This document shows, one piece after another, positions 1 through 64,000 of a stretch of 64,000 bases of DNA (position 1 is the stretch's first letter; the number at the start of each line of letters is the position of its first letter). The notes under the pieces are model-generated. The model ran no database searches. It worked only from the letters and a program-made list of their open reading frames with translations, and was not told where the DNA came from. Source of the DNA: a virus. The DNA is taken from positions 62,001-126,000 of the IMG/VR virus record IMGVR_UViG_3300018004_000004; one strand, given 5' to 3'. The position numbers and the translations under genes are program-made.

Positions 1-440
1 TCACCGGCGGCACGACCAACGTAACAGATTGGTCTTCTTCGGTCACAGGTGTTGCAACTGTTGGAGCTCACACAGGACTGGTCACAGCAGTAGCACCTGG
101 CTTGACAGTGATAACGGCCGCATCAGATGAAGTAGGCACCCTTACCACTACAGCAACGATTCAAGTAGGTTCGGTCGCAGCAGCAGATGTCACTTTCATA
201 TCGAACTTCTTCCTTGGTTTGATCAAAGGCGTGGCTTCACCATTTGAAGCCACTCAACAGACAGCGATCCAAACGGCGGTGGCCCACATGCAAACAGGGA
301 CCCTGACGACGGCTGATTTGAACTTGCTACAAAGTATCTTGAACGTGCAGTACCAGCAGTTGAATACAGCAGGACCGTACCAAGCCGGCCAGTTGGCAGC
401 AGTAAAGCAAGCCTTGGCGGACATACGATCTCTGTTATAA
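1..440 (+). CDS. Ig-like (BIG2-type) domain protein, 5' truncated by window
   Basis: The reading frame is open from base 3 and ends at TAA 438-440; the start lies before the window. The visible 145 residues begin with a bacterial Ig-like group 2 pattern: alternating Val/Thr strands, then VTGVATV and GLVTAVAPGLTVITA, which is the usual end of a BIG2 domain. A helical tail of about 75 residues follows (AVAHMQTGTLTTADLNLLQ). Such domains usually decorate phage surface proteins or mediate weak glycan binding. The protein at 5086-5466 is another small Ig-like protein in this region. The true function is unknown; the domain type is a family-pattern call. Confidence 0.75.
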   Translation, partial: TGGTTNVTDWSSSVTGVATVGAHTGLVTAVAPGLTVITAASDEVGTLTTTATIQVGSVAAADVTFISNFFLGLIKGVASPFEATQQTAIQTAVAHMQTGTLTTADLNLLQSILNVQYQQLNTAGPYQAGQLAAVKQALADIRSLL

Positions 441-441
441 T
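414..441 (+). promoter_or_regulatory. sigma70-like promoter candidate
   Basis: TTGGCG at 414-419 and a perfect TATAAT at 436-441 are separated by 16 bases. The element overlaps the end of the Ig-like gene and would drive the genes from 542 onward. A second site with the same layout is at 6100-6127. Confidence 0.4.
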
Positions 442-541
442 AGGACTTAGGGGATAGAGGGCCCCAAGGTCCTCTCTAGACCCAGCGTAGTTAGGCCTTG
501 GATGCCCTTCCTGGGCGCGCTGAGCGACAAAGGTCTGGAGA

Positions 542-1009
542 TTGACCTTGAAGCCATCCTGCAATGGTTGGGGCCTCCCAAAGGCCCACAGTAAGGACGA
601 GCTGATTAAGCTTGTGAAGCAGACGTTATCCTTACAGCCAGACTACTCAGTTATTGATCTGGACCTCCCCTCTAATCAACATGCCTGCCCACCTGACTCC
701 GATCTCGGAGTCTGGTTGGATACATGGCATCTATTTGTAGACATCCTAGGCTCGAGTGATGACGCAGAAGTTGGCATTCGGGCAGCTAGGCTTTTCCTCT
801 TTGAGATTAGCACAAAGTGTGCTAGTATGTTATTCAGTGCCGATGCTAGTAAGCCGCCTCTGGATCAGTTTGGCTCGCCAGGCAAGTGCCTAGAGCTGCT
901 GTTCAATGAGAGCTCGTGTTATACTAATATCAGGCCCATTGCTATTTACAAGGGTCGAAAAGTTTACCTGGGCACGGAGCCCTCATCAACAAAGTCTTAC
1001 ATTCCTTAA
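542..1009 (+). CDS. Hypothetical protein, 155 aa
   Basis: An open frame of 155 codons from TTG at 542 to TAA at 1007-1009. AAAGG at 529-533 lies eight bases before the TTG and could serve as ribosome binding site; no ATG is available upstream in this frame. The protein looks globular and mixed alpha/beta, with an acidic first half (KDELIKLVK, DLGVWLDTWHLFVDIL) and five cysteines. I recognise no family. It is followed after 16 bases by the membrane-protein gene at 1026, whose AAGGAGG begins inside the stop region, so the two are probably cotranscribed. The start is uncertain; the coding call rests on length, spacing and strand agreement with its neighbours. Confidence 0.6.
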   Translation: MTLKPSCNGWGLPKAHSKDELIKLVKQTLSLQPDYSVIDLDLPSNQHACPPDSDLGVWLDTWHLFVDILGSSDDAEVGIRAARLFLFEISTKCASMLFSADASKPPLDQFGSPGKCLELLFNESSCYTNIRPIAIYKGRKVYLGTEPSSTKSYIP

Positions 1010-1025
1010 GGAGGAACGAGATCAA

Positions 1026-1247
1026 ATGATTACTTTAGGAGTTTTCGTAGCAGTAGCAGTTGCAGAGCTCGCAGTATTCTGCGGCGGTTTCTACGCTGGT
1101 GTGAAGTTGGGCATCGGTGAGCCGGAGAAGCTGTTGGCCGAACTTAAGAACGATGTTCTCGTTCTTCATACCAAGGCTACGGCAGATGTCGAAGTTGCCA
1201 AGACTTGGGTTCTCGCTGAGGTCGCAAAGATCAAGGCAAAGTTGTAA
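1026..1247 (+). CDS. Small membrane protein, 73 aa
   Basis: ATG 1026 has a strong AAGGAGG at 1008-1014, which fixes this start; the frame is open further upstream but without a better site. Residues 3-25 form one hydrophobic segment (FVAVAVAELAVFCGG), followed by a short charged helix rich in Lys, Glu and Ala (LLAELKNDVLVLHTKATADVEV) that could form a coiled coil. This one-TM-plus-amphipathic-helix layout fits a small inner-membrane protein. The VFxGG motif at the end of the TM recurs in the 52-aa protein at 10036-10194. A holin or superinfection role is possible but unsupported. Confidence 0.7.
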   Translation: MITLGVFVAVAVAELAVFCGGFYAGVKLGIGEPEKLLAELKNDVLVLHTKATADVEVAKTWVLAEVAKIKAKL

Positions 1248-1609
1248 ATCGTAATCCCCTCCAGCAGGCGCTCCCGCCTGTCGATGGAGGGAAATGGCCG
1301 CGACCTTAAGACGCGGCAACAGTGGAGCAGCGTAGAGGTCATTCCTCTCTGTGAACCACTCGAAATGAACGTGGCGGAATAGTTCGTCCTAGCTATACAA
1401 TAACGTCGGCAAGGCCCGGGCGGTAGCCTTAAAAAGCGCTGTCCGGTTGAATCAGGGCCGGGGTCAAGGCTGGGGGAAGTAAACGCGCGGGGATAAAGCG
1501 GGCTGGCCTTATGGTCAGTACTCATCGGAACCCGTGACCGTCGGTTGAGAAAAGGTCATTGCGTGGTGGAGACGGGAATCCACGCCGTTCATTTCATTTC
1601 ATTTTCTGT
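1248..1609 (+). other. Intergenic region with serial hairpins
   Basis: No convincing gene is seen in these 362 bases. They hold a compound hairpin at 1257-1291 (outer stem CCCTCCA/TGGAGGG, inner stem CAGGCG/CGCCTG), a 6-bp hairpin at 1297-1317 (GCCGCG/CGCGGC), a weaker one near 1333-1348, CTGGCC/GGTCAG at 1503-1518, GCGTGG/CCACGC at 1561-1585, and an ATTTC repeat at 1588-1606. None is followed by a U-tract, so they are not typical terminators. This may be structured leader or processing RNA. Confidence 0.4.
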
Positions 1610-1698
1610 TGCGGGGTCGACTAGTCAGGCCGATGTCGCCAGTCTCATAAACTGGAACCGAAAGGGCACCGTGGGTTCGAATCCCACCTCCGCTACCA
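1610..1698 (+). tRNA. tRNA with CAT anticodon and class II body
   Basis: T arm GTGGG/CCCAC with loop TTCGAAT, encoded CCA, anticodon stem CCAGT/ACTGG with loop CTCATAA (anticodon CAT at 1646-1648). The acceptor pairs in six of seven positions, with U1 facing U72. The variable region is 15 bases and the D stem has 3 bp, which is class II (Leu/Ser/Tyr) architecture, with A73 as in tRNA-Leu. It lacks the three G-C pairs of an initiator anticodon stem. Met, Ile2 (lysidine-modified) or a Leu-charged tRNA are all possible. Confidence 0.75.
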
Positions 1699-1713
1699 TC
1701 TTAGTTGTAAGCC

Positions 1714-1780
1714 TAGGGGTAGCTTAAGATCGAAAGCCCCGGATAGTACCGGGAGATACCGGACCGAGACCGGGCCCCTA
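1714..1780 (+). ncRNA. Possible three-way-junction RNA element
   Basis: A closing stem TAGGGG (1714-1719) / CCCCTA (1775-1780) encloses a hairpin CCCGG-ATAGTA-CCGGG and a second short hairpin CCGG/CCGG. It sits between a tRNA and the gene at 1800, just before that gene's ribosome binding site, so it may be a 5' UTR structure or a small RNA. Seen by eye only. Confidence 0.3.
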
Positions 1781-1799
1781 AACCTTTAAGGAGACGACC

Positions 1800-1997
1800 A
1801 TGAAACGAGTCGCAACTGTAGTTGCTAATGATGGAAACACACGTACGAAAATCACGATCGAAGTGAACAACAAGGGACGTGATTTGACGCGCGACGAAGT
1901 GAAGCATGTAGTTGATCGCCTCACTGGTGACGTCTTCGCCGCGGTACAGAAGACTCCATACAGCAACTATCCCGTCACCGAAATCAAGGTGAAATAA
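1800..1997 (+). CDS. Hypothetical protein, 65 aa
   Basis: ATG 1800 follows TTTAAGGAGACGACC, a good ribosome binding site. The 65-residue protein is a compact beta-alpha-beta sequence: strand ATVVANDGN, strand TKITIEVNN, then a helix TRDEVKHVVDRLTGDVFAAVQ and a final strand TEIKVK. No membrane segment, cysteine or catalytic motif is visible. I do not recognise the family. It lies between tRNA genes and is probably expressed from the same transcript. Confidence 0.75.
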   Translation: MKRVATVVANDGNTRTKITIEVNNKGRDLTRDEVKHVVDRLTGDVFAAVQKTPYSNYPVTEIKVK

Positions 1998-2009
1998 GTT
2001 CTGCAGGCC

Positions 2010-2079
2010 GTAGGGTTGGTGCAATGGTTAGAATACCGGCTTTGGACCGGAGATATCCGTTCGATTCGGATACCCTGCA
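2010..2079 (+). tRNA. tRNA-Gln (TTG)
   Basis: Acceptor GTAGGGT/ACCCTGC, anticodon stem CCGG/CCGG with loop CTTTGGA (anticodon TTG at 2042-2044), T arm ATCCG/CGGAT with loop TTCGATT. It is the only tRNA here without an encoded CCA (ATGAG follows A73), so it needs CCA addition. A second TTG tRNA lies at 3486. Confidence 0.85.
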
Positions 2080-2150
2080 ATGAGATTAGTGCCGACAGCT
2101 GTCCCAGTGCAACATTGGCGGCCGTTCTGGGGTCGGCCTTGGATTTATGT

Positions 2151-2228
2151 GCCGTGTTAACTCAGTCCGGTCAGAGTGCCTCTCTTACAAAGAGGAAGTC
2201 CGAGGTTCAAATCCTTGACGCGGTACCA
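2151..2228 (+). tRNA. tRNA-Val (TAC)
   Basis: Acceptor GCCGTGT/ACGCGGT, anticodon stem CCTCT/AGAGG with loop CTTACAA (anticodon 2186-2188), T arm CGAGG/CCTTG with loop TTCAAAT, A73 and encoded CCA. Confidence 0.93.
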
Positions 2229-2244
2229 GATTTAAAGAGGGCAG

Positions 2245-2586
2245 ATGTTAGAGACCCCAAAAGAAGTGCTCGGTGAGGGATATCCTCTGCCAACAGAGCA
2301 GGCGCGTAAGGAAACAGCGCCCATCTGGGAACGAGCATTTGAGATACATGCGACGGCACATGTAGGTGATAGTCGCTTCCACGAAGGGAGCATGCTCCCA
2401 GTGAGAGGAGATGAGTATCACAACGGTACTCCCTACTGTGACTGTTACATGCGAGCCTGGCTGGAGTTTCATGATCCTGTAAAGATAGCAGAACCCCAGG
2501 CTATAGTGCGTGAGAAAGAACGACTACGCGAGCTAGAAGAAGAGAGACAGAAGTTCGCGATAGAATACTTTGAGAGAGTTGTATGA
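2245..2586 (+). CDS. Hypothetical protein, 113 aa
   Basis: ATG 2245 follows AAAGAGGGCAG shortly after the Val tRNA. The 113-residue product begins with a polar segment, has a middle part with CDC and several aromatic residues (YCDCYMRAWLEFHDP), and ends in a highly charged helix (REKERLRELEEERQKFAIEYFERVV) that is probably coiled coil. No known domain is recognised. Its TGA stop overlaps the ATG of the next gene by four bases, so the two are translationally coupled. Confidence 0.75.
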   Translation: MLETPKEVLGEGYPLPTEQARKETAPIWERAFEIHATAHVGDSRFHEGSMLPVRGDEYHNGTPYCDCYMRAWLEFHDPVKIAEPQAIVREKERLRELEEERQKFAIEYFERVV

Positions 2587-3482
2587 TCATCGAGCAGGGT
2601 GAATGCAATCTTAAGGATTGGATCAAAGAGGTCGGCATGTCCGGCCGTATGCAGTCTGTCCTTATTGCTTCTTTCCGCGGCGCTGATTCAGACGACTCAC
2701 CGGAAGTAAAGAGAGTCGTACGTTGGATCCGTAAGCAGTGCATCAAGCTGAACAATCCAAGATCTCATTTCATGAGAGACACGGAGTTCATTGATATTAA
2801 AGCTCTTATGGATCAAGATGCCTGGCAATGGGATCGTTTGAAGACACACTTCTACGATCACCTGAAGCAGGCATTGGCAGTCATAGCATTCTTTCATCCT
2901 GATGAGTGGGTGCAGGCAAAAGCACTTAAGGCCTACCACGATCTGACAGAGCACGAGAGCATTGTGCCCGAGGACCGTGTAGACTTGGTCTCGCGATTGG
3001 CAGATACTAAACCGATCGCGCGCGGTGAATGGGTAGTGCAGGACTGGGTCCTGCAGTTGAGTGGTAAGATGCAATCAGCTTTGTTCTGCGCTATGCGCGG
3101 ATCCGATATCTCTACGGAAGATGAAGTCCGAAGATTAACACGCTGGCTGCGTTGGGTAGTCATGAGAGATGTAATGCCAGAGTCGCATTACATGAAAGAC
3201 AGAGAGTTTATGAGCTTAAAGGTCAGATTCGAAATGTATCCATCGGAGTGGGGTAACCTGCCGATTCACTTCCGGCACCACACCCGAGAAGCGCTCGAGA
3301 TCGTGGGATACATGCATCCGGATAAAGACATCCGTGAACGCGCTCTGGCCGCGTATGAAGATATTTGTAAGAAGTCTAAGGGCAAGCCAGAAACAAAGTC
3401 CATCCTGGTAAATCGTATGAAAGATGAGCCGGGCAGGACTGCTGATCCAAATCAGCAACGAACCAACCTTCCGGTAGCTTAA
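2583..3482 (+). CDS. Phage protein with tandemly duplicated ~110-aa domain
   Basis: ATG 2583 overlaps the previous stop (ATGA). The 299-residue protein contains two clearly related copies, residues about 12-120 and 155-262. Each begins GxMQSxL..A.RG.D, continues with a KR..RW(I/L)R helix and S(H)(F/Y)M(R/K)D.EF, and ends with FHP/MHPD followed by a helix in which A..AY.D recurs. From memory, single copies of this MQSVL-RG-D domain are frequent as unnamed phage proteins, without known function. The C-terminal 35 residues are basic and proline-rich. The domain is helical and soluble, with no catalytic signature seen. The duplication is clear by eye; the function is unknown. Confidence 0.85.
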   Translation: MIIEQGECNLKDWIKEVGMSGRMQSVLIASFRGADSDDSPEVKRVVRWIRKQCIKLNNPRSHFMRDTEFIDIKALMDQDAWQWDRLKTHFYDHLKQALAVIAFFHPDEWVQAKALKAYHDLTEHESIVPEDRVDLVSRLADTKPIARGEWVVQDWVLQLSGKMQSALFCAMRGSDISTEDEVRRLTRWLRWVVMRDVMPESHYMKDREFMSLKVRFEMYPSEWGNLPIHFRHHTREALEIVGYMHPDKDIRERALAAYEDICKKSKGKPETKSILVNRMKDEPGRTADPNQQRTNLPVA

Positions 3483-3485
3483 CAC

Positions 3486-3561
3486 TGGTAGGTGGTGCAA
3501 ATGGTAGTCACGCCGGGCCTTGAACCCGGAGATCCTGGTTCGAATCCAGGCCTACCAACCA
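3486..3561 (+). tRNA. tRNA-Gln (TTG) with C33
   Basis: Acceptor TGGTAGG/CCTACCA, anticodon stem CCGGG/CCCGG (all Watson-Crick) with loop CCTTGAA (anticodon TTG at 3520-3522), T arm CCTGG/CCAGG, A73, encoded CCA. The base before the anticodon is C, not the near-universal U33. Shifting the loop by one to restore U33 breaks the stem. Confidence 0.8.
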
Positions 3562-3562
3562 T

Positions 3563-3637
3563 GGGTTCGTAGCTTAAAGGTAGAGCAACCGCCTTTTAAG
3601 CGGTGGAATGCTGGTTCAAATCCAGCCGGACCCACCA
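3563..3637 (+). tRNA. tRNA-Lys (TTT)
   Basis: Acceptor GGGTTCG/CGGACCC, anticodon stem ACCGC/GCGGT with loop CTTTTAA (anticodon 3595-3597), T arm GCTGG/CCAGC, A73, encoded CCA. It starts two bases after the previous tRNA, so they are one transcript. Confidence 0.95.
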
Positions 3638-3638
3638 C

Positions 3639-3718
3639 GCTCCATTAGCTCAGCGGAAACCAAGAGCACTCGGCTACGGACCGAGGGGTCGGGAGTTCGA
3701 ATCTCTCATGGAGCACCA
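3639..3718 (+). tRNA. tRNA-Arg (ACG)
   Basis: Acceptor GCTCCAT/ATGGAGC, D stem GCTC/GAGC, anticodon stem CTCGG/CCGAG with loop CTACGGA (anticodon 3676-3678), T loop TTCGAAT, A73, encoded CCA. A34 would normally be deaminated to inosine by host TadA. Confidence 0.94.
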
Positions 3719-3726
3719 AGTTTCGC

Positions 3727-3802
3727 GGGCTTGTAGCTCAGACGGAAGAGCAGCGGAGTTCTAACCCGCAGGCAGAGAGTTCGAATCTCTCCAAGCTCGC
3801 CA
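3727..3802 (+). tRNA. tRNA-Arg (TCT)
   Basis: Acceptor GGGCTTG/CAAGCTC, D stem GCTC/GAGC, anticodon stem GCGGA/CCCGC with an A-C pair next to the loop GTTCTAA (anticodon 3760-3762), T arm GAGAG/CTCTC, G73, encoded CCA. Confidence 0.92.
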
Positions 3803-3812
3803 AGATTTACGT

Positions 3813-3887
3813 TGCCTACTCGTTTAACTGGTAGGACGCCAGCCTCTGGAGCTGGATATGAAGGTTCGAGTCCTTCGAAGGCAACCA
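3813..3887 (+). tRNA. tRNA-Gln (CTG)
   Basis: Anticodon stem CCAGC/GCTGG with loop CTCTGGA (anticodon 3846-3848), T arm GAAGG/CCTTC with loop TTCGAGT, acceptor TGCCTAC/GAAGGCA with one A-A mismatch, A73, encoded CCA. Confidence 0.88.
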
Positions 3888-3898
3888 CATATTTACTA

Positions 3899-3973
3899 GC
3901 CATGGTAGCTCCAATGTAGAGCTGCGCACCTGTAATGCGCGGGTTGGGGGTTCAAGTCCCTCCCATGGCTCCA
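3899..3973 (+). tRNA. tRNA-Thr (TGT) with C33
   Basis: Acceptor GCCATGG/CCATGGC, D stem GCTC/GAGC, anticodon stem GCGCA/TGCGC with loop CCTGTAA (anticodon 3931-3933), 5-base variable loop, T73, encoded CCA. The residue before the anticodon is C instead of U33. Confidence 0.85.
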
Positions 3974-3983
3974 CGAGGTCACA

Positions 3984-4196
3984 ATGAACCAAGGAAGACC
4001 AGCACCGAAGCAATGCCCGTCAGTGGGTCAAGGTGTCACCTTGGTTGCAGGCTACACCCAGATGATGCTGGGCGCCAGGGTGAACAAGACGTGGAACCCA
4101 ACTACAAGACAGTGGGAGTTCATGAGCCGGCCGGCCCTCACAGAAGGAACCAACGGCGGCAAGAGATTCGCATTTGGGCCATCTAAGCTGATCTAA
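3984..4196 (+). CDS. Hypothetical protein, 70 aa
   Basis: ATG 3984 follows the Thr tRNA by ten bases, with GAGGT at 3975-3979 as a weak ribosome binding site. The 70-residue product has a basic N terminus and two short hydrophobic stretches (GVTLVAGYTQMMLGA), with one aromatic pair WNPTTRQWEF. It may be a small structural or DNA-associated protein; no family is recognised. It is read in the same direction as the flanking tRNAs and ends just before a TATAAT box. Confidence 0.6.
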   Translation: MNQGRPAPKQCPSVGQGVTLVAGYTQMMLGARVNKTWNPTTRQWEFMSRPALTEGTNGGKRFAFGPSKLI

Positions 4197-4391
4197 GTAT
4201 GGTATAATGGGTTTGTGTTCAACCCAATCTATCCGACCTGCTCTAAGTGGTGGCGCGCTGTTTTCCGGCTGCGCACCATAGAAAGAGATGGAAGCTTTCA
4301 GATACGCTGTAGATTGGTGAAATCAGATAAGTGTTGTCGGTTCTATTGGTTAGTTATACGTAGGCAACTACTATACTAATCAGGGGTACGA
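4197..4391 (+). other. Intergenic region with TATAAT box and hairpin
   Basis: No gene is seen. A TATAAT at 4203-4208 lacks a recognisable -35 box. An imperfect hairpin pairs GGTGGCGC near 4248 with GCGCACC near 4272. The distal part carries the TATACTAATCAG element at 4372-4383, nine bases before the Gly tRNA. Confidence 0.4.
4372..4383 (+). promoter_or_regulatory. Recurrent TATACTAATCAG element, promoter candidate
   Basis: The 12-mer TATACTAATCAG occurs here and, on the minus strand, at 39588-39599 and 63213-63224, each time just upstream of a transcription unit. TATACT resembles a -10 box; no shared -35 box is evident. Here it would start a transcript at the Gly tRNA. Confidence 0.45.
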
Positions 4392-4465
4392 GCGAGGTTG
4401 GTATAGTGGTAGCACGTGACCTTGCCAAGGTCGAGGCACCGGTTCGAATCCGGTACTTCGCTCCA
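4392..4465 (+). tRNA. tRNA-Gly (GCC)
   Basis: Acceptor GCGAGGT/ACTTCGC, anticodon stem TGACC/GGTCG with loop TTGCCAA (anticodon 4424-4426), T arm ACCGG/CCGGT, U73 as is usual for Gly, encoded CCA. Confidence 0.94.
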
Positions 4466-4604
4466 GGATCTTATGCTAGCTTATGCAATAACTTGCACTG
4501 TTCTAATGGCTGCTGTTTACTTCGCGCCATTCTGCAAGAAAGGGTTTCGACCCGACCAATCACCAAAGTACACGGTGGGTCCTCTTAAGGGATAATCGGG
4601 ACCA

Positions 4605-4680
4605 GCGGCTGTGATGTTAACGGCCAGCATGTCTGCCTTCCAAGCAGAATGTATCGGTTCGAATCCGATTAGCCGCTCCA
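4605..4680 (+). tRNA. tRNA-Gly (TCC)
   Basis: Acceptor GCGGCTG/TAGCCGC, anticodon stem TCTGC/GCAGA with loop CTTCCAA (anticodon 4639-4641), T arm ATCGG/CCGAT, U73, encoded CCA. The 139 bases before it contain only small hairpins (AATGG/CCATT, GGGT-TTCG-ACCC). Confidence 0.94.
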
Positions 4681-4687
4681 AGCTCTC

Positions 4688-4772
4688 GAAGCACGGTAAG
4701 GGTCATGGCCCTACACGGACGCATACGGATGATGTACCATGAGCCGTCCGGCGCAGCCGCATTACGTGCTTC
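4688..4772 (+). ncRNA. Possible multi-branched structured RNA between tRNAs
   Basis: A long closing stem pairs GAAGCACG (plus TAA after a bulged G) at 4688-4698 with TTACGTGCTTC at 4762-4772. Inside are AGGG-TCATGG-CCCT (4699-4712) and CGGACG/CGTCCG (4716-4721 with 4745-4750). It fills most of the gap between the Gly(TCC) tRNA and the odd Arg tRNA. It is not a tRNA: no T arm or anticodon arm can be formed. Confidence 0.4.
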
Positions 4773-4776
4773 CCGG

Positions 4777-4853
4777 GCCTCCGTAGCTCAGCCTAGCAGA
4801 GCACCGGGCATCTAACCCGGGGGTCATCCGCGAAACACGGATCGGGGGCTCCA
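4777..4853 (+). tRNA. Atypical tRNA-Arg (TCT), possibly decayed
   Basis: Acceptor GCCTCCG/CGGGGGC, D stem GCTC/GAGC, anticodon stem CCGGG/CCCGG, U73 and CCA are all intact. The anticodon loop is CATCTAA (A at position 33, geometric anticodon TCT at 4811-4813), and the T stem ATCCG/CGGAT closes a loop CGAAACA that lacks TTC. It is either a pseudo-tRNA or a specialised tRNA-like RNA. If U33 is assumed, the shifted anticodon would be CTA, but the stem does not support that. Confidence 0.65.
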
Positions 4854-4858
4854 CGATC

Positions 4859-5062
4859 TTGCCTCTGGCTCCTCGTAAGAGGGGTAGTTCAAAGCTCACA
4901 GGGGCGCCAAGTGTAGTAGATGTAATCCGAGTCGCCGATCTTGACGACCTTCAAAGTGAGGTACACCGATGTTCAAACAACATCGGCACCGCCATCTTCA
5001 TCATCGCCACTACGGAAGAGGGCTATATCTTCTACTGGAGTGGGAAGGTGACGGAGTGGTAG
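4859..5062 (+). CDS. Hypothetical protein, up to 67 aa
   Basis: The frame runs from TTG 4859 to TAG 5060-5062. The last 50 residues look like a real small alpha/beta protein: strand VDVIRVADLDDLQ, helix VHRCSNNIG, strands TAIFIIATTEEGYIFYWSG. No ATG or GTG start is available, and the TTG has only a G-rich stretch of the preceding tRNA-like gene upstream, so the start is doubtful. Family not recognised. It is followed by the Ig-like gene at 5086. Confidence 0.5.
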   Translation: MPLAPRKRGSSKLTGAPSVVDVIRVADLDDLQSEVHRCSNNIGTAIFIIATTEEGYIFYWSGKVTEW

Positions 5063-5085
5063 TGTCTTCCTTAGGAGGAACGTTA

Positions 5086-5466
5086 ATGATTCAAGTATCA
5101 GACAGTTTGCTTTCAAATCTCGCGTTGGCACTCGTTGACCAGCTCGGTTTCCCAGCCAATCTGGATGGCGTAACTGCAGTATGGTCGATCGACAACGCGA
5201 ATGTTGGTTCCATTGTGGGCAACAACTTCGCAGCTGTGTTCACACCTGGAACAGATTTGACCGACGTCGGAACCATCACAGCAGCCGTGAGCATCAATGG
5301 CACGTTTGCTTTCAATGTAACCGTCCAGGTCCAGGTTGTATCTGGTGCACCAGTGAGTGGTACAATCACACTGAGTGGCACTTCTCCTCTGCCGGCCGCT
5401 GCACCCGCAGCCCCAGCAGCTCCAGCAGCCCCTGCAGCCCCAGCGGCAACAGGCGCAACAGCCTAA
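5086..5466 (+). CDS. Small Ig-like protein with Pro-Ala repeat tail
   Basis: ATG 5086 lies behind TTAGGAGGAACGTTA, a strong ribosome binding site. The 126-residue product has a beta-rich Ig-like domain (residues 1-95: VTAVWSIDN, FAAVFTPGTDLTDVGTITA, FAFNVTVQVQVV) and a low-complexity tail of repeated AAP units ending TGATA. The final NVTVQVQVV strand resembles the TTATIQVGSV strand of the truncated protein at the window start. Pro-Ala tails usually act as flexible linkers; decoration of the virion or cell surface is possible. No signal peptide is visible. Confidence 0.75.
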   Translation: MIQVSDSLLSNLALALVDQLGFPANLDGVTAVWSIDNANVGSIVGNNFAAVFTPGTDLTDVGTITAAVSINGTFAFNVTVQVQVVSGAPVSGTITLSGTSPLPAAAPAAPAAPAAPAAPAATGATA

Positions 5467-5678
5467 AGTAGTCCTAAGTCCTGAGGGGTGAGTAAGGCCC
5501 CTCAGGCAGAGATTAGAAGTATAAGATTGGTAGCGCGAAAAGCGACAGGTAGCCCCTCTGTATACCGAGGGCAGGTGCTGAATCGTCCCAGACGTGGGGT
5601 GATTTGGAAGTTGGTCCACCGGAAGGCCAGCGCGGTTGTCGTGTAAGCCGTGCGCTATTGATATTCCAAGAGGTTGCT
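5467..5678 (+). other. Intergenic region with 9-bp hairpin
   Basis: No gene is seen. A 9-bp hairpin CCTGAGGGG/CCCCTCAGG spans 5480-5506 without a U-tract; CCCTC/GAGGG pairs around 5555-5572, and GCGCGG can pair with CCGTGCGC around 5628-5654. Confidence 0.4.
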
Positions 5679-5810
5679 ATGTGCACAATGAAGTGTCCTG
5701 TGTGCGGTAAGCAGGTTAGCAAACCTCAGCCTAAAGACGAGTTCGTCTGCCCATGTGGTTGGCGATCGGAAGCAAAAAAGAACAACGGAGAACATCATGA
5801 AGAACAGTAA
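5679..5810 (+). CDS. Zinc-ribbon mini-protein, 43 aa
   Basis: ATG 5679 follows CCAAGAGGTTGCT, a good ribosome binding site; the open frame extends upstream without a comparable site. The 43-residue protein has MKCPVCGKQV and FVCPCGW, giving CxxC and CxC pairs about 17 residues apart, a minimal zinc ribbon. Its tail is hydrophilic (SEAKKNNGEHHEEQ). Such mini-ribbons in phages often bind nucleic acid or a host protein; the partner is unknown. It overlaps the next gene by 14 bases. Confidence 0.75.
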   Translation: MCTMKCPVCGKQVSKPQPKDEFVCPCGWRSEAKKNNGEHHEEQ

Positions 5811-5952
5811 CGGGTCTAAGACACCTCCAGCACAACTTAGCAAGACCCCGTATATCGGCGACCCGATCTTCGCGTCACCGACCACACACAAGGCAAAGGC
5901 CATCAAGCCTACTCAGCCGAAGGTGGCAAACTCGGGCGTCAAAAAGGGCTAA
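5797..5952 (+). CDS. Hypothetical protein, 51 aa
   Basis: ATG 5797 is inside the end of the zinc-ribbon gene, with CGGAGAACATC before it as ribosome binding site. The 51-residue product is basic and proline-rich, without predicted secondary structure (KTPPAQLSKTPYIGD, KAIKPTQPKVANSG). It is comparable in type to the small basic proteins at 15173 and 14985 on the other strand. No family recognised. Confidence 0.6.
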   Translation: MKNSNGSKTPPAQLSKTPYIGDPIFASPTTHKAKAIKPTQPKVANSGVKKG

Positions 5953-5965
5953 GCCGGCAACGGTA

Positions 5966-6088
5966 ATGGCCCTCAGAAAGAAAGCGAAGAAGGCCTCATG
6001 GTTTAACCATGGGGCCACTCGACTAGCCGCGGCTACAGTACAAATGTACAAGCCGCAGAAGCCATTACCGCAACCCAAAGCAAAGTAA
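5966..6088 (+). CDS. Small basic protein, 40 aa
   Basis: An ATG-initiated frame of 41 codons starts 14 bases after the previous stop. The product begins MALRKKAKKASWF and ends QKPLPQPKAK; about a quarter of the residues are Lys or Arg. The ribosome binding site is weak (CGGCAACGG). Position and direction fit a cotranscribed mini-gene, but the length makes the call uncertain. Confidence 0.45.
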   Translation: MALRKKAKKASWFNHGATRLAAATVQMYKPQKPLPQPKAK

Positions 6089-6099
6089 TACTCCCACCT

Positions 6100-6127
6100 T
6101 TGGCTTGCCGTCCTGGCAGGCTATAAT
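6100..6127 (+). promoter_or_regulatory. sigma70-like promoter candidate
   Basis: TTGGCT at 6100-6105 and a perfect TATAAT at 6122-6127, with a 16-base spacer, lie just upstream of the Asn tRNA and the Pth2 gene. The layout matches 414-441. Confidence 0.45.
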
Positions 6128-6145
6128 ACAACATAGAGATTCTAC

Positions 6146-6221
6146 TGGAGTGTGGCTCAACCGGTACAGCATCTGGCCGTTAACCAGACACTTGGGGGTT
6201 CGAGTCCCTCTGCTCCAGCCA
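6146..6221 (+). tRNA. tRNA-Asn (GTT) with C33
   Basis: Acceptor TGGAGTG/TGCTCCA, anticodon stem TCTGG/CCAGA with loop CCGTTAA (anticodon 6179-6181), T arm GGGGG/CCCTC with loop TTCGAGT, G73 as in bacterial tRNA-Asn, encoded CCA. C replaces U33. Confidence 0.88.
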
Positions 6222-6227
6222 AGCTTA

Positions 6228-6625
6228 TGAAAGAGACGCCCAAAGTAGAGAAGCGCATATACGTTGTCCTCCCTTCATTCGTCATATCACCGACGATGTT
6301 CCTAAGAGAGGTCATTCCGATGTCCTGCGGCCGCTGTATAGCACAGGCATGTCATGTGGTATCGAAGCTGAAGCTGAGACTTAAACTGGATCCCGATGAA
6401 GAACACACAACCATCGTCCTCAAAGTCGTTGACAGCGACGAGCTGGAAAAAGTCCGTGATAAGATCTCACGCTCGCGTCTTCCGTGGGAAGAGTTTCGCG
6501 ATACCAACCCCGGGTACTATAAGACTGAAAAGTCCATCCTAACCGCGGTTGCTGTTTGTTGTTCGAGAAAGAAAGGTAAGTCACTGTTCCATGGCTACGA
6601 TGCCTGGCAGTGTGATGTGGAGTAA
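6228..6625 (+). CDS. Peptidyl-tRNA hydrolase, Pth2-like
   Basis: The 132-residue product matches the Pth2 (archaeal/eukaryotic-type) fold pattern: a first strand RIYVVLPS, the helix GRCIAQACHVVSKL (equivalent of the GKxAAQxxHA helix that holds active-site residues), strand HTTIVLKVVDSDELEKV, helix RSRLPWEEFRDTNPGY, and the end strand KSILTAVAVC. Pth2 cleaves peptidyl-tRNA left by abortive translation, releasing tRNA for reuse. ATG 6228 keeps the first strand; ATG 6309 has a better ribosome binding site (AGAGAGG) but would lose it. An insertion of about 12 residues lies before the active-site helix. The gene sits within the tRNA array and near the tmRNA, consistent with translation rescue. Assignment rests on motif reading. 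Confidence 0.75.
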
Positions 6626-6723
6626 ACTCGTGAAGAACGATACAATGGGCGGATGCATTCGATTGCTAGGCCTGCTTAGTTAGCAGGCCCGCGGACTGCC
6701 GTCCCCGGACCTTGTAGTTCAAG
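6626..6723 (+). other. Intergenic hairpin, 7 bp
   Basis: GGCCTGC (6669-6675) pairs with GCAGGCC (6683-6689) around the loop TTAGTTA. No U-tract follows. No gene is seen in these 98 bases. Confidence 0.4.
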
Positions 6724-6802
6724 GCGCTGGTGGACAAAATGGCAAAGCCGCCTCGTTCAGACCGAGGAGATTTTGTGGGTTCGAATCCCACCCAGCGCAC
6801 CA
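6724..6802 (+). tRNA. tRNA-Leu (CAG) with short variable loop
   Basis: Acceptor GCGCTGG/CCAGCGC, anticodon stem CCTCG/CGAGG with loop TTCAGAC (anticodon 6758-6760), T arm GTGGG/CCCAC, A73, encoded CCA. The variable region is only 7 bases, unlike the long arm of a normal bacterial tRNA-Leu. Confidence 0.87.
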
Positions 6803-6815
6803 AGTTTATCGATGT

Positions 6816-6904
6816 GCTGGAGTGGCGTAACTGGCAGCCGCGCAGGGCTCAAGCCCCTGTGGCCCTAGAAAGCCGTGAGAGTTCGAATCTCTCCTTCAGC
6901 ACCA
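6816..6904 (+). tRNA. tRNA-Leu (CAA)
   Basis: Acceptor GCTGGAG/CTTCAGC, anticodon stem CAGGG/CCCTG with loop CTCAAGC (anticodon 6850-6852), long class II variable arm, T arm GAGAG/CTCTC, A73, encoded CCA. Confidence 0.93.
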
Positions 6905-6905
6905 A

Positions 6906-6990
6906 GTACCTGTGCTGAAACTGGTAGCCAGCCGCGGTTGAGAGCCGCGTGCCGCAAGGCGTGGAGGTTCGAATCCTCTCAGGTACACCA
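6906..6990 (+). tRNA. tRNA-Leu (GAG)
   Basis: Acceptor GTACCTG/CAGGTAC, anticodon stem CGCGG/CCGCG with loop TTGAGAG (anticodon 6940-6942), variable arm with GCC/GGC stem, A73, encoded CCA. One base separates it from the previous tRNA. Confidence 0.94.
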
Positions 6991-6995
6991 AGATT

Positions 6996-7313
6996 ATGAT
7001 ACCAACGCTTCTCAAGATCGCAGTGGGTATTCTGATTCCGGCCGCAACAGCAGACGGAGTCAGCACAGCTCACTTTCTGAGGAAAGGTTACACTGAAGCA
7101 GATCGAATCATGATCTGGATCTACGGCACCGATGATCCTTCAGTGAAGAGGATGTGGGTTCGTAGCAGCATTGCCGTAGCACTCGAGGTCCTTGTAGCAG
7201 GTATTGCAGCGCATTACTGGACACCTGCAGGATACGGATTTGGAGTTGGGTATCTGTGCCAGGCAGCTTATCACGTCTACTGTACAGTGAACAACTATAG
7301 GAACGTGCCATGA
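6996..7313 (+). CDS. Small membrane protein, 105 aa
   Basis: ATG 6996 follows the Leu(GAG) tRNA by five bases, with no clear ribosome binding site, so expression may depend on tRNA processing or upstream translation. The 105 residues contain an N-terminal hydrophobic helix (TLLKIAVGILIPAATADG), a central TM (RSSIAVALEVLVAGIAAHYW) and a third hydrophobic stretch (GYGFGVGYLCQAAYHVYC). The first helix ends in D-x-x-S-T-A, like the GDTYYT of the next membrane protein at 7496, so the two may be distant paralogues of a DUF5658-like type with D and E residues near the membrane. Function unknown. Confidence 0.75.
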   Translation: MIPTLLKIAVGILIPAATADGVSTAHFLRKGYTEADRIMIWIYGTDDPSVKRMWVRSSIAVALEVLVAGIAAHYWTPAGYGFGVGYLCQAAYHVYCTVNNYRNVP

Positions 7314-7357
7314 AAGGCGGACAGAGCAGCGGAGTCGGTTATCGTAGCGCTTAATGA

Positions 7358-7375
7358 GCGCACGGAGAGGTGCGC
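7358..7375 (+). other. Hairpin before tRNA-Tyr
   Basis: GCGCAC and GTGCGC form a 6-bp stem around GGAGAG, seven bases before the Tyr tRNA. It may be a processing signal; no U-tract follows. Confidence 0.3.
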
Positions 7376-7381
7376 TTCCAT

Positions 7382-7471
7382 GGAGGCGCAGCAGAGACGG
7401 GGATCTGCACTTGGCCGTAACCCAAGGTCCCAACGGGACTAGAGAAGGTTCAAATCCTTCCGTCTCCACCA
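7382..7471 (+). tRNA. tRNA-Tyr (GTA) with C33
   Basis: Acceptor GGAGGCG/CGTCTCC, anticodon stem CTTGG/CCAAG with loop CCGTAAC (anticodon 7417-7419), class II variable arm GTCCC/GGGAC, T arm with loop TTCAAAT, A73, encoded CCA. C occupies position 33; the class II arm independently supports Tyr. Confidence 0.9.
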
Positions 7472-7495
7472 AGTTTAGAAGTACAAGGAGCAAAT

Positions 7496-7849
7496 ATGTT
7501 TGATCCATCGACAGATCCAAGAACGTGGCCCAATCAACCGGGCTTCTGGGAATCACTCGGTATCTTCGTTCTGTATGCTTACATGCTCGTTGCTATCCTG
7601 GGCGACACGTATTACACAGGGGTCGGACTGGCAAAGGGATTGAAGGAAATGAATCCTATCAATCGCTGGCTCTTCCCCAAGTTGGGTCAAGCATTGACTT
7701 GTTTTGTTGAAGCCGCGGCAATCACAGTAGTAGGTGGAGTCTTCATGGCCTATAGTATGCCGCTGGCTTATGGTTATTGGGGACTCATCGCAGCCCTCGA
7801 AACCTGGATGGTTTATCGTAATCGCAAGATCCTAGGATTGAGTTTGTAA
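7496..7849 (+). CDS. Membrane protein, 117 aa (DUF5658-like pattern)
   Basis: ATG 7496 follows ACAAGGAGCAAAT, a strong ribosome binding site. The 117-residue product has three hydrophobic segments: residues 20-40 (LGIFVLYAYMLVAILGD), 68-90 (ALTCFVEAAAITVVGGVFMAY) and 92-108. Between the first two lies GDTYYTGVGLAKGLKEMNPINRWL, close to the D-x-x-T...G..E.NP pattern of DUF5658-type small membrane proteins. The function of that family is not known to me. It could act on the host envelope. It is related in layout to the product of 6996-7313. Confidence 0.8.
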   Translation: MFDPSTDPRTWPNQPGFWESLGIFVLYAYMLVAILGDTYYTGVGLAKGLKEMNPINRWLFPKLGQALTCFVEAAAITVVGGVFMAYSMPLAYGYWGLIAALETWMVYRNRKILGLSL

Positions 7850-7895
7850 TGACGCGCGCACTAGAGCCACGACCCGAACGACCGTAAAAGGTCAC

Positions 7896-7969
7896 CGGGG
7901 TGTGTTCTAGTGGTAGGATCCATGCGTCGGAAGCATGGGGCGGAGGTTCGATTCCTCCCACCCCGACCA
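7896..7969 (+). tRNA. tRNA-Pro (CGG)
   Basis: Acceptor CGGGGTG/CACCCCG, anticodon stem CATGC/GCATG with loop GTCGGAA (anticodon 7928-7930), T arm GGAGG/CCTCC, A73, encoded CCA. C1-G72 is typical of bacterial tRNA-Pro. Confidence 0.94.
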
Positions 7970-7978
7970 GATTTCCGT

Positions 7979-8053
7979 GGGGCAGTGGCGCAACGGGAGC
8001 GCAGATGCTTTGCAAGCATAAGGTTGTGGGTTCGATTCCCATCTGCTCCACCA
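7979..8053 (+). tRNA. tRNA-Ala (TGC)
   Basis: Acceptor GGGGCAG/CTGCTCC, D stem GCGC/GCGC, anticodon stem GATGC/GCATA (last pair G-A) with loop TTTGCAA (anticodon 8011-8013), T loop TTCGATT, A73, encoded CCA. Confidence 0.92.
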
Positions 8054-8063
8054 AGGATTGACA

Positions 8064-8276
8064 ATGATCATCGAATCATACGTAACTGAAGTAGTAGATA
8101 CCGACACGAAGCAGAAGAGAGCTTTTGTCGGTGTAGTTGGTGGCGAAGTACTGTTGGATGTTCCCTTCAAGGATACCGATAACGAGAATCTGATCAAGAC
8201 TCTCGTATGCGCTATCAGGGTTCTCGAACAGAAGCTGGTAGATGCTGGCCAGCCGCCATTTGGTGGTATAGTTTAA
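8064..8276 (+). CDS. Hypothetical protein, 70 aa
   Basis: ATG 8064 is chosen because AAGGA at 8053-8057, partly inside the Ala tRNA CCA end, lies six bases before it; the TTG at 8058 is too close. The 70-residue product is a small beta-beta-alpha protein (IIESYVTEVVDTDTKQKRAFVGVVGGEVLLDV, then helix NLIKTLVCAIRVLEQKLVDAG). No family recognised. It ends three bases before the Trp tRNA, so gene and tRNAs alternate on one transcript. Confidence 0.75.
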   Translation: MIIESYVTEVVDTDTKQKRAFVGVVGGEVLLDVPFKDTDNENLIKTLVCAIRVLEQKLVDAGQPPFGGIV

Positions 8277-8279
8277 CGC

Positions 8280-8357
8280 AGGCCGGTCGTTTAGCCCGGT
8301 CCAGGACCTCGGTCTCCAAAACCGATGACGGTGGTTCAAATCCATCCTGGCCTGCCA
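8280..8357 (+). tRNA. tRNA-Trp (CCA)
   Basis: Acceptor AGGCCGG/CTGGCCT, anticodon stem TCGGT/ACCGA with loop CTCCAAA (anticodon 8316-8318), T loop TTCAAAT, G73 as expected for Trp, encoded CCA. Confidence 0.93.
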
Positions 8358-8369
8358 AAGGATTTGTGG

Positions 8370-8375
8370 TATAAT
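8370..8375 (+). promoter_or_regulatory. TATAAT box upstream of Ser tRNA
   Basis: TATAAT with TGTGG directly before it; a weak TGGCCT lies 16 bases upstream. It could drive the Ser-Ser-Phe tRNA group from 8439. Confidence 0.3.
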
Positions 8376-8438
8376 AAAAACATGAACGATACAGCCAACT
8401 CGAGTAGTAGAAGCTCATCACGATCTACCCGTGTATAC

Positions 8439-8528
8439 GGAGGGTTGGCTGAGTTTGGAAAGGCGCCAGGTTGCTAACCTGAGGCCTGGTGAAAGCCAGC
8501 GTAGGTTCAAATCCTACACCCTCCGCCA
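8439..8528 (+). tRNA. tRNA-Ser (GCT)
   Basis: Acceptor GGAGGGT/ACCCTCC, anticodon stem CAGG/CCTG with loop TTGCTAA (anticodon 8473-8475), class II variable arm CTGG/CCAG, T arm GTAGG/CCTAC, G73, encoded CCA. Confidence 0.95.
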
Positions 8529-8534
8529 AGTTTA

Positions 8535-8623
8535 GGAGGGCAGCGCTGAATGGTCGGCAACGGTCCCGAAAACCGAGACTCGTCGAAAGGCGAGACAGAG
8601 TTCGATTCTCTGGCCCTCCTCCA
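8535..8623 (+). tRNA. tRNA-Ser (CGA) with C33
   Basis: Acceptor GGAGGGC/GCCCTCC, anticodon stem CGGT/ACCG (A-A at the fifth pair) with loop CCCGAAA (anticodon 8567-8569), class II variable arm CTCG..CGAG, T arm CAGAG/CTCTG, T73, encoded CCA. C33 and T73 are unusual for Ser. Confidence 0.87.
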
Positions 8624-8625
8624 AA

Positions 8626-8699
8626 CCCGCGGTCGTTCAATGGTAGGACCCCTGACTGAAGATCAGGAGATGATGGTTCGAATCCATCCCAAGGGACCA
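8626..8699 (+). tRNA. tRNA-Phe (GAA) with mismatched acceptor
   Basis: Anticodon stem CCTGA/TCAGG with loop CTGAAGA (anticodon 8658-8660), T arm GATGG/CCATC with loop TTCGAAT, A73, encoded CCA. The acceptor CCCGCGG/CCAAGGG has two adjacent mismatches (G4-A69, C5-A68), so the tRNA may be weak or decaying. Confidence 0.82.
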
Positions 8700-8706
8700 C
8701 AAGTTT

Positions 8707-8877
8707 ATGAGTAGTACAGAAGATCTGATTTACAGGCTGCGCAAGCGCGCTGAGATACGAAGGCAGATAACTACACGCAAGAGCGTACAAGAAGGAAAGC
8801 CTGATCGTATCGCCGATCTTCTGGAAGAAGCAGCCAATGAGCTGCAAAGATTATTGGATTTGACCTGTAGTAGATGA
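8707..8877 (+). CDS. Small helical phage protein, 56 aa
   Basis: ATG 8707 follows the Phe tRNA by seven bases. The 56 residues read as two amphipathic helices: EDLIYRLRKRAEIRRQI and RIADLLEEAANELQRLL, joined by TTRKSVQEGKPD. The RKSVQEGKPDRIADLLEEAA block is one I recall from many small unnamed phage proteins, where it probably mediates oligomerisation or binding to a larger partner. The function is not known. The weak upstream sequence leaves ribosome binding unclear. Confidence 0.7.
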   Translation: MSSTEDLIYRLRKRAEIRRQITTRKSVQEGKPDRIADLLEEAANELQRLLDLTCSR

Positions 8878-9107
8878 GTAGTCCTTGTATTCTGGCTCTG
8901 CCATTCGGAAATAGCAGAGCGCGTCAATCGGCACGGTGTTGTACAATCCGTGGTGGCGCTCACGGATTACAACGAGACTAATCATCTAGGTCAGTTGTTC
9001 TTAGGTCTGCAGGAGCTGTAGTCACCACTGCATAAGCTGGTGCCCCCACATTACGGGGGAGAGCTGGCGTCGCCTTTGAGTGCTACAGTTAGACCTTCGT
9101 ATTTCGC
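8878..9107 (+). other. Intergenic region with three stable hairpins
   Basis: No gene is convincing in these 230 bases. Hairpins: GCTCTGC/GCAGAGC (8895-8901 with 8914-8920), AATCCGT/ACGGATT (8945-8951 with 8962-8968), and CCCCC/GGGGG around 9043-9059. None has a U-tract. The Asp tRNA follows. Confidence 0.4.
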
Positions 9108-9186
9108 GGTGATATGGGACAGTCTGGCCTACTCCGCTCCCCTGTCACGGGAAACCTCGCCGGTTCAAATCCGGCTATCACCGCCA
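9108..9186 (+). tRNA. tRNA-Asp (GTC)
   Basis: Acceptor GGTGATA/TATCACC, anticodon stem TCCC/GGGA with loop CTGTCAC (anticodon 9144-9146), T arm GCCGG/CCGGC, G73 as expected for Asp, encoded CCA. Confidence 0.9.
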
Positions 9187-9187
9187 A

Positions 9188-9262
9188 GGCCCTATCGTCT
9201 ATGGGATAGGACTCCGGCTTCTCAAGCCGGCAACCCGGGTTCGATTCCCGGTGGGGTCACCA
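9188..9262 (+). tRNA. tRNA-Glu (CTC)
   Basis: Acceptor GGCCCTA/TGGGGTC, anticodon stem CCGGC/GCCGG with loop TTCTCAA (anticodon 9221-9223), T arm CCGGG/CCCGG, A73, encoded CCA. One base separates it from the Asp tRNA. Confidence 0.93.
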
Positions 9263-9296
9263 GTTTAACTTAGTCAAGGTCGGAGGACCAAGTACT

Positions 9297-9743
9297 ATGA
9301 GTAATGAAAAGAAAGACGCTACGCTTGGTATGTCACACGGTACGGCTACAAATAGATTACGTAAGCAGATAATGTTTAGATTACTGCAACGTTTGAATGA
9401 GAACTTTTGCTTTCGTTGTGGATGTGAAATACAATCAGTAGATGATCTAAGCATCGAACATAAGCAGCCTTGGGAAGGTATCAGTGCTGACTTATTCTGG
9501 GATGAAGAGAACATTGCCTTTTCTCACTTGCGATGCAATAGACCAGATAGACCAAGCGGTAGAAATGCGAATGCCAAGATTCCACCAATAGAAGGTGTAT
9601 GCTGGTGCGTTCCTGGCGATCATTTTGCTCCAGTCGATAACTTCTACAAGAATGAAAGTAGACCGACAGGATTACAGAACTGGTGCAAGGATCATAGACC
9701 TCCTCGATTAGGAGGCTACCACAAGTTTGCGATGCTCTGTTAG
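9297..9743 (+). CDS. HNH endonuclease with zinc ribbons
   Basis: ATG 9297 lies behind GGAGGACCAAGTACT. The 148-residue protein has an N-terminal helix region (GTATNRLRKQIMFRLLQRL), then CFRCGC (C38, C41), IEHKQPW (H55), DEENIAFSHLRCN (N72, H77, C80), which is the beta-beta-alpha metal HNH core with its structural zinc. A second zinc finger follows (CWCVPGDHF...GLQNWCKDH). Such stand-alone HNH proteins in phages are typically homing or packaging-related nickases. The gene looks more AT-rich and Asn/Lys-rich than its neighbours and sits in the tRNA array, which suggests independent acquisition. Catalytic H and N are present, so it is probably active. Confidence 0.88.
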   Translation: MSNEKKDATLGMSHGTATNRLRKQIMFRLLQRLNENFCFRCGCEIQSVDDLSIEHKQPWEGISADLFWDEENIAFSHLRCNRPDRPSGRNANAKIPPIEGVCWCVPGDHFAPVDNFYKNESRPTGLQNWCKDHRPPRLGGYHKFAMLC

Positions 9744-10035
9744 TCAGCCGTGTATACGGAACATCATCGCCGATACGGTGACGTTAATCAACAGGAGTGT
9801 AACGAGCCTCGAAAACTCGTTTCGTCTGAAAAACCTCCGACCCTTGAGTTTAGATGTGTCGAGCGAGGACACATCGCATGGCTATCTGGGCGCCTCGAGC
9901 CGAAGGGTAGCCAGAGTTTAGCGGGACTAAGTAGCTAGTGCTTTCCCCATCGGCTGCTACCTTGCCGTCGGCGGCATGGCCAGGGGAAAGGATCCTGTTC
10001 GCGACTGGATCTCACCCGCGGGTTTAGGAGACACA
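9744..10035 (+). other. Intergenic region rich in RNA structure
   Basis: No gene is seen. An 8-bp hairpin GATGTGTC/GACACATC (9853-9860 with 9868-9875) is followed by a stem TGGCTA/TAGCCA with an inner GGC/GCC, and by the element at 9941-9990. Confidence 0.4.
9941..9990 (+). ncRNA. Possible structured RNA with 8-bp closing stem
   Basis: CTTTCCCC (9941-9948) pairs exactly with GGGGAAAG (9983-9990). The enclosed 34 bases can form GCCG-TC-GGC-type inner pairs. It resembles the closed, branched elements at 1714-1780 and 4688-4772 in being set off from the flanking genes. Confidence 0.35.
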
Positions 10036-10194
10036 ATGTTTACACTTCTCAAGGTTGTAGTGGAAGGGATTCTTACCCTTCTTGTTTTCTTTGGCGGCAT
10101 GAAGTTCCAGCAACACTACCCTAACTTCATTGCGCGCGTTGATAGTATCCTAGCATGGATCAAGAACATCCTGCCAGGTACAACGAAGTCTTAA
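10036..10194 (+). CDS. Small membrane protein, 52 aa
   Basis: ATG 10036 follows TTTAGGAGACACA, a strong ribosome binding site. The 52 residues have one N-terminal TM (LLKVVVEGILTLLVFFGGM) followed by a short amphipathic helix (FIARVDSILAWIKNIL). The VFFGG motif matches VFCGG at the end of the TM in the protein at 1026-1247, so they may be related. A holin-like role is possible only by size. The stop is two bases before the Glu(TTC) tRNA. Confidence 0.7.
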   Translation: MFTLLKVVVEGILTLLVFFGGMKFQQHYPNFIARVDSILAWIKNILPGTTKS

Positions 10195-10196
10195 GT

Positions 10197-10271
10197 GCCC
10201 AAGTCGTACATGGGTTAGGATCCCAATCTTTCAAGTTGGGGAACAGAGTTCGAGTCTCTGCTCGGGTACCA
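10197..10271 (+). tRNA. tRNA-Glu (TTC)
   Basis: Acceptor GCCCAAG/CTCGGGT with one A-C mismatch, anticodon stem CCAAT/GTTGG with loop CTTTCAA (anticodon 10230-10232), T arm CAGAG/CTCTG with loop TTCGAGT, A73, encoded CCA. Confidence 0.9.
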
Positions 10272-10272
10272 A

Positions 10273-10422
10273 ATGAACTTCAAGCGAAAGCGACCAAAGA
10301 ACGCACGCAGTGGCTGCCTAATGTGCAAGCCACATAAGATGAATGGAATCAAACATACTTACCATGTCAAAGGTATCAGAGGCAAGGTGAACATCAAGGA
10401 TTTAGAACGGAGAGTGGCCTAG
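10273..10422 (+). CDS. Basic CxxC mini-protein overlapping a tRNA, 49 aa
   Basis: ATG 10273 begins within two bases of the Glu tRNA CCA end, and the TAG at 10420-10422 lies inside the acceptor and D arm of the Pro tRNA. The 49 residues are very basic (MNFKRKRPKNARSG) and contain CLMCKPHKMNG. I recall this CLMCKPHK motif from small unannotated proteins of many tailed phages, which favours a real gene. The CxxC with nearby H may bind zinc. No ribosome binding site is obvious apart from CGGGTACC in the tRNA. Confidence 0.65.
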   Translation: MNFKRKRPKNARSGCLMCKPHKMNGIKHTYHVKGIRGKVNIKDLERRVA

Positions 10423-10486
10423 TCCGGTTTAAGGCGCGTGCCTTGGGCGCACGAGATCGAGAGTTCAAATCTCTCCTCTCCGACCA
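10408..10486 (+). tRNA. tRNA-Pro (TGG)
   Basis: Acceptor CGGAGAG/CTCTCCG, anticodon stem CGTGC/GCACG with loop CTTGGGC (anticodon 10444-10446), T arm GAGAG/CTCTC with loop TTCAAAT, A73, encoded CCA. Its first 15 bases overlap the gene at 10273. Confidence 0.94.
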
Positions 10487-10501
10487 TTTTGGAGCAACAC
10501 A

Positions 10502-10930
10502 ATGATGGATCTATTGCATAAGTTCTTACTGGGTGGCGAGATCTTCGCCGGCGCCGTAGCAAGCCTGGTATTTGTTTCTGTAGCAATAGGATCCATTAGA
10601 CACTGGGTGGACAAGGGCGCCAAGCCATTTGTCTATCCTGATGACGTACCTCTGGCAGAAGCCAAGGCAGCAGCAGAACCATACTGGCACAGAGCGCTGG
10701 TAGCTTTGGACATCTTCCTGAACGTGGTAGTCTTGTTTGGAGCCCAGGATGAGACGATGTCGACTCATGCCTGGCGCGCGGCGGTAGCCGGCAAGCTCTG
10801 GGGCAAGCTCATGAACCTGTGGCTCAATGGTTTTCAGCCTCAGCATGGCCCTCAGGCAGCTTCCGGCGATCTCGAACGAGCATTGGCTCGTGTTGCAGTA
10901 CTCATGAAAGCTTTGGGCTTATCTAAGTAA
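10502..10930 (+). CDS. Membrane-anchored phage protein, 142 aa
   Basis: ATG 10502 (or 10505) follows TTTTGGAGCAACACA. Residues 8-32 form a TM segment (LLGGEIFAGAVASLVFVSVAIGSI). The rest is soluble and helical, with FLNVVVLFGAQDETMSTHAWRAA, GKLWGKLMNLWLNGFQPQH and a C-terminal helix ERALARVAVLMKAL. The NV...G..DET.S...RAA..GK.WG..M pattern recalls an unnamed family of small phage proteins whose function I do not know. TAA overlaps the next ATG by one base. Confidence 0.75.
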   Translation: MMDLLHKFLLGGEIFAGAVASLVFVSVAIGSIRHWVDKGAKPFVYPDDVPLAEAKAAAEPYWHRALVALDIFLNVVVLFGAQDETMSTHAWRAAVAGKLWGKLMNLWLNGFQPQHGPQAASGDLERALARVAVLMKALGLSK

Positions 10931-11133
10931 TGCTGGCCTTCTGGAAGTACGTGCATCGCTGCACGAACAAAGAACGAACCCGAATCATCATCGGGTATCC
11001 TTCAGCAGTCTGCAGTATGCACAGCGAAACAGACTACGGCCAGATGTCTATCAGCGGATTGTTCTATAGGCTAACAAGATCCAAGAAGATCTTTAAGCCT
11101 GCTGTTCCGGACTTTGCAACTAGTCCTTTTTGA
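10930..11133 (+). CDS. Hypothetical protein, 67 aa
   Basis: ATG 10930 shares its A with the preceding stop (TAATG), giving tight translational coupling. The 67-residue product is basic, with three cysteines and the stretch ERTRIIIGYPSAV; no domain is recognised. It ends four bases before the tmRNA. Evidence for coding is the coupling and gap-free fit between two firm genes. Confidence 0.6.
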   Translation: MLAFWKYVHRCTNKERTRIIIGYPSAVCSMHSETDYGQMSISGLFYRLTRSKKIFKPAVPDFATSPF

Positions 11134-11137
11134 TCTT

Positions 11138-11483
11138 GGGGACGTCCCGGTTTCGACAGATAGCGGAACGACCTGAATGCATGCCGGTGCCTGACGACCG
11201 TAACTGTTGGAAAACTTTAACTGCAGAGTTTGAAGAACTGCCGTTGGCTGCTTAAAGCAGCCACGTCCTACCTGACGATGCCTATTGATTGGGCTAGGGC
11301 GTAAACTAGTGGGCTAAGCTTCCCGGGTCAGCTCCCTGCGAGCCGGGCGGATGAAAACCAAGAAGGGATACTGGGACCTCACTTGTCCGGTCTGTAGGCC
11401 CCTGAGAAACCGAACGGAATAAGCATGTAGTATTCATAAGTAATGCTTTCTGGACACGGGTTCAACTCCCGTCGTCTCCACCA
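11138..11483 (+). ncRNA. ssrA: tmRNA (transfer-messenger RNA)
   Basis: The ends form the tRNA-like domain: GGGGACG at 11138-11144 pairs with CGTCTCC at 11473-11479 followed by ACCA, and the T arm ACGGG-TTCAACT-CCCGT is intact. The 5' part continues TCCCGGTTTCGACAG, the standard tmRNA signature. The tag frame starts at GCA 11223-11225 and reads AEFEELPLAA then TAA at 11253-11255; the stop lies in the loop of the GGCTGCTT/AGCAGCC hairpin, as in bacterial tmRNA helix 5. The LAA ending is the ClpXP-type degron. Tagging of stalled nascent chains and release of stalled ribosomes is the expected role. Phage tmRNAs are known but uncommon. Confidence 0.95.
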
Positions 11484-11502
11484 AGTGTAAAGGAAGGAAG
11501 AA

Positions 11503-12258
11503 GTGGCTCTCATAGCATTCGTTGGTGATACACACTACAGGTTCTATGAGATGTATGCTGCGTTGGCTGCCTGGCAACTACGTACAGGCAACCTGTTAGA
11601 CGCGATCATCCACGTAGGTGATTTTGGAGTTGATAAGTTCAATCCCCAGTGGGCTCACCTCTGGGAACGCGACAAGCAAGTTCCAATAGAGACTTATGTA
11701 AACATGGGCAACCATGAGAATCATGAGTCTATCAAAAAGTGGCAAGCCGAGCCTAATAGAATAGCTCGCTTGCACCTCCTGCCAGATGGCGGTGTCACTG
11801 ACATCGCTGGTGTAAAGGTTGCATCCGTCTGGGGAAACTACAGTCCCCGGAGCTGGATGAATCCTGATATAGTTAAGTGCGCAAGGAATCACTCGGTTCC
11901 AGGTAGTTTGAAAGCACTGCATATCTATCGTCCTCACGTTCTTGAGCTTCTCAGGTACGATGGGCCGGTGGATGTCTTAGTTACACATGATTGTTCGACA
12001 GCTGTTGTGCCATGGAAGTTCGCAGGCAAACCAGTACCAGAAGGTCTGCGCGCAGTCCTGGGACTAGATCACGATGAGACAGTACCTCCAGGATGTCCTG
12101 GATTTACGCAGCTGCTCAACAAGTTCAAACCTACATACCATTTCTACGGACACATGCATCTGAAAGACGTTCAGGAAAGGGAAGGAACCAAGGTTATCTG
12201 CCTAAATGCATTCGACTTCAATCAAAACGAAGCAGTTGAGATTGTGGCTTTCAAATAA
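11503..12258 (+). CDS. Calcineurin-like metallophosphoesterase
   Basis: GTG 11503 follows AAGGAAGGAAGAA. The 251-residue protein carries all five metallophosphoesterase motifs in order: GDTHYR near residue 8, GDFG near 39, GNHEN near 70, THD near 162, and GHMH near 222. This dinuclear-metal fold hydrolyses phosphomono- or diesters; substrate cannot be told from sequence. The insertion after GNHE (EPNRIARLHLLPDGGVTDIAGVKVASVWG) resembles debranching-enzyme or Ser/Thr-phosphatase-like members, which strip phosphate from protein or RNA. It is the last gene of the plus-strand region, before the terminator. Confidence 0.9.
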   Translation: MALIAFVGDTHYRFYEMYAALAAWQLRTGNLLDAIIHVGDFGVDKFNPQWAHLWERDKQVPIETYVNMGNHENHESIKKWQAEPNRIARLHLLPDGGVTDIAGVKVASVWGNYSPRSWMNPDIVKCARNHSVPGSLKALHIYRPHVLELLRYDGPVDVLVTHDCSTAVVPWKFAGKPVPEGLRAVLGLDHDETVPPGCPGFTQLLNKFKPTYHFYGHMHLKDVQEREGTKVICLNAFDFNQNEAVEIVAFK

Positions 12259-12450
12259 TACTACATGTGACTGCGCATGGGTGCGACTGATTACGGGTTG
12301 CATCTGGCGCAGAAACGTAATACTATACGACGGCCGTGCTAACCCAAGCATCCAACTACAACGGCAGGAGCTATAGAAGATCTTCAAGAGAGCATTCAGC
12401 TTGTTGGTCTCGTGGGAAAGCAAACCTAACATAGATATTAAACAAACAAA

Positions 12451-12485
12451 GGGCCCAAGAGGAAGTTCTCTTGGGCCCCTTTTTT
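12451..12485. terminator. Strong rho-independent terminator at convergent boundary
   Basis: GGGCCCAAGAG (12451-12461) pairs exactly with CTCTTGGGCCC (12468-12478) around GAAGTT, followed by a T run at 12480-12485. On the minus strand the same hairpin is followed by TTTGTTTGTTT, so it can stop both converging transcripts. The 190 bases before it (12259-12450) hold no gene I can support. Confidence 0.92.
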
Positions 12486-12502
12486 ATCTGTATAAGACTC
12501 GG

Positions 12503-12703
12503 TTATGGAATGAGCACCACCGAGGAACCATCATCAGTCAGTTGAAGTCTCTGACCTGGCTTCAGTGTAACTCCTGCTGCTGTAGCCAAAAAGTTCACAT
12601 AAGCTGTGTGAGCTGTATGTGCATTTTGCTGTGCAGCTGCAAAAGTCGCCTTGAGAGCAAGAGCCTGCGTCTGCTGTACTGTTGTTAATGTTACTGACTT
12701 CAT
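12503..12703 (-). CDS. Small helical protein at end of virion operon, 66 aa
   Basis: ATG at 12703 has AAGGAGAAACACA before it. The 66-residue product is a long Ala/Gln-rich helix (TTVQQTQALALKATFAAAQQNAHTAHTAYVNFL) followed by a short beta end (KPGQRLQLTDDGSSVVLIP). It is the last gene before the convergent terminator. The helix could be a coiled-coil oligomerisation segment, for example a fibre accessory; no family is recognised. Confidence 0.75.
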   Translation of the reverse strand: MKSVTLTTVQQTQALALKATFAAAQQNAHTAHTAYVNFLATAAGVTLKPGQRLQLTDDGSSVVLIP

Positions 12704-12744
12704 TGTGTTTCTCCTTGTCGGAACCGCTTTGCTCCGAGATTAGA

Positions 12745-14043
12745 TTAGAGAGCTTCTAGCCTGATATGCAGGGCAAACTTCATAGCATTAGGACTGTTCG
12801 AGGCATATCCGGTTGTATTGTAGCTCAGACCACCACCACCCTTCGCATGGATCACCGCACTCCCTTGCAAGATCGTATTGAATACGTCTCCCGAGTTGGT
12901 CGGCGTCAAAGCCAACCATCCTACCGCTGTATTTGTGTCAGGGTCAGCCCATTGAATCTGGACAGACGGAAGTGTTGATGATACACCATCGACCGTGGTC
13001 AGAACAATGTAGGCCGATACACGATACATTCCGGTCGTGACATTGTACAAAGAAGTACCAGGAATATCAGCGCTCTGAGTGGCTAGATCCACGGCCGCAA
13101 TCTGTGAAGGAACACCTTTGCCCACTGTAACGATGTTGTCGTACTTGGTGATAGTCCCAACGAGCTCCACTCCAGAACTGGTCTTCAGACCATTGGTAGC
13201 GTTTAGAACACCTGTTGGATCCACATAAAGAGGCGCCGCTCCAGAAACACCATTAGCATACCACTCGGTGATGTTGGCAGCACCTGTCCCACCATGGAAA
13301 GCAACTACAGTACCTCCATTATAAACATCGAAGACGGCACCTGAATCTCCGCTAACGATCAACTGACCTGGGCTCAAGGAAGACGATACTCCAGGACCGT
13401 AGAAACTGAATCCGCTAGCATCAATACTTGCAGTATACGTAAATGAGTTAGTGCTTATATAGATGTAGGCACTACCATCAAAGTTATCTGCTATTGTAAA
13501 CTGTCCAGTGGCATCACTACTAAACGGCACTAGACTCAGCATATAATCGCCATTGGAGTCACCGTTGACAGTGACACCAACTCCACTTGGGTTGGTGACA
13601 ATCAACCCACCAGTCAGAGTTCCGCCGGCCAGGTCCAAGTAAAACGAAGAGTAGTCACTATCCTGTGCTGTGACTGCATTCGTACGGCCGAAGACCGATG
13701 ATACAGCACCCCCACCACCTCCAAAAGCAGCTTGAGCAAAGTGACCGGTAGTAGCATCATACGATACCAGAGCCTCTCCAGTGATGCCTGGAGTTGTTAT
13801 AGGTACTATACCTGGTATACCACCAGCGATCTCATTGACCGTTGCCTGGAGGGTGGCAACCTGCTGGGTTACCTCATTCAGCTGGGCTTGGATCGTCAGG
13901 GTTACCTGGCTGATAGTCGTATGGATGCCATTCAGATCCGCTTCGATCGTTGGGACGGCCGCGGCAGAAGGAATAGGCGAAGTGATACCATCCAGAGCTG
14001 TAAGTCTGTTCAGGATTGCGTTTATTTGTGCTGGTGAAGCCAT
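12745..14043 (-). CDS. Tail fibre protein, 432 aa
   Basis: ATG at 14043 follows AAGGGGAATACA. The N-terminal 75 residues are a heptad-rich coiled coil (IEADLNGIHTTISQVTLTIQAQLNEVTQQVATLQATVNEI). A Gly-rich hinge and FGRTNAVTAQDSDYSS follow; this GRTGxVTAxxGDY motif is common in phage fibre shafts. The middle is beta-rich with the motif NITEWYANG...LYVDPTG, shared with the fibre at 15335. The last 140 residues look like a globular receptor-binding head. Trimeric assembly and host adsorption are inferred. It lies among the distal fibre genes. Confidence 0.8.
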   Translation of the reverse strand: MASPAQINAILNRLTALDGITSPIPSAAAVPTIEADLNGIHTTISQVTLTIQAQLNEVTQQVATLQATVNEIAGGIPGIVPITTPGITGEALVSYDATTGHFAQAAFGGGGGAVSSVFGRTNAVTAQDSDYSSFYLDLAGGTLTGGLIVTNPSGVGVTVNGDSNGDYMLSLVPFSSDATGQFTIADNFDGSAYIYISTNSFTYTASIDASGFSFYGPGVSSSLSPGQLIVSGDSGAVFDVYNGGTVVAFHGGTGAANITEWYANGVSGAAPLYVDPTGVLNATNGLKTSSGVELVGTITKYDNIVTVGKGVPSQIAAVDLATQSADIPGTSLYNVTTGMYRVSAYIVLTTVDGVSSTLPSVQIQWADPDTNTAVGWLALTPTNSGDVFNTILQGSAVIHAKGGGGLSYNTTGYASNSPNAMKFALHIRLEAL

Positions 14044-14053
14044 TGTATTCCCC

Positions 14054-14608
14054 TTATTGAGCCATGAAGGCCGCTTCCTGGCCGAGCCATTGGCGCGCGT
14101 TCATCAAAGATGCTGACATCTCTCGAGCAGCCACCTGCCTCATCGTATGAGCAGTAGCTGTATCTCTATAATCTCCACCGAAGTTAACTCTCCGTTGGTT
14201 GGTGCCGAAGTCCACGAGAGGTTGGATTGCTCCTTGGAACATCCTATCCATAGTCGGCTGGACCATAGCCTGCAAAGCCAGGTCCGTAAGCATAGGAGGC
14301 AAGCCTGTAAGAGCACTAACTCCAACAGATAGAGCAGTTGTCACTCCGATCGATAACCCAGTTGCCAGGCCAGAGGACAGCTTCTGGTGCCGCGGCGCCA
14401 TGATAGCAGACTGAACACCAAAGCCGAGAGCAAAAGGAAACGACCCCTTGCCTACAGATCCCCAGGCCTTAGGTAGGCGCGCGGCCGGAGTCAAACTAGC
14501 ATAGCTCTTCCAGCCCCTCATTGTCGACATGGCTTTGTTACGGCCCCAGTTGACAGGACTGAACGGCATAGGTGCAGGCATGGTATCCGCTACGTTGATT
14601 CTAATCAT
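14054..14608 (-). CDS. Structural-region protein with hydrophobic centre, 184 aa
   Basis: ATG at 14608 overlaps the end of the Vsr-like gene (stop at 14605), so they are coupled. The protein has a polar N terminus, a hydrophobic Gly/Ala stretch (SSGLATGLSIGVTTALSVGVSALTG, residues about 80-105), and a C-terminal region with RRVNFGGDYRDTATAHTMRQVA and ARQWLGQEAAFMAQ. The YRDT...TMRQ.A pattern suggests a conserved C-terminal helix. A membrane-active or virion-internal role is possible. Family not recognised. Confidence 0.65.
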   Translation of the reverse strand: MIRINVADTMPAPMPFSPVNWGRNKAMSTMRGWKSYASLTPAARLPKAWGSVGKGSFPFALGFGVQSAIMAPRHQKLSSGLATGLSIGVTTALSVGVSALTGLPPMLTDLALQAMVQPTMDRMFQGAIQPLVDFGTNQRRVNFGGDYRDTATAHTMRQVAAREMSASLMNARQWLGQEAAFMAQ

Positions 14609-14988
14609 TTCACAGTCTCCGCGTACTTACGCAGAGTCTCTCTTGTCTCATCCGGATGGTTGAGGATGTCACACTCCCATAAGATGAGTAGTTTGAAGCC
14701 TTTACGCCCCAGGTACTGATACCTATGGATGTCCTGGAATCGTTTCATCTGTTGCTTCCGAGTCTTCTTTGGATAGCAACGGTGGCAGCAGTGCCAGTAG
14801 CAGCCATTCAACTCTACGGCGCCCTTCTTGCCTATCACAATATCGATATGACAGCGCCCACATCTCACCTCAGTACGATAAGGAATCCCATCGGCATCTA
14901 ACCAAGCAGCCACCAGCTTCTCGATCGAAGTCTTAGGACGCTTGCGATTATGCTTTCGTGCGGCCGATCGCGGGATTCCTTTTCTCAT
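14605..14988 (-). CDS. Vsr-like PD-(D/E)xK endonuclease
   Basis: The 127-residue product resembles very-short-patch-repair (Vsr) nucleases: an N-terminal helix with E23 (SIEKLVAAWL), HIDIVIG (D49), VELNGCYWHCC (E59, N61, H66) and LLILWECDIL, which aligns with RPDIVF, VDGCFWHGC and LRIWECEL of Vsr as I remember it. The E-D-x-H-D arrangement is also that of the Vsr-derived homing endonucleases. CGRC (43-46) and CCHRC (67-71) supply cysteines for a structural zinc. It overlaps both neighbours by four bases, so it is built into the virion operon rather than inserted beside it. A homing, repair or recombination role is possible. Confidence 0.8.
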   Translation of the reverse strand: MRKGIPRSAARKHNRKRPKTSIEKLVAAWLDADGIPYRTEVRCGRCHIDIVIGKKGAVELNGCYWHCCHRCYPKKTRKQQMKRFQDIHRYQYLGRKGFKLLILWECDILNHPDETRETLRKYAETVK

Positions 14989-15173
14989 ACCTTGAATGTC
15001 CCCACAAATGGCGGGTTGCGCCAGCTGGGAGCCATCGGATCCGGGAAACCTAGATTGACTACCTTCCCTTTCTTCGTACGCATCTTCCCCGCGGGCGAAG
15101 AAGGCTGGGCCATCACGGCGCCAGGCTTGAACTTCGTCACCTTACGGTTCGTATGTGTACGCTTAGCAGCCAT
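14985..15173 (-). CDS. Small basic protein, 62 aa
   Basis: ATG at 15173 shares a base with the preceding stop (TAATG) and has AAGAAAGGTAAGTA upstream. The 62 residues are basic and Pro-rich (MAAKRTHTNRKVTKFKPG, AGKMRTKKGKVVNLG) without a clear fold. It overlaps the Vsr-like gene by four bases. It could be a DNA-binding or virion-internal peptide; no family recognised. Confidence 0.7.
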   Translation of the reverse strand: MAAKRTHTNRKVTKFKPGAVMAQPSSPAGKMRTKKGKVVNLGFPDPMAPSWRNPPFVGTFKV

Positions 15174-15316
15174 TACTTACCTTTCTTGGCCGGCGGGAAC
15201 AGGCTAGTGTTCTGTGTTACAGCGAAGTTGACAGGCTGAGGTGGGATCACCTTAGGTGTCGGCTTCGTGCCATTCGATCCCTTAATGTAGGGAGCTTTGG
15301 TTGGTGCTTTTGCCAT
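15173..15316 (-). CDS. Small basic Pro-rich protein, 47 aa
   Basis: ATG at 15316 follows CAAGGAGAAACGACC, a strong ribosome binding site; the stop overlaps the next ATG. The 47-residue product reads MAKAPTKAPYIKGSNGTKP... and ends FPPAKKGK. It is similar in composition to its downstream neighbour, so the two may be diverged copies. No function is evident. Confidence 0.7.
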   Translation of the reverse strand: MAKAPTKAPYIKGSNGTKPTPKVIPPQPVNFAVTQNTSLFPPAKKGK

Positions 15317-15334
15317 GGTCGTTTCTCCTTGATA

Positions 15335-17260
15335 TTAGAAAGTTTCAATCGTATAGACTACAATGATTTCCACTGTACCATCACCACCAGTTAACCCAGC
15401 CGAAGTACCTACAAGAAAGACTCCGATGTCCTTTCCAAGTACGTTCGTAGTAGACACAGCAGATGTAGTCGGAAGTGATGCCATTTGTGTACTCATAAAA
15501 AAGAGACCACTACCAGGACCGTCTACAAAACCGTGCGCTGGAAAATGATAGATAGGTTCAGGACTACCAACTCCGTAACGAATCTCTAACTGATTATCGT
15601 TATTACCAACCGTATAACCAGTTGTATTGGCAATATATCTCATATTGACCGAGATAATATTGTAGAAGCTTGTGCCTGTCAAGCTTGGAAGAAGTTGAAC
15701 TTCAGCCGATGCCAAGTTCAACAAGTCCGATTGAAGCAAAGTAACGGAGACCCTAGATAGACCCCCATTAGGAGCAGCCCAAGCTACAGAACGATTTATA
15801 CCTATCATCTGGCTAGTAAGAACTTGTCCATCCGTTCCAAGACTAGTGTTACCGTCCTTGATGCCTTTAAGTGGCGAGATATAACCAGCGTTCGCTATCA
15901 GATTGGCATAGCGATCTACCTGGAGATCTGCTTGACCAGTATGACCATTTATGAACCAGTCTTGAATATCTGAACCGTAGACATTGCCGCCGACCGCAAG
16001 GGAAGCATCGAAGCCATTATCTTGAACCCACAGTTTGCATCCCGGACTGGGATAGTTGACCGCAATCCCAGTATCACCAGTGAAGGTTCCACCATTATTG
16101 TATTGAACGGATCCAGTTGGTCCACCCGGAGATCCGCCTCCACCACCACTAACCCACAGAACTCCCGACCCTGTGCTAGAGAGAACTTGACCAGCAGTAC
16201 CTGCTGAGTAAGCAGAATCATAAAGAAGCGTGCCGGTAGCAGACAGATACAAAGCAGCATACGCACCAAAAGTCAGATCTCCATAAGCATCAACCGACAA
16301 GACAGGAGCTCCAGGAGCACCATTCTGATACCACTCCTGAATGTTATTGCTAGAAGCATCACCAGTAATAGTAAGTGCTGCTTGAACAAGACTACTTGGG
16401 TTTGGCGGAGCTACAGAAATCATCCCATTTGTAAAATCAACGAGAGTACCTGCTATACCACCAAAAGCTCCAGCATTATTACCCTGTATAGATCCAATAG
16501 GAGATCCAGGAGTTACGCCAGGAGCAGCCGTCAGATCTATATTGCTTCCAGCCGGCGTAATCGTCACCGAACTATCCGAGCTAGTTAGTGTCAGTACCCC
16601 AGACAAGCCAGCAAGGCTAGTCACCACCGTAACAGGTGTAACAGCAATCGTAACTGTACCACCAGCACCAGGTGTAAGCTCAATCCCAGAACCAGATATC
16701 AGATTCAGGATATTCTGTGTGCCATTTGCCACATTGTCAGTCAGAAATGATACAGAGATGGCTGCTATAGCTTGGGTGTTGGCGACCGTCTGGGCCGTCA
16801 AGGACTGCAAAGCAGCAGCGAAGTTCTGTAGGGCTTGAGCTACATCGTTCTGGTTAGTACTGGACAGCGCTGTTTGAAGACCCGAGACTTCTACACTCAG
16901 ACTATTGATCGTTGTCTGGGTAGTCTCGACGATACCTTCAATCACTCGAAGAGCATCCGCGATAGAGTTCGAAGTACCAGCCAAGCTATTGAAGAAGACC
17001 TGGCTATTGTCTGTTGTGTCCGCGTAGATGAAACGACCTTCCAATCCGTACGGAGCATTGCTGGGGTTCGGCTGAATAGTCGAAATCAACCCATTCAACA
17101 TAGGAATGAGAATGTCATCGATGAAGCCGGCCAGAGCAGCAAGGTCAGCCAGAGACTCCGTCCAGGAATCATTGTAGTCCTGTGAGCTGGGAGATCCGTT
17201 CAGCGGCGCCGCGCGCAGCGTCGAGACCAGTTCTACCGTTGATAGATCGAGATTTGCCAT
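15335..17260 (-). CDS. Tail fibre protein, 641 aa
   Basis: ATG at 17260 follows AATAAGGTAATCT. Residues 1-190 are closely similar to the N terminus of the 406-aa fibre at 20031-21251 (shared TVELVSTLRAAPLNG, SSQDYNDSWTESLADLA, STNQNDVAQALQNFAAAL), probably the common baseplate-attachment domain with a coiled coil at 95-165. The middle holds repeated beta units with NIQEWYQNG...LSVDAYG and DIQDWFING...LQVDRYA. The C-terminal 130 residues form a beta-rich head. Host adsorption is inferred; two fibres with one anchor would give dual receptor specificity. Confidence 0.82.
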   Translation of the reverse strand: MANLDLSTVELVSTLRAAPLNGSPSSQDYNDSWTESLADLAALAGFIDDILIPMLNGLISTIQPNPSNAPYGLEGRFIYADTTDNSQVFFNSLAGTSNSIADALRVIEGIVETTQTTINSLSVEVSGLQTALSSTNQNDVAQALQNFAAALQSLTAQTVANTQAIAAISVSFLTDNVANGTQNILNLISGSGIELTPGAGGTVTIAVTPVTVVTSLAGLSGVLTLTSSDSSVTITPAGSNIDLTAAPGVTPGSPIGSIQGNNAGAFGGIAGTLVDFTNGMISVAPPNPSSLVQAALTITGDASSNNIQEWYQNGAPGAPVLSVDAYGDLTFGAYAALYLSATGTLLYDSAYSAGTAGQVLSSTGSGVLWVSGGGGGSPGGPTGSVQYNNGGTFTGDTGIAVNYPSPGCKLWVQDNGFDASLAVGGNVYGSDIQDWFINGHTGQADLQVDRYANLIANAGYISPLKGIKDGNTSLGTDGQVLTSQMIGINRSVAWAAPNGGLSRVSVTLLQSDLLNLASAEVQLLPSLTGTSFYNIISVNMRYIANTTGYTVGNNDNQLEIRYGVGSPEPIYHFPAHGFVDGPGSGLFFMSTQMASLPTTSAVSTTNVLGKDIGVFLVGTSAGLTGGDGTVEIIVVYTIETF

Positions 17261-17268
17261 AGATTACC

Positions 17269-20031
17269 TTATTGAAAGAATGTCGGGATCACAACAAAAC
17301 CTGACAGCAAAGGAGCCAGCAAGGGAGTGATTTCTGCAACCCAACCTTGAATCTCCGGATGCCCCGGGAAGTAATAATAAGGAGGTCCACCACCATCGTA
17401 GTTATACGCATACTGCGTGTGGACTTCTACCGGACCACCCACAATGTCCTGTGCAATATAGAGATACACAGCATTTGAATAGAAACCATAGTTAACATCG
17501 TTATTCGGATTGTTAACTACCCCCAGCAACTGATAAGCATTGTTCTGTGAATCCCAAATACTGATGGGAGGTGCAAACGTAAAGTTTGTCTGCGCTATCG
17601 TGAGACCAAGAATAAGCGCATTCCCTGGTGTAGTGTCATTAAAACTTGTAGAACCACCGCCCTGTCCACCTGGATTAGCCCCTTGTATCACTGTCGGTTG
17701 AGTATAGAACATAGCCAACGTTGCAGCCCAGTTGGCTGTGTGGGTTCCAATAGTTGAAACAGCCGTTACAGGAACAGGAGAAGCTTGATCCAACCATGCC
17801 ATTATCCCTGCATAAAGCGCCGGCCCGTTAGGAAACGCTGTGAAGCCCGAAGGCACACTGTTGTCTTGATTAGAGTTCTGACCAGAACCAAGGTAGATTA
17901 ACCACTCACTCCCTTGTGCTGGTGTTCCTGTAATCGAGATCGGAGCCGTCCCTTGCTGTCCAAGATCCGGTCCAATCGTGCCAGCCGGCGACACAGCCGT
18001 CACAATCTTCTCTACAATCTTTGGTATAGTAGGTACCTTCAAACCAGAGACTTCATAGATAGACCAAGTACCAGTGAATCCTCCACCACTAGGACCATCA
18101 AATGCCATTACGTCAAGCGTCTGAGTTCCACTCAGCGGCGAGGGACACCACCACACAAATACAGATGCTGAGTGTGCTGGTATAGCACCCAAGTTTGTGT
18201 TCGGCGCTATCCCGACCTGATACCACTGATTAGTATCGTCGACTGGATTGGCCCACAATAAACCACCATGAACAGCATCGCTTATCGTCAGCACACCAAT
18301 CACACCGTTACTGGTTGAGACAGGGCTGGTGAAAACTGCTCTCCATCCAAATCCAGCATTAGCACCTGTAATAGGAGTAGCACTTGAAGCACTCTGAATG
18401 ATGGCCGGCGTGCTAGCAGTAGGGATAAGAGCTATCGTTGCTGATGCAGAAACATTTGGAGTTCCCAGAGTGACTACAGCTCCAATCGGAGCGATAGCAC
18501 TAACAGTTTGAGCGAATACACCTTGACCTGCAGCTGTAGGACCTATACTTGTCCAGTTTCCAAGTCCAGGCACGATATTTGAAACTTCAAAGACCCAGCC
18601 GTTAGCTGAAGAACCTCCCGCAGATATACCAGACAGAATAGTTATACTTACAGTTAGTGTACTTGGGTTAGGTGCGAAGCAAGCCCACACTCCGGTAGCT
18701 GCACCGTCTACCCCACCAGTCTGAGTAAAACCTACCTGCGTCCAGACATTGCCATATGTATCTGTAACAGTGGCAGTAGTAATCGACCCTACGAATGTGT
18801 CATTTGTTGAAACGACAGCAATCAAAGTACTGCCTGGAGTTAAAGCACTACCAAATGTAGGAGTAACAGTACCAAAAGCTCCACCACCTTGCGCTGTTTG
18901 CAAGATAGCAGGTGTACTTCCATTGGTCTGGAATAGTGCCAGGACTCCCGCGCCAGGGTGACCAAAAGTCGTAAGAGTTGCTGCTGCTGTAATCGGGGAT
19001 ACACTAGGCAAATATCTTGTGTAGATATCTTGACCTATATATCCATTAGCTAACAATGTCCAGCCAGGACCAGGATCGAAATCAACCAGCTGATTGTAAG
19101 AAGCATAGGTAAAGAAGGCCCACTCATTTGGATGCGCTGGCGTCAGCGTAGCAGTGATAGCAATACAACTACTATTCTCATACGTAGCTGCCTGTACAGT
19201 CTCTAGTGGGAGATCATGAATACTTTGTCCCTGCGCAGCATAAGCAAACACAGCGTACATATCCGCTGTGTCAGGCATAAGAGCAGCCTCAATAACTGGG
19301 TTTGTAGCTCCACCTACAACATCTACGTGGTAGCTGGTTAGCTGATAAGGTGGCTCCACAGTCGACGGTAGAGAAGCATCCCCATAAAAAGTAGTCAGCT
19401 GAATATCAGCATTGTTGCTACCAATCCCCATCTGTGCTGTATAGCCAGTCTGGATGGAACTGACTATCTGATAGCCCATCTGACCGAACCAGTCAGGACC
19501 ACCCGTCCACTCTATATTCGCCAGCAGACTCATCGGAGCGATGACGGTTCCACCAGCACCTCCTGGATAACCAGCACCAGCAATACATCCAAATGAAATC
19601 AGTAACTCATGAGCATAGCGCGTAGTTACTGGGTTAGAAGTGTTCGTATGTAATGGGGAAGATGTAGCGCCGTATTGGGTTATCGGCACAGTAATCTGAT
19701 CTATACCAACGATACCCGAGAACTCAGCCAGGGCTACTCCACCATATGAGTTATTAGCCCCAGAAACTGTAACTGTATTCGCACCCGACGCATTGGCAAA
19801 AGTATACCAAGCGTTACTTTGCTGGCCAGAGGAGCTGCTTAAAGTAGCATAGATAGGAATCCAAGCATTACCAAGCGTATCTACAATGGTCAGTTTACGA
19901 GAATAAGTCCACTGTCCTTCGTACTGAGCAATCAACAGATTCCCAACCGTGACAGAGGAAGTAAAAGTGTTGGAGACAACACTACTACTTACCATTGTAG
20001 CATTGACGGCTTGGACGAGGGCTATACTCAT
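17269..20031 (-). CDS. Large fibre-like protein of repeated beta domains, 920 aa
   Basis: ATG at 20031 overlaps the stop of the 406-aa fibre (TAATG). The 920-residue protein is built from about four to five related units of roughly 180-200 residues. Each has a strand-rich pattern with (V/P)GNLLI or PGSTLIAVV near its start, DT.GN.W in the middle, a segment with FAxASGANTVTV or APNPSTLTVSI, and a closing ALAEFSGI, VFEVSNI or YEVSGL. Repeated beta sandwiches of this kind form adhesive shafts or side fibres. No enzymatic motif is seen. Its place between the two paralogous fibres supports an adsorption role. Confidence 0.75.
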   Translation of the reverse strand: MSIALVQAVNATMVSSSVVSNTFTSSVTVGNLLIAQYEGQWTYSRKLTIVDTLGNAWIPIYATLSSSSGQQSNAWYTFANASGANTVTVSGANNSYGGVALAEFSGIVGIDQITVPITQYGATSSPLHTNTSNPVTTRYAHELLISFGCIAGAGYPGGAGGTVIAPMSLLANIEWTGGPDWFGQMGYQIVSSIQTGYTAQMGIGSNNADIQLTTFYGDASLPSTVEPPYQLTSYHVDVVGGATNPVIEAALMPDTADMYAVFAYAAQGQSIHDLPLETVQAATYENSSCIAITATLTPAHPNEWAFFTYASYNQLVDFDPGPGWTLLANGYIGQDIYTRYLPSVSPITAAATLTTFGHPGAGVLALFQTNGSTPAILQTAQGGGAFGTVTPTFGSALTPGSTLIAVVSTNDTFVGSITTATVTDTYGNVWTQVGFTQTGGVDGAATGVWACFAPNPSTLTVSITILSGISAGGSSANGWVFEVSNIVPGLGNWTSIGPTAAGQGVFAQTVSAIAPIGAVVTLGTPNVSASATIALIPTASTPAIIQSASSATPITGANAGFGWRAVFTSPVSTSNGVIGVLTISDAVHGGLLWANPVDDTNQWYQVGIAPNTNLGAIPAHSASVFVWWCPSPLSGTQTLDVMAFDGPSGGGFTGTWSIYEVSGLKVPTIPKIVEKIVTAVSPAGTIGPDLGQQGTAPISITGTPAQGSEWLIYLGSGQNSNQDNSVPSGFTAFPNGPALYAGIMAWLDQASPVPVTAVSTIGTHTANWAATLAMFYTQPTVIQGANPGGQGGGSTSFNDTTPGNALILGLTIAQTNFTFAPPISIWDSQNNAYQLLGVVNNPNNDVNYGFYSNAVYLYIAQDIVGGPVEVHTQYAYNYDGGGPPYYYFPGHPEIQGWVAEITPLLAPLLSGFVVIPTFFQ

Positions 20032-21251
20032 TAGCTTGTTCTATATCCCCATAGCACGATGCCTACATCAGCAAGAGTTGTGTCTGGGGTGGCAGGTCCG
20101 TCGATCTCCAGAAGATCTCCAGGAGCAAAAGCTTGATTAGATGCTTGCGTAAAGACCCCGGTAGAGGAACCAAGAGCAAAGTTCACAGTGGCAAAAGGAG
20201 TACCAGCATGAGAGAAAGTAAAAGTCGTACTTGCTGCTGCAACTGCAGATGCTGTAGCAAAAGAACTAGCAGCACCAGCAGGAAACAATACATTGCGCGC
20301 GATCGGAATACGCAAGAGCTTCTGATTGGCAGAACCTAAGCCAGGAGCAAAAGCAGGCACATCAAAAGGAGGATGCAGCAAAGCCAGTGTAACTGTACCT
20401 GCGGCTTCCGAAGCATGAATCCCAAGCCCATCAGCTATGTTCAATAGAGCTTGAGTTGAGTTAGGAGAGCCGTTGGTTTCTAGATTCAGGGTGCCGCCCG
20501 AGCCCGTATAGGCAATCGTAACTGTACCAGCACTTTCAACCAATGCAATGTCCAACCCACCAGTCAAGTTCAGCAAAGTCTGAGTAGAGTTCGGAACAGA
20601 GTTAGTTCTAAGTGAGGCTAAGGTTAATGTATTACCTATCGTTACCACACCACCGGCACCAGAAACAAGAGAAATACCCGTGCCAGCAGTAAGATTCAAG
20701 ATGTTCTGAGTACCGTTAGGTACGCTGTCAGTCAAGAAGGTGATCGAGATCGCCGCGATAGCAGCTGTGTTCGCATTCACCTGAGCTGTCAAGCTCTCCA
20801 ATGCGGCCGCAAAGTTCTGCAACGCCTGAGCTACGTCATTCTGATTGGTGGAAGACAGCGCCGTCTGCAGCGCAGTGACTTCAATATTCAGGTTACCAAC
20901 TGTTGTCTGTACGGCGTTAACGATTCCCTGCAGTACTCGCAATGAGTCCGCGATCGTATTTGGTGTATTAGATAGATTGTCAAAGAAGACCTGAGAAGTG
21001 TCTGTCGTATCACTAAAGATGAATCGACCTTCGATTCCATTAGGTGTAGCAACCAGCGTCGGCTGAATGCTCGAGCTCAACCCATTGAGCATCGGAATCA
21101 AGATGTCATTGATGAATCCAGCCAGTGAAGCCAGATCTGCCAGCGACTCGGTCCATGAGTCGTTATAGTCTTGCGAACTTGCGGCGCCATTCAAAGGAGC
21201 GGCGCGAAGCGTCGAGACTAGTTCTACCGTAGGTACGTTAAGTTGGGCCAC
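20031..21251 (-). CDS. Tail fibre protein, paralogue of 15335-17260
   Basis: GTG at 21251 starts two bases after the upstream stop. The first 190 residues match the 641-aa fibre almost continuously, including a coiled coil. Short repeats follow with SVPNGTQNILNLTAGTGI, SVPNSTQTLLNLTGGLDI and GSPNSTQALLNIADGLGI, each about 45 residues apart. The C-terminal 65 residues (APGDLLEIDGP, DTTLADVGIVLWG) form a compact beta domain often seen at fibre ends; a diverged copy ends the gene at 63879-64000. It is probably a shorter alternative fibre on the same anchor. Confidence 0.82.
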   Translation of the reverse strand: MAQLNVPTVELVSTLRAAPLNGAASSQDYNDSWTESLADLASLAGFINDILIPMLNGLSSSIQPTLVATPNGIEGRFIFSDTTDTSQVFFDNLSNTPNTIADSLRVLQGIVNAVQTTVGNLNIEVTALQTALSSTNQNDVAQALQNFAAALESLTAQVNANTAAIAAISITFLTDSVPNGTQNILNLTAGTGISLVSGAGGVVTIGNTLTLASLRTNSVPNSTQTLLNLTGGLDIALVESAGTVTIAYTGSGGTLNLETNGSPNSTQALLNIADGLGIHASEAAGTVTLALLHPPFDVPAFAPGLGSANQKLLRIPIARNVLFPAGAASSFATASAVAAASTTFTFSHAGTPFATVNFALGSSTGVFTQASNQAFAPGDLLEIDGPATPDTTLADVGIVLWGYRTS

Positions 21252-21252
21252 T

Positions 21253-22554
21253 TTATACCTCTACAAGCTGGGCGCCAGAGTAAACGGGCGTAGTGTTAAG
21301 ATCGGAAGTCGTGAGTTGTACATGCAGCTGAGCCCCAAGTTGTGATGGCCCAGTCGTATAAGACACATCAAAGATGCGCGCGCTGTCATGCAGAGCGACG
21401 TATGTCACCAGATACATATTGCCAGACGTATCCAGCGTAAAGTATTGATTCGAAGGGGGTGTAGCCGCCGCAGACAACCCAGGAGCGATTCGCATTTCAA
21501 AAGGTGTTGCCGGGTTTGTTACGTCAGTTATCACCAAGGAAGACGAATATGCATTGGCTGGCAACTGATAGGTCACAGCCGGGCTAGGAAGCTGAAGTTG
21601 ACCTGTGACGGAGTCCAGTGGTACTGACGTTGAGTTGACCACCGTGGCGCCAGGGACTGGTACTATGGCGCCTGGGAATACTTCGAGGGCAGGGTTACCT
21701 CCCAAGGACAGGAAGTAAGTGATGCCTGGAACGGTCTCCGTCTCGAACTCCACGAAGGCAGTCCGCGGGGTCATCTGTATCTGATTAGTATAAACATCTG
21801 ACTGCAGATGGTATTGGACCGAGAAGGCATGGAAGTCCGTCAGGCCGAATGTAAAGACATCCCCACCCAGGACATCTGGGAGGGCTGGGGTAATAGCCAG
21901 GCGAATATACTGTGTCTCAGCCGGCGCGAACCAGGCAGCCAGACGGTACCCGTTCTGGGTCTGGCTAACGGCCGGAGCGAAGTTGATCCCATTCAAAGAG
22001 ATGTAGGGCTGGACAGTTGGACCCGCGGGCATATCCATCATGTCGAAGATGATCAACCCGGTTGTGACAGGGCTCAGAAGCTGGATATCGAAGGTGCCTA
22101 CCGGTACAGCCCCATTCTGGGTGGCGACCCTGTAGAGGGCTCCTAGATTGCCCGTAGAACCCGTCTGGGGGACCTGTAGAGCCTGGATCGTACCCTGGCT
22201 GGCAGAGAACCTTACCTGGGAGACGATCGCCTCTCCTGGCGCCTGGCGTTCACGAAGGGTAATATTGCCGGCGTCGCAGCGGAGGGTAGCTGTGGTAATA
22301 GGCTGATTGAAGTCTTTATCATCCGTGGTCAGGAACTTGACATCTATTCCGATCTCGGGCAGGCGATTAGCACGGACCTTCTTCCCATTCAGTTCGGCCA
22401 GGGCATTGTTAAACAGAAGCAAAGTGTTCTCACGCAGAACGACGCACTTGTTTATGGCGGCCTGGCCTTGGTTTATCAGGACGTCAAAGTTTGACTGGAC
22501 CGCGGATGCGCTCCCAGTTGTGCCGTCTACGAGAGGTGTGATTGAGGTAGCCAT
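21253..22554 (-). CDS. Baseplate or fibre-attachment protein, 433 aa
   Basis: ATG at 22554 overlaps the previous stop by one base. The 433-residue protein starts with TSITPLVDGTTGSASAVQSNFDVLINQGQAAINKC, a helical lead, and continues as beta-rich domains with discoidin-like touches (QPYISLNGINFAPAV, ETQYIRLAI). It belongs to a block of three coupled genes (21253-26074) that share this style: a helical N terminus and beta sandwiches with SxDG/SLNG motifs. Such proteins usually connect baseplate and fibres. No family name can be given. Confidence 0.65.
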   Translation of the reverse strand: MATSITPLVDGTTGSASAVQSNFDVLINQGQAAINKCVVLRENTLLLFNNALAELNGKKVRANRLPEIGIDVKFLTTDDKDFNQPITTATLRCDAGNITLRERQAPGEAIVSQVRFSASQGTIQALQVPQTGSTGNLGALYRVATQNGAVPVGTFDIQLLSPVTTGLIIFDMMDMPAGPTVQPYISLNGINFAPAVSQTQNGYRLAAWFAPAETQYIRLAITPALPDVLGGDVFTFGLTDFHAFSVQYHLQSDVYTNQIQMTPRTAFVEFETETVPGITYFLSLGGNPALEVFPGAIVPVPGATVVNSTSVPLDSVTGQLQLPSPAVTYQLPANAYSSSLVITDVTNPATPFEMRIAPGLSAAATPPSNQYFTLDTSGNMYLVTYVALHDSARIFDVSYTTGPSQLGAQLHVQLTTSDLNTTPVYSGAQLVEV

Positions 22555-24068
22555 TATGCTTGCTCGAATGATGCTTGGAATAGATAGGGAGTAAAGTTGT
22601 TCTGCAGGGATGCTAGACCTGCAGTACCGAACGTTGATGTTTGGTAGCGAACTGTCACATTGCTCTGCGGCAGTGAAGCCAGAGTAAGTGTATTGTTTGT
22701 AAATACATAAGCCGAAGCGGGTTGCAGAGTAGAACCATAGTATACAGCCAATGTATTAGGGATCGGGGTCTCATTCAGGACGATCGGGCCGGTCACCGAG
22801 GTGAACACGATGTTGCGTTGTAACACCCCACCGTTGAGATTCGTGCTGGTAATGTTCCCCAGAGTGTAGTTCGGGGAGATTCCCGGGTCTCCATTTCCTT
22901 GGGCCAGCGGGCTTGCGGCCGAGCTGAAGGCTGCAGTCACGACGTCTAGCTGCGCGCGGTACCAGAACGGGGAACTAACCAGGGAGATAGACTGCCCAGG
23001 CTGGATCACCGAGAAGTGGACTCCGTCATAAGAGAGCTGGTGAGTGATCTGTGTCAGCTGATTGTAGATACGCTGTACAGTTGCGAAGTTCACGAGGCCA
23101 GTTGGAGTGTATATAGGCTTGGAGGTAAACTGACCCGAAGAGGCGAAGACACGCTGATGTGTTTCGATGCCACGGAGAGCGACGAAACCCTGGCCAATCA
23201 AATCAGCAATCACAATCTTCATCACACTGACCGTGCGCGGGTTGAAATCAATAATAGCATCACCGCTATACTTGCCAGACTTGGCATCCAATGTTAGATC
23301 ATCAGGGAAGAGCTCTGCATCAATCTTATCGAAGTAGATCCCATCTGGAGAACTAGTCAGGCTGATGATCTCCAGGCCCTCATAGTTATCCTGGTGTATA
23401 ATCAATCGATTCAACGGAGTAGGAGTAGAGAACTGTAGCTGCAGCTCGAGCTGAGACCCATTCCAAACCACCACGTTTGTTACAGAGTGTGTAGGGTTCA
23501 ACAGCTGCATCGGATCATAGTTAGCATTGGCTGTAGCAGTTGAGCTAATGCTCGACGGACCTGTAATGATGGTATTCGGATTTACCGTGGTGTCCGATGT
23601 CAGTGGGCAGGTAGCTACACCAGCATTGAAGTCTAGGTTTGCAGTATAGCCCGGCTGCATTTGAGCGTCATTGACGAATGCCTCAATATACTGGCTGGCG
23701 ATTGAGCCGTATACTTGTTCGCGGACTTTCTGACGCAGGGTATTCTGAACTCCAGCAGACAAGTTGTAGTACTGGGCAATCTGTGTCTCGATCGAAGTTA
23801 CTTCCGCAGCGATGTCATTACCGTCGTTGTTCAAGTTCCCCAGATAGGTAGTGATATCTCCCACGATGGCCGGCGTCTGGCCAGCAAAGAAAGCAGGAGG
23901 AGTCATCTTGTTTCCAAGATTCAACACACCATTCACCTGGCTATAGACTTCTGCTTGGTAATCAACCTGAGTGTAAGCTACGAATGAACGCAGTTGATTA
24001 GCAATGCGCGCGATCCTGTTAAGGATGAGCTGGCTTGTTTGAACGGAATCGAAGACGGGGTTAAACAT
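22554..24068 (-). CDS. Discoidin-like baseplate/fibre connector, 504 aa
   Basis: ATG at 24068 overlaps the upstream stop. Residues 1-100 are helical (FDSVQTSQLILNRIARIANQLRSF...). Residues about 205-310 resemble an F5/8 type C (discoidin) sandwich: LELQLQFSTPTPLNRLIIH, ISLTSSPDGIYFDKI, VSVMKIVIADL, FVALRGIETH. Such domains bind glycans or serve as connectors. The C terminus has VLNETPIPNTLAVYYGSTL and ends in a beta domain. A structural role is inferred from position between baseplate and fibre genes. Confidence 0.7.
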   Translation of the reverse strand: MFNPVFDSVQTSQLILNRIARIANQLRSFVAYTQVDYQAEVYSQVNGVLNLGNKMTPPAFFAGQTPAIVGDITTYLGNLNNDGNDIAAEVTSIETQIAQYYNLSAGVQNTLRQKVREQVYGSIASQYIEAFVNDAQMQPGYTANLDFNAGVATCPLTSDTTVNPNTIITGPSSISSTATANANYDPMQLLNPTHSVTNVVVWNGSQLELQLQFSTPTPLNRLIIHQDNYEGLEIISLTSSPDGIYFDKIDAELFPDDLTLDAKSGKYSGDAIIDFNPRTVSVMKIVIADLIGQGFVALRGIETHQRVFASSGQFTSKPIYTPTGLVNFATVQRIYNQLTQITHQLSYDGVHFSVIQPGQSISLVSSPFWYRAQLDVVTAAFSSAASPLAQGNGDPGISPNYTLGNITSTNLNGGVLQRNIVFTSVTGPIVLNETPIPNTLAVYYGSTLQPASAYVFTNNTLTLASLPQSNVTVRYQTSTFGTAGLASLQNNFTPYLFQASFEQA

Positions 24069-26074
24069 TAGCGTGTAGTAACCTGTAACTGTAGGGCTTG
24101 GGCCACAGACAGTTCATTACGGAACACAAACTTCACGAAGAAGTCGACGTGATCGGCGACAAAAGCACCTGGATACAGAATCGTAGTTCCAGGTGTGAAT
24201 GCAATCTCGTTCTGCTCGAGGACTGCATCATTCGCATCGTATGAGATATAACCAAGGTAGACTGCATTCGTCGACATATTTGTCAGTTCACAGTCTAGGC
24301 GAATGACTTCCGGTGTGCCTTGGACAAGATAAGGTCCGCTACTAAACACACCAGGGAGATTAGGGAGGTCATCATACGCTGCAATGTTTTGAACACCGAA
24401 CTCATAAAGAGCTCCTTCAAAGTGCTGAGGAATACCAGGCTGTGGACGTTGCACCGAGAAAGGCAAGCTAGATTGAAGCTGAGCCAGGGTGTCACGGCGC
24501 AGTGTATCCGGCGCCTGTACCAAGTACTCTTTCAACGCATAGTTTGTCTGGGCAAAGGTCACAACAAAAGATCTTACTAGCTGGCGCGCGAACTTGAAAG
24601 TAACTGCGCGGTCAAGAATGAATGGCGTGCTGACTACGATGGTCTGGTTTGCATCTGTAAATCCAAGAGCCACAATGCTTGTGATGGTTGGTGAGAAGTT
24701 AGTGAAAGGTTCCAGATGCAGACCATTCATGTAGACAGTCTGCTGTAGCGTAATAGTCAGTTGAGCGGTCTCACCGAATGTTCCTGAGCCCGGAGTAGTC
24801 ACAAGCAGAACCATTTCTCCAGCCGCGGCTACGTTTGTCGAGCTACCTATCACCTGTAGATAGAGTCCCAGTGGAACCCCAAGCTCATCAAAGAGCGGGA
24901 AGTTACCATTCTGAATATCGATCGGAATGAAGTCTGTCGTATCGTCCGGATACGGACGATTCTGATCCAACATGAAGATAGGACTCCAGTGTGTCTGATC
25001 GATCGAGCACTGATAAGCCGGATAGTATTCCTCGAACATGATCGTGACATTCTGTCCAGGCAGAGCACCAGTCGATAGAACAGTCAGCTGTGATGTCTGA
25101 TTGACTGTGTAATCCAGACCTTGAGTGAAGACCTTGGTTGGAGTAAAGACTTGGACGGTGTCGGCTGTTACATTGAATGGACTGAGTTTGATGACCTGAT
25201 TACCTATCAGGTTTGTGACGATGATATTTTGTTGGCGAGGCTGGAATAGGATGCGTACATAGACAGGAAGACTTCCTCCTGCCACTGAGCCTGTGGCAGT
25301 ATAGAGCCCAGCGGCCGAACCGCCCACCGGCAGTTGTACCGCGATAACTGGCGCACCAAACGTAAGTATCGGAGAGGGTTCCAGAGTAGAGAGATACGCC
25401 CACGTCTGGTCATTACTATAGATGGTTTCATACTGTGTCTGTCCTGAGTTCGGAGTAAAGGACCAGGCTATATCCTTCACCGGTATGTTACGGTGGATTG
25501 TGGGGGAACCAATACCTTGTGTAGCCGTACTATCCCCACTGAGTACATAGGAAACATCCGGTACTGGAGTGAGATAAGCTACACCATTAGTGGGGTCGGT
25601 CTGATAGGTAGCACCACCTGTAGTAGGATAAACCTCACTTGTAGAACCATGACCCGACTCGAAGTTCCAGAGACTGACCTGGGAAGTTGGCAAGTATGGG
25701 CGTTGGGATCCCCATACTTCTATCTCGGCCGCGGCGATTGTCTTATCAATCAGATCCGATTCCTTCTGGATTGTGGAAAGCAGAGCCGTGATTGTGCTCT
25801 GCATGTTCTCCACTTCACTTGTTATTGCATTGTAGCGCGCCTGTAGAGTCTGTACCGGAGTATTCACGTCCGTCACATAGGCAGTATTGCCGGCCGCCGG
25901 AAGGGTAAGAGTCGAGAAACTCTGGCCTTCAGCCTGGATGGTCTGGGCCGCCGACGTATCAAACAGAGTTCCACCACCATACTCGCCAGCAGAGATATCC
26001 GTCTCAAGCTGAGCCAGCAGCTGCTCATACAGATAAGCAGTGAGGTTCGATTGGTAGTTTCCAAGTAGTTGCAT
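24068..26074 (-). CDS. Baseplate/fibre connector, 668 aa
   Basis: ATG at 26074 overlaps the upstream stop. The first 130 residues are helical, with a heptad segment (LQARYNAITSEVENMQSTITALLSTIQKESDLI). The rest is beta-rich, with VKDIAWSFTPNSGQ, VRILFQPRQQNIIVTN, an AxxYQCSIDQTHWSPIF segment and a long C-terminal domain that ends VKFVFRNELSVAQALQLQV. Its style matches the product of 22554-24068, so they may be related wedge or fibre-base proteins. No enzymatic motif is seen. Confidence 0.65.
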   Translation of the reverse strand: MQLLGNYQSNLTAYLYEQLLAQLETDISAGEYGGGTLFDTSAAQTIQAEGQSFSTLTLPAAGNTAYVTDVNTPVQTLQARYNAITSEVENMQSTITALLSTIQKESDLIDKTIAAAEIEVWGSQRPYLPTSQVSLWNFESGHGSTSEVYPTTGGATYQTDPTNGVAYLTPVPDVSYVLSGDSTATQGIGSPTIHRNIPVKDIAWSFTPNSGQTQYETIYSNDQTWAYLSTLEPSPILTFGAPVIAVQLPVGGSAAGLYTATGSVAGGSLPVYVRILFQPRQQNIIVTNLIGNQVIKLSPFNVTADTVQVFTPTKVFTQGLDYTVNQTSQLTVLSTGALPGQNVTIMFEEYYPAYQCSIDQTHWSPIFMLDQNRPYPDDTTDFIPIDIQNGNFPLFDELGVPLGLYLQVIGSSTNVAAAGEMVLLVTTPGSGTFGETAQLTITLQQTVYMNGLHLEPFTNFSPTITSIVALGFTDANQTIVVSTPFILDRAVTFKFARQLVRSFVVTFAQTNYALKEYLVQAPDTLRRDTLAQLQSSLPFSVQRPQPGIPQHFEGALYEFGVQNIAAYDDLPNLPGVFSSGPYLVQGTPEVIRLDCELTNMSTNAVYLGYISYDANDAVLEQNEIAFTPGTTILYPGAFVADHVDFFVKFVFRNELSVAQALQLQVTTR

Positions 26075-26586
26075 TAGGCCACGTCAAAGTCTGCAGTTAG
26101 TTGAATGTTGTAGATATCGTACTGTGTTGCTTGCTCAGGGATGACATACTTAAGCACCAGGTTCGCCGAGTCAAATGGTCCAAGAACACCATTCAAACCG
26201 TTCAATCCTACGGCAACCGCTGGCAAAAGCACCCAGGTCGAGGGCGCGGCTTCATAGCCATAGGTTGTGGAGAAAGCCGTATAGGTTTTGCCACCATCAT
26301 AGCTAATGAACAACCCGCCACCTTGTGTTGGCCATACTCCCTGTACAACAGCAATCTGTTTGGGATCGCCCGTCAGATAGAGTTTCACATTACGAAATGT
26401 ATCGAATGTCTGTAAGTCATGGGAACTGGAGGACATACGTACATTGACTGGGGTTGTTTCATGGCTAGGGAATGTGATGCCCTGAACACATTGATTCTCC
26501 TGGAAGACAAGATTCACCAATCCAATAAGGACGGCCGAGCCTTGTGTCCAGTTCAGGTATACTCCGGGAGTGGGTAGGTTGCTCAT
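26074..26586 (-). CDS. Small beta-rich tail protein, 170 aa
   Basis: ATG at 26586 overlaps the stop of the upstream gene. The 170 residues are beta-rich (GVYLNWTQGSAVLIGLVNLVF, GLFISYDGGKTYTAFSTT, ATQYDIYNIQLTADFDV). SYDGGKTY is like an Asp-box turn of beta propellers, here as a single copy. It lies inside the coupled baseplate block and is probably a small wedge or fibre-base component. Confidence 0.65.
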   Translation of the reverse strand: MSNLPTPGVYLNWTQGSAVLIGLVNLVFQENQCVQGITFPSHETTPVNVRMSSSSHDLQTFDTFRNVKLYLTGDPKQIAVVQGVWPTQGGGLFISYDGGKTYTAFSTTYGYEAAPSTWVLLPAVAVGLNGLNGVLGPFDSANLVLKYVIPEQATQYDIYNIQLTADFDVA

Positions 26587-28154
26587 TATGCTGTGGTCTC
26601 GTTGCCTTCAGAGTCATAGTAAGTTATGACTGGTATTGTTCCCATGGGTACAACGGCATTTACAATCTGTGATACTTCCGCAGAAGTGAACGTTTGTAGA
26701 AGCGTGACTGGCAGATACAGCATCATAGATCCGCCGGCCGGGAATGGCTTACCATCCCAGAATCCGAGATCCCAGAAGTTGACTGCCTGAGGAATGCCTT
26801 GATATAGTGGCGCCAATCCGCCACCGCGCACACGCGCGTCAGTGAAAGTAAAGTCTCCCACCGACACGGCCTGGCCTACCAGTATTGTACCAAAGAAATG
26901 GTTGGTTCCTTGGGTAGGGACAGGATCATTCGTAGCAGTTATAGTGCCATTCTCATCCTGAACCTGGTAGTAGATATAGTGCAGAGGATCTGCACCATCA
27001 ATCTTCTGATAGAACGAAATGATCTTGTTCCGAACACTCGGATTGGTGTATGGGTTGATATCCAAGCTACTGAAGACTACATCAGGCTCCAGGTAAGAGA
27101 AGAACCCAAAGATGATGTCTGTCGGTTCAGTCTCAACCGATACTTGTACGACTCCAGTGTTAGGATCTATATCCACGAACTGATTCAACCGCCATGGGTA
27201 TAGGAAGCCGTTGCCTGTTTGTCCAGCCAATGCATACTTCAGAACGTAGTTCTTGTCATAGATCAATACGTTAGGGTAGACGTTGTTGTAGAGGATAGGA
27301 CGACGCTCGAACTGAATCAAGTGCGTTGCTATCGAAGTACCCGGGACCCAGCTCCCCAGCTGGTAGGGCTTTTGAGGAGTCCAGACTTGATTGCCGTACT
27401 CCGGCGGGATGTGCTGTAGACTGAATCGTATACGCGCGCGCCATGGATCATTTGGAATGTCATTGTAAGGCTGCAGGATCTGGTATCCGTTCTGTGCATA
27501 CCATCTTACATAGTAAGTAGTAGCAGCATTCACCGTAAGAACGATCGTAGAAGCTGTATAGGTGTTCTCACTGGGCGTAAAGGGAGCCGAGGCGATCACA
27601 TTATAGAACTTCAGAATCTCCAGATGAAGGAAACCAACTGCATCAACGTAGCGTACCTGGTATTGAACGTAAGGCAACACCGTGTTATTGACATTCGGTA
27701 GAGAGTGAAGCAAGAAGGTAGCTGTAACACTTCCCCGAGTCAGCGAACGAATGATAGGACCAGATGCTGATGTCATAGTCGGCGTTGCTATCGTATTACC
27801 TTTGAGGTCGAGAATCGTTACGTTTGACACCCCGGTTGGTAATACATGCTGATAGTACAACGGACTTCCTAACCCATCAACTTGATCCGTTAGCTCAAAG
27901 AACTGGTTAGCAAACTGATACTGCAACGCTCCAGAGATAGCTATTGAGGATTGTAAAGCTGGGGCAGTAAATACCGTATGAGGAGTAGTCAGCTGCGTCA
28001 TTGTCAGCGCGCCAGGCTGATAGACATTGTTATTGACGTCTGTCAACTGGGACGGCGACTCAGGCGTAGTAGACACCTGAGCTATCGGAATCGACCTGGT
28101 GGGCAGATTCTGAGTGTAGTAAACGAACTGTACTCCACGATTGGGTGTAGGCAT
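26586..28154 (-). CDS. Baseplate/tail structural protein, 522 aa
   Basis: ATG at 28154 follows the upstream stop by one base. The 522-residue product is beta-rich with many Tyr, Asn and Pro residues (GVQFVYYTQNLPTRSIPIAQVSTTP, NSWRAR-type helix PNDPWRARIRF). A central part (YQIRYVDAVGFLHLEILKFYNV style) and the segment TDIIFGFFSYLEPDVVF suggest sandwich domains. No database-type motif is recognised. Position between fibre-like and connector genes suggests a baseplate-peripheral role. Confidence 0.65.
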   Translation of the reverse strand: MPTPNRGVQFVYYTQNLPTRSIPIAQVSTTPESPSQLTDVNNNVYQPGALTMTQLTTPHTVFTAPALQSSIAISGALQYQFANQFFELTDQVDGLGSPLYYQHVLPTGVSNVTILDLKGNTIATPTMTSASGPIIRSLTRGSVTATFLLHSLPNVNNTVLPYVQYQVRYVDAVGFLHLEILKFYNVIASAPFTPSENTYTASTIVLTVNAATTYYVRWYAQNGYQILQPYNDIPNDPWRARIRFSLQHIPPEYGNQVWTPQKPYQLGSWVPGTSIATHLIQFERRPILYNNVYPNVLIYDKNYVLKYALAGQTGNGFLYPWRLNQFVDIDPNTGVVQVSVETEPTDIIFGFFSYLEPDVVFSSLDINPYTNPSVRNKIISFYQKIDGADPLHYIYYQVQDENGTITATNDPVPTQGTNHFFGTILVGQAVSVGDFTFTDARVRGGGLAPLYQGIPQAVNFWDLGFWDGKPFPAGGSMMLYLPVTLLQTFTSAEVSQIVNAVVPMGTIPVITYYDSEGNETTA

Positions 28155-28155
28155 A

Positions 28156-30789
28156 TTACACGATTGTAAAGACGAATGGGCTATTCACTGGTGTACCACC
28201 TGTTGGGGTAACAGTTAGAACACCGGTTGTTGCTCCCGCAGGGATGGTGCAAGTAATACTTGTCGAAGAGTATCCAGAGATGGCTGCAGCGTGGCCGTTG
28301 AAAGCAAATGTGCCCGAGCTACCAAAGTTACGACCCTGGATCTGAACAGTGTTTCCAACAGATCCCTGGTTGAAAGTCTGGGTTGTTGTATCGAATGCAC
28401 TAATGATCAACGCATTCGCAGTTAGATTTCTCCAAGCAACCGCGCTAACTGCAGCAATACCGTTGAAGACATACTGATGGCTTTCATCAGCTGTTCCAAT
28501 AACCTTGACGATGCGAGTGCTGTTGTTAACCACAGCCTCGTAGTAGTTGCCCTTCGTGTCATAGGTAATGTTCATAGCAAATGACAGAGAAGCGCTGGCG
28601 TAGAAGTTAGTAGAGCTCCAACCCGTTGCTTCAGGCAAAGCTACTTGCTGAGTGCCTGCATACACACCATGACCGAAAGCGATTTCAAAGAAACCACCAA
28701 AGTTGATGATAACGTAGGTAATCGAAGCTGATGTGCTTGGGTAAGCAACATCCGCTTGACCTGTAGGATTGTGTGGCAATCCAGGCTGACCTGTTATTGT
28801 ACCCCCACCAGGATTGATTGAGTCACCTGGGAAGGAAGGTCCAGGAGTTGTCACAACACGAACAGAGATGTTTGTCTTTGCATCGGTGTACGCAGTGACA
28901 TCAGAGATGATACCCGATACTGTAGTGTTGACGTAAGTCTCGCTGGCAGCACCAATATCAGCTGCACTCAAACCATGAGGATTGTTATTCCCATGAGAGT
29001 TGTAGTTAACGTGCTCAGCCAGCACATTAGCAATCAAGGACATCAAGCCAAGCGTACCACGATATGTAGCTGGTCCGCCTGTGCCGTTTAACCCTTGCGC
29101 GTTAGCCGCATTCGCCAGCAAGGAGTACAGATCTCCACTATGTGTCAAAGCTGCCTTGCGAACGTTTGTATTGCTTAAGAGAACAGCAGCATCGCCGGAT
29201 ACCGAGGTCGTAGCTTCATTGACTGTGAAACCACCAGTATCAGAAGTTACAGAAGCCGGATGGCTTGTACCCAATCCCAGCTGTTGGCCAACGTGCGAAG
29301 CAGGAGCGGCGCCGACCTGAGAGGCTGTATAGTCTCCAGCTTGCGCGGTAACAACTCCAAAGCGGCCGTTGAATGACACAACGCCAGCGCTACCACCACT
29401 AGCAGCAAAGAGAGCATCGAGGGCCGCGGTGATTGTCTCTTTCTTTGTCTTGTAGATGAGAACATCGCTGGAGATACCACCCTGATTCAAAGTGGCTGTA
29501 GCTCCGGTGACTTCATCTACAGCATAAGGATTTGTCAGAATCAGAGTGGTAGCCGAAGACGATGTGCACAACAGTTCAACACCGTTGTTACCAACATTCG
29601 TGAAGCCGGCAACCGTAAAGCGATAGCCAACAAAGAAGTCGCCAGCGCCACTGACAGACTCACTACCAATGGTTCCTGTAATGGCACCGTTATAGGTTAC
29701 AACGCTGCCAGCAACAGATACAGATGACAGACTGAATGTTACGAATGCAGCTGGGTCATAGGCTGGGAGGTTAGCTGGGCCAGCATTGGTCCAAATCCAC
29801 TCCACGCTGCTTGTCGGCGGGCTATTAGAAATAGCCTGCCATGTCACACCACCGACGTTTGTATTCCAACCGCCGAGAGTGTATGTAGGACCAGCAGTTA
29901 CGGCAATCAGGTCAGTGACTGCTGTGGCTGGTATGTGAGCTGGCAAATAAGGACTGATTAGCTGAGGGCCTGTCTGCGTAGTAGAGCAGATCTGCAGGTT
30001 GCCGTTGCTGTCAACTACCTTTGCACCCGGGGCCGCGAGACCAGCAACCCACGTAGGATACGAAGAAGCCTGGAGACCTGTCTGAATAAGTTGAGCAACA
30101 GACCCAGTCTCAACACTGAGAGGAGCTGGAACACGAGGATCGTGCACGCGCGCGTCAGTAGTACCAACAGCCAGGCCTGTAGTATCAGTTAATGCTACCA
30201 GCCCAGCCTGATTCGGATTACCTTGAGCATAAGGAAGCACGCCATTGATGTAAGTGACTGTCACGTTTGGCGTAGCACTCATGTCGAAGATAGCAAGGAC
30301 GATCGCCGATGAGTTCTTTGCAAACTGAGTAGGGCTCGGCGAGCCATGAGTATCTGTCCAGTCCACATCCAGGTTCAACTGGCCAGCCTGAATAGTGGGC
30401 TCGCCAGTAATACCATCGATGAAGGACGGATCATCCGAACTTGTCTTCTGATCCCATGACCAGTTCAAGTAAAGATTTACAGTGCCTGATACAGGCTGTG
30501 AGCCGGCTATCGTTACTGTATTACCCAGCGATTCAAAACGATCATTCACCAATACGTAGATTGGGAAGCTGGCATTGGAGTGCGTCATTACGATCGTAGA
30601 GCCAGTGATATTGAACACACAGTTGAGCAGCGTACCTTGTGCAAACAGCTGTGCCATACCGGTGATTCCGTTGATCGCAGTGACCGAACGGCCCTCGAGT
30701 ATAGTCTGCAGCAACGTCACGTTGCTGGCATCGAGGATGTTACCCCCGATGAAGTCAATATAGCGGTAGAGAGATGGATTTGAAGGCAT
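28156..30789 (-). CDS. Fibre/wedge protein with IPT/TIG end, 877 aa
   Basis: ATG at 30789 follows AAGGAATAACAC. The N terminus (SLYRYIDFIGGNILDASNVTLLQ) looks like a baseplate-docking segment. The middle contains FNGRFGVVTAQAGDYTASQVGAAP, the fibre-shaft motif also seen at 12745-14043, and a stretch with NNPHGLSAADIGAA typical of fibre collars. The last 75 residues (NTVQIQGRNFGSSGTFAFNG...TGVLTVTPTGG) form an IPT/TIG immunoglobulin-like domain. This is probably a long tail fibre or fibre base. The assignment is by motif. Confidence 0.78.
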   Translation of the reverse strand: MPSNPSLYRYIDFIGGNILDASNVTLLQTILEGRSVTAINGITGMAQLFAQGTLLNCVFNITGSTIVMTHSNASFPIYVLVNDRFESLGNTVTIAGSQPVSGTVNLYLNWSWDQKTSSDDPSFIDGITGEPTIQAGQLNLDVDWTDTHGSPSPTQFAKNSSAIVLAIFDMSATPNVTVTYINGVLPYAQGNPNQAGLVALTDTTGLAVGTTDARVHDPRVPAPLSVETGSVAQLIQTGLQASSYPTWVAGLAAPGAKVVDSNGNLQICSTTQTGPQLISPYLPAHIPATAVTDLIAVTAGPTYTLGGWNTNVGGVTWQAISNSPPTSSVEWIWTNAGPANLPAYDPAAFVTFSLSSVSVAGSVVTYNGAITGTIGSESVSGAGDFFVGYRFTVAGFTNVGNNGVELLCTSSSATTLILTNPYAVDEVTGATATLNQGGISSDVLIYKTKKETITAALDALFAASGGSAGVVSFNGRFGVVTAQAGDYTASQVGAAPASHVGQQLGLGTSHPASVTSDTGGFTVNEATTSVSGDAAVLLSNTNVRKAALTHSGDLYSLLANAANAQGLNGTGGPATYRGTLGLMSLIANVLAEHVNYNSHGNNNPHGLSAADIGAASETYVNTTVSGIISDVTAYTDAKTNISVRVVTTPGPSFPGDSINPGGGTITGQPGLPHNPTGQADVAYPSTSASITYVIINFGGFFEIAFGHGVYAGTQQVALPEATGWSSTNFYASASLSFAMNITYDTKGNYYEAVVNNSTRIVKVIGTADESHQYVFNGIAAVSAVAWRNLTANALIISAFDTTTQTFNQGSVGNTVQIQGRNFGSSGTFAFNGHAAAISGYSSTSITCTIPAGATTGVLTVTPTGGTPVNSPFVFTIV

Positions 30790-30799
30790 GTGTTATTCC

Positions 30800-33700
30800 T
30801 TATGGAGTGACGATCCCCAATCTATTTTGGTTGAGCACGCTGTCCGAGAGCGGCGTTGGATAGTATGGCGGACCAAGGGTCTGAGCCGTACTTGGTACGA
30901 TATACGGATTATTGATGAGCTGGTTCGGCGGTTGCATCTGCAACATGATTGAGTTGCTATAGATGTTCGTACCTACCACCTGCATCTGAATGATTTCTCT
31001 TTCCAGGAACTGAAATAGATAAGCCTGTACGAAGCCCTGAGACGGATTCGGCAGAGTCTTATCGAATACAACCTGAACAGCCTCACCATTAAATCCCTGA
31101 GAAGTATCAACCAACGTACCAGATAACTGAGCTGTAGGAGCAAGTACACCAGCATTTGTCTGATACGAAAGAGTTGTATAGCCAGCCGACGGTGTATTCA
31201 GAGATACTGCTGTAACTTTCCAGGAGCCATCGAGGCTTGGGGATGTGGCGTTGTAAACGTTGATGATATCGTTTACAGCGATCGTAATGGTATTGTGTCC
31301 TTGGATTACTTCGACTGTTGCTAGACCAGTACCATCGATTTGAGAGTTACCAAACAAGCTGAAGATGTTGTCAAAGTAATCGTTCCCGAGCTTATCATAG
31401 ACATGGATAGGAACGGCCGTGCTTGGACCCGGAGTACCGCGGTTAGACCAAGCAACGGTATTGTCTGTTGTTGGTTGATTGAAAAGCTTGGCCCATGTCG
31501 GTGGAGTCAGACCAGAAGTTCCGGCACCACCGGTATTAACTTTCTGTATATTTCCATTAGGATCTAGAATCACATCCCCATCTTGATAATCATAACTAGG
31601 CACCCAAGGGATAAGATTCTTAGTCCACTCAGTAAGAACACCGTTCATGATGAAGTTACTATACGTCAGTGTGGCTCCCGCTTCAGATTCAGTGCCCGAA
31701 CCTGCAGTAGTTGTGGGAGTGCTAACAACATTACCGACAACCGACAGGACATTCTGGAAGCCATTCAATGTCGAAGTCGTACAGCCTACGATCTTGACAT
31801 TCTGCCCTTTCTCAAGATTCGTTGGAGTGGTAGCCAGAGTATACTGAGCAACATTACCTGCCCAGGAGACACTGAGAATAGTCTCGGCGCCATCCACTGT
31901 ACCATCTGCTACGAAAGGCACAGCACCGGTAGCTAACAAGCTACCTGCTACTTGTGGCGTCGAGGCCAGTGATCCAGACTGTACCCACTGCACTGTCCAA
32001 ACTCCGGAGGACAAAGCAGCCGATGTCAAAACCCAGGAGCCATCCAATATAGAAGATGTAGCATTGGATATAGTGACAGGATTGCCCACGGCCAGGGTGA
32101 TTGGAGGATTGTTCACCACTTGTGCTGTAGCGTGGCCAGACAAGGTCACACCTATATCCGCATTACCTGTCAGATCCAGCGCACTAAGACCGAACAAGGG
32201 TTGATTGCTCAGCACAGGATAGACATAATCCAGCCAACCTTCATTCGACGGAGGTGCAGCCCAGAGCTGGCTAATAGCAATCGGAACAGGCAATACCAGT
32301 GTATCTGTTGGCCCGGCCAATCCAACGACAGTCACAGTCCCTGGATCATTTGGCATATTGACAGTCAGTGTATTGATAGAAGCATCGACCGTCAGTATCT
32401 GCCAATCACCATTCCAGGCCGCAGGAGCAAAGCCTGTCAGACGGAGATTACCACCTGCCCAATACTCATGCAACAGAGGAGCCGGCAGTTCAACAGTTCC
32501 GTAGCCGCCACCTGAAACTAAAGTCCAGGTAGGTGTAACTGAAGGCGTCTGTGTGGTACTAGTAACTAACCATGGAGATACAGTCGGAATGTAGAAACCA
32601 AAATCGTTGTCAGGCTGATATACAAGGTTTGCAATCCCGTCACCACCAGTTACAACAACCACTGGAGTGGTATTGGGATCTACACCGTTGATCAACCCGC
32701 GGAACGGGTAACTCTGCAGCGGCTGTCCGTTGAGTGGATTGTATCCACCAGGTACAACCTGCAGCTGAGCACCTGGTATCACTTCATTCGGCAAGCTACC
32801 AATGGCCGTAGCTGTTAATAGCGCATGGTCACCATTGTAATAGATAGGCCCATAGGCTATTAAGCCTATAATCGAGCTGAGTGTCGGAGGGATGGCGATC
32901 TGTGGCTTGTCGGCCGACAAAGTCACTGCCACTGGGCGTAGGACGCGATGCTGCAAGAACACGTAACCACTTGACAGGCCAGAGAATGCAGGATTCAGAT
33001 CTGGGGTCAGGAGACGTGTATTCTTCAGGAGATCCTGTTCATCAGGGATGTTTGTATTTTGGATCTCAGTCTCATCCGGAACATCATACTCATACTCTAC
33101 TGCTATGGCCGGGTTGACCACAGCAAAGAGAGGCTGGCCGGCAGCAGTACCACTAGCTTTGGGGAACGTGATGAAACCCTGCTCGCGATTAAACGTGTAG
33201 GCAGGGATATTGACGTCTGGCCCAGTAACATACAGCTTAATCACACTATCAACTGGATAGTATGGCAGATCAAAGTACTCGGTAACACCGCCCGACAACA
33301 CACCTAGTAAGATAGTTGTCTGGGGACTCTGAACTGCAGGATTGATTGTCAATATCCCTGTTACACGATCGACGGTAAACTGAGGGTTGACCACATCCGC
33401 AGGATTGAAGTTGGGTCCGAAAGTATAGCGAGCATTCAGATTGTATTCGTAGAAGCCCTGGCCATCCAAGCGCCAGTTACCAACAAAGACGGTAGTTTGT
33501 TCACGCGGCGGAGCCAGCAGCTGATACGTTAGAGATCCACCGACAACGGATGGCAGGAACTCTAGGTTCCAGTTGTCAGATGGGAAGAAGTAACGCTTTA
33601 CACCAGTGAAGTACTGGCCATGCAGCGCGCGCAGATAGACAGAGCTATCGATCTCTTGCAACTCAATCGGCTCCAGGTCGTTGGTTTCGCCGATGCTACC

Positions 33701-34549
33701 CACACCACCGATAAACTCCTGAGTGATCTTGCTGGTATCTGTATCCCACTTTGTAGGCACAATGGCAACTGAGTTCTCAGTTGTATTATCGCGCCAGCGA
33801 TATTGTCCCCAGGTGAATCCAGGTAGATTAACAGATACCTGTCGGTTCACAGGCAGCAAACGCATTCTCTGAGCCAAACCCTGATCGCGTTGCTGTATAT
33901 ACAATATACACGACGGCTGCACGACATAGTGAGCCACATCATTCATGTCGATCGGGTGATACAACCCTGTAGGCAGGATCGACAGGTTGAGATACTGTGC
34001 TTCGGCGCCGGCTGGAGCTGTAAACTGCAGATTGATCTGTACTGCGTTAGCAATACCAGAAATGATTGTGCTGATTGGCAGCAACAGAGGAACTCCTGGC
34101 GGCCCATAAGTGCCGCTAGGAAGAGCCAAGCTAAGTCCAACAGGACCAGCAGACATACCACTGATCAAAATCGTGATGTTACCAGATACACTGGTGTAAG
34201 TAGTCTGTGGATAAACAATAGCACCAACTAGATGTCCAGCAGCTGTCGTACTGTTGTACCCGCGGGTGCACCCGCTGATGTGTGGAGAAGGTGTCTTGGA
34301 TGCCGAAGAGTAAGCGATCTCTTCCCCATCGATTGTTATCACCCCACCTGTCGGGGAGAACTCATCAACCTGAGTAAGGTAGATTGTTGTTGCTGAAGGA
34401 GAGACGCCCTGAGAAACGATAGACGTATATGCATCACCAAGATACGCAGAGGTAGTCTTGATGGCACCCTTCGTCGGGACAGACGTCCACTTAGGTGTGA
34501 AGCCTGTAATAGGCAGGGTCAGTCCAGCATCTTTGAACCATTGTAGCAT
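30800..34549 (-). CDS. Large multi-domain baseplate/tail protein, 1249 aa
   Basis: ATG at 34549 overlaps the upstream stop. Near residues 45-110 is the tail-protein motif GGVITIDGEEIAYSSASK...ISGCTRGYNSTTAAGH, which recurs in many phage baseplate and tail-tip proteins. The remainder is a series of beta sandwiches, with repeated turns of the form (N)PVTISNATSSILDGSWVLTSAAL, (I)NVYNATSPSLDGSWKVTAVSL and QNVKIVGCTTSTLNGFQNVLSV, spaced about 90-150 residues apart, so at least three homologous domains. A structural, perhaps wedge or arm, role is inferred. Confidence 0.7.
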   Translation of the reverse strand: MLQWFKDAGLTLPITGFTPKWTSVPTKGAIKTTSAYLGDAYTSIVSQGVSPSATTIYLTQVDEFSPTGGVITIDGEEIAYSSASKTPSPHISGCTRGYNSTTAAGHLVGAIVYPQTTYTSVSGNITILISGMSAGPVGLSLALPSGTYGPPGVPLLLPISTIISGIANAVQINLQFTAPAGAEAQYLNLSILPTGLYHPIDMNDVAHYVVQPSCILYIQQRDQGLAQRMRLLPVNRQVSVNLPGFTWGQYRWRDNTTENSVAIVPTKWDTDTSKITQEFIGGVGSIGETNDLEPIELQEIDSSVYLRALHGQYFTGVKRYFFPSDNWNLEFLPSVVGGSLTYQLLAPPREQTTVFVGNWRLDGQGFYEYNLNARYTFGPNFNPADVVNPQFTVDRVTGILTINPAVQSPQTTILLGVLSGGVTEYFDLPYYPVDSVIKLYVTGPDVNIPAYTFNREQGFITFPKASGTAAGQPLFAVVNPAIAVEYEYDVPDETEIQNTNIPDEQDLLKNTRLLTPDLNPAFSGLSSGYVFLQHRVLRPVAVTLSADKPQIAIPPTLSSIIGLIAYGPIYYNGDHALLTATAIGSLPNEVIPGAQLQVVPGGYNPLNGQPLQSYPFRGLINGVDPNTTPVVVVTGGDGIANLVYQPDNDFGFYIPTVSPWLVTSTTQTPSVTPTWTLVSGGGYGTVELPAPLLHEYWAGGNLRLTGFAPAAWNGDWQILTVDASINTLTVNMPNDPGTVTVVGLAGPTDTLVLPVPIAISQLWAAPPSNEGWLDYVYPVLSNQPLFGLSALDLTGNADIGVTLSGHATAQVVNNPPITLAVGNPVTISNATSSILDGSWVLTSAALSSGVWTVQWVQSGSLASTPQVAGSLLATGAVPFVADGTVDGAETILSVSWAGNVAQYTLATTPTNLEKGQNVKIVGCTTSTLNGFQNVLSVVGNVVSTPTTTAGSGTESEAGATLTYSNFIMNGVLTEWTKNLIPWVPSYDYQDGDVILDPNGNIQKVNTGGAGTSGLTPPTWAKLFNQPTTDNTVAWSNRGTPGPSTAVPIHVYDKLGNDYFDNIFSLFGNSQIDGTGLATVEVIQGHNTITIAVNDIINVYNATSPSLDGSWKVTAVSLNTPSAGYTTLSYQTNAGVLAPTAQLSGTLVDTSQGFNGEAVQVVFDKTLPNPSQGFVQAYLFQFLEREIIQMQVVGTNIYSNSIMLQMQPPNQLINNPYIVPSTAQTLGPPYYPTPLSDSVLNQNRLGIVTP

Positions 34550-35352
34550 TAGGTCGCCCAGTAACTCTGATCTTGTTGCATAATCGCTTGCACAGCTTCT
34601 TGAACTTGATACACCATAGTGCCGCCAGGCCCTTGCGCCATCTGACCAACGGCCGGATCCAGCAATGAGTAGATCGACACATCCCCGCCGATAATGTTAT
34701 ACGGCCACACTAACCGCTTGTAGGTTATTTGTGTGCCAGTTGGGACTGGAGCGCTGAAGACAAACGTGCCAGCAGCATAGTTGGGTGTGTAAGTGGGAAC
34801 TGGTACATTAAAGAGTTCTGATCCCGGGATAACATTGGGATACCCAACATTAACATTCTGACCAGAGATCGGCTGCGCGATGACTGTGAGGAGGTTCGAT
34901 TGCCGAGATATCCGAATAGTTGGCCCGTCCGCAACCAGTAGTGTAGCCGTTGCAATCGTGCCCGCGTTGATCGCCCCCACAACGTCAGATAACAAGTACC
35001 AAGTCCAAGCATCGTCGATATCCACTAGGACTACCGGAATGGTTTGGGTAGTCAGAAGTATTGTATCAGTAAGAACTATGCCATTCAAAGCTATGTCCAC
35101 TCGTAGTGGATTACCTGACACACTGGTCAGTGAGATCACGTTACCGATGCTAAGACCCAGCTGAAGAGTAAGCTCATTTAGCAAGCCTACATAGTCTTGA
35201 CTGGTGTCTATGCGAGTAGCGTTATTCAGGCGCTTGACGTATGCTTCAGATGTCTCGCCCGGCAGGCGACTCAGGCCTATCAGTACTCCTACTTCATCAG
35301 CGTAGGTAGTGCTGTTGGTCTGCGTAATCGTTGTGATAGTTGTAGGTGCCAT
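34549..35352 (-). CDS. Baseplate protein, 267 aa
   Basis: ATG at 35352 overlaps the upstream stop. The 267 residues begin with a Thr-rich segment, followed by the helix GLSRLPGETSEAYVKRLNNATRIDTSQDYVGLLNEL, then beta-rich domains. The segment LPGETSEAYVKRL resembles the first helix of phage baseplate wedge proteins that bind the J-like protein. The gene lies two genes after the J-type gene. It is probably part of the wedge. Confidence 0.65.
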   Translation of the reverse strand: MAPTTITTITQTNSTTYADEVGVLIGLSRLPGETSEAYVKRLNNATRIDTSQDYVGLLNELTLQLGLSIGNVISLTSVSGNPLRVDIALNGIVLTDTILLTTQTIPVVLVDIDDAWTWYLLSDVVGAINAGTIATATLLVADGPTIRISRQSNLLTVIAQPISGQNVNVGYPNVIPGSELFNVPVPTYTPNYAAGTFVFSAPVPTGTQITYKRLVWPYNIIGGDVSIYSLLDPAVGQMAQGPGGTMVYQVQEAVQAIMQQDQSYWAT

Positions 35353-36890
35353 TAGCTTATGATGACTGACGAGTAGTCGTCTGTTGCATAGATCGTTCTA
35401 GTGCTAGGATCCCACACATAAGCATCATACGAGATCTTTAGCGGGATTGCGAACTGTCCGGTCCAGGCCCAGAGCTTGTCGTAGGAATCAAACGCAATAC
35501 CCTGTATGCTAGGAACCACAGTGGCCAGACTGATCGTAGTCTTGACTTGGGCCGTGAAGTTTCCGAACGGAAAAGTGTCGGTTGTTTTGGCATTGTACGT
35601 CCCTAATGTTTCCAGGGAGATTAGCCACGTACCAATGACCGTCAGTGGAAACGCTACAGGTGTGGGATAGCCATCATTCCAGCCTCCCGTACCTGAGTAC
35701 TGCTGAAGAATCCCGTTCGGCAGGAGCACATACAGATTGCCATGCGGATCCTCGACGACGTAACGCCATTGCGTTACTGTGGAGGCTTGTGCCATTGCAA
35801 CCGGAGAGATATAGGCATACTTCGTATCCCCAGGCTGATTATAATCATACCACACATTGATAGTGTATGCTGGTTCCGAAGTATGTCCAGTCTCAAGCAG
35901 ATTGGCCGGCATCGGTGTTCTGCGATCGACATAGATCAGATTGGTCCCATCAGTCAAGAATAGGCCGTTAGTATTTGGTTCGACGGCGCAATCCACCATG
36001 GTAGTAGGAAGTTGATATGTCTGGTATGTTTCATACCCAGAGAACCTATTACGCTTGTAGACTTCCTTTAGTGTCACGTCATCTAACTGCCAGAAGCGCG
36101 GGAAGGTAACACCACGGTAGGCAGGATGTGTGAACGGACGATCGATATCCTGCTCGGCCGGGAGCTGAACTCCAAGCACATAACCTATCAGCTGGCAGCC
36201 TACAGGCAATCCTGTAATGCTGATGTTGCTGATTGAATACCATACGGAGTCGGTCTGATAGAAACCATCATCCGAAATGACCAGGACTTCGTTACGAGTC
36301 TTGATGTCCTGCGGCCAGATGGCCGGCGGATTCAGATACCCCGTAATCGAGACACTGAAAGCTGTCGTTACCGAGCCCATCCCGTGTACTGTGAACAAGA
36401 TAGAGTTAGGCAGAGCCAATACACCCGGGTTGAAACTATACGGTGTAACCCCATCCCCAGTCACATTGAGAATCTGAGGGTTTGACAAAGGCACAGCAGG
36501 TACACTTAGATCCTGGTAGATACGCGTAGGCACCGGAAGTGTATCATCATAGGCCCTTAATGTAACCAGAGGGCCTCCAGTTATCTGACCCTGAATCGTT
36601 GTCGGCGGCAGCAAGTTGCCTTGGGCATCATACGGCAGACTAAAGGACAGTGGAACCAGAGCCCCAAAGTATACACCGCTGTTATCTATGTTCATCGGAA
36701 CATCTGATAGATTCAGCGCGCGCAGCTCACGATTGATCTGCATGTTCTGCAGCTCCATCGGATTAGCCACAGCATTCAGGAGCTGAGCAACTACTGTGAC
36801 CGGATTCTCACGAACACGGATGTCAGTATCCGGGTAATAGTTCAGCATCACCTGGGTCAGGTGCGAATAGATTGTTGGCGGTGTGCTCAT
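35352..36890 (-). CDS. Baseplate wedge component, 512 aa
   Basis: ATG at 36890 overlaps the J-type gene's stop. Residues 1-60 are helical (HLTQVMLNYYPDTDIRVRENPVTVVAQLLNAVANPMELQNMQINRELRAL), as in wedge proteins that dimerise around gp6/gp53-like partners. A repeated beta structure with NGLFLTDGTNLIYVDRR and HGNLYVLLPNGILQQYSG suggests a partial beta-propeller. Its tight coupling to the J-type gene supports a wedge role. Confidence 0.7.
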   Translation of the reverse strand: MSTPPTIYSHLTQVMLNYYPDTDIRVRENPVTVVAQLLNAVANPMELQNMQINRELRALNLSDVPMNIDNSGVYFGALVPLSFSLPYDAQGNLLPPTTIQGQITGGPLVTLRAYDDTLPVPTRIYQDLSVPAVPLSNPQILNVTGDGVTPYSFNPGVLALPNSILFTVHGMGSVTTAFSVSITGYLNPPAIWPQDIKTRNEVLVISDDGFYQTDSVWYSISNISITGLPVGCQLIGYVLGVQLPAEQDIDRPFTHPAYRGVTFPRFWQLDDVTLKEVYKRNRFSGYETYQTYQLPTTMVDCAVEPNTNGLFLTDGTNLIYVDRRTPMPANLLETGHTSEPAYTINVWYDYNQPGDTKYAYISPVAMAQASTVTQWRYVVEDPHGNLYVLLPNGILQQYSGTGGWNDGYPTPVAFPLTVIGTWLISLETLGTYNAKTTDTFPFGNFTAQVKTTISLATVVPSIQGIAFDSYDKLWAWTGQFAIPLKISYDAYVWDPSTRTIYATDDYSSVIIS

Positions 36891-38092
36891 TAAGATGCCG
36901 GTATCAGGTTGATCGGATTAGAGATCGAGTACTCAGTTACAATGCGTTCGCCCAAAGCTGGCGTGTAGTCTTGTACCAAGAAGCGGCTGTATCTTGATCC
37001 GTCAGCGCGGCTGCGCCAGATGAAGATACTATTTATAGGATCATCGGGAGTTCCAATGTCAAGGATATTCTGATCAGCGTTGATTATCTGGGCTGCGAGT
37101 TCATTGATGATCAAGGGACTCCCGATGCTTAAGTTGTTGATGTAGTTCTGTGCGGCCGCCACAGCATTTTGAAGGATGCTGGCTTGATTGGCCGAGGACA
37201 CACCGGCAACGAAGGTAACCGTTGTCTCGAGGCTTATACCTACGAGATTCGGCGCCACAGCCAGACCTGTTAGAGGATAGGCTGCTGTGTTATTGATGGC
37301 TGTCTGGACGAGCTGGAGCAAACTTGGAGGGACTTGAGGGGCGATTCCATAAACATAACATGTAAACGTGCCCGCCTGAGGCTGGAAAACAACATTCTGC
37401 ACGCCGGGGACTTGTAGAATAGCGAACTGTAGAGCCGCTTGATTGGCTCCAGCTCTGGATGTGATCTTGAGGTTGATTCTGTAGCGATAGTCATTATCAC
37501 TCTCCGCGTCGGATCCGCCGACCACCCCAAAGTTATTCGTAACAAGCAAGGTGCCGTACTGAGACTGTGCATAGTTCTGGAAGTTGCAAACGTCAATGAC
37601 GCCTGCAGCAATGTTACCTGCGGAGCCTGGTGTCTGACTAGCTGCTGAGAAGAAAGCCGAGCTGGCTGCAGCCACTAGAGTCACAGCTTGGGTAAGAACG
37701 AATACAGGACCACCTGGAGTACTGGAGGTAACGATTGTACCTACAGGCACTATAATATTCTGGCCATTATTGATTGTACCAAAGGTCCCAGAACGAACGT
37801 AGAACTCGAAGTTGTTGTCATCTGGTGTGACTGTGGTATTCGTCTGAGCCAGACGCGTTACACCGAAGATGTCTCCGATCAAATCCAGAGAGCTGCCAGT
37901 AGCATAAGGCAGCAGACTCTGAGACACCATATTGAAACAGTCTGTCTCTGTAGTACCCAGCACATCTCCAACGATGTCAGCGATCGCGCGCGCCTTACCG
38001 CCAGGCGACAGCTGAGTGATAGCTGTAGTTGCCAGAGCGCTTAGGATCTGATTTTGGAATGTAGTCGCTGAGGTAGGTTGCTGTATGGGCAT
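36890..38092 (-). CDS. Baseplate J/gp47-like wedge protein
   Basis: ATG at 38092 lies two bases after the upstream stop. The 400-residue protein fits the baseplate J family: N-terminal helix with SPGGKARAIADIVGDVL, the YATGSSLDLIGDIFGVTRL block (family G.xLD.ig...gv.R), a central beta domain with VPVGTIVTSSTPGGPVFVLTQ, then SDNDYRYRINLKITSRAGANQAALQFAIL and VPGVQNV. It forms the wedge that triggers sheath contraction with gp6-like function. The length of 400 fits the family (about 350-480). Confidence 0.9.
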   Translation of the reverse strand: MPIQQPTSATTFQNQILSALATTAITQLSPGGKARAIADIVGDVLGTTETDCFNMVSQSLLPYATGSSLDLIGDIFGVTRLAQTNTTVTPDDNNFEFYVRSGTFGTINNGQNIIVPVGTIVTSSTPGGPVFVLTQAVTLVAAASSAFFSAASQTPGSAGNIAAGVIDVCNFQNYAQSQYGTLLVTNNFGVVGGSDAESDNDYRYRINLKITSRAGANQAALQFAILQVPGVQNVVFQPQAGTFTCYVYGIAPQVPPSLLQLVQTAINNTAAYPLTGLAVAPNLVGISLETTVTFVAGVSSANQASILQNAVAAAQNYINNLSIGSPLIINELAAQIINADQNILDIGTPDDPINSIFIWRSRADGSRYSRFLVQDYTPALGERIVTEYSISNPINLIPAS

Positions 38093-38093
38093 A

Positions 38094-38501
38094 TTAGGAA
38101 ACCGTCGATGTCCCTGTCAATGGATTCAGCGTTGCTGTTGCGATCAAGGACTGATTGAGATAAACATAGATCGTGATGATGTCATTGTCCTGAATACTCT
38201 GGACATTGAAGGAACCGCGAGGAAGGAACTGATTGGTCAGAGAGTTATTTACCTGCCGGCGCAAGGTGATGTTAAGCTCCTGATTAATCGTATCACCTAG
38301 TCTGGCTTGCAGGTCAGCCCCGATTGGATATAGCTGCCAGCCATTAAGCGCCGCCTTCAATCGGGTACGTGTCATGTCCTGGATACTAGCCAGGGTAGAA
38401 GGGTTAGTTGTAGCAAGATCACCGCCAGAGAGGATAAAGTCGCCTTGCGACATCCACTGGAAGTCTATGAAGCCGCCCGGGATTGTAGGTGAAGTTGCCA
38501 T
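38094..38501 (-). CDS. gp25/W-like baseplate protein candidate, 135 aa
   Basis: ATG at 38501 overlaps the upstream stop. The 135-residue protein contains DFILSGGDLATTN, LASIQDMTRTRLKAALNGWQLYPIGADL and LRRQVNN, followed by a strand IITIYVYLNQ. The pattern of small wedge proteins placed directly before J (T4 gp25, Mu/P2 W) is a short protein with I..RL.T..gw.lyP..GadL. The order W-like then J-like is conserved among contractile tails and supports the call. Confidence 0.7.
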   Translation of the reverse strand: MATSPTIPGGFIDFQWMSQGDFILSGGDLATTNPSTLASIQDMTRTRLKAALNGWQLYPIGADLQARLGDTINQELNITLRRQVNNSLTNQFLPRGSFNVQSIQDNDIITIYVYLNQSLIATATLNPLTGTSTVS

Positions 38502-38917
38502 TAGCTTGGGAAACTAGGATCAGCTGCTTGTAGATTGCTGACTGAGCTAGAGACAGTAGCAGCTGAGGACAAAAGACGAGGAGTATCGTTCACGAGGGTT
38601 GGCACCGGAACTGCAGCGCTCGACCCTATACTTGAAAGCTGGACTGGATTGAGAGTCCAATAACCGCAACCAAAGTGGATATTCTCCAATGACTCGGAGA
38701 ACGATGTCGGACCACTGATAGCGATACCGAAGATGTTGTCTACCAAGATGCCAAGGCCCAACTTACTGTACATGGCCGCAGACGCATCATCAATGAAGAC
38801 ATACGGCTGGCCAACCCAATCAGTACCAGCGTGTATAAGCTTAGGAACTTGCGTACCCGGCGGGGCAAACAAGGGTAGTTGTTGGTCATTCACGATCGCA
38901 TTGGCAGGAGTAGACAT
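38501..38917 (-). CDS. Baseplate-region protein, 138 aa
   Basis: ATG at 38917 overlaps the upstream stop. The 138 residues are Ser/Ala-rich at the C terminus (SSAATVSSSVSNLQAADPSFPS), with a central mixed region (VFIDDASAAMYSKLGLGILVDNIFGIAIS). No motif is recognised. It sits between the zinc-type protein and the W-like protein, so it may be a hub or spike accessory. Confidence 0.6.
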   Translation of the reverse strand: MSTPANAIVNDQQLPLFAPPGTQVPKLIHAGTDWVGQPYVFIDDASAAMYSKLGLGILVDNIFGIAISGPTSFSESLENIHFGCGYWTLNPVQLSSIGSSAAVPVPTLVNDTPRLLSSAATVSSSVSNLQAADPSFPS

Positions 38918-39576
38918 TAGGTGCCACCAACTATCCCATGATCATCTGGATTGACCGTATTGAAGGAGTAGGCGAAGGAAGCCTTTGAAACAGTGCCAGC
39001 CACAGGTGTTTCTTGATACTGAACACTGGTAGAGGTAAACGGAGTAGTCATGGGAGGAATACGATGTGATTCTGCCACAACATGATCCATCTCCTGGAAC
39101 GGACCCAGGGTGCGAAGAATATCATGATGCTGTTCCGATACATACGGAAGAAGTCGGCATCTGATGTAGGTGTTATCGAACTTGCTATCGAGGATCCCTG
39201 GAGTCACAACATTCCCCTGGTTATCCACAACGCCTGCATTGTCTTCTACCGCGGCAATCCAGACCAAGTAGTTACCAGTATTCTGATCCACGACAGGATT
39301 CGCAAGTTTATTAGGGTCAGTCGTACCGGAGAGATATAGAACGGGGTCGGGTCCTTGACCGCTATCAGGATCTGCATTTGCTTGCTGCTGAATCCAGATA
39401 CGCCGCGGACAGGAGGTACGGTATGGGTCCGTAGATGTGTCGCCGGCTTTGCTGAAGTTCTGACAATGCGAGCAGGGACTAACTACCGCCAACTCTTTCT
39501 GAGCAGCTGACTTAGTAGAATCCGACGTGCTGGCAATCCTGAGACCTAGCTCAGCGTTGCGTTGATCCTTTGCCAC
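38917..39576 (-). CDS. Baseplate-region protein with CxxC, 219 aa
   Basis: GTG at 39576 follows GAGGAGGTAGAT and the TATACTAATCAG element, so it is likely the first gene of a transcription unit. The 219 residues contain SPCSHCQNF and TSCPRRIWIQQQ, three cysteines that could bind metal, and a globular rest (KFDNTYIRCRLLPYVSEQHHDIL). I recognise no family. The location before the small baseplate genes suggests a hub or spike-associated protein. Confidence 0.65.
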   Translation of the reverse strand: MAKDQRNAELGLRIASTSDSTKSAAQKELAVVSPCSHCQNFSKAGDTSTDPYRTSCPRRIWIQQQANADPDSGQGPDPVLYLSGTTDPNKLANPVVDQNTGNYLVWIAAVEDNAGVVDNQGNVVTPGILDSKFDNTYIRCRLLPYVSEQHHDILRTLGPFQEMDHVVAESHRIPPMTTPFTSTSVQYQETPVAGTVSKASFAYSFNTVNPDDHGIVGGT

Positions 39577-39587
39577 ATCTACCTCCT

Positions 39588-39599
39588 CTGATTAGTATA
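39588..39599 (-). promoter_or_regulatory. Recurrent TATACTAATCAG element, promoter candidate
   Basis: Read on the minus strand, TATACT is followed by AATCAGAGGAGGTAGAT and the GTG start at 39576. It is the same 12-mer as at 4372 and 63213. It would separate baseplate genes downstream from the hub gene upstream. Confidence 0.5.
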
Positions 39600-39612
39600 C
39601 CATATCGCGTGG

Positions 39613-42600
39613 TTAGATAAGACCCATATTGCGAGCCTGGCGGAACGAGAACATAAGGGGCTCGATTTCGTCTTCCTTGAAATACTGCCACTTTGTCTGC
39701 AAAGTACCCAGAACATCATCCACCTTCCAGCCTTCTAGACCTGAAATCCAGGGTCTCTGGAAACGAGTAAGTGGAGCAATACCCATTGGATTGAGGCGGT
39801 TAACTATCTTACCGGTCCAGAAGATAGCTGCTCCGCCTGCTAGCGCGGCCGGCACAGCAATCCATGGACTGATAGCCGCGGCGCCAATCAAGGCAAGAAT
39901 GCCTAACTCCGCCTCAACCACAGGCAAGTTGGAGCTATTGATTAGAGGATTGTGTATCGTCCAGCCTTCAATCTGGGTTTCCATTCTGGTCAGCATATCC
40001 CACACAGCCTGGTGTATAGGCATGCTCAGCTTATCGTTGATCACGACAAACGCGCGCGGACGTACGATCGTAATGAAACCAGTCTCCTGATTGAATGAGT
40101 GGATCACACTATCAACTTCGACCGGGCCCGAGATGCCGGTGGAAGGATCCAGAAGCATCAGGACATCGAAAGGCTCGATCTCTGGGTTGCCAAGAAGTAC
40201 CAACTCACCACGATAAGCCTTAGCCAGTTCATCACGCAAAAAGCTCTGCATGTAGGCATTCGTATAAGGCGTATCGCCTTTGATGTTCTTCTTGTCCACA
40301 ATGAACGGATCAGCGAGCAACATACGACGATACTGCGAGGGTATCGCTTCATTGGCTGGTAACGTCTGATTCACCAAGCGGACTGTATTGTAAAAGTTCT
40401 CATTCAGATTGATACCGTTATGAATGATGTTATCACCATTCACTAAGTGCCAACGACGGACGGGCTTCATACGAGCATTCACAGCCAGATTAGCACCTGG
40501 TTGAGTCTGTTGATTTAGCCAGGTGTAGTAGTTCTGGACTAGTTGCTGAAGACCTTGTTCTCCCTGGAATGGAGAGATTGTTTTGCCAGGAGACGTGCCT
40601 ATAACCAGGCCAAGAGAAGAAACATTACTTGCCATCTGCTGCGCGAAGATGTTAGTGATGTTGAAGAAGACTCCAGGCCCACCACCATTGATGTAACCTA
40701 TCATCTTGTCAGCGGCCGCATTAGGACTTTGTAAAGTTGCACCTACAGTAGCTATAAAGAAAGTATAGAACTCTGAGCCTTCTGTGGCGCCATTCAGAGT
40801 ATATTCATATTGGTTCTCTGCACTAGAAGCCCATTGAGAACCAACACCGTTGCAGAAAGCCCTGAACTGAGCCTGTCCACTATTGGTACCACCTGTCCAC
40901 CAGAGATTAAACTGGATCGTATCTGAAGCCGCTTGCTGCTGCAACTCGACCTCGCCTGGGACTGGCGTACGCGAAGAATAGAAATCATGTGGATTAGCAA
41001 ACACAAGGGTAGCATCCGCAGTATATGGAAAACCATATTGCTTAACGGCGAGAATGAACTCAGGATAGCGACGAGCAATATCCTGGATATACGTCCAAGG
41101 AGTCATAATAGAATCCTTGGGGATGTAGTACTCTGGCGAACCGTAGCCGCCTGGCAGTTCATACCACCACGTACGAGCTCCACCCTTTGCATCAGCTATA
41201 GCTGTACCATCTGGTCCAAAGATGTGTGTTGTTAGGATATTCTCAAAGCTACGATCGTAGCCTGATTCTAATCCAGTTGCCCCAGCCGTCAGAGGTGAAC
41301 TGCTAGCCAGAATCAAAACCGAACCCAGCAGGGTGTTCCAGTTATGGCCCTTGATGTAGTGATCCGTCGGAGCGCCAAGCTGCCAACGACCAAAATGCTT
41401 AGCTGTGCTGACACTCAGCATGGCACTCATAACGTCAGCCACAGTCCCACCTGGAGAGTTAAGGCCAGGAATCTTGTAGCCTCCAACAGTACTGTTGCCT
41501 CCGAAGGCAGGTGTGTTACCGAAGATACCACCAAGCAAATCACCTGGGATACTAGGTATATTGCTAGGAAAATCACGAACACTCTTTACAAGAGCATTGG
41601 TCAGCTTGTTGATACGCCCATCAACCGTAAATCCATCCTTACGGATCTCATCTTGGGCCGGCACAACTAGCTCCAGCATGTAGCTCTGGCAGACGATCGA
41701 GAGGATCTCATCACCCTCGATTTGTGTTACCTGGCCGGTAAAGACAGGCACAAGCAAATCAGGATTATTCGAGAACCCCATGCGCACCTGTACCTTAGTA
41801 CCGGTCTGTAGAGCAAAATAACGAAGCGGGAACTTGTTATCGACCTGGCGATTCGATGTGGTAGTATCAACAGGACGATGGGCCGCGATCTGAGGGAATC
41901 GATTATCAAGAGTCCATGCATCAGCTGTGGGCTGATTGATATCCATACTAGCCACACCACCAGCAGGGATGACAAGCTGCTGATCGGCTGGTATGTTAGT
42001 TGTTACCGGCGCGTGCAGTCTTGCTTCCTGGCGGCCTTGCGGCGTACCGTCAAACATGTGTTGATCCAACATGTGCAGGAGATTGGAGACCTGAATGACC
42101 GCTGTGTCGGGTCTATCCCGATAGCGAATGATCTCCATATCAAGAACCGTAGCATACGAGTAGAAGTTATCGTAAGCGTAGAACGGTTTCTGCGCGTTGT
42201 CTTCCATCAGGAACAACTTGAATGTGGGGAATGCCTTGGACATCGTGTAGCTAGAAGGCTTAACATTTGAAATGATAGCCTGTGCATTACCCGTGAAGGA
42301 TGCTGTATTTGTATGAACCAGCTTCCCTGTATCGACATTAGGGGTTACTTGTTCGAAGTTTGTTACCGAAGTCATTGTCTGCGAAACAATGGAAGTGATC
42401 TGCTTCTGCATGCTGGCAATCAGGTCAGCATTGTCATCATGGAAGTACATGGCCGGATTGTTATCGCGGCCGACGTATGTAACATCTTTGAGACCCATAT
42501 CCAGATAGCACGAGTGTCCTGGGAGCTGAGCATTACCAGGTGTGGTAATCGTCTGTGTTGTCACAAACATAGGTTTCAGCTGTGGAGACGACTGCGCGCG

Positions 42601-45468
42601 TTGCATTTGGTCACGAATCAACTGATAGTTGTTAGCATAGGCAAAACCCACAAACTGATCCCATAGCTGATTGACCGGTGACTCTAAAGCAGGATCTGCA
42701 GCCAGAGCTGCAGAGACACGGGCATCAATATTCTTGGAGTAGGTTTGAAACAGCTGATAATCCGGCAGCTCGGATAGAGTTGGCCAGTTCTTAATCAGGA
42801 AATAGTCGGAATAGTTTAACTGACCACCATGACTCTTGATTCGATTCGCTATATCTGGGAAGTCTTCGGTGAAGGTATTATCTCTCAGACCTGTTAGGCT
42901 GCTTGGAAACTCATCTAGCAACTTAACCATCAGCAGTTGCTCCTGTTGCTCGAAAGGAGCAGGAGACAGCACATTGTAAGCTTCACTAGAGATAGGAGGA
43001 GGAGCCAGAAAATGCGTAAGCGCTTGCTGCACCGCTGTGCCTAATGCAACACCCCCAATAGCACCTGATACTGCACCTCCGGCTGGTGTTACAGTCGGTG
43101 ATTGCTGAGTTAACCAGTTCCACAAGAACTGATTAGCTTCTGCTCCAGTAGCAGTAGTCCCTGTCACTGAAGAAACAGCGGTCGATACTGTATTTGAGTA
43201 CGTCATCATCTTTGCCAAGTTCACCAAGGCAGTGAGCGATGTATCACCAGAGAAGTCATTGACGATCGTGCCGTCACGCAGGATCTTCAGCCAGATTTGA
43301 GAGAATCCAAAGGGTGTTGTATTCACCTGATATGGATTTGGACCCTCAGCATAATAGACGTTCTCATATTGAATGGCATTGTACTGGGCAGTTACTTCAC
43401 TTGCTGCTTCAGGTATAGTCTCAGTTGTCAGTTCCTTTGTCAACAAGCCGCGAATACCCAGCATGTTAAGGACTTGGTTCTGGACTGCTATCGATTGCAT
43501 ACGATGAATAGAGTTCACACGGCGCCACTCATTGCGCAGGCTCTGGAACTGATCTTCCAGCATCTTAGTCATATTGGATAGCAAGCTGAGTCCAGTATGT
43601 TCCGGTTCCGGATAACTATCAGCTTCTGGGATCTTGGCATTCGACAGCAACCCAACAGATACCAATGTAGACCCAGGACCCAAGTGCTGATAGGTAGGAT
43701 ATTGATATCCAGCCAATGGTATCTGAGAGATGTTATTGACGAACACAACGGAGATCTGCATCGGATAGATAAAGTGTTCTGGATCTATATCTTCGATATC
43801 CGAGCTGGCCGGCTGATCATCATTCTCCTTCGCTGTCATCTTGATGTAGTGTTCTTTGTATAGGAACGCAGCAGACTCAGTAGCATAATCATACGTATAG
43901 TTGTTGTTCAACAGATAGCGAATCTGCGTTGTCATCGGCGGTGGGGTTGTCGCAGTCGGTGGCGGGTTGGTTGAGTTAGAAATGTTTGGAGGTGTGTTTG
44001 TGTTATTACCGCTTACCACTGGAGTGGTATTCGTTGCCGGGTTAGGATTACCAGCAGGCGGTATTGTACCTTCCTGAGGAGTGAAAGCATTTGGATCATT
44101 CGATAGTGTGCGGTAAGTATTCGTAGCCTTCGTGAACCAAGTGTTATCCATACTTGGAGAACCTTGTCCATTATTCACGATGCCTTGTCCAAAACGATGT
44201 GCTTCCCAAGCCGACAGAGCAGAACCATTGTTAGCACGCAGCTTGAGAATAGCCCAACCTGTAGCCATGTCATTCTGAAGCTGGGCTTGTCCACCTGTGA
44301 TAGGCGGGCTCATCATCCAAGAGATATAGGTTGCCAATACAGGATCTGTTGACTGCGGACTTGGAACAGACTTAGAGCCCCAGTTGTATCCATTGTTGGT
44401 ACGAGCAGCAACTAGATAACCACTCTGCACAGCCACAGAAACATAGTGTGTGCCAAGATAAGTATCAGCTGCCTTCATAGCATCAATAGCAGCCGCGCGC
44501 ACCCACTGCAGAAGACCTACTGCAGCCGAAGGCTTGCCGGTATTGGTCACTGTAGACTTGTTGATCGCCGAATAGTTATTATTGGATTCCGGAAAGGCAG
44601 CAGACTTCACCCACCACTGAATAGCAGGATTATGGATATCAGTTGTGTCGATAATGATGTTATCTACGAAGTTTCCAGCGCTGGCTTTCCCCTGCGCAGC
44701 AGTACCTTGTCGAGTGGCTCCAGGATTGGCTGGATTGAGGGCTCCAGATCCGGCCGGCGGAGGATTGAGACCTGTATCGTTAGGCAGTGCACAAGCAGCA
44801 TACTCGCGCGCAGTAAACGTAATACTACCAGGTATTTGTCCCTGCCAGTTCGTGGAGGAGACAGTCATACCTGTATCAGGCTGTTGGGTAGGATCACTAT
44901 TCAGATTCGTCTGGATCCAGTTCAACAAGTAAGCTGTGAAAAGTGGCGAGTTCAGAGCACTGGAAGTAGAGTTGCCTGTCCAATCATCATACTGGAAGTT
45001 CTTGGAGTACGGACGATAGTTGAAGTACGACATCGTCATGGTAACTTGCAGTGTGTCAATCAAATCAGGATTAGTTTCCACACGCATCTGACGCAGAGCA
45101 AAAGCCATAACGTCATCTGCAGTAGCTCCTTGAGTTAGAACTGCAGGGTTCACGATCTGACGGATATGATCGTTCTCTACTTCAACGAAGGGAGCAGCCT
45201 TAAACATAGCCAGGAGCATCTGTACATCAGTCCATGCTGAGTAGTCGGCATTATCATAATCAGCAACGCACTTCCAAGTCCACGTTACATCCCAACGCGA
45301 CTGACCAGTCTTGATAGGAATAGCGAACGGGAAGCGCAGAGGCATAACCTCTTCTCCGTTGATAACCTTGTGGCACTGAATCTGTTCCGGAGGAATGTTC
45401 AGTACAAGGTTACCAATACGGAAGTATCCCGCTTGATTGTCATCTCGAGTTGTGATTATCTGTCCCAT
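39613..45468 (-). CDS. Giant baseplate hub with lysozyme-like insert, 1951 aa
   Basis: ATG at 45468 overlaps the upstream stop. The 1951-residue protein has, in order: an N-terminal tube-adaptor-like domain (residues 1-180); a lysozyme/SLT-like region near 285-410, with PESNNNYSAIN (candidate catalytic E294), SAAVGLLQW and ALSAWEAHRFGQG, like the E..G..Q and AYN.G motifs of soluble transglycosylases; Pro/Thr-rich linkers; a gp27-like hub domain near 1220-1265 (GTKVQVRMGFSN, PVFTGQVTQIEGDEILSIVCQSYMLEL); and a C-terminal hub domain near 1700-1810 (AYMQSFLRDELAKAYRGELVLLGNPEIEPFDVLML). It is likely a fused central hub that opens the cell wall. Far longer than T4 gp27 (391 aa). Confidence 0.78.
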   Translation of the reverse strand: MGQIITTRDDNQAGYFRIGNLVLNIPPEQIQCHKVINGEEVMPLRFPFAIPIKTGQSRWDVTWTWKCVADYDNADYSAWTDVQMLLAMFKAAPFVEVENDHIRQIVNPAVLTQGATADDVMAFALRQMRVETNPDLIDTLQVTMTMSYFNYRPYSKNFQYDDWTGNSTSSALNSPLFTAYLLNWIQTNLNSDPTQQPDTGMTVSSTNWQGQIPGSITFTAREYAACALPNDTGLNPPPAGSGALNPANPGATRQGTAAQGKASAGNFVDNIIIDTTDIHNPAIQWWVKSAAFPESNNNYSAINKSTVTNTGKPSAAVGLLQWVRAAAIDAMKAADTYLGTHYVSVAVQSGYLVAARTNNGYNWGSKSVPSPQSTDPVLATYISWMMSPPITGGQAQLQNDMATGWAILKLRANNGSALSAWEAHRFGQGIVNNGQGSPSMDNTWFTKATNTYRTLSNDPNAFTPQEGTIPPAGNPNPATNTTPVVSGNNTNTPPNISNSTNPPPTATTPPPMTTQIRYLLNNNYTYDYATESAAFLYKEHYIKMTAKENDDQPASSDIEDIDPEHFIYPMQISVVFVNNISQIPLAGYQYPTYQHLGPGSTLVSVGLLSNAKIPEADSYPEPEHTGLSLLSNMTKMLEDQFQSLRNEWRRVNSIHRMQSIAVQNQVLNMLGIRGLLTKELTTETIPEAASEVTAQYNAIQYENVYYAEGPNPYQVNTTPFGFSQIWLKILRDGTIVNDFSGDTSLTALVNLAKMMTYSNTVSTAVSSVTGTTATGAEANQFLWNWLTQQSPTVTPAGGAVSGAIGGVALGTAVQQALTHFLAPPPISSEAYNVLSPAPFEQQEQLLMVKLLDEFPSSLTGLRDNTFTEDFPDIANRIKSHGGQLNYSDYFLIKNWPTLSELPDYQLFQTYSKNIDARVSAALAADPALESPVNQLWDQFVGFAYANNYQLIRDQMQRAQSSPQLKPMFVTTQTITTPGNAQLPGHSCYLDMGLKDVTYVGRDNNPAMYFHDDNADLIASMQKQITSIVSQTMTSVTNFEQVTPNVDTGKLVHTNTASFTGNAQAIISNVKPSSYTMSKAFPTFKLFLMEDNAQKPFYAYDNFYSYATVLDMEIIRYRDRPDTAVIQVSNLLHMLDQHMFDGTPQGRQEARLHAPVTTNIPADQQLVIPAGGVASMDINQPTADAWTLDNRFPQIAAHRPVDTTTSNRQVDNKFPLRYFALQTGTKVQVRMGFSNNPDLLVPVFTGQVTQIEGDEILSIVCQSYMLELVVPAQDEIRKDGFTVDGRINKLTNALVKSVRDFPSNIPSIPGDLLGGIFGNTPAFGGNSTVGGYKIPGLNSPGGTVADVMSAMLSVSTAKHFGRWQLGAPTDHYIKGHNWNTLLGSVLILASSSPLTAGATGLESGYDRSFENILTTHIFGPDGTAIADAKGGARTWWYELPGGYGSPEYYIPKDSIMTPWTYIQDIARRYPEFILAVKQYGFPYTADATLVFANPHDFYSSRTPVPGEVELQQQAASDTIQFNLWWTGGTNSGQAQFRAFCNGVGSQWASSAENQYEYTLNGATEGSEFYTFFIATVGATLQSPNAAADKMIGYINGGGPGVFFNITNIFAQQMASNVSSLGLVIGTSPGKTISPFQGEQGLQQLVQNYYTWLNQQTQPGANLAVNARMKPVRRWHLVNGDNIIHNGINLNENFYNTVRLVNQTLPANEAIPSQYRRMLLADPFIVDKKNIKGDTPYTNAYMQSFLRDELAKAYRGELVLLGNPEIEPFDVLMLLDPSTGISGPVEVDSVIHSFNQETGFITIVRPRAFVVINDKLSMPIHQAVWDMLTRMETQIEGWTIHNPLINSSNLPVVEAELGILALIGAAAISPWIAVPAALAGGAAIFWTGKIVNRLNPMGIAPLTRFQRPWISGLEGWKVDDVLGTLQTKWQYFKEDEIEPLMFSFRQARNMGLI

Positions 45469-48400
45469 TAGGATTCCAGTTGTTCTCGAATCGTCTCACG
45501 ACGGCGGAGAGTACTCATCTTGTTTCTCCATCCGTTGCGATAGTTCACATTGATATTTGATACACCATTATTGCCAGAGATCTGACTAATCATACGTTGC
45601 ATTTCAATCGTATCCTGGCGATTCTGAGCCTTCATTCTTACTTCCAGATCTGTACGCTGGCGCATTGGCGCCACGATCGTTGTAGATGTACCACCGCGCA
45701 GAGGAAGCTGACGACGAGGTGGGTTAACAGAAGACATAGCACCGGTTATTGGCTCGCCCGGGACCTGATCTGTTACAGTCTCAGTAGTTTCTGGTCTGAA
45801 GTTCCCACGCGGCCGACCGAAAGTAGCCTGCGTCGGAGTAACCTTCTTGACATGGCTGGTAAGAACTGCTCCTACAGCCGCGGCTCCGACTCCAATAGCC
45901 AGAACACCTAGGTTACCTTTGGACTCTCTGTAAGTACTCTTGAGACCCTCATTGATGGCGCCGAGGACTTTGGAAACAGACATCCCCGAGCCTTTCTCGC
46001 GCGCCAGGCCAATCAGCCAAGGAGGAGGCGTACCCATCTCCTTGTACAAGGCCTGCAGACGATAGAGGGAATCACCCTCCATATCCGTAGTTGCCTTAGT
46101 CAGAAGTTCGGCAGCACGATCTGCCCTAACATTACGCCCTATGATAAACTCGGAGAGTGTTCCTTGGAACTTCTCGGAGTCCAGCACGTCCATCAAAACA
46201 TTCCGCTTGGTGCCGGGAGCTACCCTCATCCCAGTAAGCTCTTCAAACAAAGGAGCGGTCTCTGCAGTAATGATCGATTCCTTACCGTAGCCAGAGATAA
46301 CTTCCCTCATACCCTCGGTGAACTTAGCTACACCTTCCGGCGTGCGAGATTCCAAGCCACCTACCAATCTTCTGTACAATCCCAGAGGATCCTCAGGATT
46401 CAACTTCATCTTGCCCTTCTGGGCAGAGATAGGTACCTGACGGATCGTCCACAGCATGTGACCGAGGATATCTCTTTCCATCGGCTTCACACCGATTGTA
46501 GGATGCATCTCGACGTTCATGTACAAGCGAGTCAGTAAGTTAGAGTACGCACCAACCACACCACCAGCCATACGCTGTGTGACTTGTTCTGCTCTTCCAC
46601 CTGCACTAGCCAACTTAAGACTTTCTTCAAGCATAGAAGGCAGAGTCTTCACACCAGCTTCTGCGATGTTACGTGAGTCTTCAACGCTCCCGTACAGCAT
46701 CTCAAGAGTCTTCAGGCTTCTCCACTGGTTGCTATTCAGAGCATTGATAGCAGCCTGGGCTTCACGTTCGGCTTGAGAACCCTTGCGATAGAAGAACAGA
46801 TTCAGGATATCCTTATCGTCATCGGCGCCGAACAAGCCACGGATGCGCTCATCCATACCGACCATGTTAGGACCCATGCCAGCATCAGGAGCCACCTTCA
46901 CACGCATGTAAGGAGCTGACTGAATAGGGTGACGAGCAGCCGTAGCGTAGATATCTTCTCCGGCGAGTAATGCTTTACGGATCTCTGGGTCGCGGACTCG
47001 GCCGGCCATCTGCTCATTGATAAGGAGTTCAAATGGGTTTTCCTGGGCGCGCGTCTGAATGAAACCAGACACAGCTCCCAAGACATCTGTACCACGGGCA
47101 CGGTAGAATCCTTCCTTCCCGAACAGTACACGCTGGGCTTCATCAAGGTGAGCGGAGATCGCCGCGGACATCATAACGGGATCCTTCTGCCACTTGACTA
47201 CGTCCGCCAGCGTCTTTTCATAATCCGTGGGGCTATAAGTAAGACCCTCACCAACCTTTTCATAGAGGTTGCTACCACCGCCGTGTGCCAACTTACCAAG
47301 GACAGGAATGTGAGTAACTTCAAGGTCACGTCCAGCCACACGTGCGTACACCGGCTGATCAAGTTTGATAGAAAAGTTCTCTTGGACGAGCTTATTTGAG
47401 GGATCAAAGATACCTCCAACTCGGCCTTCCATCGTGCCTATTCTGAGATTGGCTGCAGCCTCCTCTATGGGGATAACAGTCCCCAGAGACTTGGTGAAGT
47501 CACCACCTACGAACTGGGCAGCAAAAGCAGAAGCTCTTCCCGGATCGCCACCATGGAAATCCAAGCGGCTCATCAACTCCTTCATACCTTCCACATTACC
47601 AGCTCTCCACATCTCGGAGAACATATCGTATGTGGCGCCGACCATCTGAGGTACATTACGGCGAGTGCTATCCCAGAACGCCGCAAAGGAGAACATGGCG
47701 TTCTTCTGCATGTAGTTCATCAGACTTTCTTCACCGCTACGTCTGAAGGCAGAGAAGAGCTCACCCTCGGTCCCAGGAGCACCACGCTGAGCAAAGCCAG
47801 CAACATCACGCAGGTAGTCTTCTGTAAGTTGACCCACCGACTGCATACGGAGTCGACGGCCCTCCAGATCCAGGCTGCGTACGTATTCCGAATCTTCGAG
47901 CAGATGGAAGACGTTATTTCCAGTACCAGTACGCTGCGCGCGAATACCCTGAGCAGCAAGATCAGCCATGTACTTATTGACACGATCCAATGCTTCCAGG
48001 TTTGCCCAGTCAGCCTTTAGATGCACACTGTTAGCAGCAATATCGCTAGACACAGCAGCTGCTTGCGATACCATAAGGCGGAAAGGATCGCTAGTCTTAG
48101 CTTGCATGTAGTGTAGCGGAGCTAGAGCTTCCACAAAGCTAGGGATAGCAGTCTTAGATCCAGTAGCTTCACCGTATAGATTCAGCAGCTCGACCTGGCG
48201 ACGGAAGATGTCTTCCTCGGGTACGATAGCCAGACCCTTCACGCCAGCGATGTCAATCTTGGCTCCTGTCTCTACTGGATACTCTTGACGCAGCTTGAGC
48301 TCGAACTGGCCGCTAGGTGTAGTGGACCAGCCTTCTATGAATGTAGAAGGAGCTTCCGACGTGACAGGATTCAAACCCTCAAATCCGATTAGTGTCTCTG

Positions 48401-50237
48401 GGCTAAGGGACTTTTTGATGTAATCCTCGGGGTTGAGATGAAGCTTGTCGACGTAGACGTTCTTACGCGACTCCATCTTCAGCCGGCGGAACTTCTCGTG
48501 AAGGATAATATCACCTTCACCCAACCCACCCAAGCCACGGCCGGCTTCTAGATAGCCCTTCTCGCCGAGCTTACCACTGATCTTACCCCAAGCAGCCTCT
48601 GCCTGGGCGCGTGTCATCTTTGGATTGTCGGCCAGTATGCGTTGGATAGCAGTCTCTTTATAGCCAGCCAATCCTTCTGCTGTTTTCGGCAAGTCGCCGA
48701 ACAGCGACTTCTGTTGTGGCGACACACCAGCCACGGACATCTGTATTTCCGGAACACCTCCGATGGATTCAACCGCGGAAGTTGTAAAGCTTGGACGGAA
48801 CTCCTCACCAATGGTCTCAGCTTTCAGCTGCAAGTCCTTGGTGAAGGATCTATAGAAATACGTTTGCTTAGCGAGCGAAGGCGCACCTCCCGGGATGTAG
48901 AGTTCCGATTCAGCGAACTCGAACACACCTTTCGATGTGCCTCCCTCAGAACCAATGCGAGTCATACCACGACCCAGCATCTTGATAGTGTACTGGATCC
49001 GTTCCAGGTCTGACAGATCCTCAAATGCCTTGCCTCCATAAATAGGCAAGCTGCTAGGAATAGCAGCGCGAGAACGGATATACAGAGCTTGTGGAGAAAG
49101 GTTAGCAAGCTGGGATTCAAGACGTGTTTGAAGCTTGAATGGATCTTCGGGGACCACGCCGCCGAAATAAGCAGCACGACCAATATCACCTTTCAGCTTT
49201 CCCCAATCCTGAGTCAGGTGTTCAGCAACGAATGTATCCAGTTCGAATACTCGTTCTGGCGTGTGAATGTGGCGCCCGACTCCAACCTTGCCTTCAATGT
49301 TGACGGATCCTGTCTTGGGATCAAACAGAGGGATATGAAGCTCGCCCTTTGGACCCTTGATGTTGACACCCAGCATACGGCCGACAGTTCCATCTGCCAC
49401 CTGCTCGGCAACGACCGTAGCAGAGGACACCTGTCCCTGACGGATCGCGCGCTGAATAGCATCAGCTACTTCTGGACGCTGACCGTGCAACTGACCATAA
49501 GCTTCCAGCCACTCCATACTAGTAGTCTTACCAGTCATGCTCATCTTGAGTGGATTGGCAAACGGACCGAGATCCTTGAGCTTCTTGGCCCAGCCAAGAC
49601 GGCTACTCAGCTCCTTGACGAAGCGGGGATCAGCTCTATTGGCGTTGACGATACCACGGAGCTCTGACTCTGCCATGCCGGCCAGAGGACCTCCGCGCGC
49701 AACTCTAGTAAGATCTAGCGGAGAAGCTACCCGCTGTCTGGCGCCTTCCACAGCATAGGTAAGCAGATCACGCTTGTTAGACATGCCCAGAAGCTCATGA
49801 AAGAGGTTCTCCGCCTGCTCCATGCTCTTCTCGATCGGTGGCCCACCGCGGTCAACCTGGCTGAAGAAATCTACGGCCGCATTGTCGGCCCAGGTACGGA
49901 AGATGGGATTGAGAGCTCCTGCACCCCCACCTGTCTTTTCCAGAGCTGAACGTAAGTCCTTGAATCTAGTAGCTTTATTGCTACCAAAAAACATAGGCAT
50001 CTCACGTGCGAACTGCATGCCAGCTCGAGCTGTACGGGAGGCAGATGTTACCAAGCCCGGGCCGGCAAGACCCATAGCCGCTACAATAGGGGTAGTTATG
50101 ACGGCAGTCCGGAAGTAACCGCGGTTCTCATCCTTAAGGAAAATAGGGGCCGTAGCCGAGGCAAAGGCAGTGGCAAAGGCCACACCTGGATGTTCAGTTG
50201 CAAGGCTTTTAACGGCTTTTAGGAACCCGGTAAACAT
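45468..50237 (-). CDS. Giant tail/ejection protein with RNAP-like DxDxD signature, 1589 aa
   Basis: ATG at 50237; the stop overlaps the hub start. Hydrophobic segments lie near the N terminus (residues about 18-70, VAFATAFASATAPIF, AVITTPIVAAMGLAG) and C terminus (LGVLAIGVGAAAVGAVL, about 1455-1475). Residues 1100-1165 resemble the active-site region of double-psi beta-barrel RNA polymerase beta' subunits: RHP at 1102-1104, GADDDKD with D1139, D1141, D1143, and AEREA ending at 1160. In E. coli beta' the RxP is at 425, D460/462/464, and EA at 479-480, so spacings are 37 versus 35 and 17 versus 16. VGAYSN and ISAQKGK follow, comparable with motifs of single-chain polymerases. A virion RNA polymerase or ejected protein is proposed; tape measure is the alternative. 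Confidence 0.6.
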   Translation of the reverse strand: MFTGFLKAVKSLATEHPGVAFATAFASATAPIFLKDENRGYFRTAVITTPIVAAMGLAGPGLVTSASRTARAGMQFAREMPMFFGSNKATRFKDLRSALEKTGGGAGALNPIFRTWADNAAVDFFSQVDRGGPPIEKSMEQAENLFHELLGMSNKRDLLTYAVEGARQRVASPLDLTRVARGGPLAGMAESELRGIVNANRADPRFVKELSSRLGWAKKLKDLGPFANPLKMSMTGKTTSMEWLEAYGQLHGQRPEVADAIQRAIRQGQVSSATVVAEQVADGTVGRMLGVNIKGPKGELHIPLFDPKTGSVNIEGKVGVGRHIHTPERVFELDTFVAEHLTQDWGKLKGDIGRAAYFGGVVPEDPFKLQTRLESQLANLSPQALYIRSRAAIPSSLPIYGGKAFEDLSDLERIQYTIKMLGRGMTRIGSEGGTSKGVFEFAESELYIPGGAPSLAKQTYFYRSFTKDLQLKAETIGEEFRPSFTTSAVESIGGVPEIQMSVAGVSPQQKSLFGDLPKTAEGLAGYKETAIQRILADNPKMTRAQAEAAWGKISGKLGEKGYLEAGRGLGGLGEGDIILHEKFRRLKMESRKNVYVDKLHLNPEDYIKKSLSPETLIGFEGLNPVTSEAPSTFIEGWSTTPSGQFELKLRQEYPVETGAKIDIAGVKGLAIVPEEDIFRRQVELLNLYGEATGSKTAIPSFVEALAPLHYMQAKTSDPFRLMVSQAAAVSSDIAANSVHLKADWANLEALDRVNKYMADLAAQGIRAQRTGTGNNVFHLLEDSEYVRSLDLEGRRLRMQSVGQLTEDYLRDVAGFAQRGAPGTEGELFSAFRRSGEESLMNYMQKNAMFSFAAFWDSTRRNVPQMVGATYDMFSEMWRAGNVEGMKELMSRLDFHGGDPGRASAFAAQFVGGDFTKSLGTVIPIEEAAANLRIGTMEGRVGGIFDPSNKLVQENFSIKLDQPVYARVAGRDLEVTHIPVLGKLAHGGGSNLYEKVGEGLTYSPTDYEKTLADVVKWQKDPVMMSAAISAHLDEAQRVLFGKEGFYRARGTDVLGAVSGFIQTRAQENPFELLINEQMAGRVRDPEIRKALLAGEDIYATAARHPIQSAPYMRVKVAPDAGMGPNMVGMDERIRGLFGADDDKDILNLFFYRKGSQAEREAQAAINALNSNQWRSLKTLEMLYGSVEDSRNIAEAGVKTLPSMLEESLKLASAGGRAEQVTQRMAGGVVGAYSNLLTRLYMNVEMHPTIGVKPMERDILGHMLWTIRQVPISAQKGKMKLNPEDPLGLYRRLVGGLESRTPEGVAKFTEGMREVISGYGKESIITAETAPLFEELTGMRVAPGTKRNVLMDVLDSEKFQGTLSEFIIGRNVRADRAAELLTKATTDMEGDSLYRLQALYKEMGTPPPWLIGLAREKGSGMSVSKVLGAINEGLKSTYRESKGNLGVLAIGVGAAAVGAVLTSHVKKVTPTQATFGRPRGNFRPETTETVTDQVPGEPITGAMSSVNPPRRQLPLRGGTSTTIVAPMRQRTDLEVRMKAQNRQDTIEMQRMISQISGNNGVSNINVNYRNGWRNKMSTLRRRETIREQLES

Positions 50238-50274
50238 ATTCGGCTTATCTCACTGATTTAATGGCTCTAATCGA

Positions 50275-50306
50275 CTCCTAGGGCCCTTTACGGGGCATTC
50301 TAGGAG
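50275..50306 (-). other. Intergenic hairpin between the two giant genes
   Basis: CTCCTAG (50275-50281) and CTAGGAG (50300-50306) form a 7-bp stem with inner GGGCC/GGCCC-type pairing. No U-tract follows on the minus strand. It may set relative expression of the two giant proteins or stabilise mRNA ends. Confidence 0.4.
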
Positions 50307-50307
50307 C

Positions 50308-53300
50308 TTAGCTGGTGCTCTCTTCCCGGTACTCGTCCTCATTCCGGCGAATATCCCGCATAACCTCTTTGTCTCCCTGTTCGTCGACGCTTATAGACAC
50401 GTTGGAGCCTGCCACTCGGTTAGGACCGCCCGAGGAGACCACTTGCGGATTCTTATCTTGTCCCTCGAGGATAATACGCTCCACAGTTTGTCGTATGCGT
50501 TCTGTAGGTTGTGAACCGCTAGAAACAAGTTCTCGCACAGCTCCATCGATGTAGGGCTTGCGCCAGAGGAGGGCTGCCCGGTCGTCGTAGATGTTGAAGT
50601 CGTGGTAATCATAGCCTTCGTTCTGAATAATCTTAAGCTTGACATCCTCATAGTCAATGCCTTGCTCCCATAGCGGAGAACCAGGACCGGGGATATCAAA
50701 GCCGAGCTTGCCAAAGGTTTCGGCGATTTGCTTCGAACGGATGTAGTCTGCGTAGCTGAGGTCTGTTTTCGCTTGCTCATACTCTTTGAGGCCTTCCTCT
50801 GTGTAGAGGACTCCGCCTTCTTCAATGGCTGGTATTATCTTGCCCGCGAGGCGAGCAAGCATAGCATCAGTTTTTACCCACTGAGCAGTAAGGGCTCGGG
50901 CTAGTTCCGGAGAGACAGATTCAAGAATCTGCTGGCGCTTGTCCGGATCTGTTTCTTGGAGGAATGCTGGGAAGTAAAGCTTCTCGCGCCGAGGGAGGGT
51001 TTGAGAGACAAACTGAGGATTGCCAAAGAGATTGGCACCAATATTCGTTCTCTTACCCTGACTAGTATACCTGCCTTTCTGGCCTGGATGCGCTCCTGCC
51101 TGCACATCTGCACGCAGATATTCCAACTCATCGACCAAGCTATCCATTAGACGGCGATGTTCGACTTCTTCCGGCACCAATACACCGCCAGTGAAACGAC
51201 GGTAGGTACCGCGGGCCCATGCAGCAATCATATCATGGAACGGCTTCTGCCATCTACGCATGCGCGCGCCGTAGACTTCCTGTTCCTGATAGAGAGACAA
51301 AGCTGTGCGCTCATTCCAGTACTTTGTGTGGAATGGAGTTGGTACGAAGCGGAGAGGTCCACCCTCACCTGTGAAGGCCAGAGTCTCGGCGTACTTACCG
51401 AGAGCTACCTGGGTGGAGGAATACATGGCCTGAGCTTCTGCCCCGCCGTAATCCTTTCTGAACTGTCCGAGACCTCGATCGATGATTTCTTTGTTGATAT
51501 TAACATCATCAATGAAGATGACAGCACGAGACTCAGCCGCATGCTCTTCAGTACCCTTAGGCACAACAAGAGTAGCCTGCATGCCAACCTGGCTAGACAA
51601 GTAATCATCCAGAGAAGCTTGTTTCTCCGTAACGGCCTTAGCACTCTGAGAGCGAGTAAGTTCATTCTCCTCGCCGAGTGTTGTAGCTGAGAGATCGGAA
51701 GCAGACATACCAAGAGAACTGAATATGAACTTGCGTCCTGGATACTGCTCCAGCTCAATACCTTCTGGTGTAGCCTTGGTGATCGTTCCTTGGATCTGTT
51801 CGATCGAAGCAGTGAAACGACGCTGACCGAACTGGATCGTCGATTCCTTCATCTGGCGCACTTGATCTTCAGTGCGTGCAAACTCGATCTCCAGACGAGC
51901 ATCTCTCTGTGCGGCCGCGCGCACCTTGGAGCGATAGATCATGTACTCCTTACTCCAAGGAGCAACATCAGCCAGAATCTTGTAACGATAGATGTCTGGG
52001 TATTCTTCTGCCTTCAAGCCACGAAGCTCTGGATGCAGAGCAGCATAACCACGGCCTGGAAGACGAGCACCACCTTCCGGTATCTTGGCGAACGGATCGC
52101 CAGTACGGAAGTTGATCATGTAATCTTCGCCAGGCAGCCAACGAGGCATTGTATTCGGGATCTCATTAGCTTGCGGAGCTAGCTTATCAGGCTGAATGAA
52201 ACGGCGGAGAGGTTCTGAATAACCGAACGGCATGCCACCAGTTCCGCTAGGGTTGAAGCCAGACACAGCACCCAACTCACGCTGGTAGTACTGACGGGAC
52301 AGATTCGTCATTTGACGACTGCCCTGCAATACAACATCTTGACCCGGTGTTCCGGCGCCAGGAGTTCCAGCCTTACCATAAAGGGTTGTAGCTATGAACC
52401 CAGGCAGACCTGTATATTCAGCAAAGGCCAGCGCTTCACGACCGACAACATCCTTGAAGCCAAACTCCTCACGAGGCCGAGATGGCGCCAGGCCACCCAA
52501 CGCCATGTTAGGTTCTAGACGCGGGCTATACAACGTATAGTTGTTGATGTCCCATTCGCCTTGGTGCATTCTCTGTGTTGGCTTTACGATGCGGCCGACT
52601 GTGGCAGCCAGCAGCGGACCAATGAGAGGCACGTTGGAGAAAGCAGGAGATGTGATTGGGTATGGACGGCTAGCGTAGTTCGCGCGTTCCAGCCAGTATG
52701 GATCCTTTATGTACTTGAACGGATGCAGCAGTGGGTGATGTTCCCAGTATGCATCTTCCGAACCATAGGTCGATACCATCTCGGCCTTGGTCTTCATCAA
52801 CTGATACCAGTGCGGACGGAAGTACTTGATGCGACCGCCACTGAACGGAGTGGAACCTACATCCCACCAACGGCCGGCGCGGATTGGAACTTCTTCTTCA
52901 CCAGAGTAGATGCGTTGCAGCTCATCTTCAGTCTTACGGCTGCCCAACATACCAGGCACGAAAGGCAGAGCCAGCAAAGCACCGATACCTGCACCCTTCC
53001 AGAAGGCCTTGTGAGAAGCAGCTACTCGAGCAGCGTGGACTGGGAACTCTTGGGCGCCACGAGCAATGTTGACCCAGTGAATACCTGCACCAATAGCACC
53101 AGCTCCGATAGGCAGAGCTAACGGACCATACTGCGGACCTGGTACGATCTCTTCGTACTTATCTGTGATCGCACGGAGGCCTGGGATTGCGTCGGTTGCG
53201 CGCGCCCAGGCAAGATGAGCCTTAAGCGGAACCTCGGCGAGCGTCTCAGCTGGTTTATTTCCCAGCTGGTAGTTGATGTAACGTGCGGCCGTGATAGCAA

Positions 53301-55233
53301 GATATGCAGGCAGCACACGCTTGAGCATCAGCGCATTGAGCATTCCGCCTTCGCCGGCGAACGGAATGTGGAACAGTTTGTTGTATGAGCCCTTAGGCAG
53401 ACCCATACCGATATCAGACAACAGACGGAGTGGGCGCTCAGCAGCTTCGAATGCTACACGTTGACCTGTTCTGTAGGCCGATTCGATACCACCCACGAGT
53501 CCAGGCTGACGACCGTAGAGAGGTTCGAAGAACTGGAACTCTCCACCAATCTGTCTCTTGAAAGCCTGTCCCTTTGTGAGGGGAGTTCCTGGTCTCTGGC
53601 TGGCGCGGAGATTCTGGAACATCTCCCACATCTCAGCAAGAGGACCTTTGTCAGTCAGTGTACGAGGGAATACCTGTTCGCGGAGCTTGGCGCCAAAGGC
53701 AGCCGATGATCCTGTCAGCCGGCCGCGTTCGGCAAAGCGAATAGCTTCACCGCGGCCGCCAACCAAACTCAGATACGGAGAGGAAGCTGAGGTTCGAGTG
53801 AACCTCATTCCTGTCTTAGCAAAGCGTTCATCCAGGGCGCTGACACCAATCAGGCGCTCGATGTGCTTACCCATCTCGGTAAGCTCAGAACCGCGTATCA
53901 GTTGTTCGGCCGCAAAGGAAACTTCCTCTGGCAGATAACTGGACATGCGCTGAGACAGACCGAAGGTACGGAAGAGGCCGCCAGGCGAACGCGCTTCTAC
54001 CGTCTTCATGAACTGATAGACGCCCTCAGCATAGCCAGACCAGTTCTTAAGAGCAAACTTATGTGCTCCTACAACTGCGGCGCCACCAGCCAACCAGGCA
54101 GCTACCTTCAGAGTATTGCGATCGTCCTGTCCATCCCAACCGGATCCAAAATCAGTCAAGGCATGACGGCTCTCAGCAGCCAGACCTGTACCACTCAAAC
54201 CGGTGATCTGAGTCTGACGATCGCTTCTCTTGCTGCTTGCGATAGCCCACGCTGCGGTTGCCGCGGCAGCAAAGACCAGGGCAACAGAGATACCCTTTCC
54301 TATGGCACTGACTTTGTTAGGCAGGACCTTGGCACCACGCTCAGCCTGAGCAGCTACCTTCTCAGCCCAGGGGCTGGCATAGATCTTGGAGAAGAACGTC
54401 TCGGCAGTCTCACCTGGGGGCAAGAGTTGTGCAGAGCCCAGAGCTTCTTCCCAACTGTGCCCACGCTGTAGGTTTCTCTTGGCTGTGCGCAGGCGCTCAA
54501 AGAGGGTCTGCTCGACCTTGACGTCAGTCACAGCCTCATGATAGCCGGCAGCTCCAGCCAGCTTGGGACCCATGAGTCTTTCAAGTCCGCCGGCCGCACC
54601 AGCAATATTCTCAACCTTCCAGCCAGGAACCCACTGCATCTCCTCTACGTTACGCGCCAGCATACCTGGGCCGGTAGTCTTGGAGATAGGAGTGGATGGG
54701 CCCATGCGCAGGTGACGTTCTGCGAAAGCTGGGTTGTCTTGTCCGTAACCCAGCGCCAGTTCAAAGAATGACTGCTCCAAGCCGAATACCTTTACTCCCT
54801 TGCGCTTGAAGAAGTCCTTGTATCCAGCGAGGCTGGGATAACGGCCGGCGATCTCAGTGAGCACACCAGTATCGTACTTGACATTCCAGCCAGTCAGTAG
54901 GAAACGCTTCTTACGAGAGAGTTCTTCTTCGGCCGAGGCAAAGAAGCGTCGAGCTGCTTCTTCTTCACCGACCTGACCAAGCTTCATAGCCTGAGAAAGA
55001 ACTTGCTCGCCTTTCGCATAGTTGTACGCAAACGGGATATGAATCCCGCTCACAGGATCGGTATATCCAGTGCGAGGCTTTACTAATGTGGTGGGATGAA
55101 ACGGGGATGCTACGTAAGGAGGGAGTTTTGAAGCGAAGATCTGGAGCAGGCCTGTGTTCTTATGTCCAGCGGACAGGCCTGTAGTCTCGACGTCGAGAAC
55201 ATGAAAGAAATGCTTTTGATGCCAGGTTGCCAT
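50308..55233 (-). CDS. Giant tail protein with DEDDh exonuclease and SNase-like domains, 1641 aa
   Basis: ATG at 55233, six bases after the Fe-S carrier gene; ribosome binding site weak. Residues 9-245 form a DnaQ/RNase T-type exonuclease: VLDVETTGL (D14, E16), GWNVKYDTGVL (N117, D121) and GYHEAVTD (H232, D237), so all five DEDDh catalytic residues are present. Hydrophobic segments near 310-330, 375-392, 715-735 and 760-778 suggest membrane insertion. Around residues 1135-1280, ending SRAVIFIDDVNINKEIIDRGLGQF, the sequence resembles the end of a staphylococcal-nuclease (SNase) domain. The place after the tail-assembly genes is that of the tape measure. It may line the tail tube and act on nucleic acid during ejection. 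Domain calls are motif-based. Confidence 0.75.
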   Translation of the reverse strand: MATWHQKHFFHVLDVETTGLSAGHKNTGLLQIFASKLPPYVASPFHPTTLVKPRTGYTDPVSGIHIPFAYNYAKGEQVLSQAMKLGQVGEEEAARRFFASAEEELSRKKRFLLTGWNVKYDTGVLTEIAGRYPSLAGYKDFFKRKGVKVFGLEQSFFELALGYGQDNPAFAERHLRMGPSTPISKTTGPGMLARNVEEMQWVPGWKVENIAGAAGGLERLMGPKLAGAAGYHEAVTDVKVEQTLFERLRTAKRNLQRGHSWEEALGSAQLLPPGETAETFFSKIYASPWAEKVAAQAERGAKVLPNKVSAIGKGISVALVFAAAATAAWAIASSKRSDRQTQITGLSGTGLAAESRHALTDFGSGWDGQDDRNTLKVAAWLAGGAAVVGAHKFALKNWSGYAEGVYQFMKTVEARSPGGLFRTFGLSQRMSSYLPEEVSFAAEQLIRGSELTEMGKHIERLIGVSALDERFAKTGMRFTRTSASSPYLSLVGGRGEAIRFAERGRLTGSSAAFGAKLREQVFPRTLTDKGPLAEMWEMFQNLRASQRPGTPLTKGQAFKRQIGGEFQFFEPLYGRQPGLVGGIESAYRTGQRVAFEAAERPLRLLSDIGMGLPKGSYNKLFHIPFAGEGGMLNALMLKRVLPAYLAITAARYINYQLGNKPAETLAEVPLKAHLAWARATDAIPGLRAITDKYEEIVPGPQYGPLALPIGAGAIGAGIHWVNIARGAQEFPVHAARVAASHKAFWKGAGIGALLALPFVPGMLGSRKTEDELQRIYSGEEEVPIRAGRWWDVGSTPFSGGRIKYFRPHWYQLMKTKAEMVSTYGSEDAYWEHHPLLHPFKYIKDPYWLERANYASRPYPITSPAFSNVPLIGPLLAATVGRIVKPTQRMHQGEWDINNYTLYSPRLEPNMALGGLAPSRPREEFGFKDVVGREALAFAEYTGLPGFIATTLYGKAGTPGAGTPGQDVVLQGSRQMTNLSRQYYQRELGAVSGFNPSGTGGMPFGYSEPLRRFIQPDKLAPQANEIPNTMPRWLPGEDYMINFRTGDPFAKIPEGGARLPGRGYAALHPELRGLKAEEYPDIYRYKILADVAPWSKEYMIYRSKVRAAAQRDARLEIEFARTEDQVRQMKESTIQFGQRRFTASIEQIQGTITKATPEGIELEQYPGRKFIFSSLGMSASDLSATTLGEENELTRSQSAKAVTEKQASLDDYLSSQVGMQATLVVPKGTEEHAAESRAVIFIDDVNINKEIIDRGLGQFRKDYGGAEAQAMYSSTQVALGKYAETLAFTGEGGPLRFVPTPFHTKYWNERTALSLYQEQEVYGARMRRWQKPFHDMIAAWARGTYRRFTGGVLVPEEVEHRRLMDSLVDELEYLRADVQAGAHPGQKGRYTSQGKRTNIGANLFGNPQFVSQTLPRREKLYFPAFLQETDPDKRQQILESVSPELARALTAQWVKTDAMLARLAGKIIPAIEEGGVLYTEEGLKEYEQAKTDLSYADYIRSKQIAETFGKLGFDIPGPGSPLWEQGIDYEDVKLKIIQNEGYDYHDFNIYDDRAALLWRKPYIDGAVRELVSSGSQPTERIRQTVERIILEGQDKNPQVVSSGGPNRVAGSNVSISVDEQGDKEVMRDIRRNEDEYREESTS

Positions 55234-55238
55234 GCATA

Positions 55239-55559
55239 TTACACACTGAAGCTCTTACCACAGCCACACTGGCTGCGCACATGTGGATTAGTAAACCTAA
55301 ATCCAGATGCGTCTAGGCCTTCGATGTAGTCTACAGATACATCCTCAAGATACATCAAGCTCATTGGGTCCACGACTACTTTCACGGGACCAAACTCAAA
55401 CAGTTCCCAGTCCGGCTCGTATTCATCAACGAGACCGATAGAGTATTCGAATCCGGAGCAGCCGCCACCTTTCACACCAAGGCGGACGAACGGCCGATCT
55501 GGGTTATCTTTGAGGACGCTGACGAGCTTGTCCTGGGCGGCGATTGAAAGCTGGATCAT
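55239..55559 (-). CDS. A-type Fe-S cluster carrier (IscA/ErpA/HesB family)
   Basis: ATG at 55559 follows GGAGAGAAGGA, a strong ribosome binding site inside the end of the upstream gene. The 106-residue product matches A-type carriers: MIQLSIAAQDKL, GVKGGGCSGFEYSIGLVDE with C34, then VVVDPMSLMYLEDVSVDYIEG and NPHVRSQCGCGKSF with C98 and C100. The C-x63-C-x-C spacing is the family's cluster-binding triad. These proteins hand [2Fe-2S]/[4Fe-4S] clusters or iron to target proteins in the cytoplasm. Length 106 is normal for the family. It lies between the tail-assembly genes and the giant tail proteins, all in one direction, suggesting a virion or virion-assembly client. Confidence 0.93.
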   Translation of the reverse strand: MIQLSIAAQDKLVSVLKDNPDRPFVRLGVKGGGCSGFEYSIGLVDEYEPDWELFEFGPVKVVVDPMSLMYLEDVSVDYIEGLDASGFRFTNPHVRSQCGCGKSFSV

Positions 55560-56070
55560 TCCTTCTCTCCAATGCTATTTGCTGCGCATCTGTGAGCTGC
55601 TTTTTCTTTCGTTGTAACTTGCTCTTAGAATCCTTGACAGACTTAGGATCCATCGGGTTGAGTGGCACGCCCGACACAAACTCAGCTTGGGCCAAGCGAG
55701 TAAGGAGTGTTTCCGAATCCCAGCCATCCATCACCTCGAAGGGGATCTTGAATACAGATGCTATGAAGGCCTGTGCGCACAACAGATAAGAGTCTGTTAC
55801 CTTCTTGCGCGCGTTCTCCAGCGGTAGAGACAGCGTCTGGAAAGATCCAGAGAACGGGCTCTTCTCAAGCTGGTCCTTGTAAATCCACATCATGATCCCG
55901 GCCGGAATCTCTTCCGGCCGCGGACCGTGGACGACACACAACTTATAGACGTGTAGGGCTACTTCAGCGGGAGGCCCTTGACGAGAACGGGCATCTCGGT
56001 ACTCTCCCCAAGTAAGATCACGCCAGACTACACGTGTCCCACTGGGCCAAGTGGCGGCCCTAGTTGTCAT
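55504..56070 (-). CDS. Tail assembly chaperone candidate, 188 aa
   Basis: ATG at 56070 is three bases after the previous stop, and the 3' end overlaps the Fe-S carrier by 56 bases. The protein is helical, with WRDLTWGEYRDARSRQ, a central region (AQAFIASVFKIPFEVMDGWDSETLLTRLAQAEFVSG) and a basic, probably disordered C terminus (KLQRKKKQLTDAQQ, RRPGQARQRPQR). Many myoviruses carry two tail-assembly chaperones before the tape measure, often linked by a frameshift; here they are separate frames. Position supports the role; the sequence alone does not prove it. Confidence 0.6.
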   Translation of the reverse strand: MTTRAATWPSGTRVVWRDLTWGEYRDARSRQGPPAEVALHVYKLCVVHGPRPEEIPAGIMMWIYKDQLEKSPFSGSFQTLSLPLENARKKVTDSYLLCAQAFIASVFKIPFEVMDGWDSETLLTRLAQAEFVSGVPLNPMDPKSVKDSKSKLQRKKKQLTDAQQIALERRNDPAFNRRPGQARQRPQR

Positions 56071-56073
56071 AGA

Positions 56074-56553
56074 TTACAGCTCGGCTGAAAGGAACTCGAT
56101 CTGCTGTGGATCCATGAAATCCGACAGCTTCGTTACCTTCGTGAAGAGGGTGGCCGGGAGGCCAGCAGTGCCATTGCGCAACCGAACGTCGGTCAGCTTA
56201 CCATTCTCGCCGGCATTGGTCCAGACAACAGCCTTGATAACGGCGTGGAGTTGCATTTCGAGTTCAGCATCCGCCACTGGAGTTGCCATGTTTTGGATCT
56301 GCTTTTGGATTGTGGTCAGCTCTAGACCGGTCAGTCCGCGGACAATGTAAGCACGCTTACCGTCGGGAGTAAAGAGTTCGAGTCTGTTGTTAGGGGCTTG
56401 CTGCTTCCATGCAGCAATCTGATCCTTCGTCGGAGCCCCAGGCAGGGATGCTAGGAACTCGTGTGGATCCATATTGGAACGGTCTACAGGCTTGGTTTCG
56501 CCTGGAGTACCAGTACCTTGTACTTCTACTTCTGCTTCCGGATTGTGTGTCAT
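56074..56553 (-). CDS. Tail assembly chaperone candidate, 159 aa
   Basis: ATG at 56553 follows CAGGAGAATCTAG. The 159-residue protein has an acidic, disordered N terminus (PEAEVEVQGTGTPGETKP), then a folded part with LELFTPDGKRAYIVRGLTGLELTTIQKQI, an EMQLHAVIKAVVWTN helix and a C-terminal helix TKVTKLSDFMDPQQIEFLSAEL. The short strand-rich start with KRAYIVRGLT is similar in style to tail-assembly chaperones encoded between tube and tape measure genes. Assigned mostly by position. Confidence 0.6.
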   Translation of the reverse strand: MTHNPEAEVEVQGTGTPGETKPVDRSNMDPHEFLASLPGAPTKDQIAAWKQQAPNNRLELFTPDGKRAYIVRGLTGLELTTIQKQIQNMATPVADAELEMQLHAVIKAVVWTNAGENGKLTDVRLRNGTAGLPATLFTKVTKLSDFMDPQQIEFLSAEL

Positions 56554-56574
56554 TCTAGATTCTCCTGATGATCT

Positions 56575-56602
56575 ATTATAACATTACTTCTTCTTGCGAG
56601 AA
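56575..56602 (-). promoter_or_regulatory. Promoter candidate upstream of chaperone genes
   Basis: On the minus strand TTCTCG (56597-56602) and a perfect TATAAT (56575-56580) are separated by 16 bases, 21 bases before the ATG at 56553. The -35 box is weak. Confidence 0.35.
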
Positions 56603-56742
56603 CGCTTCTTGAAGAACTCTACTTGGCCAAGCCGAACATGGGCCTGGTGCTTGGACTTACTGCAACCAAGATTCTTGCCTTTCTCAGAGAGAACGCAGTA
56701 CTTACTGCCCCTCTTCCGTATCACATCTTCCATGGTTTCCAT
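56584..56742 (-). CDS. Small basic protein with KGKNLG motif, 52 aa
   Basis: ATG at 56742 (alternative 56733) ends at TAA 56584-56586. The 52 residues read METMEDVIRKRGSKYC..., with LSEKGKNLGCSKSK, HQAHVRLGQVEFFKK and a KKRSRKKK end. The pattern (L/V)LS.KGK.LG..KSK..A..RL.QVE.FK is one I recall from the ends of many phage proteins and small phage peptides, where it may bind nucleic acid or capsid parts. AGAGAGG lies 12 bases before ATG 56742. It overlaps the next small gene by 41 bases in another frame. Confidence 0.65.
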   Translation of the reverse strand: METMEDVIRKRGSKYCVLSEKGKNLGCSKSKHQAHVRLGQVEFFKKRSRKKK

Positions 56743-56824
56743 AGACTCGCTTGACCTCTCTGTACATTCCGCGGGCCACTACAATAACCGCCACAACGCA
56801 GAATATGATGTTACCCCAATGCAT
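56702..56824 (-). CDS. Small membrane protein, 40 aa
   Basis: ATG at 56824 shares a base with the stop of the 444-aa gene (TAATG), the same junction used across this operon. The 40 residues contain one TM (NIIFCVVAVIVVARGM) and a basic tail (YREVKRVYGNHGRC). It could be a holin-like or assembly membrane peptide. The call rests on the coupling and clear TM. Confidence 0.55.
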   Translation of the reverse strand: MHWGNIIFCVVAVIVVARGMYREVKRVYGNHGRCDTEEGQ

Positions 56825-58158
56825 TATCTGAGTCTCCGCGCGATGAACCCATAGGAATCCAGAATGGTCTGGCCATCCTGGGCCATCACTTGATCATTCG
56901 AAATCAGCTTGCACTTCTCCAGGTAGCGAATACGCTTCACTCCTGTAATCTCATTACCCAGCTCGATACGGATGTCAAACAGAACATCCTGGTAGACAGC
57001 ATTGTCGAACCCAATCACACTAGAGAACGTAGTATTCTGCTGCGTGATGTTGGTTGCCAGTGTCTGCATCTGCTCCGGAGTCAGGCCAGCTCGTAGAGTG
57101 TTGATTTGAATCTGCAGATTGGCAGCCTGCTTGGCCGACCCTGTATCGTTCGGGTTGTTGTTTGCCTGCTGATTAAGATTATCACGAGCAGCCATGAGTC
57201 CCAAAATACGTGTGATGGTTGCTGCAGCCGGGCTATTCACCAAAGCCTGGGTGTTTTGGGTGTTCTGGATGAATCTCTGGTACTCCTGCATGACGGTATA
57301 TAGATAGCCTTCCGTCACGAAGTTGATAGTGAACTGACCTTGAACCAGGGATCTACCCTGGGCGTAGGCATCCACATAGCGGCTGGCATAGCCATAGATA
57401 GGAACCGCGTTATCCTGGAGAGCGTACTGGACGGAGTTCAACTCATCGATGAAGATATTCCCAATATACATGCGCGCGCCGGTGACCGTGAAGTACTTAT
57501 CATACTCCGAGTTGGGATAGGTATACTCAGACGGCGCCGGAGGAACAGTGGAGGTACTGCTTACGATGCTGGAAGGCGAAGATGTACTCTGGGAAGAGTC
57601 AGTCGGGTTACCGGTCTGTTGACCGTTATTGGCATCAGCCAGCTGAACCAAGGTAATCACATACGGATCAGTCTGGGTGGTAACTACCAGAGACTGACTG
57701 TAGGGCGAATAGCCTTGTAGCGTGGCGGCAAGGGTGTATGTACCAAGCGGAATGGGATTCAGAGTGGTAGAGGTACCTGAGTTGTCGGTTACACCATTGT
57801 CGGTGGCCGGCCCTGAAATGCCCCACGCAATACCAGGCACGGCAGGCTTGAATGAGAGAGTGATATTGGTCGTCGGCTGGGCACTAGGCGACAACGAAAC
57901 CTGTACCGACTGAGAGACTGTTGTGTTAACTGAAAGCAGCTGGCTAAGAGCTTGATATCCAGTAGCCTTTACCTGCATCTGAGCCTGGATAGGATTCAAC
58001 AATACTCGGAACGATACACGCCCATTCGAATCAGTCACCACCGAGAACTGTGTTGGATCGAAGTTCGCCGATCCATTGATAAACACCTGTGCCCCAGAGA
58101 TAGGAGCATTAGTTGCCCCATCGATAACGGTTAGTACTATTGGGCTGTAAGTAGCCAT
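56824..58158 (-). CDS. Tube-fold protein with two N-terminal Ig/CarboxypepD-like domains, 444 aa
   Basis: ATG at 58158 overlaps the upstream stop. Residues 8-95 and 100-190 are carboxypeptidase-regulatory/Ig-like sandwiches (VTDSNGRVSFRVLLNP; PLGTYTLAATLQGYSPY). A Ser/Thr-rich linker (about 190-215) leads to a domain around 225-310 with GARMYIGNIFIDELNSVQYALQ, VPIYGYASRYVDAYAQGRSLVQGQFTIN and GYLYTVMQEY, which lines up with the tube proteins at 58158 and 59229 (REK.P.Y..G...P.a..rg.r...G...). It is probably a third tail-tube homologue, perhaps a tube end or decorated tube protein. Confidence 0.72.
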   Translation of the reverse strand: MATYSPIVLTVIDGATNAPISGAQVFINGSANFDPTQFSVVTDSNGRVSFRVLLNPIQAQMQVKATGYQALSQLLSVNTTVSQSVQVSLSPSAQPTTNITLSFKPAVPGIAWGISGPATDNGVTDNSGTSTTLNPIPLGTYTLAATLQGYSPYSQSLVVTTQTDPYVITLVQLADANNGQQTGNPTDSSQSTSSPSSIVSSTSTVPPAPSEYTYPNSEYDKYFTVTGARMYIGNIFIDELNSVQYALQDNAVPIYGYASRYVDAYAQGRSLVQGQFTINFVTEGYLYTVMQEYQRFIQNTQNTQALVNSPAAATITRILGLMAARDNLNQQANNNPNDTGSAKQAANLQIQINTLRAGLTPEQMQTLATNITQQNTTFSSVIGFDNAVYQDVLFDIRIELGNEITGVKRIRYLEKCKLISNDQVMAQDGQTILDSYGFIARRLR

Positions 58159-59138
58159 TAGGCTGCCACACTCGAGGAGAAGATATTCGAAGGAGGAATA
58201 GCGAACTGCTGTTTGTTGTTCATGACTGCTTCAACAGTATTCTCTGGCGCCACACTCTGACCGGCATTGGTTGGATTGAATAGAGCACTGGCTTCAAAGT
58301 TCAACAGAGGTGTAAAGTCGGAGGCCATATAGCTGACAGTCTGTTCAGCCAGCATGTCATTAGTAGAGTATACCACACCATCGGTCACGAAATCCACGCC
58401 GAGGACACGACGATAGCTGGCATTGCCATACTCATCTGTGAAGAGCATGGTCATGTTGAATGGAGGGAGCTGATCGACCTTGATGTAGAAAGTATCCTTG
58501 GATAGGTCATGGGCTGATAGCTGGTTAGCCATCAAGAATCTGTACAGAACATCGACGGTGAACTGAGTGAGCACCATAGTACCAGCTATGGTACGACGGC
58601 CGCGAGCGAAGCCCTTTGGATTGATGTAGCCGGCCGCGCGCACAGCAGCCTTCTCTCTGTGAATCGAGACAGTGAAAGTAGTACATTCAATCAACTGCTT
58701 CTGGTTCTTGCGGACCGAACTGACTGTATCTGTATTGACCAGATCCACTATGATCTTCAGGTCCGTGCCTGTGTAGGTCGAGAAATCATTCTGTAGGCCC
58801 ACAGTGAGTGTTCCGTCTGGATTGTAGATGGAGAGACCTGTGCCTCCATTAGGATTGGCAACCAAGTCATTTAGACTATACGGAACTGTACCAGTCCCTA
58901 TTGGAATACCAATCGATGTCGCAAACGGATTACCTACAGTGGGGATCGATCCACCTGTTTGGTTGGTGATATCGCTTACGGAAGGTATCGCATTACCCTG
59001 AATCGTTGTAGGAGTGGAATCGTACGGGCCTGGTTGTTTCTCAGTAATAGGAAACAGACCAGACGAAAGAAGAGACGTCTGGTCGCCGTTAACTGGAGAA
59101 AAACCAACTGTAACTACACTGAGGGAGGGAATGGACAT
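58158..59138 (-). CDS. Second tail-tube-like protein, 326 aa
   Basis: ATG at 59138; the sequence before it is pyrimidine-rich (CCCTCCCTCCT) with no Shine-Dalgarno, which is unusual here. Residues about 130-200 match the main tube protein: ECTTFTVSIHREKAAVRAAGYINPKGFARGRRTIAGTMVLTQF, and later FNMTMLFTDEYGNASYRRVLGVDF and TDGVVYSTNDMLAEQTVSYMA. A long Gly/Pro/Thr-rich N-terminal extension (about 110 residues) is added. A terminator lies before the gene, so it is transcribed less than the main tube protein, consistent with a low-copy tube cap or initiator. Confidence 0.75.
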   Translation of the reverse strand: MSIPSLSVVTVGFSPVNGDQTSLLSSGLFPITEKQPGPYDSTPTTIQGNAIPSVSDITNQTGGSIPTVGNPFATSIGIPIGTGTVPYSLNDLVANPNGGTGLSIYNPDGTLTVGLQNDFSTYTGTDLKIIVDLVNTDTVSSVRKNQKQLIECTTFTVSIHREKAAVRAAGYINPKGFARGRRTIAGTMVLTQFTVDVLYRFLMANQLSAHDLSKDTFYIKVDQLPPFNMTMLFTDEYGNASYRRVLGVDFVTDGVVYSTNDMLAEQTVSYMASDFTPLLNFEASALFNPTNAGQSVAPENTVEAVMNNKQQFAIPPSNIFSSSVAA

Positions 59139-59156
59139 AGGAGGGAGGGATCAAGC

Positions 59157-59189
59157 AAAAAGGGCTGCCACTGAGTTCAGCAGCAGCCC
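59157..59189 (-). terminator. Rho-independent terminator after main tube gene
   Basis: On the minus strand GGGCTGC/GCAGCCC encloses an inner CTGA/TCAG stem and is followed by TTTTT (59157-59161). It lies between the tube protein gene (stop at 59229) and the second tube-like gene, so it should lower expression of everything downstream relative to sheath and tube. Confidence 0.88.
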
Positions 59190-59228
59190 CTGGATAGAGC
59201 ACTAGCTTCGAAAGAGACTTCTTAAAGA

Positions 59229-59927
59229 TTAGCTGCCACCTTCACCAGAAAGATTCGGGAAGGCAGTTACCACAGCAGACCAAGGTTCAACGAGACGAGC
59301 AACCCATGTTGCCTGCATCTCGGTCACCGCGTCATCGATGCTGACTCCCATACCTTCATTTAGGATCTCAACACCGAAGATCTTCATCGTAGTGGCGGCT
59401 CCGATTTCATTCGTACCGGCCAGAGTGATGTCAAAGGGAAGGATTTGATCCGAGTACCATGGTACAGCTTCCTGCTTGAAGCCCGAGACCGCGTTGACCG
59501 GCACTTCGGCCGAATCAACAGTCGTCGGGAGCGGGATGGGGACTGCACGTGTCAGAGACGAGGAGAAGATCGCTGTCTGCGAGAGCTGCTGTTGGGCAGC
59601 TGGGTTGTATTCCGGACGAACGTCATCGATGTTGGCTACGAATACACCAGATGCTTCATAGATGATGTTCAACAGAGCATGACGATCGAAGTTGATCCAG
59701 ACCAAGGAGCCAGCAACGCCGCGCTTGTTACGGCTAAAGGCACGAGGGTCGGGAGATCCCATCGTGTAGATAGGCGCCTTCTCGCGAGTAACGCTGTAGC
59801 TGATCGCCTGGATCTCGGCGAACGGGATGTTGCCGATCTGGGCACGGATGTCCGAGCCTGAGAACGAGTTGTAGGAACGAGCGATTTCGCTTTCGAGCGA
59901 GTTACCGCCATTTGTATTAATAGCCAT
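59229..59927 (-). CDS. Major tail tube protein
   Basis: ATG at 59927 follows AGGAGTCATAAACAA. The 232-residue protein sits directly after the sheath gene, the standard position for the tube. It has the tube pattern ISYSVTREKAPIYTMGSPDPRAFSRNKRGVAGSLVW at residues 42-77, and later LPFDITLAGTNEIGAATTMKIFGVEILNEG and a C-terminal acidic end. It polymerises to hexameric rings around the ejected DNA. Followed by a terminator, in line with high expression. Confidence 0.88.
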   Translation of the reverse strand: MAINTNGGNSLESEIARSYNSFSGSDIRAQIGNIPFAEIQAISYSVTREKAPIYTMGSPDPRAFSRNKRGVAGSLVWINFDRHALLNIIYEASGVFVANIDDVRPEYNPAAQQQLSQTAIFSSSLTRAVPIPLPTTVDSAEVPVNAVSGFKQEAVPWYSDQILPFDITLAGTNEIGAATTMKIFGVEILNEGMGVSIDDAVTEMQATWVARLVEPWSAVVTAFPNLSGEGGS

Positions 59928-59972
59928 TTGTTTATGACTCCTGGGAGGAGATACTACTGAGGAAGTTTACCC

Positions 59973-59997
59973 GGGGCCAACCACGAGAGTCAGCCCC
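59973..59997 (-). other. Hairpin between sheath and tube genes
   Basis: A 9-bp stem GGGGCTGAC/GTTGGCCCC (two G-U pairs) around TCTCGTG, read on the minus strand, without a U-tract. It could protect the 3' end of the sheath mRNA or tune relative expression of sheath and tube. Confidence 0.5.
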
Positions 59998-60017
59998 AGA
60001 TTAAACCGTTGATACTA

Positions 60018-62483
60018 TTAGCCGTTCAGGTTAATACCGATTGTGGCATTCAACTGAACCAGCTCATTTGCAGGAACGAAGCTGATCTGGATTGAAGCCT
60101 GACCAATCTTCTGCTGAGCTGGAGTGGATGTGATCGTGAAGTTGTAGCTCGAGAGATAACCGCGCTTCTGGAGGTTCAAGCAGTCGGCGTCAAGAGCAGT
60201 CTTCAAGGCCACCAAGGACAAACCATCGTTGGTTCCGTTGCCAATGTAGTTGTTGGCCTCTCCCAGAACTGTCTGGATGACCAAGAACTTGATGCGCTGA
60301 CGGAGAGCCAGAGTATAATCGCTTGCCACTGTTGCCGCGGTCTTGTCGATCAAGGCAACCGGCAGAACACCCACACCCTTGTAACGAAGCATGTTGATGT
60401 CTGCGAATGTGAGAGCATCGAGCTGGTTGAGGCTTGCACGATAGAGCTGCTGTGCACCCGCAACTGGCTTGTTGGTAACTGCCTTCTGCTGGTCGAGCGT
60501 GCTGACCAAGCCGGCGATGATACCAGCAATGTTGCCGACGTAAGTGCCGTAGCCGTTCGACAGGAGAGCGTAATCACCCTGTGGACAGAGATAAGCACCC
60601 ATATCAACCTTGTAGCCGTTGCTGTCGATTTCCGGGCCACCATCGTACTCACCCGAGTCTGTATCAAACAGACCAGGCAGACGGTAACCATTACTCCAGT
60701 CGGCGCATGCCGAGTTCAACGAGCTGGCGCTGCAGCCAACCAACCAAGGAGTACCCAGCAAACCGCCACCTGACGTTGCCGGATTACCTGTGACCGGGTT
60801 ATAGGTCGGCAGATAGCCGATCCATGCCTTCACAGCCGGGAGCGAGAAGTTGCTCAAGCTTGCGGGACCACCAAAGCCGATGAAGCCGAGGCAGCCGCCA
60901 TTGTCAGCCTGAGGAGCTTCGCTCTGATTGAAGCAGAAGCGCGCGAGCTGATAAGCGAAGTTGACTTCGTGGAATCCGGACTGTTGGACTGTTCCACCAG
61001 CGCCGACACCAGATGCCAAACGAGTAGCAGCAGTGGAGAAGCTGAACACAACAGGAGTCGTCGGAGAAACCTGACCCTGAAGCAGAGCAGAAGCCAGCTG
61101 CTGGTTGTTGGAGTTGTAGAAGTGAGCATCCGAGGCCCACTGATAAATAGGATTGCCGGAGGCGTCAACACCAGTCCACAACCAGTCAAGAGCGTTGGGG
61201 TTCGTAACTGGATTGTTGATGGCTGTCGAGGCGCCTGTATAGAACGCAACGTTCGGGTTGTCACCGAGAGCGCCAGGAGTGATTGCTTCATCGATCGGGA
61301 AGCCCTGGAGCAGGTTGATTGCATTCTGTTGTGCGATGTACAGCTGGCGGCCAGTGAGACCGATACCTGTGATTGGCGCGACGTATACTGCACCACCACC
61401 GATGTTCTGGATCTCAACAGCATTTGCCAAACTGTCTGTACCAGTACCGATTGCGGTACCAGCAATAGCAGAACCTGTAACCTGGGAATCACCAGTGTTC
61501 AGGATTGCGGAGCTGCCTGTCACGGCCGGGTCGTTAGACCAGACCACCTGGTTATCAAGCCACAGAGAGAGCAAGCCGTTCTTGTACCACACGCTGTAAC
61601 GCGAGTTGGCATCTGCTTCGACCTGGCCCAAAGTGATGAGTAAGCCAGGATATGCAGCAACCGGCTGCTGGCCGTAAGCTGGAGTTGCAGACAGAGTACC
61701 TGCTGTAAGAGTGTAAGGACCGCCCACTGTGAAAGGACCAGCAGCAGTCAATACGATATCGTGTGTACCAATGCTCAGAACTTCGTACACTCCGTCCAAA
61801 GCAGACGAAGGAGAACCAAGACCAGCATCAGTCAAACCTGCCAGTGTAACCTGGGCGCCGACCACAACACCCGCAGTAGGAGAACCAGAATAATGCAGAT
61901 CAACTGTCGTTGCAGTCAATGCTTGAACTGTCTGGAAGTTAGCAAACGTATCTGCGATCGCCGTTGGAGTTTCAATAGCGTGATCAGGCGAACCAATCTG
62001 GTCCACCAGGATTGTGTTGCCAACGACCTGTGAAATCGGCTGTGCTGCGATATTGTAACCGGCGAAGGAGAAACCTGTTACTGTAAGAGGAGCCCCATCA
62101 ACCAGGTCAGCAGTCGGAGGAAATGCAGTTGTGTAGGTGATAACACCATCAGACAGAACTGCGCTAATGATGGCATTGTTCGGACCAAAACCGGATCCAG
62201 AAGTTCCAACCAGAAGAGTGCCCTGAGCAGTACCGACGCGCATCAGGTAAACATTGTCGCAGTATACGGCCGCTTCAGACATCCCGCGGATTAGCGTACC
62301 TTGCAGCCCGAAAAGAGTGGTTGCTGTAGCAACGCTTACAACCTGATAAGGGCTGTTTGCGGGTCCAGTCGCGGAGGTACCAAGGACCATGATGGATTGA
62401 TTTGTTGGGGTGTTAACGGCGGCCAGACCACCGTCTACGGTCTGTACCTGGACACCCGGCAGATTTGCAAAAGTGAAGGACAT
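60018..62483 (-). CDS. Tail sheath protein
   Basis: ATG at 62483 follows CCGGAGGAAAAG. The 821-residue protein starts FTFANLPGVQVQTVDGGLAAVNTPT, the sheath N terminus that links neighbouring rings, and ends with the conserved contractile core: TFADINMLRYKGVGVLPVALID, LRQRIKFLVIQTVLGEANNYIGNGTND, ALKTALDADCLNLQKRGYL, and QIGQASIQISFVPANE-style strands. About 200-250 extra residues in the middle (beta-rich, Gly/Ala/Thr-rich) make it longer than T4 gp18 (659 aa). It contracts to drive the tube through the envelope. Confidence 0.93.
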   Translation of the reverse strand: MSFTFANLPGVQVQTVDGGLAAVNTPTNQSIMVLGTSATGPANSPYQVVSVATATTLFGLQGTLIRGMSEAAVYCDNVYLMRVGTAQGTLLVGTSGSGFGPNNAIISAVLSDGVITYTTAFPPTADLVDGAPLTVTGFSFAGYNIAAQPISQVVGNTILVDQIGSPDHAIETPTAIADTFANFQTVQALTATTVDLHYSGSPTAGVVVGAQVTLAGLTDAGLGSPSSALDGVYEVLSIGTHDIVLTAAGPFTVGGPYTLTAGTLSATPAYGQQPVAAYPGLLITLGQVEADANSRYSVWYKNGLLSLWLDNQVVWSNDPAVTGSSAILNTGDSQVTGSAIAGTAIGTGTDSLANAVEIQNIGGGAVYVAPITGIGLTGRQLYIAQQNAINLLQGFPIDEAITPGALGDNPNVAFYTGASTAINNPVTNPNALDWLWTGVDASGNPIYQWASDAHFYNSNNQQLASALLQGQVSPTTPVVFSFSTAATRLASGVGAGGTVQQSGFHEVNFAYQLARFCFNQSEAPQADNGGCLGFIGFGGPASLSNFSLPAVKAWIGYLPTYNPVTGNPATSGGGLLGTPWLVGCSASSLNSACADWSNGYRLPGLFDTDSGEYDGGPEIDSNGYKVDMGAYLCPQGDYALLSNGYGTYVGNIAGIIAGLVSTLDQQKAVTNKPVAGAQQLYRASLNQLDALTFADINMLRYKGVGVLPVALIDKTAATVASDYTLALRQRIKFLVIQTVLGEANNYIGNGTNDGLSLVALKTALDADCLNLQKRGYLSSYNFTITSTPAQQKIGQASIQISFVPANELVQLNATIGINLNG

Positions 62484-62503
62484 CTTTTCCTCCGGAAGTT
62501 TCT

Positions 62504-63193
62504 TTACGGACTAGGAATCTTGTATTCTTCAACCAGATCGATAGACTGCTCTGGGTTAGGCGGTCCGCCCACCGTGACATTAATCGACTCTAGGTTCTTA
62601 CATTCGAAAGTCTCGATCAACTCAAGTCGAACGTTGTAATCCAGATGACGGAAATGAACTTCTTGCCCGTACTCTCTGGTGAACTGACATGGCCCACGTT
62701 CCTCGAATGTCATGTAGTGTACGCCGCGGGCTTTGAAGAAACTAAGGTCAAAGATGTACCGCATCATCATCTTATGAAACCACTTAGTTACTTGGTCGGC
62801 ACGCTCGCTTGACAGTGAATGACATACGAAGCGTACGGTCATCATCTCCCACCACGCGATCGTAATCAGCGAGTAGCCTTTCTTGGTCGGGTGCGGGCGT
62901 CTTTCTCTTAGCGTCGGTCCTTTAGGGATCCGAAGCCCTTTGGGGTCTGTTGCTGCTCGAACGGACTTTTGGATACCAAAAATGATGACATCGAAACTCG
63001 TATCGAAGTTCCCCAGGTTATCCTTAGGGAACTCAGCCACAAGAATAGGTGCCTTTTGGCCTGGAGGGCCAGCGGAAGCAAGGTGCAGCTTCATAGCCTC
63101 GCCAACCGCATCGAAAAAGGTATCCCAGTCAACGGCAGGGAGTGGTGAGCGGGTCAAGTACAACGGTTGATGTGCTTCATTCGTTGGGCCCAT
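62504..63193 (-). CDS. Tail terminator/neck protein candidate, 229 aa
   Basis: ATG at 63193 is preferred (TGGAG upstream); a TTG at 63211 would add six residues but lies on top of the promoter element. The protein has an N-terminal helix (WDTFFDAVGEAMKLHLASAG), a beta/alpha core (FDVIIFGIQKSVRAATD, SLITIAWWEMMTVRFVCHSL, ERADQVTKWFHKMMMRYIFDLSFFKARGVHY) and a strand-rich end. It comes directly before the sheath gene, where tail-terminator proteins (T4 gp15-like) are placed. No family-specific motif was recognised. Confidence 0.6.
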   Translation of the reverse strand: MGPTNEAHQPLYLTRSPLPAVDWDTFFDAVGEAMKLHLASAGPPGQKAPILVAEFPKDNLGNFDTSFDVIIFGIQKSVRAATDPKGLRIPKGPTLRERRPHPTKKGYSLITIAWWEMMTVRFVCHSLSSERADQVTKWFHKMMMRYIFDLSFFKARGVHYMTFEERGPCQFTREYGQEVHFRHLDYNVRLELIETFECKNLESINVTVGGPPNPEQSIDLVEEYKIPSP

Positions 63194-63212
63194 CGACAAA
63201 CTCCATTCCAAC

Positions 63213-63224
63213 CTGATTAGTATA
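63213..63224 (-). promoter_or_regulatory. Recurrent TATACTAATCAG element, promoter candidate
   Basis: On the minus strand TATACTAATCAG starts about 32 bases before the ATG at 63193 and would drive the terminator, sheath and tube genes. Same 12-mer as at 4372 and 39588. Confidence 0.5.
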
Positions 63225-63240
63225 GTAGAATCAAGGACCT

Positions 63241-63876
63241 TTAAACAGTGACCTTCTCACAGCCTAGCTCAAAGAACTCTATGCGGCCGTTGTCTCCGTG
63301 GTGTGCTGTAAGGGTACGTATCCGCCATTCCTCAGTCCTAATCATGGCCGGATCCATCTGCCCATCCGGACCGACTTTAAGCTCGAAAAGCTTATCAGGC
63401 GCCGGGCGGGTAGGAATCGAGTAGCGTTCATAGTCCGGGACGTCGTACCAGAACATGAACGCCAGGCATCTATCGGAGTCCTGGACGCCTATAGGAGAGA
63501 TCTGACCATGCTGCTGAATCTGAGTGGCGCTGCCCAAAACCGAGCCAAAGTTCTTGGCGAAATAGACTGTCTTGATCTCCTCGGTAAAAAGGTAACCCTC
63601 ACCATTGCAGTAGACACAGTTAGGGTCCGGAGAACCATTCTGAACACCAAAAGATAGATAGCACTGGCACTTAGTGTTAGAGAGCTTGCGATAGATCGCC
63701 GGCCGGCCAACACCAGGATCCTCAAAATCACCATTCATAGTACGCGCGAACCACTCACGAAGATCGAATGCAGTCATCTCCGGATAGGCAGTATCCTCGA
63801 ATGAGCCCGAGACGGGTCTATTAGGATTCTGTTGATTGTAGCTCGGCAGACCTTTATTGATGATGATCTGTGACAT
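63241..63876 (-). CDS. Neck/head-closure candidate with zinc-type CxC...CxxC, 211 aa
   Basis: ATG at 63876 (MSQIIINKG...) is two bases after the stop of the upstream fibre-like gene; the frame is open 10 codons further but without a better start. The product contains TKCQCYLSFGVQNGSPDPNCVYCNGEGYLF, with CxC and CxxC pairs that probably bind zinc, followed by a beta-rich domain (FAKNFGSVLGSATQIQQHGQISPIGVQDSDRCLAFMFWYDVPDYERY) and LKVGPDGQM. Its place just before the terminator and sheath genes suggests a neck or head-closure role. This is an inference from gene order. Confidence 0.6.
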   Translation of the reverse strand: MSQIIINKGLPSYNQQNPNRPVSGSFEDTAYPEMTAFDLREWFARTMNGDFEDPGVGRPAIYRKLSNTKCQCYLSFGVQNGSPDPNCVYCNGEGYLFTEEIKTVYFAKNFGSVLGSATQIQQHGQISPIGVQDSDRCLAFMFWYDVPDYERYSIPTRPAPDKLFELKVGPDGQMDPAMIRTEEWRIRTLTAHHGDNGRIEFFELGCEKVTV

Positions 63877-63878
63877 GG

Positions 63879-64000
63879 TTATCCATTGCCTACAAGTGTC
63901 AAGCAAATATCTGCAAGTGTAGTATCCGGTGTGACTGGGCCGTCTATTTCTAGTAGATCAGTAGCAAGAAAAGACGAATCTGAAGCCTGTGTAAACGTCG
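63879..64000 (-). CDS. C-terminal end of fibre-like protein, 5' truncated by window
   Basis: Only the last 40 codons are inside the window, ending at TAA 63879-63881. The visible part, TFTQASDSSFLATDLLEIDGPVTPDTTLADI, is a diverged copy of the C terminus of the fibre at 20031-21251 (FTQASNQAFAPGDLLEIDGPATPDTTLADV). So a third protein with this end domain is encoded upstream of the neck genes. The N-terminal part cannot be judged. Confidence 0.75.
   Translation of the reverse strand, partial: TFTQASDSSFLATDLLEIDGPVTPDTTLADICLTLVGNG

Follow-up and report, generated by a model that had tools for sequence, protein, structure and literature searches.

The window analysed here is a 64,000-nucleotide stretch (G000:C1:62001-126000) of a 215,395-base virus record, and it carries a cluster of tail genes in the order sheath, two tail-tube-like genes, a gene for a 1641-aa protein, the gene for protein P0001, a gene for a 1951-aa hub/lysin protein and baseplate genes, which include a match to the phrog_6 baseplate wedge family (E=1.4e-34). 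The reading frame of P0001 lies on the minus strand, starts with the ATG at position 50237 and encodes 1589 aa (Table 1). When used as a single sequence, P0001 gave no significant match in searches of Pfam, PHROGs and the PDB sequences, and no record of the phage collection matched it. The Pfam and PHROGs hits that did appear were weak, fell in unrelated families (Phi6_P8, E=0.0015, below the cut-off) and were set aside. A literature search, in which coverage of subscription papers and preprints was mostly missing, returned no report of this family of tail polymerases.

Table 1 Features of the P0001 locus, in window coordinates; residue numbers are those of P0001.
Feature	Coordinates	Strand	Remarks
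Tail sheath	60018..62483	-	phrog_16991, E=2.1e-42
Tail tube homologue	59229..59927	-	probe used for finding the lineage
Tape-measure candidate, 1641 aa	50308..55233	-	upstream of P0001; by position and synteny
Single-chain two-barrel RNA-polymerase-like protein (P0001), 1589 aa	45468..50237	-	
Baseplate hub/lysin gene, 1951 aa	39613..45468	-	ATG overlaps the P0001 stop (TAATG)
Predicted beta-type barrel, DPBB-B (~576-671)	48225..48512	-	DSSP strands of the model, approximate; beta-type PDB matches
Lysine pair K660/K667 in TGAKIDIAGVKG (657-668)	48234..48269	-	cf. GDK...GNKG of beta
GKEGFYR (1040-1046)	47100..47120	-	HMMER alignment to KGKEGR.RGNL...R of RPB1/beta'
Predicted beta'-type barrel, DPBB-A (~1049-1149)	46791..47093	-	approximate
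R1102-H-P1104	46926..46934	-	R in 23/25 (Lys in 2), P in 25/25
GADDDKD, catalytic-type Asp triad D1139/D1141/D1143	46809..46829	-	invariant
VVGAYSN (1227-1233)	46539..46559	-	conserved G..SN segment past the active site
RQVPISAQKGK (1266-1276)	46410..46442	-	conserved IS..K segment; I1270 in 22/25
C-terminal hydrophobic helix (1443-1461)	45855..45911	-	same place in most close relatives
End of C-terminal domain (1559-1589)	45471..45563	-	homologous end is a stand-alone 198-aa ORF where the polymerase is absent

Predicted active-site residues and fold

The proposal that P0001 is an RNA polymerase (RNAP) came from motifs read off its sequence, and these lie where they had been placed: R1102-H-P1104, GADDDKD with D1139, D1141 and D1143, AEREA ending at A1160 and, further on, VGAYSN (1228-1233) and ISAQKGK (1270-1276), the last two being segments that are conserved in the family of relatives described below. 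By itself the motif is suggestive and no proof, since among 20,000 shuffles of P0001 a DxDxD arose in 10% and an RxP followed by DxDxD at a distance of 30-42 residues in 0.5%. The first of these rates is what would favour an ordinary tail protein in which DxDxD arose by chance; however, 45 records carry this motif in the same gene slot, fold and profile searches yield RNAPs only, and we give this explanation, contradicted by both conservation and fold match, next to no probability.

Among 24 representative sequences of the family, P1104, D1139, D1141 and D1143 are the only invariant columns, with P303, G618, K660 and R1102 near-invariant. A separate alignment of 25 sequences keeps the same four residues throughout, K660 in 24 and K667 in 20. 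Invariance of P1104 and DxDxD, and near-invariance of R1102 and K660, hold down to relatives that are about 11-15% identical. The sequence-only reading had looked to homologues for invariance of the three aspartates and of R1102; the aspartates are invariant in both alignments, but R1102 is not, as lysine replaces it in two sequences. At the level of sequence, conservation thus confirms the DxDxD observation in P0001 as real. The spacing from RxP to DxDxD is 37 residues in P0001, against about 35 in the reference, and in a few members of the family insertions place RxP further upstream.

The position of the DFDGD glycine, lysine in P0001, is occupied in the family by K, G, A, L, Q, D or R, and because it varies in this way the lysine is no argument against an RNAP. 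The missing glycine and the very high divergence of the family could also point to a dead RNAP fold retained as a structural or ejection protein. The Asp triad, the proline and the first lysine are, however, the most conserved positions, the opposite of what is expected of a decayed enzyme, and we hold such a fate to be highly improbable.

In the beta subunit of RNAP, the lysine pair follows the pattern GDK...GNKG. The segment of P0001 that contains K660 and K667 has the same order and about the same spacing, and so supplies the beta-type pair that had been missed when the protein was first read. Both barrel signatures are therefore found within one ORF, with the beta-type lysines preceding the DxDxD barrel.

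An AlphaFold2 model of residues 420-1490 (mean pLDDT 71, pTM 0.64) was compared with the PDB by Foldseek, as the sequence-only reading had proposed. The best 50 matches were all RNAPs, 35 of them with E<=1e-3, these matches being local, with TM-scores of 0.10-0.16 of the query. The top match was a beta'-type chain of the AR9 non-virion RNAP (7s01_d, E=6.6e-5), and beta-type chains, vaccinia 9ex9_B (E=2.6e-4) and 7amv_B, were also among the best 50. Against viral predicted structures, the best matches include proteins of phage ME3, a siphovirus 'minor tail protein' and many viral RNAP subunits. The two barrels of P0001, bounded approximately from the predicted strands of this model, would be of the double-psi type.

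A profile of 16 family members searched against PDB sequences gave 23 matches, every one of which is RNAP beta', RPB1 or a phiKZ RNAP; the best of them is weak (E=0.05), and the alignments run through GKxG..R, RxP and DxDxD. PF00623 was matched by one member, gp34 of phage KLEB27-3, at E=0.015, below the cut-off. Similarity of the family sequences to known RNAPs thus appears specific but weak, below usual significance. Within the family, profile comparison shows two clades to be homologous (876 columns, E=3.2e-16). Taken with the fold matches, the invariant Asp triad supports the reading of P0001 as an RNAP. Of the two results that the sequence-only reading had named as refuting it, neither came up: the homologues keep all three aspartates, and the model of the region matches RNAPs.

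The same slot in related phages

Relatives were found through the tail tube homologue, which retrieved 409 in the viral collection, 80 of which were kept. The slot after the tape-measure-like gene and before the hub gene holds a large DxDxD protein in 45 records, a count that includes near-identical records, the source window, Acinetobacter phage ME3 (gp36) and Bacillus phage KLEB27-3 (gp34), and in every relative read the polymerase gene lies inside the tail cluster. The depositors annotated KLEB27-3 gp34 as a 'structural protein'; ME3 gp36 and the gene in the slot of MTATph1 are annotated as hypothetical. The MTATph1 gene (CDS0027) is without DxDxD, encodes an exonuclease-like domain (RNase_T, E=5.4e-5) and is followed by a transposase. 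A scan of genome contigs with an alignment of the distant clade found no relative. In genome collections, the tail-tube relatives were on contigs of Acidobacteria-labelled MAGs in four of eight cases, a weak hint at the host.

An RNAP fold could have been fused into a tape measure in the style of P23-45, so that P0001 would set tail length as well as carry the polymerase. Annotations of related phages can be read in this way: in 0305phi8-36, orf146, annotated as the tape measure, directly precedes the hub gene orf147 (PMC2147016), and the annotation of ME3 describes gp35 and gp37 as homologous to the proteins that flank the orf146 slot. However, the polymerase gene is preceded by a separate large gene, the product of which has about 1160-1990 aa in most of the records, and two records, G025 and G029, lack the polymerase part altogether. 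In its place the slot holds an ORF of 198 aa with homology to the final ~166 positions of the family (E=4e-26); this ORF has proline-rich and hydrophobic segments, and its C-terminal motif is the one found at the end of most members. As the upstream gene of these two records still encodes about 1290 aa, the polymerase part cannot span the tail there, and retention of the C-terminal end where the polymerase was lost argues that P0001 is not the tape measure. We therefore regard such a fusion as unlikely.

Since a homologue of the C-terminal end stands at the slot without a polymerase, the polymerase and its C-terminal anchor are separable. Read most simply, the C-terminal end would serve to attach the protein to the tail, with the polymerase as a module that may be lost. 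The natural loss of the polymerase in these two records provides a ready comparison for studying how it may be attached to the tail and released from it.

A second polymerase candidate and a promoter-like motif

Outside the tail cluster, the same record encodes a 970-aa protein, P0007 (G000:C1:163948-166860, plus strand), with a K..K segment and the motifs HRQPNAH and GGGDQDD, its triad being DxDD and not DxDxD. Homologues were found in seven of the 34 records searched, with K221, K240, R417, P419, D464, D466 and D467 invariant. The model of P0007 is poor (pTM 0.41), yet each of its 21 PDB matches at E<=1e-3 is a QDE-1 or RDR2 enzyme (best E=1.4e-11). The PF05183 (QDE-1/RDR) profile had no match at E<=1 anywhere in the genome record. 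By analogy with P23-45, P0007 may be the non-virion enzyme. We also considered an ancient duplication giving rise to both enzymes, again as in P23-45, which is unsupported because comparison of the tail polymerase family profile with that of the P0007 family detected no similarity.

Conserved G..SN and IS..K segments past the active site are also found in the RDR/QDE-1 clade. The VGxxSN and ISxxK segments of the tail family recall this clade, and P0001 might accordingly be a two-barrel RNAP that is not injected, being either made late, as judged from operon position, or RNA-templated in the manner of QDE-1/RDR enzymes. However, no QDE-1 chain is among the best 50 PDB fold matches of P0001, and a QDE-1-like role is filled by P0007. 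Moreover, in all relatives read the gene of the tail family is part of the tail cluster; in the P0001 locus it overlaps the start of the hub gene, and the C-terminal end of the family stays at the tail slot after polymerase loss. We consider an enzyme that is not injected to be quite unlikely.

A promoter search also yielded a strong 12-bp motif, TATACTAATCAG, of which the record contains 11 exact copies; it lies immediately ahead of one tRNA and of the starts of several genes. Counted over stretches leaving out one copy, it occurs 10 times exactly and never in shuffles, and the region upstream of the copies holds no conserved element. The motif is a candidate phage promoter, attributable to neither polymerase in particular.

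Proposed role of P0001 and comparison with known systems

We consider it very probable that P0001 is a single-polypeptide, two-barrel virion RNAP which is docked in the tail, injected and used to transcribe the first phage genes. In the mechanism that we propose, one active site would be built from two barrels, the beta-type one contributing K660 and K667 and the beta'-type one contributing RxP and the Mg-binding DxDxD triad. The polymerase would be fused to the C-terminal hydrophobic helix and to a conserved end domain, which probably docks it in the tail beside the tape measure and the baseplate hub. Packaged in the virion, it would reach the host cell together with the DNA or before it, and there transcribe the earliest phage genes before the host machinery is needed, perhaps including the gene of the QDE-1-like P0007. 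A second enzyme would take over afterwards, by analogy with P23-45 (PMC10770324) and phiKZ-like phages (PMC7598289). Delivery by the tail fits the position of the gene, the 'structural protein' label of KLEB27-3 gp34 and the C-terminal domain that is kept in the tail cluster. The analysis shows where the gene lies, how its motifs are conserved, the match to RNAPs in sequence and fold, the separable C-terminal module and a second polymerase-like gene. Catalytic activity, presence in the virion, injection and the gene targets of each enzyme are what we infer here.

For the lineage as a whole, sheath-bearing large phages that are kin of 0305phi8-36 and ME3, we lean towards the view that they carry an unrecognised family of single-chain virion RNAPs with a separable C-terminal tail anchor, and that orf146 is the polymerase. 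If so, orf146 of 0305phi8-36, which has been read since 2007 as a tape measure, would be an RNAP, and a very large unexplained gene would gain a testable function in at least two cultured phages. To our knowledge, only a few phage groups bring a cell-type RNAP in the particle, and a broad, mostly uncultured lineage, represented by the 409 tail-tube relatives, would be added to them.

The gene notes of ME3 place 0305phi8-36 in the same tail lineage as the phage of P0001. 0305phi8-36 encodes, besides the presumed tape measure orf146 directly before its hub gene, the QDE-1-like gp99 (PMC2147016); gp99, a YonO-like RNAP (PMC2147016, PMC7824862), has its gene outside the tail cluster and probably corresponds to P0007, not to P0001.

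The crAss-like virion RNAP, gp66 of phi14:2, is a single-chain enzyme with two double-psi barrels that is packaged in the virion and serves early genes (PMC7886860, PMC10770324). P0001, for which packaging is presumed, resembles it in its predicted single-chain, two-barrel make-up and in the extreme divergence of sequence around DxDxD. The crAss-like enzyme is encoded within the crAss transcription gene block, whereas P0001 lies in the tail cluster and is without a match in the phage collection. Phages phiKZ and AR9 use a pair of cell-type multisubunit RNAPs, one virion and one non-virion (PMC7598289). Each of these consists of four or five polypeptides, with beta and beta' functions on separate ones, whereas in P0001 both signatures are carried by one chain. 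The giant virion RNAP of N4 and other schitoviruses is ejected into the cell (PMC12633501), a trait shared with the role proposed for P0001, but it has an RRM-palm (T7-like) fold that is unrelated to the two-barrel type (PMC7824862); the Pfam vRNAP_plug match in one member of the tail family is at chance level (E=0.14).

The closest precedent is gp96 of P23-45, a 5002-aa fusion of an N-terminal RNAP with a tape measure that was found through its DxDxD (PMC10770324), so that the early impression of P0001 as unlike any annotated tape measure has to give way. P0001 differs from gp96 in being separate from the large tape-measure-like gene upstream, in belonging to a sheath-bearing lineage and in having its separable anchor at the C-terminal end. 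The two are alike in being giant proteins of the tail cluster to which DxDxD drew attention and in combining two barrels, predicted ones in P0001, within a single chain, and both genomes encode a separate single-chain RNAP of the non-virion type, for which P0007 is the candidate here.

Candidate promoter motif and RNA genes

The motif TATACTAATCAG, a candidate phage promoter, occurs in 11 exact copies genome-wide, four of them inside the window, and no conserved -35 element was found with these copies. The window also encodes a tmRNA, with the tag AEFEELPLAA, and an array of tRNA genes.

Positions of motif copies, RNA genes and proteins
Feature	Location	Strand	Evidence or remark
TATACTAATCAG copy	window 4372-4383	+	exact match
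TATACTAATCAG copy	window 21781-21792	-	exact match
TATACTAATCAG copy	window 39588-39599	-	exact match
TATACTAATCAG copy	window 63213-63224	-	exact match
tRNA gene array, about 24 genes	window 1610-10486	+	
tmRNA, phage-encoded	window 11138-11483	+	Rfam RF00023, E=1e-59
MTATph1 CDS0027, at polymerase slot	L003:12513-16442		exonuclease-like domain, RNase_T E=5.4e-5
KLEB27-3 gp34 relative, 2456 aa	L195:4616-11983	-	carries ADNDGD; 244-kb record
P0007, RNAP-like, single-chain, 970 aa	G000:C1:163948-166860; L167:149-3058	+	triad DxDD; model matches QDE-1/RDR2 structures

Other proteins compared with the proposed tail-cluster polymerase

The DxDxD signature was not found in MTATph1 CDS0027, which is followed by a transposase gene and to which the KLEB27-3 polymerase protein aligned weakly, near its N-terminal end. 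Among viral predicted structures (BFVD), the unannotated proteins A0A8S5SD80, A0A7R7G2L5 and A0A172Q0S6 matched the model of P0001, the putative virion polymerase, by their predicted folds; among them are a 'minor tail protein' from a siphovirus and a second protein from ME3.

A second polymerase-like protein

P0007, encoded outside the tail cluster, is a second single-chain RNAP-like protein of this virus; its predicted model matched QDE-1/RDR2 structures, and its triad reads DxDD in place of DxDxD.

Follow-up and report, generated by a model that had tools for sequence, protein, structure and literature searches.

Cysteine-free giant proteins with RNA polymerase-like and exonuclease signatures in the tape-measure position of a contractile-tail operon

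The DNA analysed, hereafter the window, comprises 64,000 nt of the IMG/VR virus record IMGVR_UViG_3300018004_000004 (record positions 62,001-126,000). The block on its minus strand has the canonical make-up of contractile-tail operons such as those of ME3 and 0305phi8-36, in the order sheath, tube, chaperonin pair, 1641-aa giant, 1589-aa giant and hub (Table 1). The presence of the sheath gene indicates that the tail is contractile. The tape-measure position, after the chaperonin pair and before the hub, is occupied by the pair of giants; chaperonins are also annotated in the relatives L070 and L075. As an earlier note on this DNA had described, the Fe-S carrier, the two giants and the 1951-aa hub are encoded consecutively on the minus strand. 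A 56-nt overlap lies at the upstream side of the Fe-S carrier, and the downstream junctions are 5-nt, 70-nt and 1-nt. Scanning the block against Rfam gave no match, and a promoter scan stayed at chance level.

Table 1. Features of the tail block in window coordinates
Feature	Position	Strand	Basis
Tail sheath	60018..62483	-	homology to ME3 tail sheath, 9e-9
Tail tube protein	56824..58158	-	homology to KLEB27-3 tail tube protein, 6e-13
First tail chaperonin-type gene, 159 aa	56074..56553	-	position
Second tail chaperonin-type gene, 188 aa	55504..56070	-	position and two-gene arrangement as in 0305phi8-36
A-type Fe-S carrier (IscA/ErpA type)	55239..55559	-	Pfam Fe-S_biosyn; C34/C98/C100
1641-aa tail protein, zero Cys	50308..55233	-	conserved segments in relatives
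Putative DnaQ-like DEDDh 3'-5' exonuclease domain, residues 1-253	54475..55233	-	ordered motifs
1589-aa two-barrel RNA polymerase-like protein, tape-measure slot	45468..50237	-	profiles, position
Putative catalytic segment, residues 1102-1143 of the 1589-aa protein	46809..46934	-	leave-window-out profile
Candidate beta-type barrel lysine motif, residues 658-668 (GAK-IDIAGV-KG) of the 1589-aa protein	48234..48266	-	conserved in L026
1951-aa baseplate hub	39613..45468	-	ME3 gp37 and KLEB27-3 gp35 homology; phrog_20474 5e-37
219-aa protein, four Cys (35, 38, 56, 140)	38917..39576	-	sequence
Baseplate J-like wedge protein	36890..38092	-	Pfam 7.9e-23

Neither giant was recognised when searched singly against Pfam, PHROGs and NCBIfam, and the 1589-aa protein, described earlier as RNAP-like, gave no direct sequence match to a known RNAP. 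The connection passes through its relatives, and profile searches back the designation that single-protein searches miss. A profile of the RxP...DxDxD segment was built from six relatives, namely KLEB27-3 gp34 (with the canonical DYDGD), the IMG/VR locus L047 and phage-plasmids of Bacillus, Paenibacillus and Cytobacillus. Searched against the PDB, it yielded 16 matches, every one of them to the largest subunit of an RNA polymerase, with a best E of 2e-4. With broader profiles RNA polymerases made up 6 of 7 and 9 of 11 matches, and the non-virion RNAPs of phiKZ and AR9 were among the best PDB matches of the relatives' profiles. In the window protein the catalytic motifs read R1102-H-P1104 and then D1139-D-D1141-K-D1143. 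The metal-binding triad of DxDxD (D1139, D1141, D1143) is thus present, and R-x-P stands 37 residues before it, the spacing of cellular-type enzymes. The 1589-aa protein is best read as a putative distant, single-chain two-barrel RNA polymerase, as judged from sequence comparison.

The candidate beta-type barrel lysines (K660/K667-G), shared by the window and L026, resemble the GDK...NKG of cellular RNAP beta. A similar motif occurs in most F2 relatives and was not found in other families; since L048 and L050 are without it, despite apparent sharing with L046, the motif is only tentative. Hydrophobic segments lie near residues 45-63 and 1443-1461. AlphaFold2 modelling of the 1200-aa core of a relative (9-sequence alignment) reached a mean pLDDT of 52, with Foldseek of the model returning noise, and modelling of window residues 930-1340 (11 sequences) reached 44; with values this low the fold is not confirmed. 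A match of the window segment to a designed barrel in the PDB (7dww, E 7e-4) was discarded, as two identical half-repeats inflate its E-value. No homologue of a second, YonO-like polymerase comparable to 0305phi8-36 orf99 was found in the window's own genome.

The 1589-type protein might instead be a tape measure whose polymerase domain has lost catalysis and persists as a structural relic, which we consider unlikely. The gene occupies the same position as 0305phi8-36 orf146, which owes its tape-measure assignment to tail length (PMC2147016), and 1589-type proteins diverge faster than their 1641-type neighbours. Several families have lost the Gly of DxDGD; the window protein has Lys in its place, so that a loss of activity is possible. 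In addition, 3 of the 24 full-length relatives (L037, L042 and L051) lack DxDxD, and the polymerase is therefore not essential to the architecture. However, the Pro of RxP and the three Asp of DxDxD are the sole invariant columns in alignments across very divergent families (mostly 11-25% identity), which would be unexpected in a relic. Between the window protein and L026, conservation peaks in the catalytic segment, with 85% identity at residues 1101-1160 and 53% overall.

For the 1641-aa protein, the earlier label of a nuclease-type protein is supported at the N-terminus, where the DEDDh residues D14, E16, D121, H232 and D237 occur in order and can be matched to the exonuclease domains of relatives; the region itself has no direct family match in Pfam, PHROG or PDB. 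The exonuclease of MTATph1 gp27 was confirmed by phrog_192 (5e-11) and Pfam RNase_T (5e-5). In seven relatives the exonuclease and the polymerase are joined in one polypeptide, with the DEDDh and polymerase residues all invariant. The exonuclease N-terminus is absent from L026. Residues of about 742-1120 and 1514-1551 of the 1641-aa protein are conserved in ME3 and MTATph1 and partly in KLEB27-3, and 35 IMG/VR loci were found from them. A staphylococcal-nuclease-like C-terminal region, proposed by eye and from the BtI1 hub nuclease, gained no confirmation in searches.

The two giants of the window contain no Cys in 3230 aa. Across 28 lineages the 1641-type proteins have 0 Cys in 46,715 aa and the 1589-type proteins 1 in 38,997 aa, compared with 0.54% in neighbouring genes. 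The N4-type vRNAP is also without Cys (PMC3915230). The zero-Cys signature is common to the window giants and the known tail-ejected RNA polymerases, as a shared rather than a strictly defining property, and tape measures in general may be poor in Cys. The earlier suggestion of nucleic-acid enzymes encoded in the tail module of a contractile-tailed phage is supported, in the tape-measure position and with this signature. Both giants could also be active late, in the producing cell or during tail assembly, and not be ejected, as their place in a structural operon would allow. Such late action appears slightly less probable still than a dead relic: the absence of Cys recalls ejected polymerases, the 0305phi8-36 genes at the equivalent positions have been described as structure genes, and the KLEB27-3 counterparts are annotated as structural proteins.

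A reading of the 1589-aa protein as an ordinary tape measure with a coincidental DxDxD and RxP is very improbable and already disfavoured. About 1% of shuffled versions of the 1589-aa protein do carry DxDxD at the corresponding C-terminal place, and no family library recognises the protein. Against coincidence, DxDxD recurs 380-570 residues from the C-terminus in 21 of the 24 full-length proteins encoded next to the 1641-type gene (0.5-6.5% in shuffles), and the PDB matches of the six-relative profile are polymerases throughout. Moreover, a profile of 13 rows, from which the window and L026 were excluded, found the same site when searched against the 970 ORFs of the window's own genome. The 1589-aa protein ranked first (E 0.007, residues 1074-1157) and scored 12.7 bits, whereas 300 shuffles reached 2.8 at most.

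The A-type Fe-S carrier was identified correctly, with Pfam Fe-S_biosyn at 3.8e-18 and all three ligand cysteines in place. The hub is likewise supported by homology to the annotated ME3 hub, but the lysozyme-like insert described in it earlier is unconfirmed, with no match in Pfam or NCBIfam. The two giants withstand the refuting test named in the earlier note, a lack of co-occurrence in relatives: they are adjacent wherever both are visible, and 21 of 24 full-length partners carry DxDxD. The carrier does not share this pattern. Of the fetched relatives, L007 alone has it besides the window record (also L005, L006 and L017), and it is absent beside the giant pair in L026 and the other relatives. 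We class the Fe-S carrier as accessory to the window lineage alone and outside the conserved module, and the 219-aa four-Cys protein after the hub is a more plausible, possible client than the giants. That the carrier matures a metal cluster in a giant tail enzyme, making the four genes one functional unit, is hardly credible: it adjoins the giants and overlaps a chaperonin gene, and both it and the exonuclease N-terminus occur in the window and L007 and are missing in L026, but neither giant has any Cys, no other fetched relative with the giants has the carrier, and the 219-aa protein is the likelier client.

We propose, with a probability of roughly two in three, that the giants are tail-tube cargo as well as assembly parts, constituting a tail-borne virion RNA polymerase plus a 3'-5' exonuclease. 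The sequences show the gene order, the catalytic signature of the polymerase and its ancestry, the exonuclease residues, the total absence of Cys and the conserved pairing of the giants; the virion and infection steps below are inferred. An RNAP-like protein in the tape-measure slot of this large phage and of a wide range of relatives, often paired with an exonuclease, suggests delivery of a transcription enzyme through the tail before or with the DNA. The giants would be present in the virion, where the 1589-aa protein would act as a virion RNA polymerase with two barrels in a single chain, while the 1641-aa protein would bear the exonuclease at its N-terminus; one of them may be the tape measure. 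The lack of Cys would permit packing and threading through tail and envelope without disulphides, which we offer as the reason for it. Upon tail contraction, the giants would be ejected first, helping to build the entry channel or to occupy it. The polymerase might then synthesise RNA from the first genes while the DNA enters, and the exonuclease, acting jointly with it, might trim RNA or DNA 3' ends next to the polymerase. More tentatively, contractile-tailed phages and phage-plasmids could form an old, large lineage in which a two-barrel RNAP, as tape measure or its twin, is delivered Cys-free with a 3'-5' exonuclease, giving one tail-borne machine for genome entry, first transcription and 3'-end trimming.

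A tape-measure-fused virion polymerase is so far known from one group of Thermus siphophages. The same idea now appears in contractile-tailed phages and phage-plasmids, among them examples from Bacillus and Acinetobacter and numerous uncultured viruses; several pair it with an exonuclease. If the wider reading is true, a gene of the 0305phi8-36 group that has long carried the tape-measure annotation would be a virion polymerase, and giant genes labelled 'hypothetical' or 'tape measure' would gain a function. The absence of Cys suggests a simple marker for tail-delivered proteins. Transcription start during entry of contractile phages becomes testable in named material, namely Bacillus phage KLEB27-3, Moorella phage MTATph1, ME3 and the Bacillus phage-plasmids.

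In gene order the window is closest to Bacillus phage 0305phi8-36 and Acinetobacter phage ME3 (Metrivirus), which share sheath, tube, two chaperonin genes, giant, giant and hub (PMC2147016, PMC5000817); ME3 has sequences homologous to the 1641-type protein and the hub. For their giants the annotation goes no further than structural, hypothetical or tape measure, and the reported polymerase of 0305phi8-36 is a different gene, the YonO-like orf99. The phiKZ/AR9-type RNAPs are two-barrel enzymes of contractile jumbo phages, one set of them virion-carried, but they are multisubunit and not encoded as a tape-measure gene. The earlier note had looked to the virion RNAPs of N4 and crAss-like phages. 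That of N4 and other Schitoviridae is giant, Cys-free, particle-carried and ejected (PMC3915230, PMC12633501), yet it has a T7-like single-subunit fold unrelated to two-barrel enzymes and belongs to a short-tailed phage, an analogue and not a relative. The crAss-like RNAPs (phi14:2 gp66; crAss001 gp47/49/50) are two-barrel virion polymerases among giant cargo, some of it tail-stored (PMC10172136), but these phages differ in their short tails, other gene context and a tape-measure protein without exonuclease. The best comparison is instead the gp96 of Thermus phage P23-45, a proven tape-measure-fused virion RNA polymerase (PMC10770324). P23-45 has a long non-contractile tail, and its gp96 is one 5002-aa polypeptide with the polymerase N-terminal and no exonuclease described, whereas the window has a contractile tail and two giant genes, the first with exonuclease residues and the second with the polymerase motif within its C-terminal third. 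As proposed for the window protein, gp96 is a two-barrel polymerase encoded by a tape-measure gene. It too belongs to a tail operon and is a giant with 0 Cys in all its residues, and its R-x-P stands 38 residues before DFDGD, against 37 before the window motif.

The window spans positions 62001-126000 of a 215-kb virus record. Its contractile-tail operon lies on the minus strand and runs in the order sheath, tube, two chaperonin-type genes, A-type Fe-S carrier, 1641-aa protein, 1589-aa protein and 1951-aa hub, together with baseplate genes, one of which encodes a Baseplate_J protein. This order is common to Acinetobacter phage ME3, Moorella phage MTATph1 and Bacillus phage KLEB27-3, and plasmid records of 200-240 kb from Bacillus, Cytobacillus and Paenibacillus show it too; the plasmid records with such tail modules (L070-L075) are probable phage-plasmids. 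The conserved unit is a pair of giant tail genes with a polymerase and often an exonuclease. The earlier note had joined the Fe-S carrier, a nuclease protein, an RNAP-like protein and a lysozyme hub into one candidate block of tail-carried enzymes. The module is real and its nature was well guessed, but its borders were wrongly drawn: the Fe-S carrier, though genuine, is confined to its own lineage (the window record and relative locus L007), and a lysozyme insert sought in the hub was not confirmed. Co-occurrence held for the two giants and failed for the carrier, which is missing from the close relative L026.

Coordinates of features in the window and, with locus handle, in its relatives
Feature	Coordinates	Strand	Remark
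Tail sheath	60018-62483	minus	match to ME3 tail sheath
Tail tube	56824-58158	minus	
1641-aa protein	50308-55233	minus	
1589-aa protein	45468-50237	minus	
219-aa protein	38917-39576		directly after hub; four cysteines (CxxC, then two more)
25 tRNA genes	1610-11483	nearly all plus	
tmRNA gene	within 1610-11483		tag peptide AEFEELPLAA
L026 1641-type protein	L026:7613-11857		
KLEB27-3 gp31-gp33	L004:12827-19980		
MTATph1 polymerase slot	L003:18513-25869		

Searching with an alignment of 1641-type proteins, restricted to their conserved part, yielded 35 viral loci and three genome loci; in most of them the gene that follows codes for a protein of 1463-2440 aa. The DxDxD motif of two-barrel RNA polymerases lies 380-570 residues before the C-terminus in 21 of 24 full-length partners (shuffled sequences, 0.5-6.5%), four of the 24 having been found via the polymerase itself and not being independent for co-occurrence. 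Many 1589-type proteins have the canonical DxDGD, and others keep the three aspartates alone, as in the window (DDDKD at 1139-1143) and ME3 (DHDQD). The accompanying R-x-P is found 37-51 residues upstream of the triad in the window, ME3, L023, L046-L050, KLEB27-3 and L047 families. It is invariant also in the F2 family (L020-L022, L025, L027, L063-L068), at 111-150 residues owing to an insertion. In a cross-family alignment at very low identity, the proline of R-x-P and the three aspartates are the only invariant columns, and the window and L026 proteins share 85% identity at residues 1101-1160 against 53% overall. The L032-L044 lineage has a 1571-1587-aa partner after a 2200-aa protein, without DxDxD and in several members as two ORFs. 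The gene in the polymerase slot of MTATph1 appears fragmented around a transposase gene, with the exonuclease part in gp27, the C-terminal end in gp31 and DxDxD gone.

Profiles were searched against 177,635 distinct PDB sequences. Two-barrel RNA polymerases made up 9 of the 11 matches of a ten-sequence profile including the window, 6 of 7 for a thirteen-sequence profile without it, and all 16, each at the catalytic site (best E 2e-4), for a six-sequence profile of F6, the family of KLEB27-3 gp34, L047 and the Bacillus, Paenibacillus and Cytobacillus phage-plasmids. The thirteen-sequence profile also placed the 1589-aa protein first among 970 ORFs of its own genome (E 0.007; 12.7 bits against at most 2.8 bits in 300 shuffles), and at the catalytic site of KLEB27-3 gp34 Pfam Rpb1_2 matched below threshold (E 0.015). 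Two AlphaFold models (mean pLDDT 52 and 44) left the fold unconfirmed, the Foldseek output for the first being noise. The catalytic signature and the profile matches support the proposed RNAP-like identity, and the 1589-aa protein is, as predicted from sequence, polymerase-like. No YonO-like or Rpb1-like polymerase was found elsewhere in the window genome, and transcription of later genes would therefore probably fall to the host RNA polymerase.

The 1641-aa N-terminus carries D14/E16, D121, H232 and D237 in three ordered DEDDh motifs, the catalytic set of DnaQ-like 3'-5' exonucleases, and its HEAVTD aligns with HEALTD of MTATph1 gp27, which is identifiable as an exonuclease (phrog_192, 5e-11; Pfam RNase_T above the cut-off). 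The nuclease label thus fits this end of the protein; a nuclease domain looked for in the C-terminal part was not confirmed. Seven F6 proteins combine the two enzymes in one chain, with the exonuclease on the N-terminal side of the polymerase, and D96, E98, D270, H351, D356, RYP1893-1895 and D1933/1935/1937 (KLEB27-3 numbering) are invariant in all seven, so the two enzymes travel together in these lineages, seated in either giant gene. L026 lacks the exonuclease, and its 1641-type protein carries a PD-(D/E)XK restriction-endonuclease-type insert instead (MTES_1575, E 1e-18); this tail protein therefore seems to exchange its nuclease domains. In KLEB27-3, the 1641-type gene is split at the conserved NxMPxW site; the insert is intron-like and holds a small ORF (gp32). 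Broken-frame 1641-type remnants on Acidobacteria MAG contigs (L052, L053 and L054), whose conserved block is 65-68% identical to that of the window, hint at an Acidobacteriota host.

Both giants are free of cysteine, versus six residues in the hub and seven in the sheath. Across 28 lineages, with the fragmentary L040 and L049 as well as the degraded genome loci left out, 1641-type proteins have no cysteine in 46,715 residues and 1589-type proteins one in 38,997, belonging to L051, a protein without DxDxD; the rate is 0.54% in smaller neighbouring genes and 0.23% in hub fragments. The Fe-S carrier cannot, on these sequences, serve the giants through cysteine ligands. The 219-aa protein, whose four cysteines stand out from a tail block with few elsewhere, is possibly an Fe-S or zinc protein of the tail. 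Fe-S clusters occur in some tail-tip proteins, and by this analogy it would be a likelier client than the giants.

Among the indirect lines of evidence for delivery, the absence of cysteine weighs most; it is also compatible with a general property of tape measures. We infer ejection, enzymatic activity and a tape-measure role for the giants. Most likely they would fill the tail tube and leave it first on contraction, and the polymerase would begin transcription while DNA enters, as proposed for the virion polymerase of P23-45 (PMC10770324); trimming of transcripts or of DNA 3' ends by the exonuclease may take place there as well.

Tail-delivered virion RNAPs are a known kind, and the occurrence here would be a variant of it; in the literature covered, which lay outside subscription journals, no description was found for contractile-tailed phages of this group. 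In 0305phi8-36, the founding member, two genes make up the tail chaperonin, and tail length led to a tape-measure assignment for orf146, just before hub orf147 (PMC2147016); the 1589-aa gene occupies the same position. The N4-type virion polymerase, like both window giants, is cysteine-free, a feature attributed to its having to travel through the tail (PMC3915230). The tape-measure-fused P23-45 gp96, proven to be a virion polymerase (PMC10770324), likewise has no cysteine in 5002 residues and a spacing of 38 from R-x-P to the triad, compared with 37 in the window.

Follow-up and report, generated by a model that had tools for sequence, protein, structure and literature searches.

In a 64,000-nucleotide stretch of a 215-kb phage record (IMG/VR IMGVR_UViG_3300018004_000004, positions 62,001 to 126,000; we will call this stretch the window), one open reading frame encodes a DEDDh exonuclease joined to a gp145-like virion protein. 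We consider it very likely that both the exonuclease domain and the fusion are genuine. Going by sequence comparisons, residues 1–371 are best explained as a mobile module, comprising the exonuclease, a single membrane helix, and a GLxxxG...TDFGSGW motif. The best explanation for its distribution is that, in large phages, the module normally heads a separate protein of the polyvalent type, which lies beside the terminase in the sampled cases. The fold, the gp145 family, and the concept of polyvalent proteins were already known; the exonuclease–membrane helix–TDFGSGW module and its transfer onto a tail-cluster protein are new.

The fusion gene has an ATG start and 1641 codons, and is transcribed from 55233 to 50308 (Table 1). 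The plus-strand reading of the same interval has many stops. The gene lies within a myovirus tail cluster. Its upstream neighbors (relative to transcription) are a tail sheath gene (PHROGs, E = 2e-42) and two proteins that match a phage structural-protein family, followed by small genes and one for an IscA-type protein. Downstream are a 1589-amino-acid gene in the tape-measure slot and a 1951-amino-acid gene in the hub slot.

Table 1. Coordinates of the fusion gene, its parts, and two neighboring genes in the window.
Feature	Residues	Position	Strand	Basis
DEDDh exonuclease–TM–TDFGSGW motif–gp145-like virion protein, one ORF	1641 aa	50308..55233	-	ORF call; same fusion in contigs L089 and L070
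DEDDh exonuclease domain	1-258	54460..55233	-	AlphaFold2, Foldseek, hhalign against shuffles, HMM
ExoI motif VLDVETT	D14, E16	55180..55200	-	both invariant in 16/16 domains
ExoII motif GWNVKYDT	N117, D121	54868..54891	-	N117 invariant in alignments A12, A13, and A14; D121 is D, or E in one subfamily
ExoIII motif HEAVTDV	H232, D237	54520..54540	-	H232 and D237 invariant
Hydrophobic (membrane) segment	314-332	54238..54294	-	Kyte-Doolittle 1.97 over 19 residues; same place hydrophobic in related module proteins
KRSDRQTQITGLSGTGLAAESRHALTDFGSGWDG motif	333-371	54121..54237	-	pattern scan of viral contigs and ORF reading
gp145-like body, homologue of the 0305phi8-36-type virion structural protein	375-1641	50311..54111	-	tblastn/blastp; 27-member alignment; L010 is body only
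Tape-measure-position protein, next gene, equivalent of 0305phi8-36 orf146	1589 aa	45468..50237	-	synteny with ME3, KLEB27-3, and MTATph1
IscA/HesB-type Fe-S assembly protein, directly upstream of the fusion gene		55239..55559	-	Pfam Fe-S_biosyn, 3.8e-18; synteny

The exonuclease domain has no match in Pfam (including PF00929), PHROGs, or NCBIfam. These curated HMM libraries miss it, so the evidence comes from independent tests (MAFFT, hhalign, a custom HMM, and AlphaFold2 with Foldseek). The initial annotation, made from the sequence alone, had assigned D14, E16, N117, D121, H232, and D237 to the ExoI, ExoII, and ExoIII motifs. All six residues are present, and they form the D-x-E, N-x(3)-D, and H-x(4)-D patterns of the DEDDh superfamily in the expected order. 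When the protein was shuffled 20,000 times, the strict spacing of the three motifs did not arise once, and a looser pattern arose 10 times. When we aligned the window domain with E. coli DnaQ, six phage DnaQ proteins, and four jumbo-phage domains (MAFFT, unguided), the invariant columns were exactly these six residues. Across 16 divergent domains, the sole invariant columns were D14, E16, N117, H232, and D237. Even distant homologues retain the catalytic residues, except that D121 is replaced by glutamate in one subfamily. Several relatives have glutamate as the ExoII acidic residue; the window protein has the canonical aspartate. The glutamate-ExoII subfamily (QNxxFE) includes L099:1396–2985, L046, L047, and L116.

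Profile comparisons point the same way. With hhalign, the window domain scored 38.5 against DnaQ-type profiles, whereas its reversed sequence scored 14.1 and none of 100 shuffles exceeded 17.9. An HMM that was trained without the window protein and without its two close orthologues matched the window domain at E = 2.6e-4 (best reversed decoy, 0.033). An hhalign comparison to three tape-measure-position domains alone was not convincing and was superseded by the larger profiles. A phmmer search of the PDB with the window domain returned an EF-1A match alone, which we judged to be due to chance. PF00929 does match the MTATph1 relative described below, at 24.2 bits (the cut-off is 24).

The predicted structure is an RNase H-like fold of the DnaQ/RNase T type. 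Given an 11-sequence alignment (the window protein and ten homologues from environmental contigs), AlphaFold2 modeled the exonuclease domain with a pLDDT of 87.3 and a pTM of 0.85. (A model made earlier from just two rows, one of them a partial homologue, had a pLDDT of 35 and was set aside.) The best Foldseek match in the PDB is RNase T (probability 1.00, E = 1.1e-3), followed by PolC-exo, the DnaQ domain, Exo I, TREX2, and, more weakly, NrnC. The top 28 PDB matches are all DEDD exonucleases or exonuclease-containing polymerases or helicases, and the viral matches are mostly DnaQ/DEDDh-type proteins. TM-scores for the nearest fold matches are modest (0.41 by query and 0.59 by target), perhaps because of lineage-specific helical insertions. 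The window domain shares the fold and the D, E, D, H, D residues of the three motifs with RNase T and DnaQ, but it has a longer interval between ExoII and ExoIII, and unlike them it is joined to a membrane helix and a virion protein. We predict that it is catalytically competent.

Could two adjacent genes have been read as one, through an assembly or frame error? A close relative of the window phage (contig L010) does have the body part alone, but an artefact is scarcely credible, as uninterrupted fusions with conserved neighboring genes are found in contigs L001 (100% identity), L089 (57.9% over residues 1–817, where the contig stretch stops), and L070 (39% over residues 24–1641). Within the exonuclease domain, the fusions in the independent contigs L089 and L070 are 52% and 30% identical to the window protein. 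Contig L002 keeps the first 92 residues at 93% identity. So the claim of an intact DEDDh exonuclease fused to a large protein in a tail gene cluster holds up, both for the domain (AlphaFold2 with Foldseek, hhalign, and HMM) and for the fusion (L001, L089, and L070).

The L010 protein is 58–68% identical across the body and starts at the body. The exonuclease module is absent, and no exonuclease was found elsewhere in this 62-kb contig (a fragment). In a tree of the body, L070 lies outside (L010,(window,L089)), with support of 99/99. Because L010 nests inside with this support, and because the exonuclease domains are 30% identical, these comparisons are most simply explained if L010 lost the module. 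Independent gains of the module in the window phage and in L070 would be a possible but less simple history. The IscA/HesB-type gene is present in L089 and L002; L010, in which the exonuclease module is missing, showed no copy of this gene either.

The body of the fusion is homologous (by tblastn or blastp) to ME3_35, KLEB27-3 gp031, and MTATph1 CDS0026. The annotation of ME3_35 names as its homologue YP_001429636, a virion structural protein from Bacillus phage 0305phi8-36. In 0305phi8-36, the gene order is chaperonins (orfs 143 and 144), tape measure (orf146), and hub (orf147). The ME3 counterparts of the chaperonin and the hub correspond to YP_001429634 and YP_001429638, so we deduce that YP_001429636 is orf145. 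The fused protein therefore corresponds to the gene that precedes the tape measure: both its homology and its place in the gene order fit the gp145-like family, and its homology lies one gene before the orf146 slot. The initial annotation had placed it at the tape-measure position, which was off by one gene; the tape-measure equivalent is the next gene. It had also described several hydrophobic segments, where Kyte-Doolittle analysis finds one strong membrane segment. Its broader suggestion of a tail protein with its own exonuclease survives insofar as the fusion lies in the tail cluster, but the protein is not the tape measure, and the exonuclease belongs to a recurrent module rather than to an isolated fusion.

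In an alignment of 27 family members including the window protein, the other 26 lack the 371-residue front and start with a short stretch and one hydrophobic segment. The window protein shares its body and its gene position with the gp145/ME3_35 family, but the front is otherwise found in L089 and L070 only, and we found both of these outside the 27-member alignment. A search of genome contigs with the body gave no matches. We did not find an exonuclease domain in the window's tape-measure-position protein, and in the 215-kb record of the window phage, no second exonuclease was found: the fused copy was the sole match. Nor did the stretch upstream of this phage's terminase show an exonuclease. 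The 9-kb stretch with the terminase gene also contains a collagen-like repeat region of low complexity (L114:8064–8465).

In the window protein, the membrane-type helix is followed by the motif TGLSGTGLAAESRHALTDFGSGWDG. When we searched viral contigs for DNA that encodes TDFGSGW, we obtained 32 stretches, most of them in ORFs of large phages. The consensus is KDDxYNTIEGLxHGGxAxxxRRxxTDFGSGWxG, often with two or three copies per protein. HMMs built from subsets of the domains (set B, E < 0.01) found the exonuclease in 17 TDFGSGW loci, or 16 without the window phage, and exonuclease loci that were left out of the training set had E values down to 1e-20. Other enzymes accompany the module: Pfam finds SNase in L072, L080, and L092 (2e-16 to 5e-13) and ABC1/Pkinase in L092 (2e-8 to 1.5e-7), while PD-(D/E)XK-like and further kinase-like stretches in other module proteins were read by eye, with no HMM confirmation. 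Most forms of the module have the membrane helix. The gene for the terminase large subunit adjoins module genes in L068, L084, and L087. In the TDFGSGW loci from L068 to L098, we also noticed that the segment repeats, up to three times per protein, between SNase, kinase, and PD-(D/E)XK-like domains. Searching INPHARED (tblastn) with the motif consensus or with two module proteins gave no match, although diverged versions may escape such a search. The TDFGSG motif was not found in the literature we searched, a body of text that leaves out most subscription journals.

These observations lead us to a tentative idea, which we would lean slightly against: the module may be the hallmark of an undescribed and widespread class of virion-delivered multi-effector proteins in uncultivated large phages. 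The TDFGSGW segments would be repeated spacers (for processing or docking) between interchangeable SNase, PD-(D/E)XK, and kinase effectors, and the window protein would be one such module that moved onto a tail protein.

Related proteins with an N-terminal DEDDh domain followed by a hydrophobic segment, as in the window protein, occur elsewhere in phages with gp145-type genes. In Acinetobacter phage ME3, ME3_11 stands alone between head completion and terminase genes. The proteins in L046 and L047 are outside the gp145-homologue gene. The L057 protein has a weak PD-(D/E)XK match and precedes the terminase and portal. In L115 and L116, the exonuclease is followed by the membrane segment, a TDFGSPY motif, and an SNase-like stretch. 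Unlike the window protein, these six are free-standing or are joined to PD-(D/E)XK-like or SNase-like sequence, and several lie beside the terminase. Genome G011 encodes an exonuclease–membrane segment protein beside terminase or head-completion genes, and the lineage members G006 and G007 have SNase-like sequence (read by eye). In L043, AVLDIETELF resembles ExoI, but ExoII was not found, so we set this look-alike aside.

A second arrangement, again from this phage lineage, has the DEDDh domain within a giant protein of the tail cluster. MTATph1 CDS0027 (L005:13447–17376, plus strand), at the tape-measure position, contains an intact DEDDh domain (approximately residues 865–1065), with a PHROGs match to a DNA polymerase exonuclease subunit (2.9e-12); its record says only hypothetical protein. 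In two giant tail proteins, KLEB27-3 gp034 (L004:14646–21950, plus strand) and its counterpart at L039:13480–20802 (plus strand), the DEDDh domain is near the N-terminus, at about residues 95–380. In all three, in contrast to the window, the domain is encoded one gene further on and sits elsewhere in the protein, and the TDFGSGW motif was not found in these tape-measure-position proteins. Neither the MTATph1 domain nor the A5 alignment picked out any relatives when we scanned viral contigs with them.

What might the fused exonuclease do? With middling confidence, we propose that it is a virion-borne, membrane-anchored effector of the polyvalent-protein type that was spliced onto a tail protein and is ejected at entry. 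In the window clade, where the gp145-like protein bears the module at its N-terminus, the gp145-like part would carry it into the tail or particle. At infection, the fusion protein would be ejected with or ahead of the DNA, and the hydrophobic segment would lodge it in the host's inner membrane. The exonuclease could then trim 3' ends near the entry site, in host or defense-related single-stranded DNA, RNA, or short oligonucleotides. We infer virion presence, ejection, membrane insertion, and these substrates; delivery by the virion is suggested because the gene is in a virion context (its homologues are annotated as structural, and it lies inside the sheath-to-hub cluster), because most forms of the module have the membrane helix, and because of the companion effector enzymes. 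The literature text contains no statement that gp145 is ejected.

Polyvalent phage proteins are large multidomain proteins that are encoded among late or virion genes and whose enzyme domains are proposed to act at entry (PMC5512222). The fusion has the same pattern as N4 virion RNA polymerase and P1 DarB (PMC5512222): it is multidomain, it includes an enzyme domain, and its gene lies among virion genes. The module's relatives carry kinases and nucleases. Unlike the proteins described in PMC5512222, however, the module in the window is joined to a tail-cluster protein. The text of PMC5512222 has no SNase or DEDD term, and "exonuclease" appears in one reference title only; a survey of jumbo phages (PMC7824862) likewise has no SNase or DEDD term.

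The main rival to an ejected effector is a role in packaging or end processing. The exonuclease might serve head filling or DNA maturation by trimming the genome's 3' ends, whether in packaged or in re-entering DNA, or it might protect or repair the ends, and anchoring it in the tail would merely position the domain at the tail-proximal end of the DNA. The DNA end normally lies near the inside of the tail in myoviruses, and the exonuclease–membrane segment genes that adjoin terminase or head-completion genes in several relatives fit packaging equally well. However, this role leaves unexplained why protein kinases and further nucleases are fused to the module, nor is it easily squared with L010, which does without the module and in whose 62-kb fragment no exonuclease was found elsewhere. 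We consider a packaging role rather unlikely.

We also considered that the exonuclease might remove nucleotide second messengers or guide or tRNA fragments, as a counter-defense enzyme delivered at entry that resembles Orn, NrnC, or RNase T. This is a special case of the entry-effector proposal, and early delivery would suit such an enzyme. RNase T is the best Foldseek match and NrnC is a weaker one, but the DNA-acting DnaQ and Exo I match as well, and there is no defense partner. We view this more specific role as improbable, to about the same degree as packaging.

Phage tails sometimes retain enzymes as structural domains, and Pfam-detectable similarity has gone from this one, but it is quite improbable that the domain is a folded and catalytically idle remnant kept for tail architecture, given that all five catalytic positions are kept while the remainder has diverged to 30% identity or less, and given that the close relative L010 does without the domain, which indicates that it is dispensable for the tail.

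If the entry-effector proposal is correct, then a membrane-anchored exonuclease on a tail-cluster protein, which in many uncultivated phages recurs alongside nucleases and kinases, would represent a new set of entry effectors. Phage enzymes that are injected with the DNA decide the first minutes of an infection, and to our knowledge, few injected phage nucleases have been described. Among the cultivated relatives, ME3 has a free version (ME3_11) and MTATph1 has a tape-measure-position version.

Outside the tail cluster, about 10 kb of the window (1610–11483) contains 25 predicted tRNA genes and a tmRNA gene (tag AEFEELPLAA). Two of the predicted tRNAs overlap on opposite strands, at 3486–3574.
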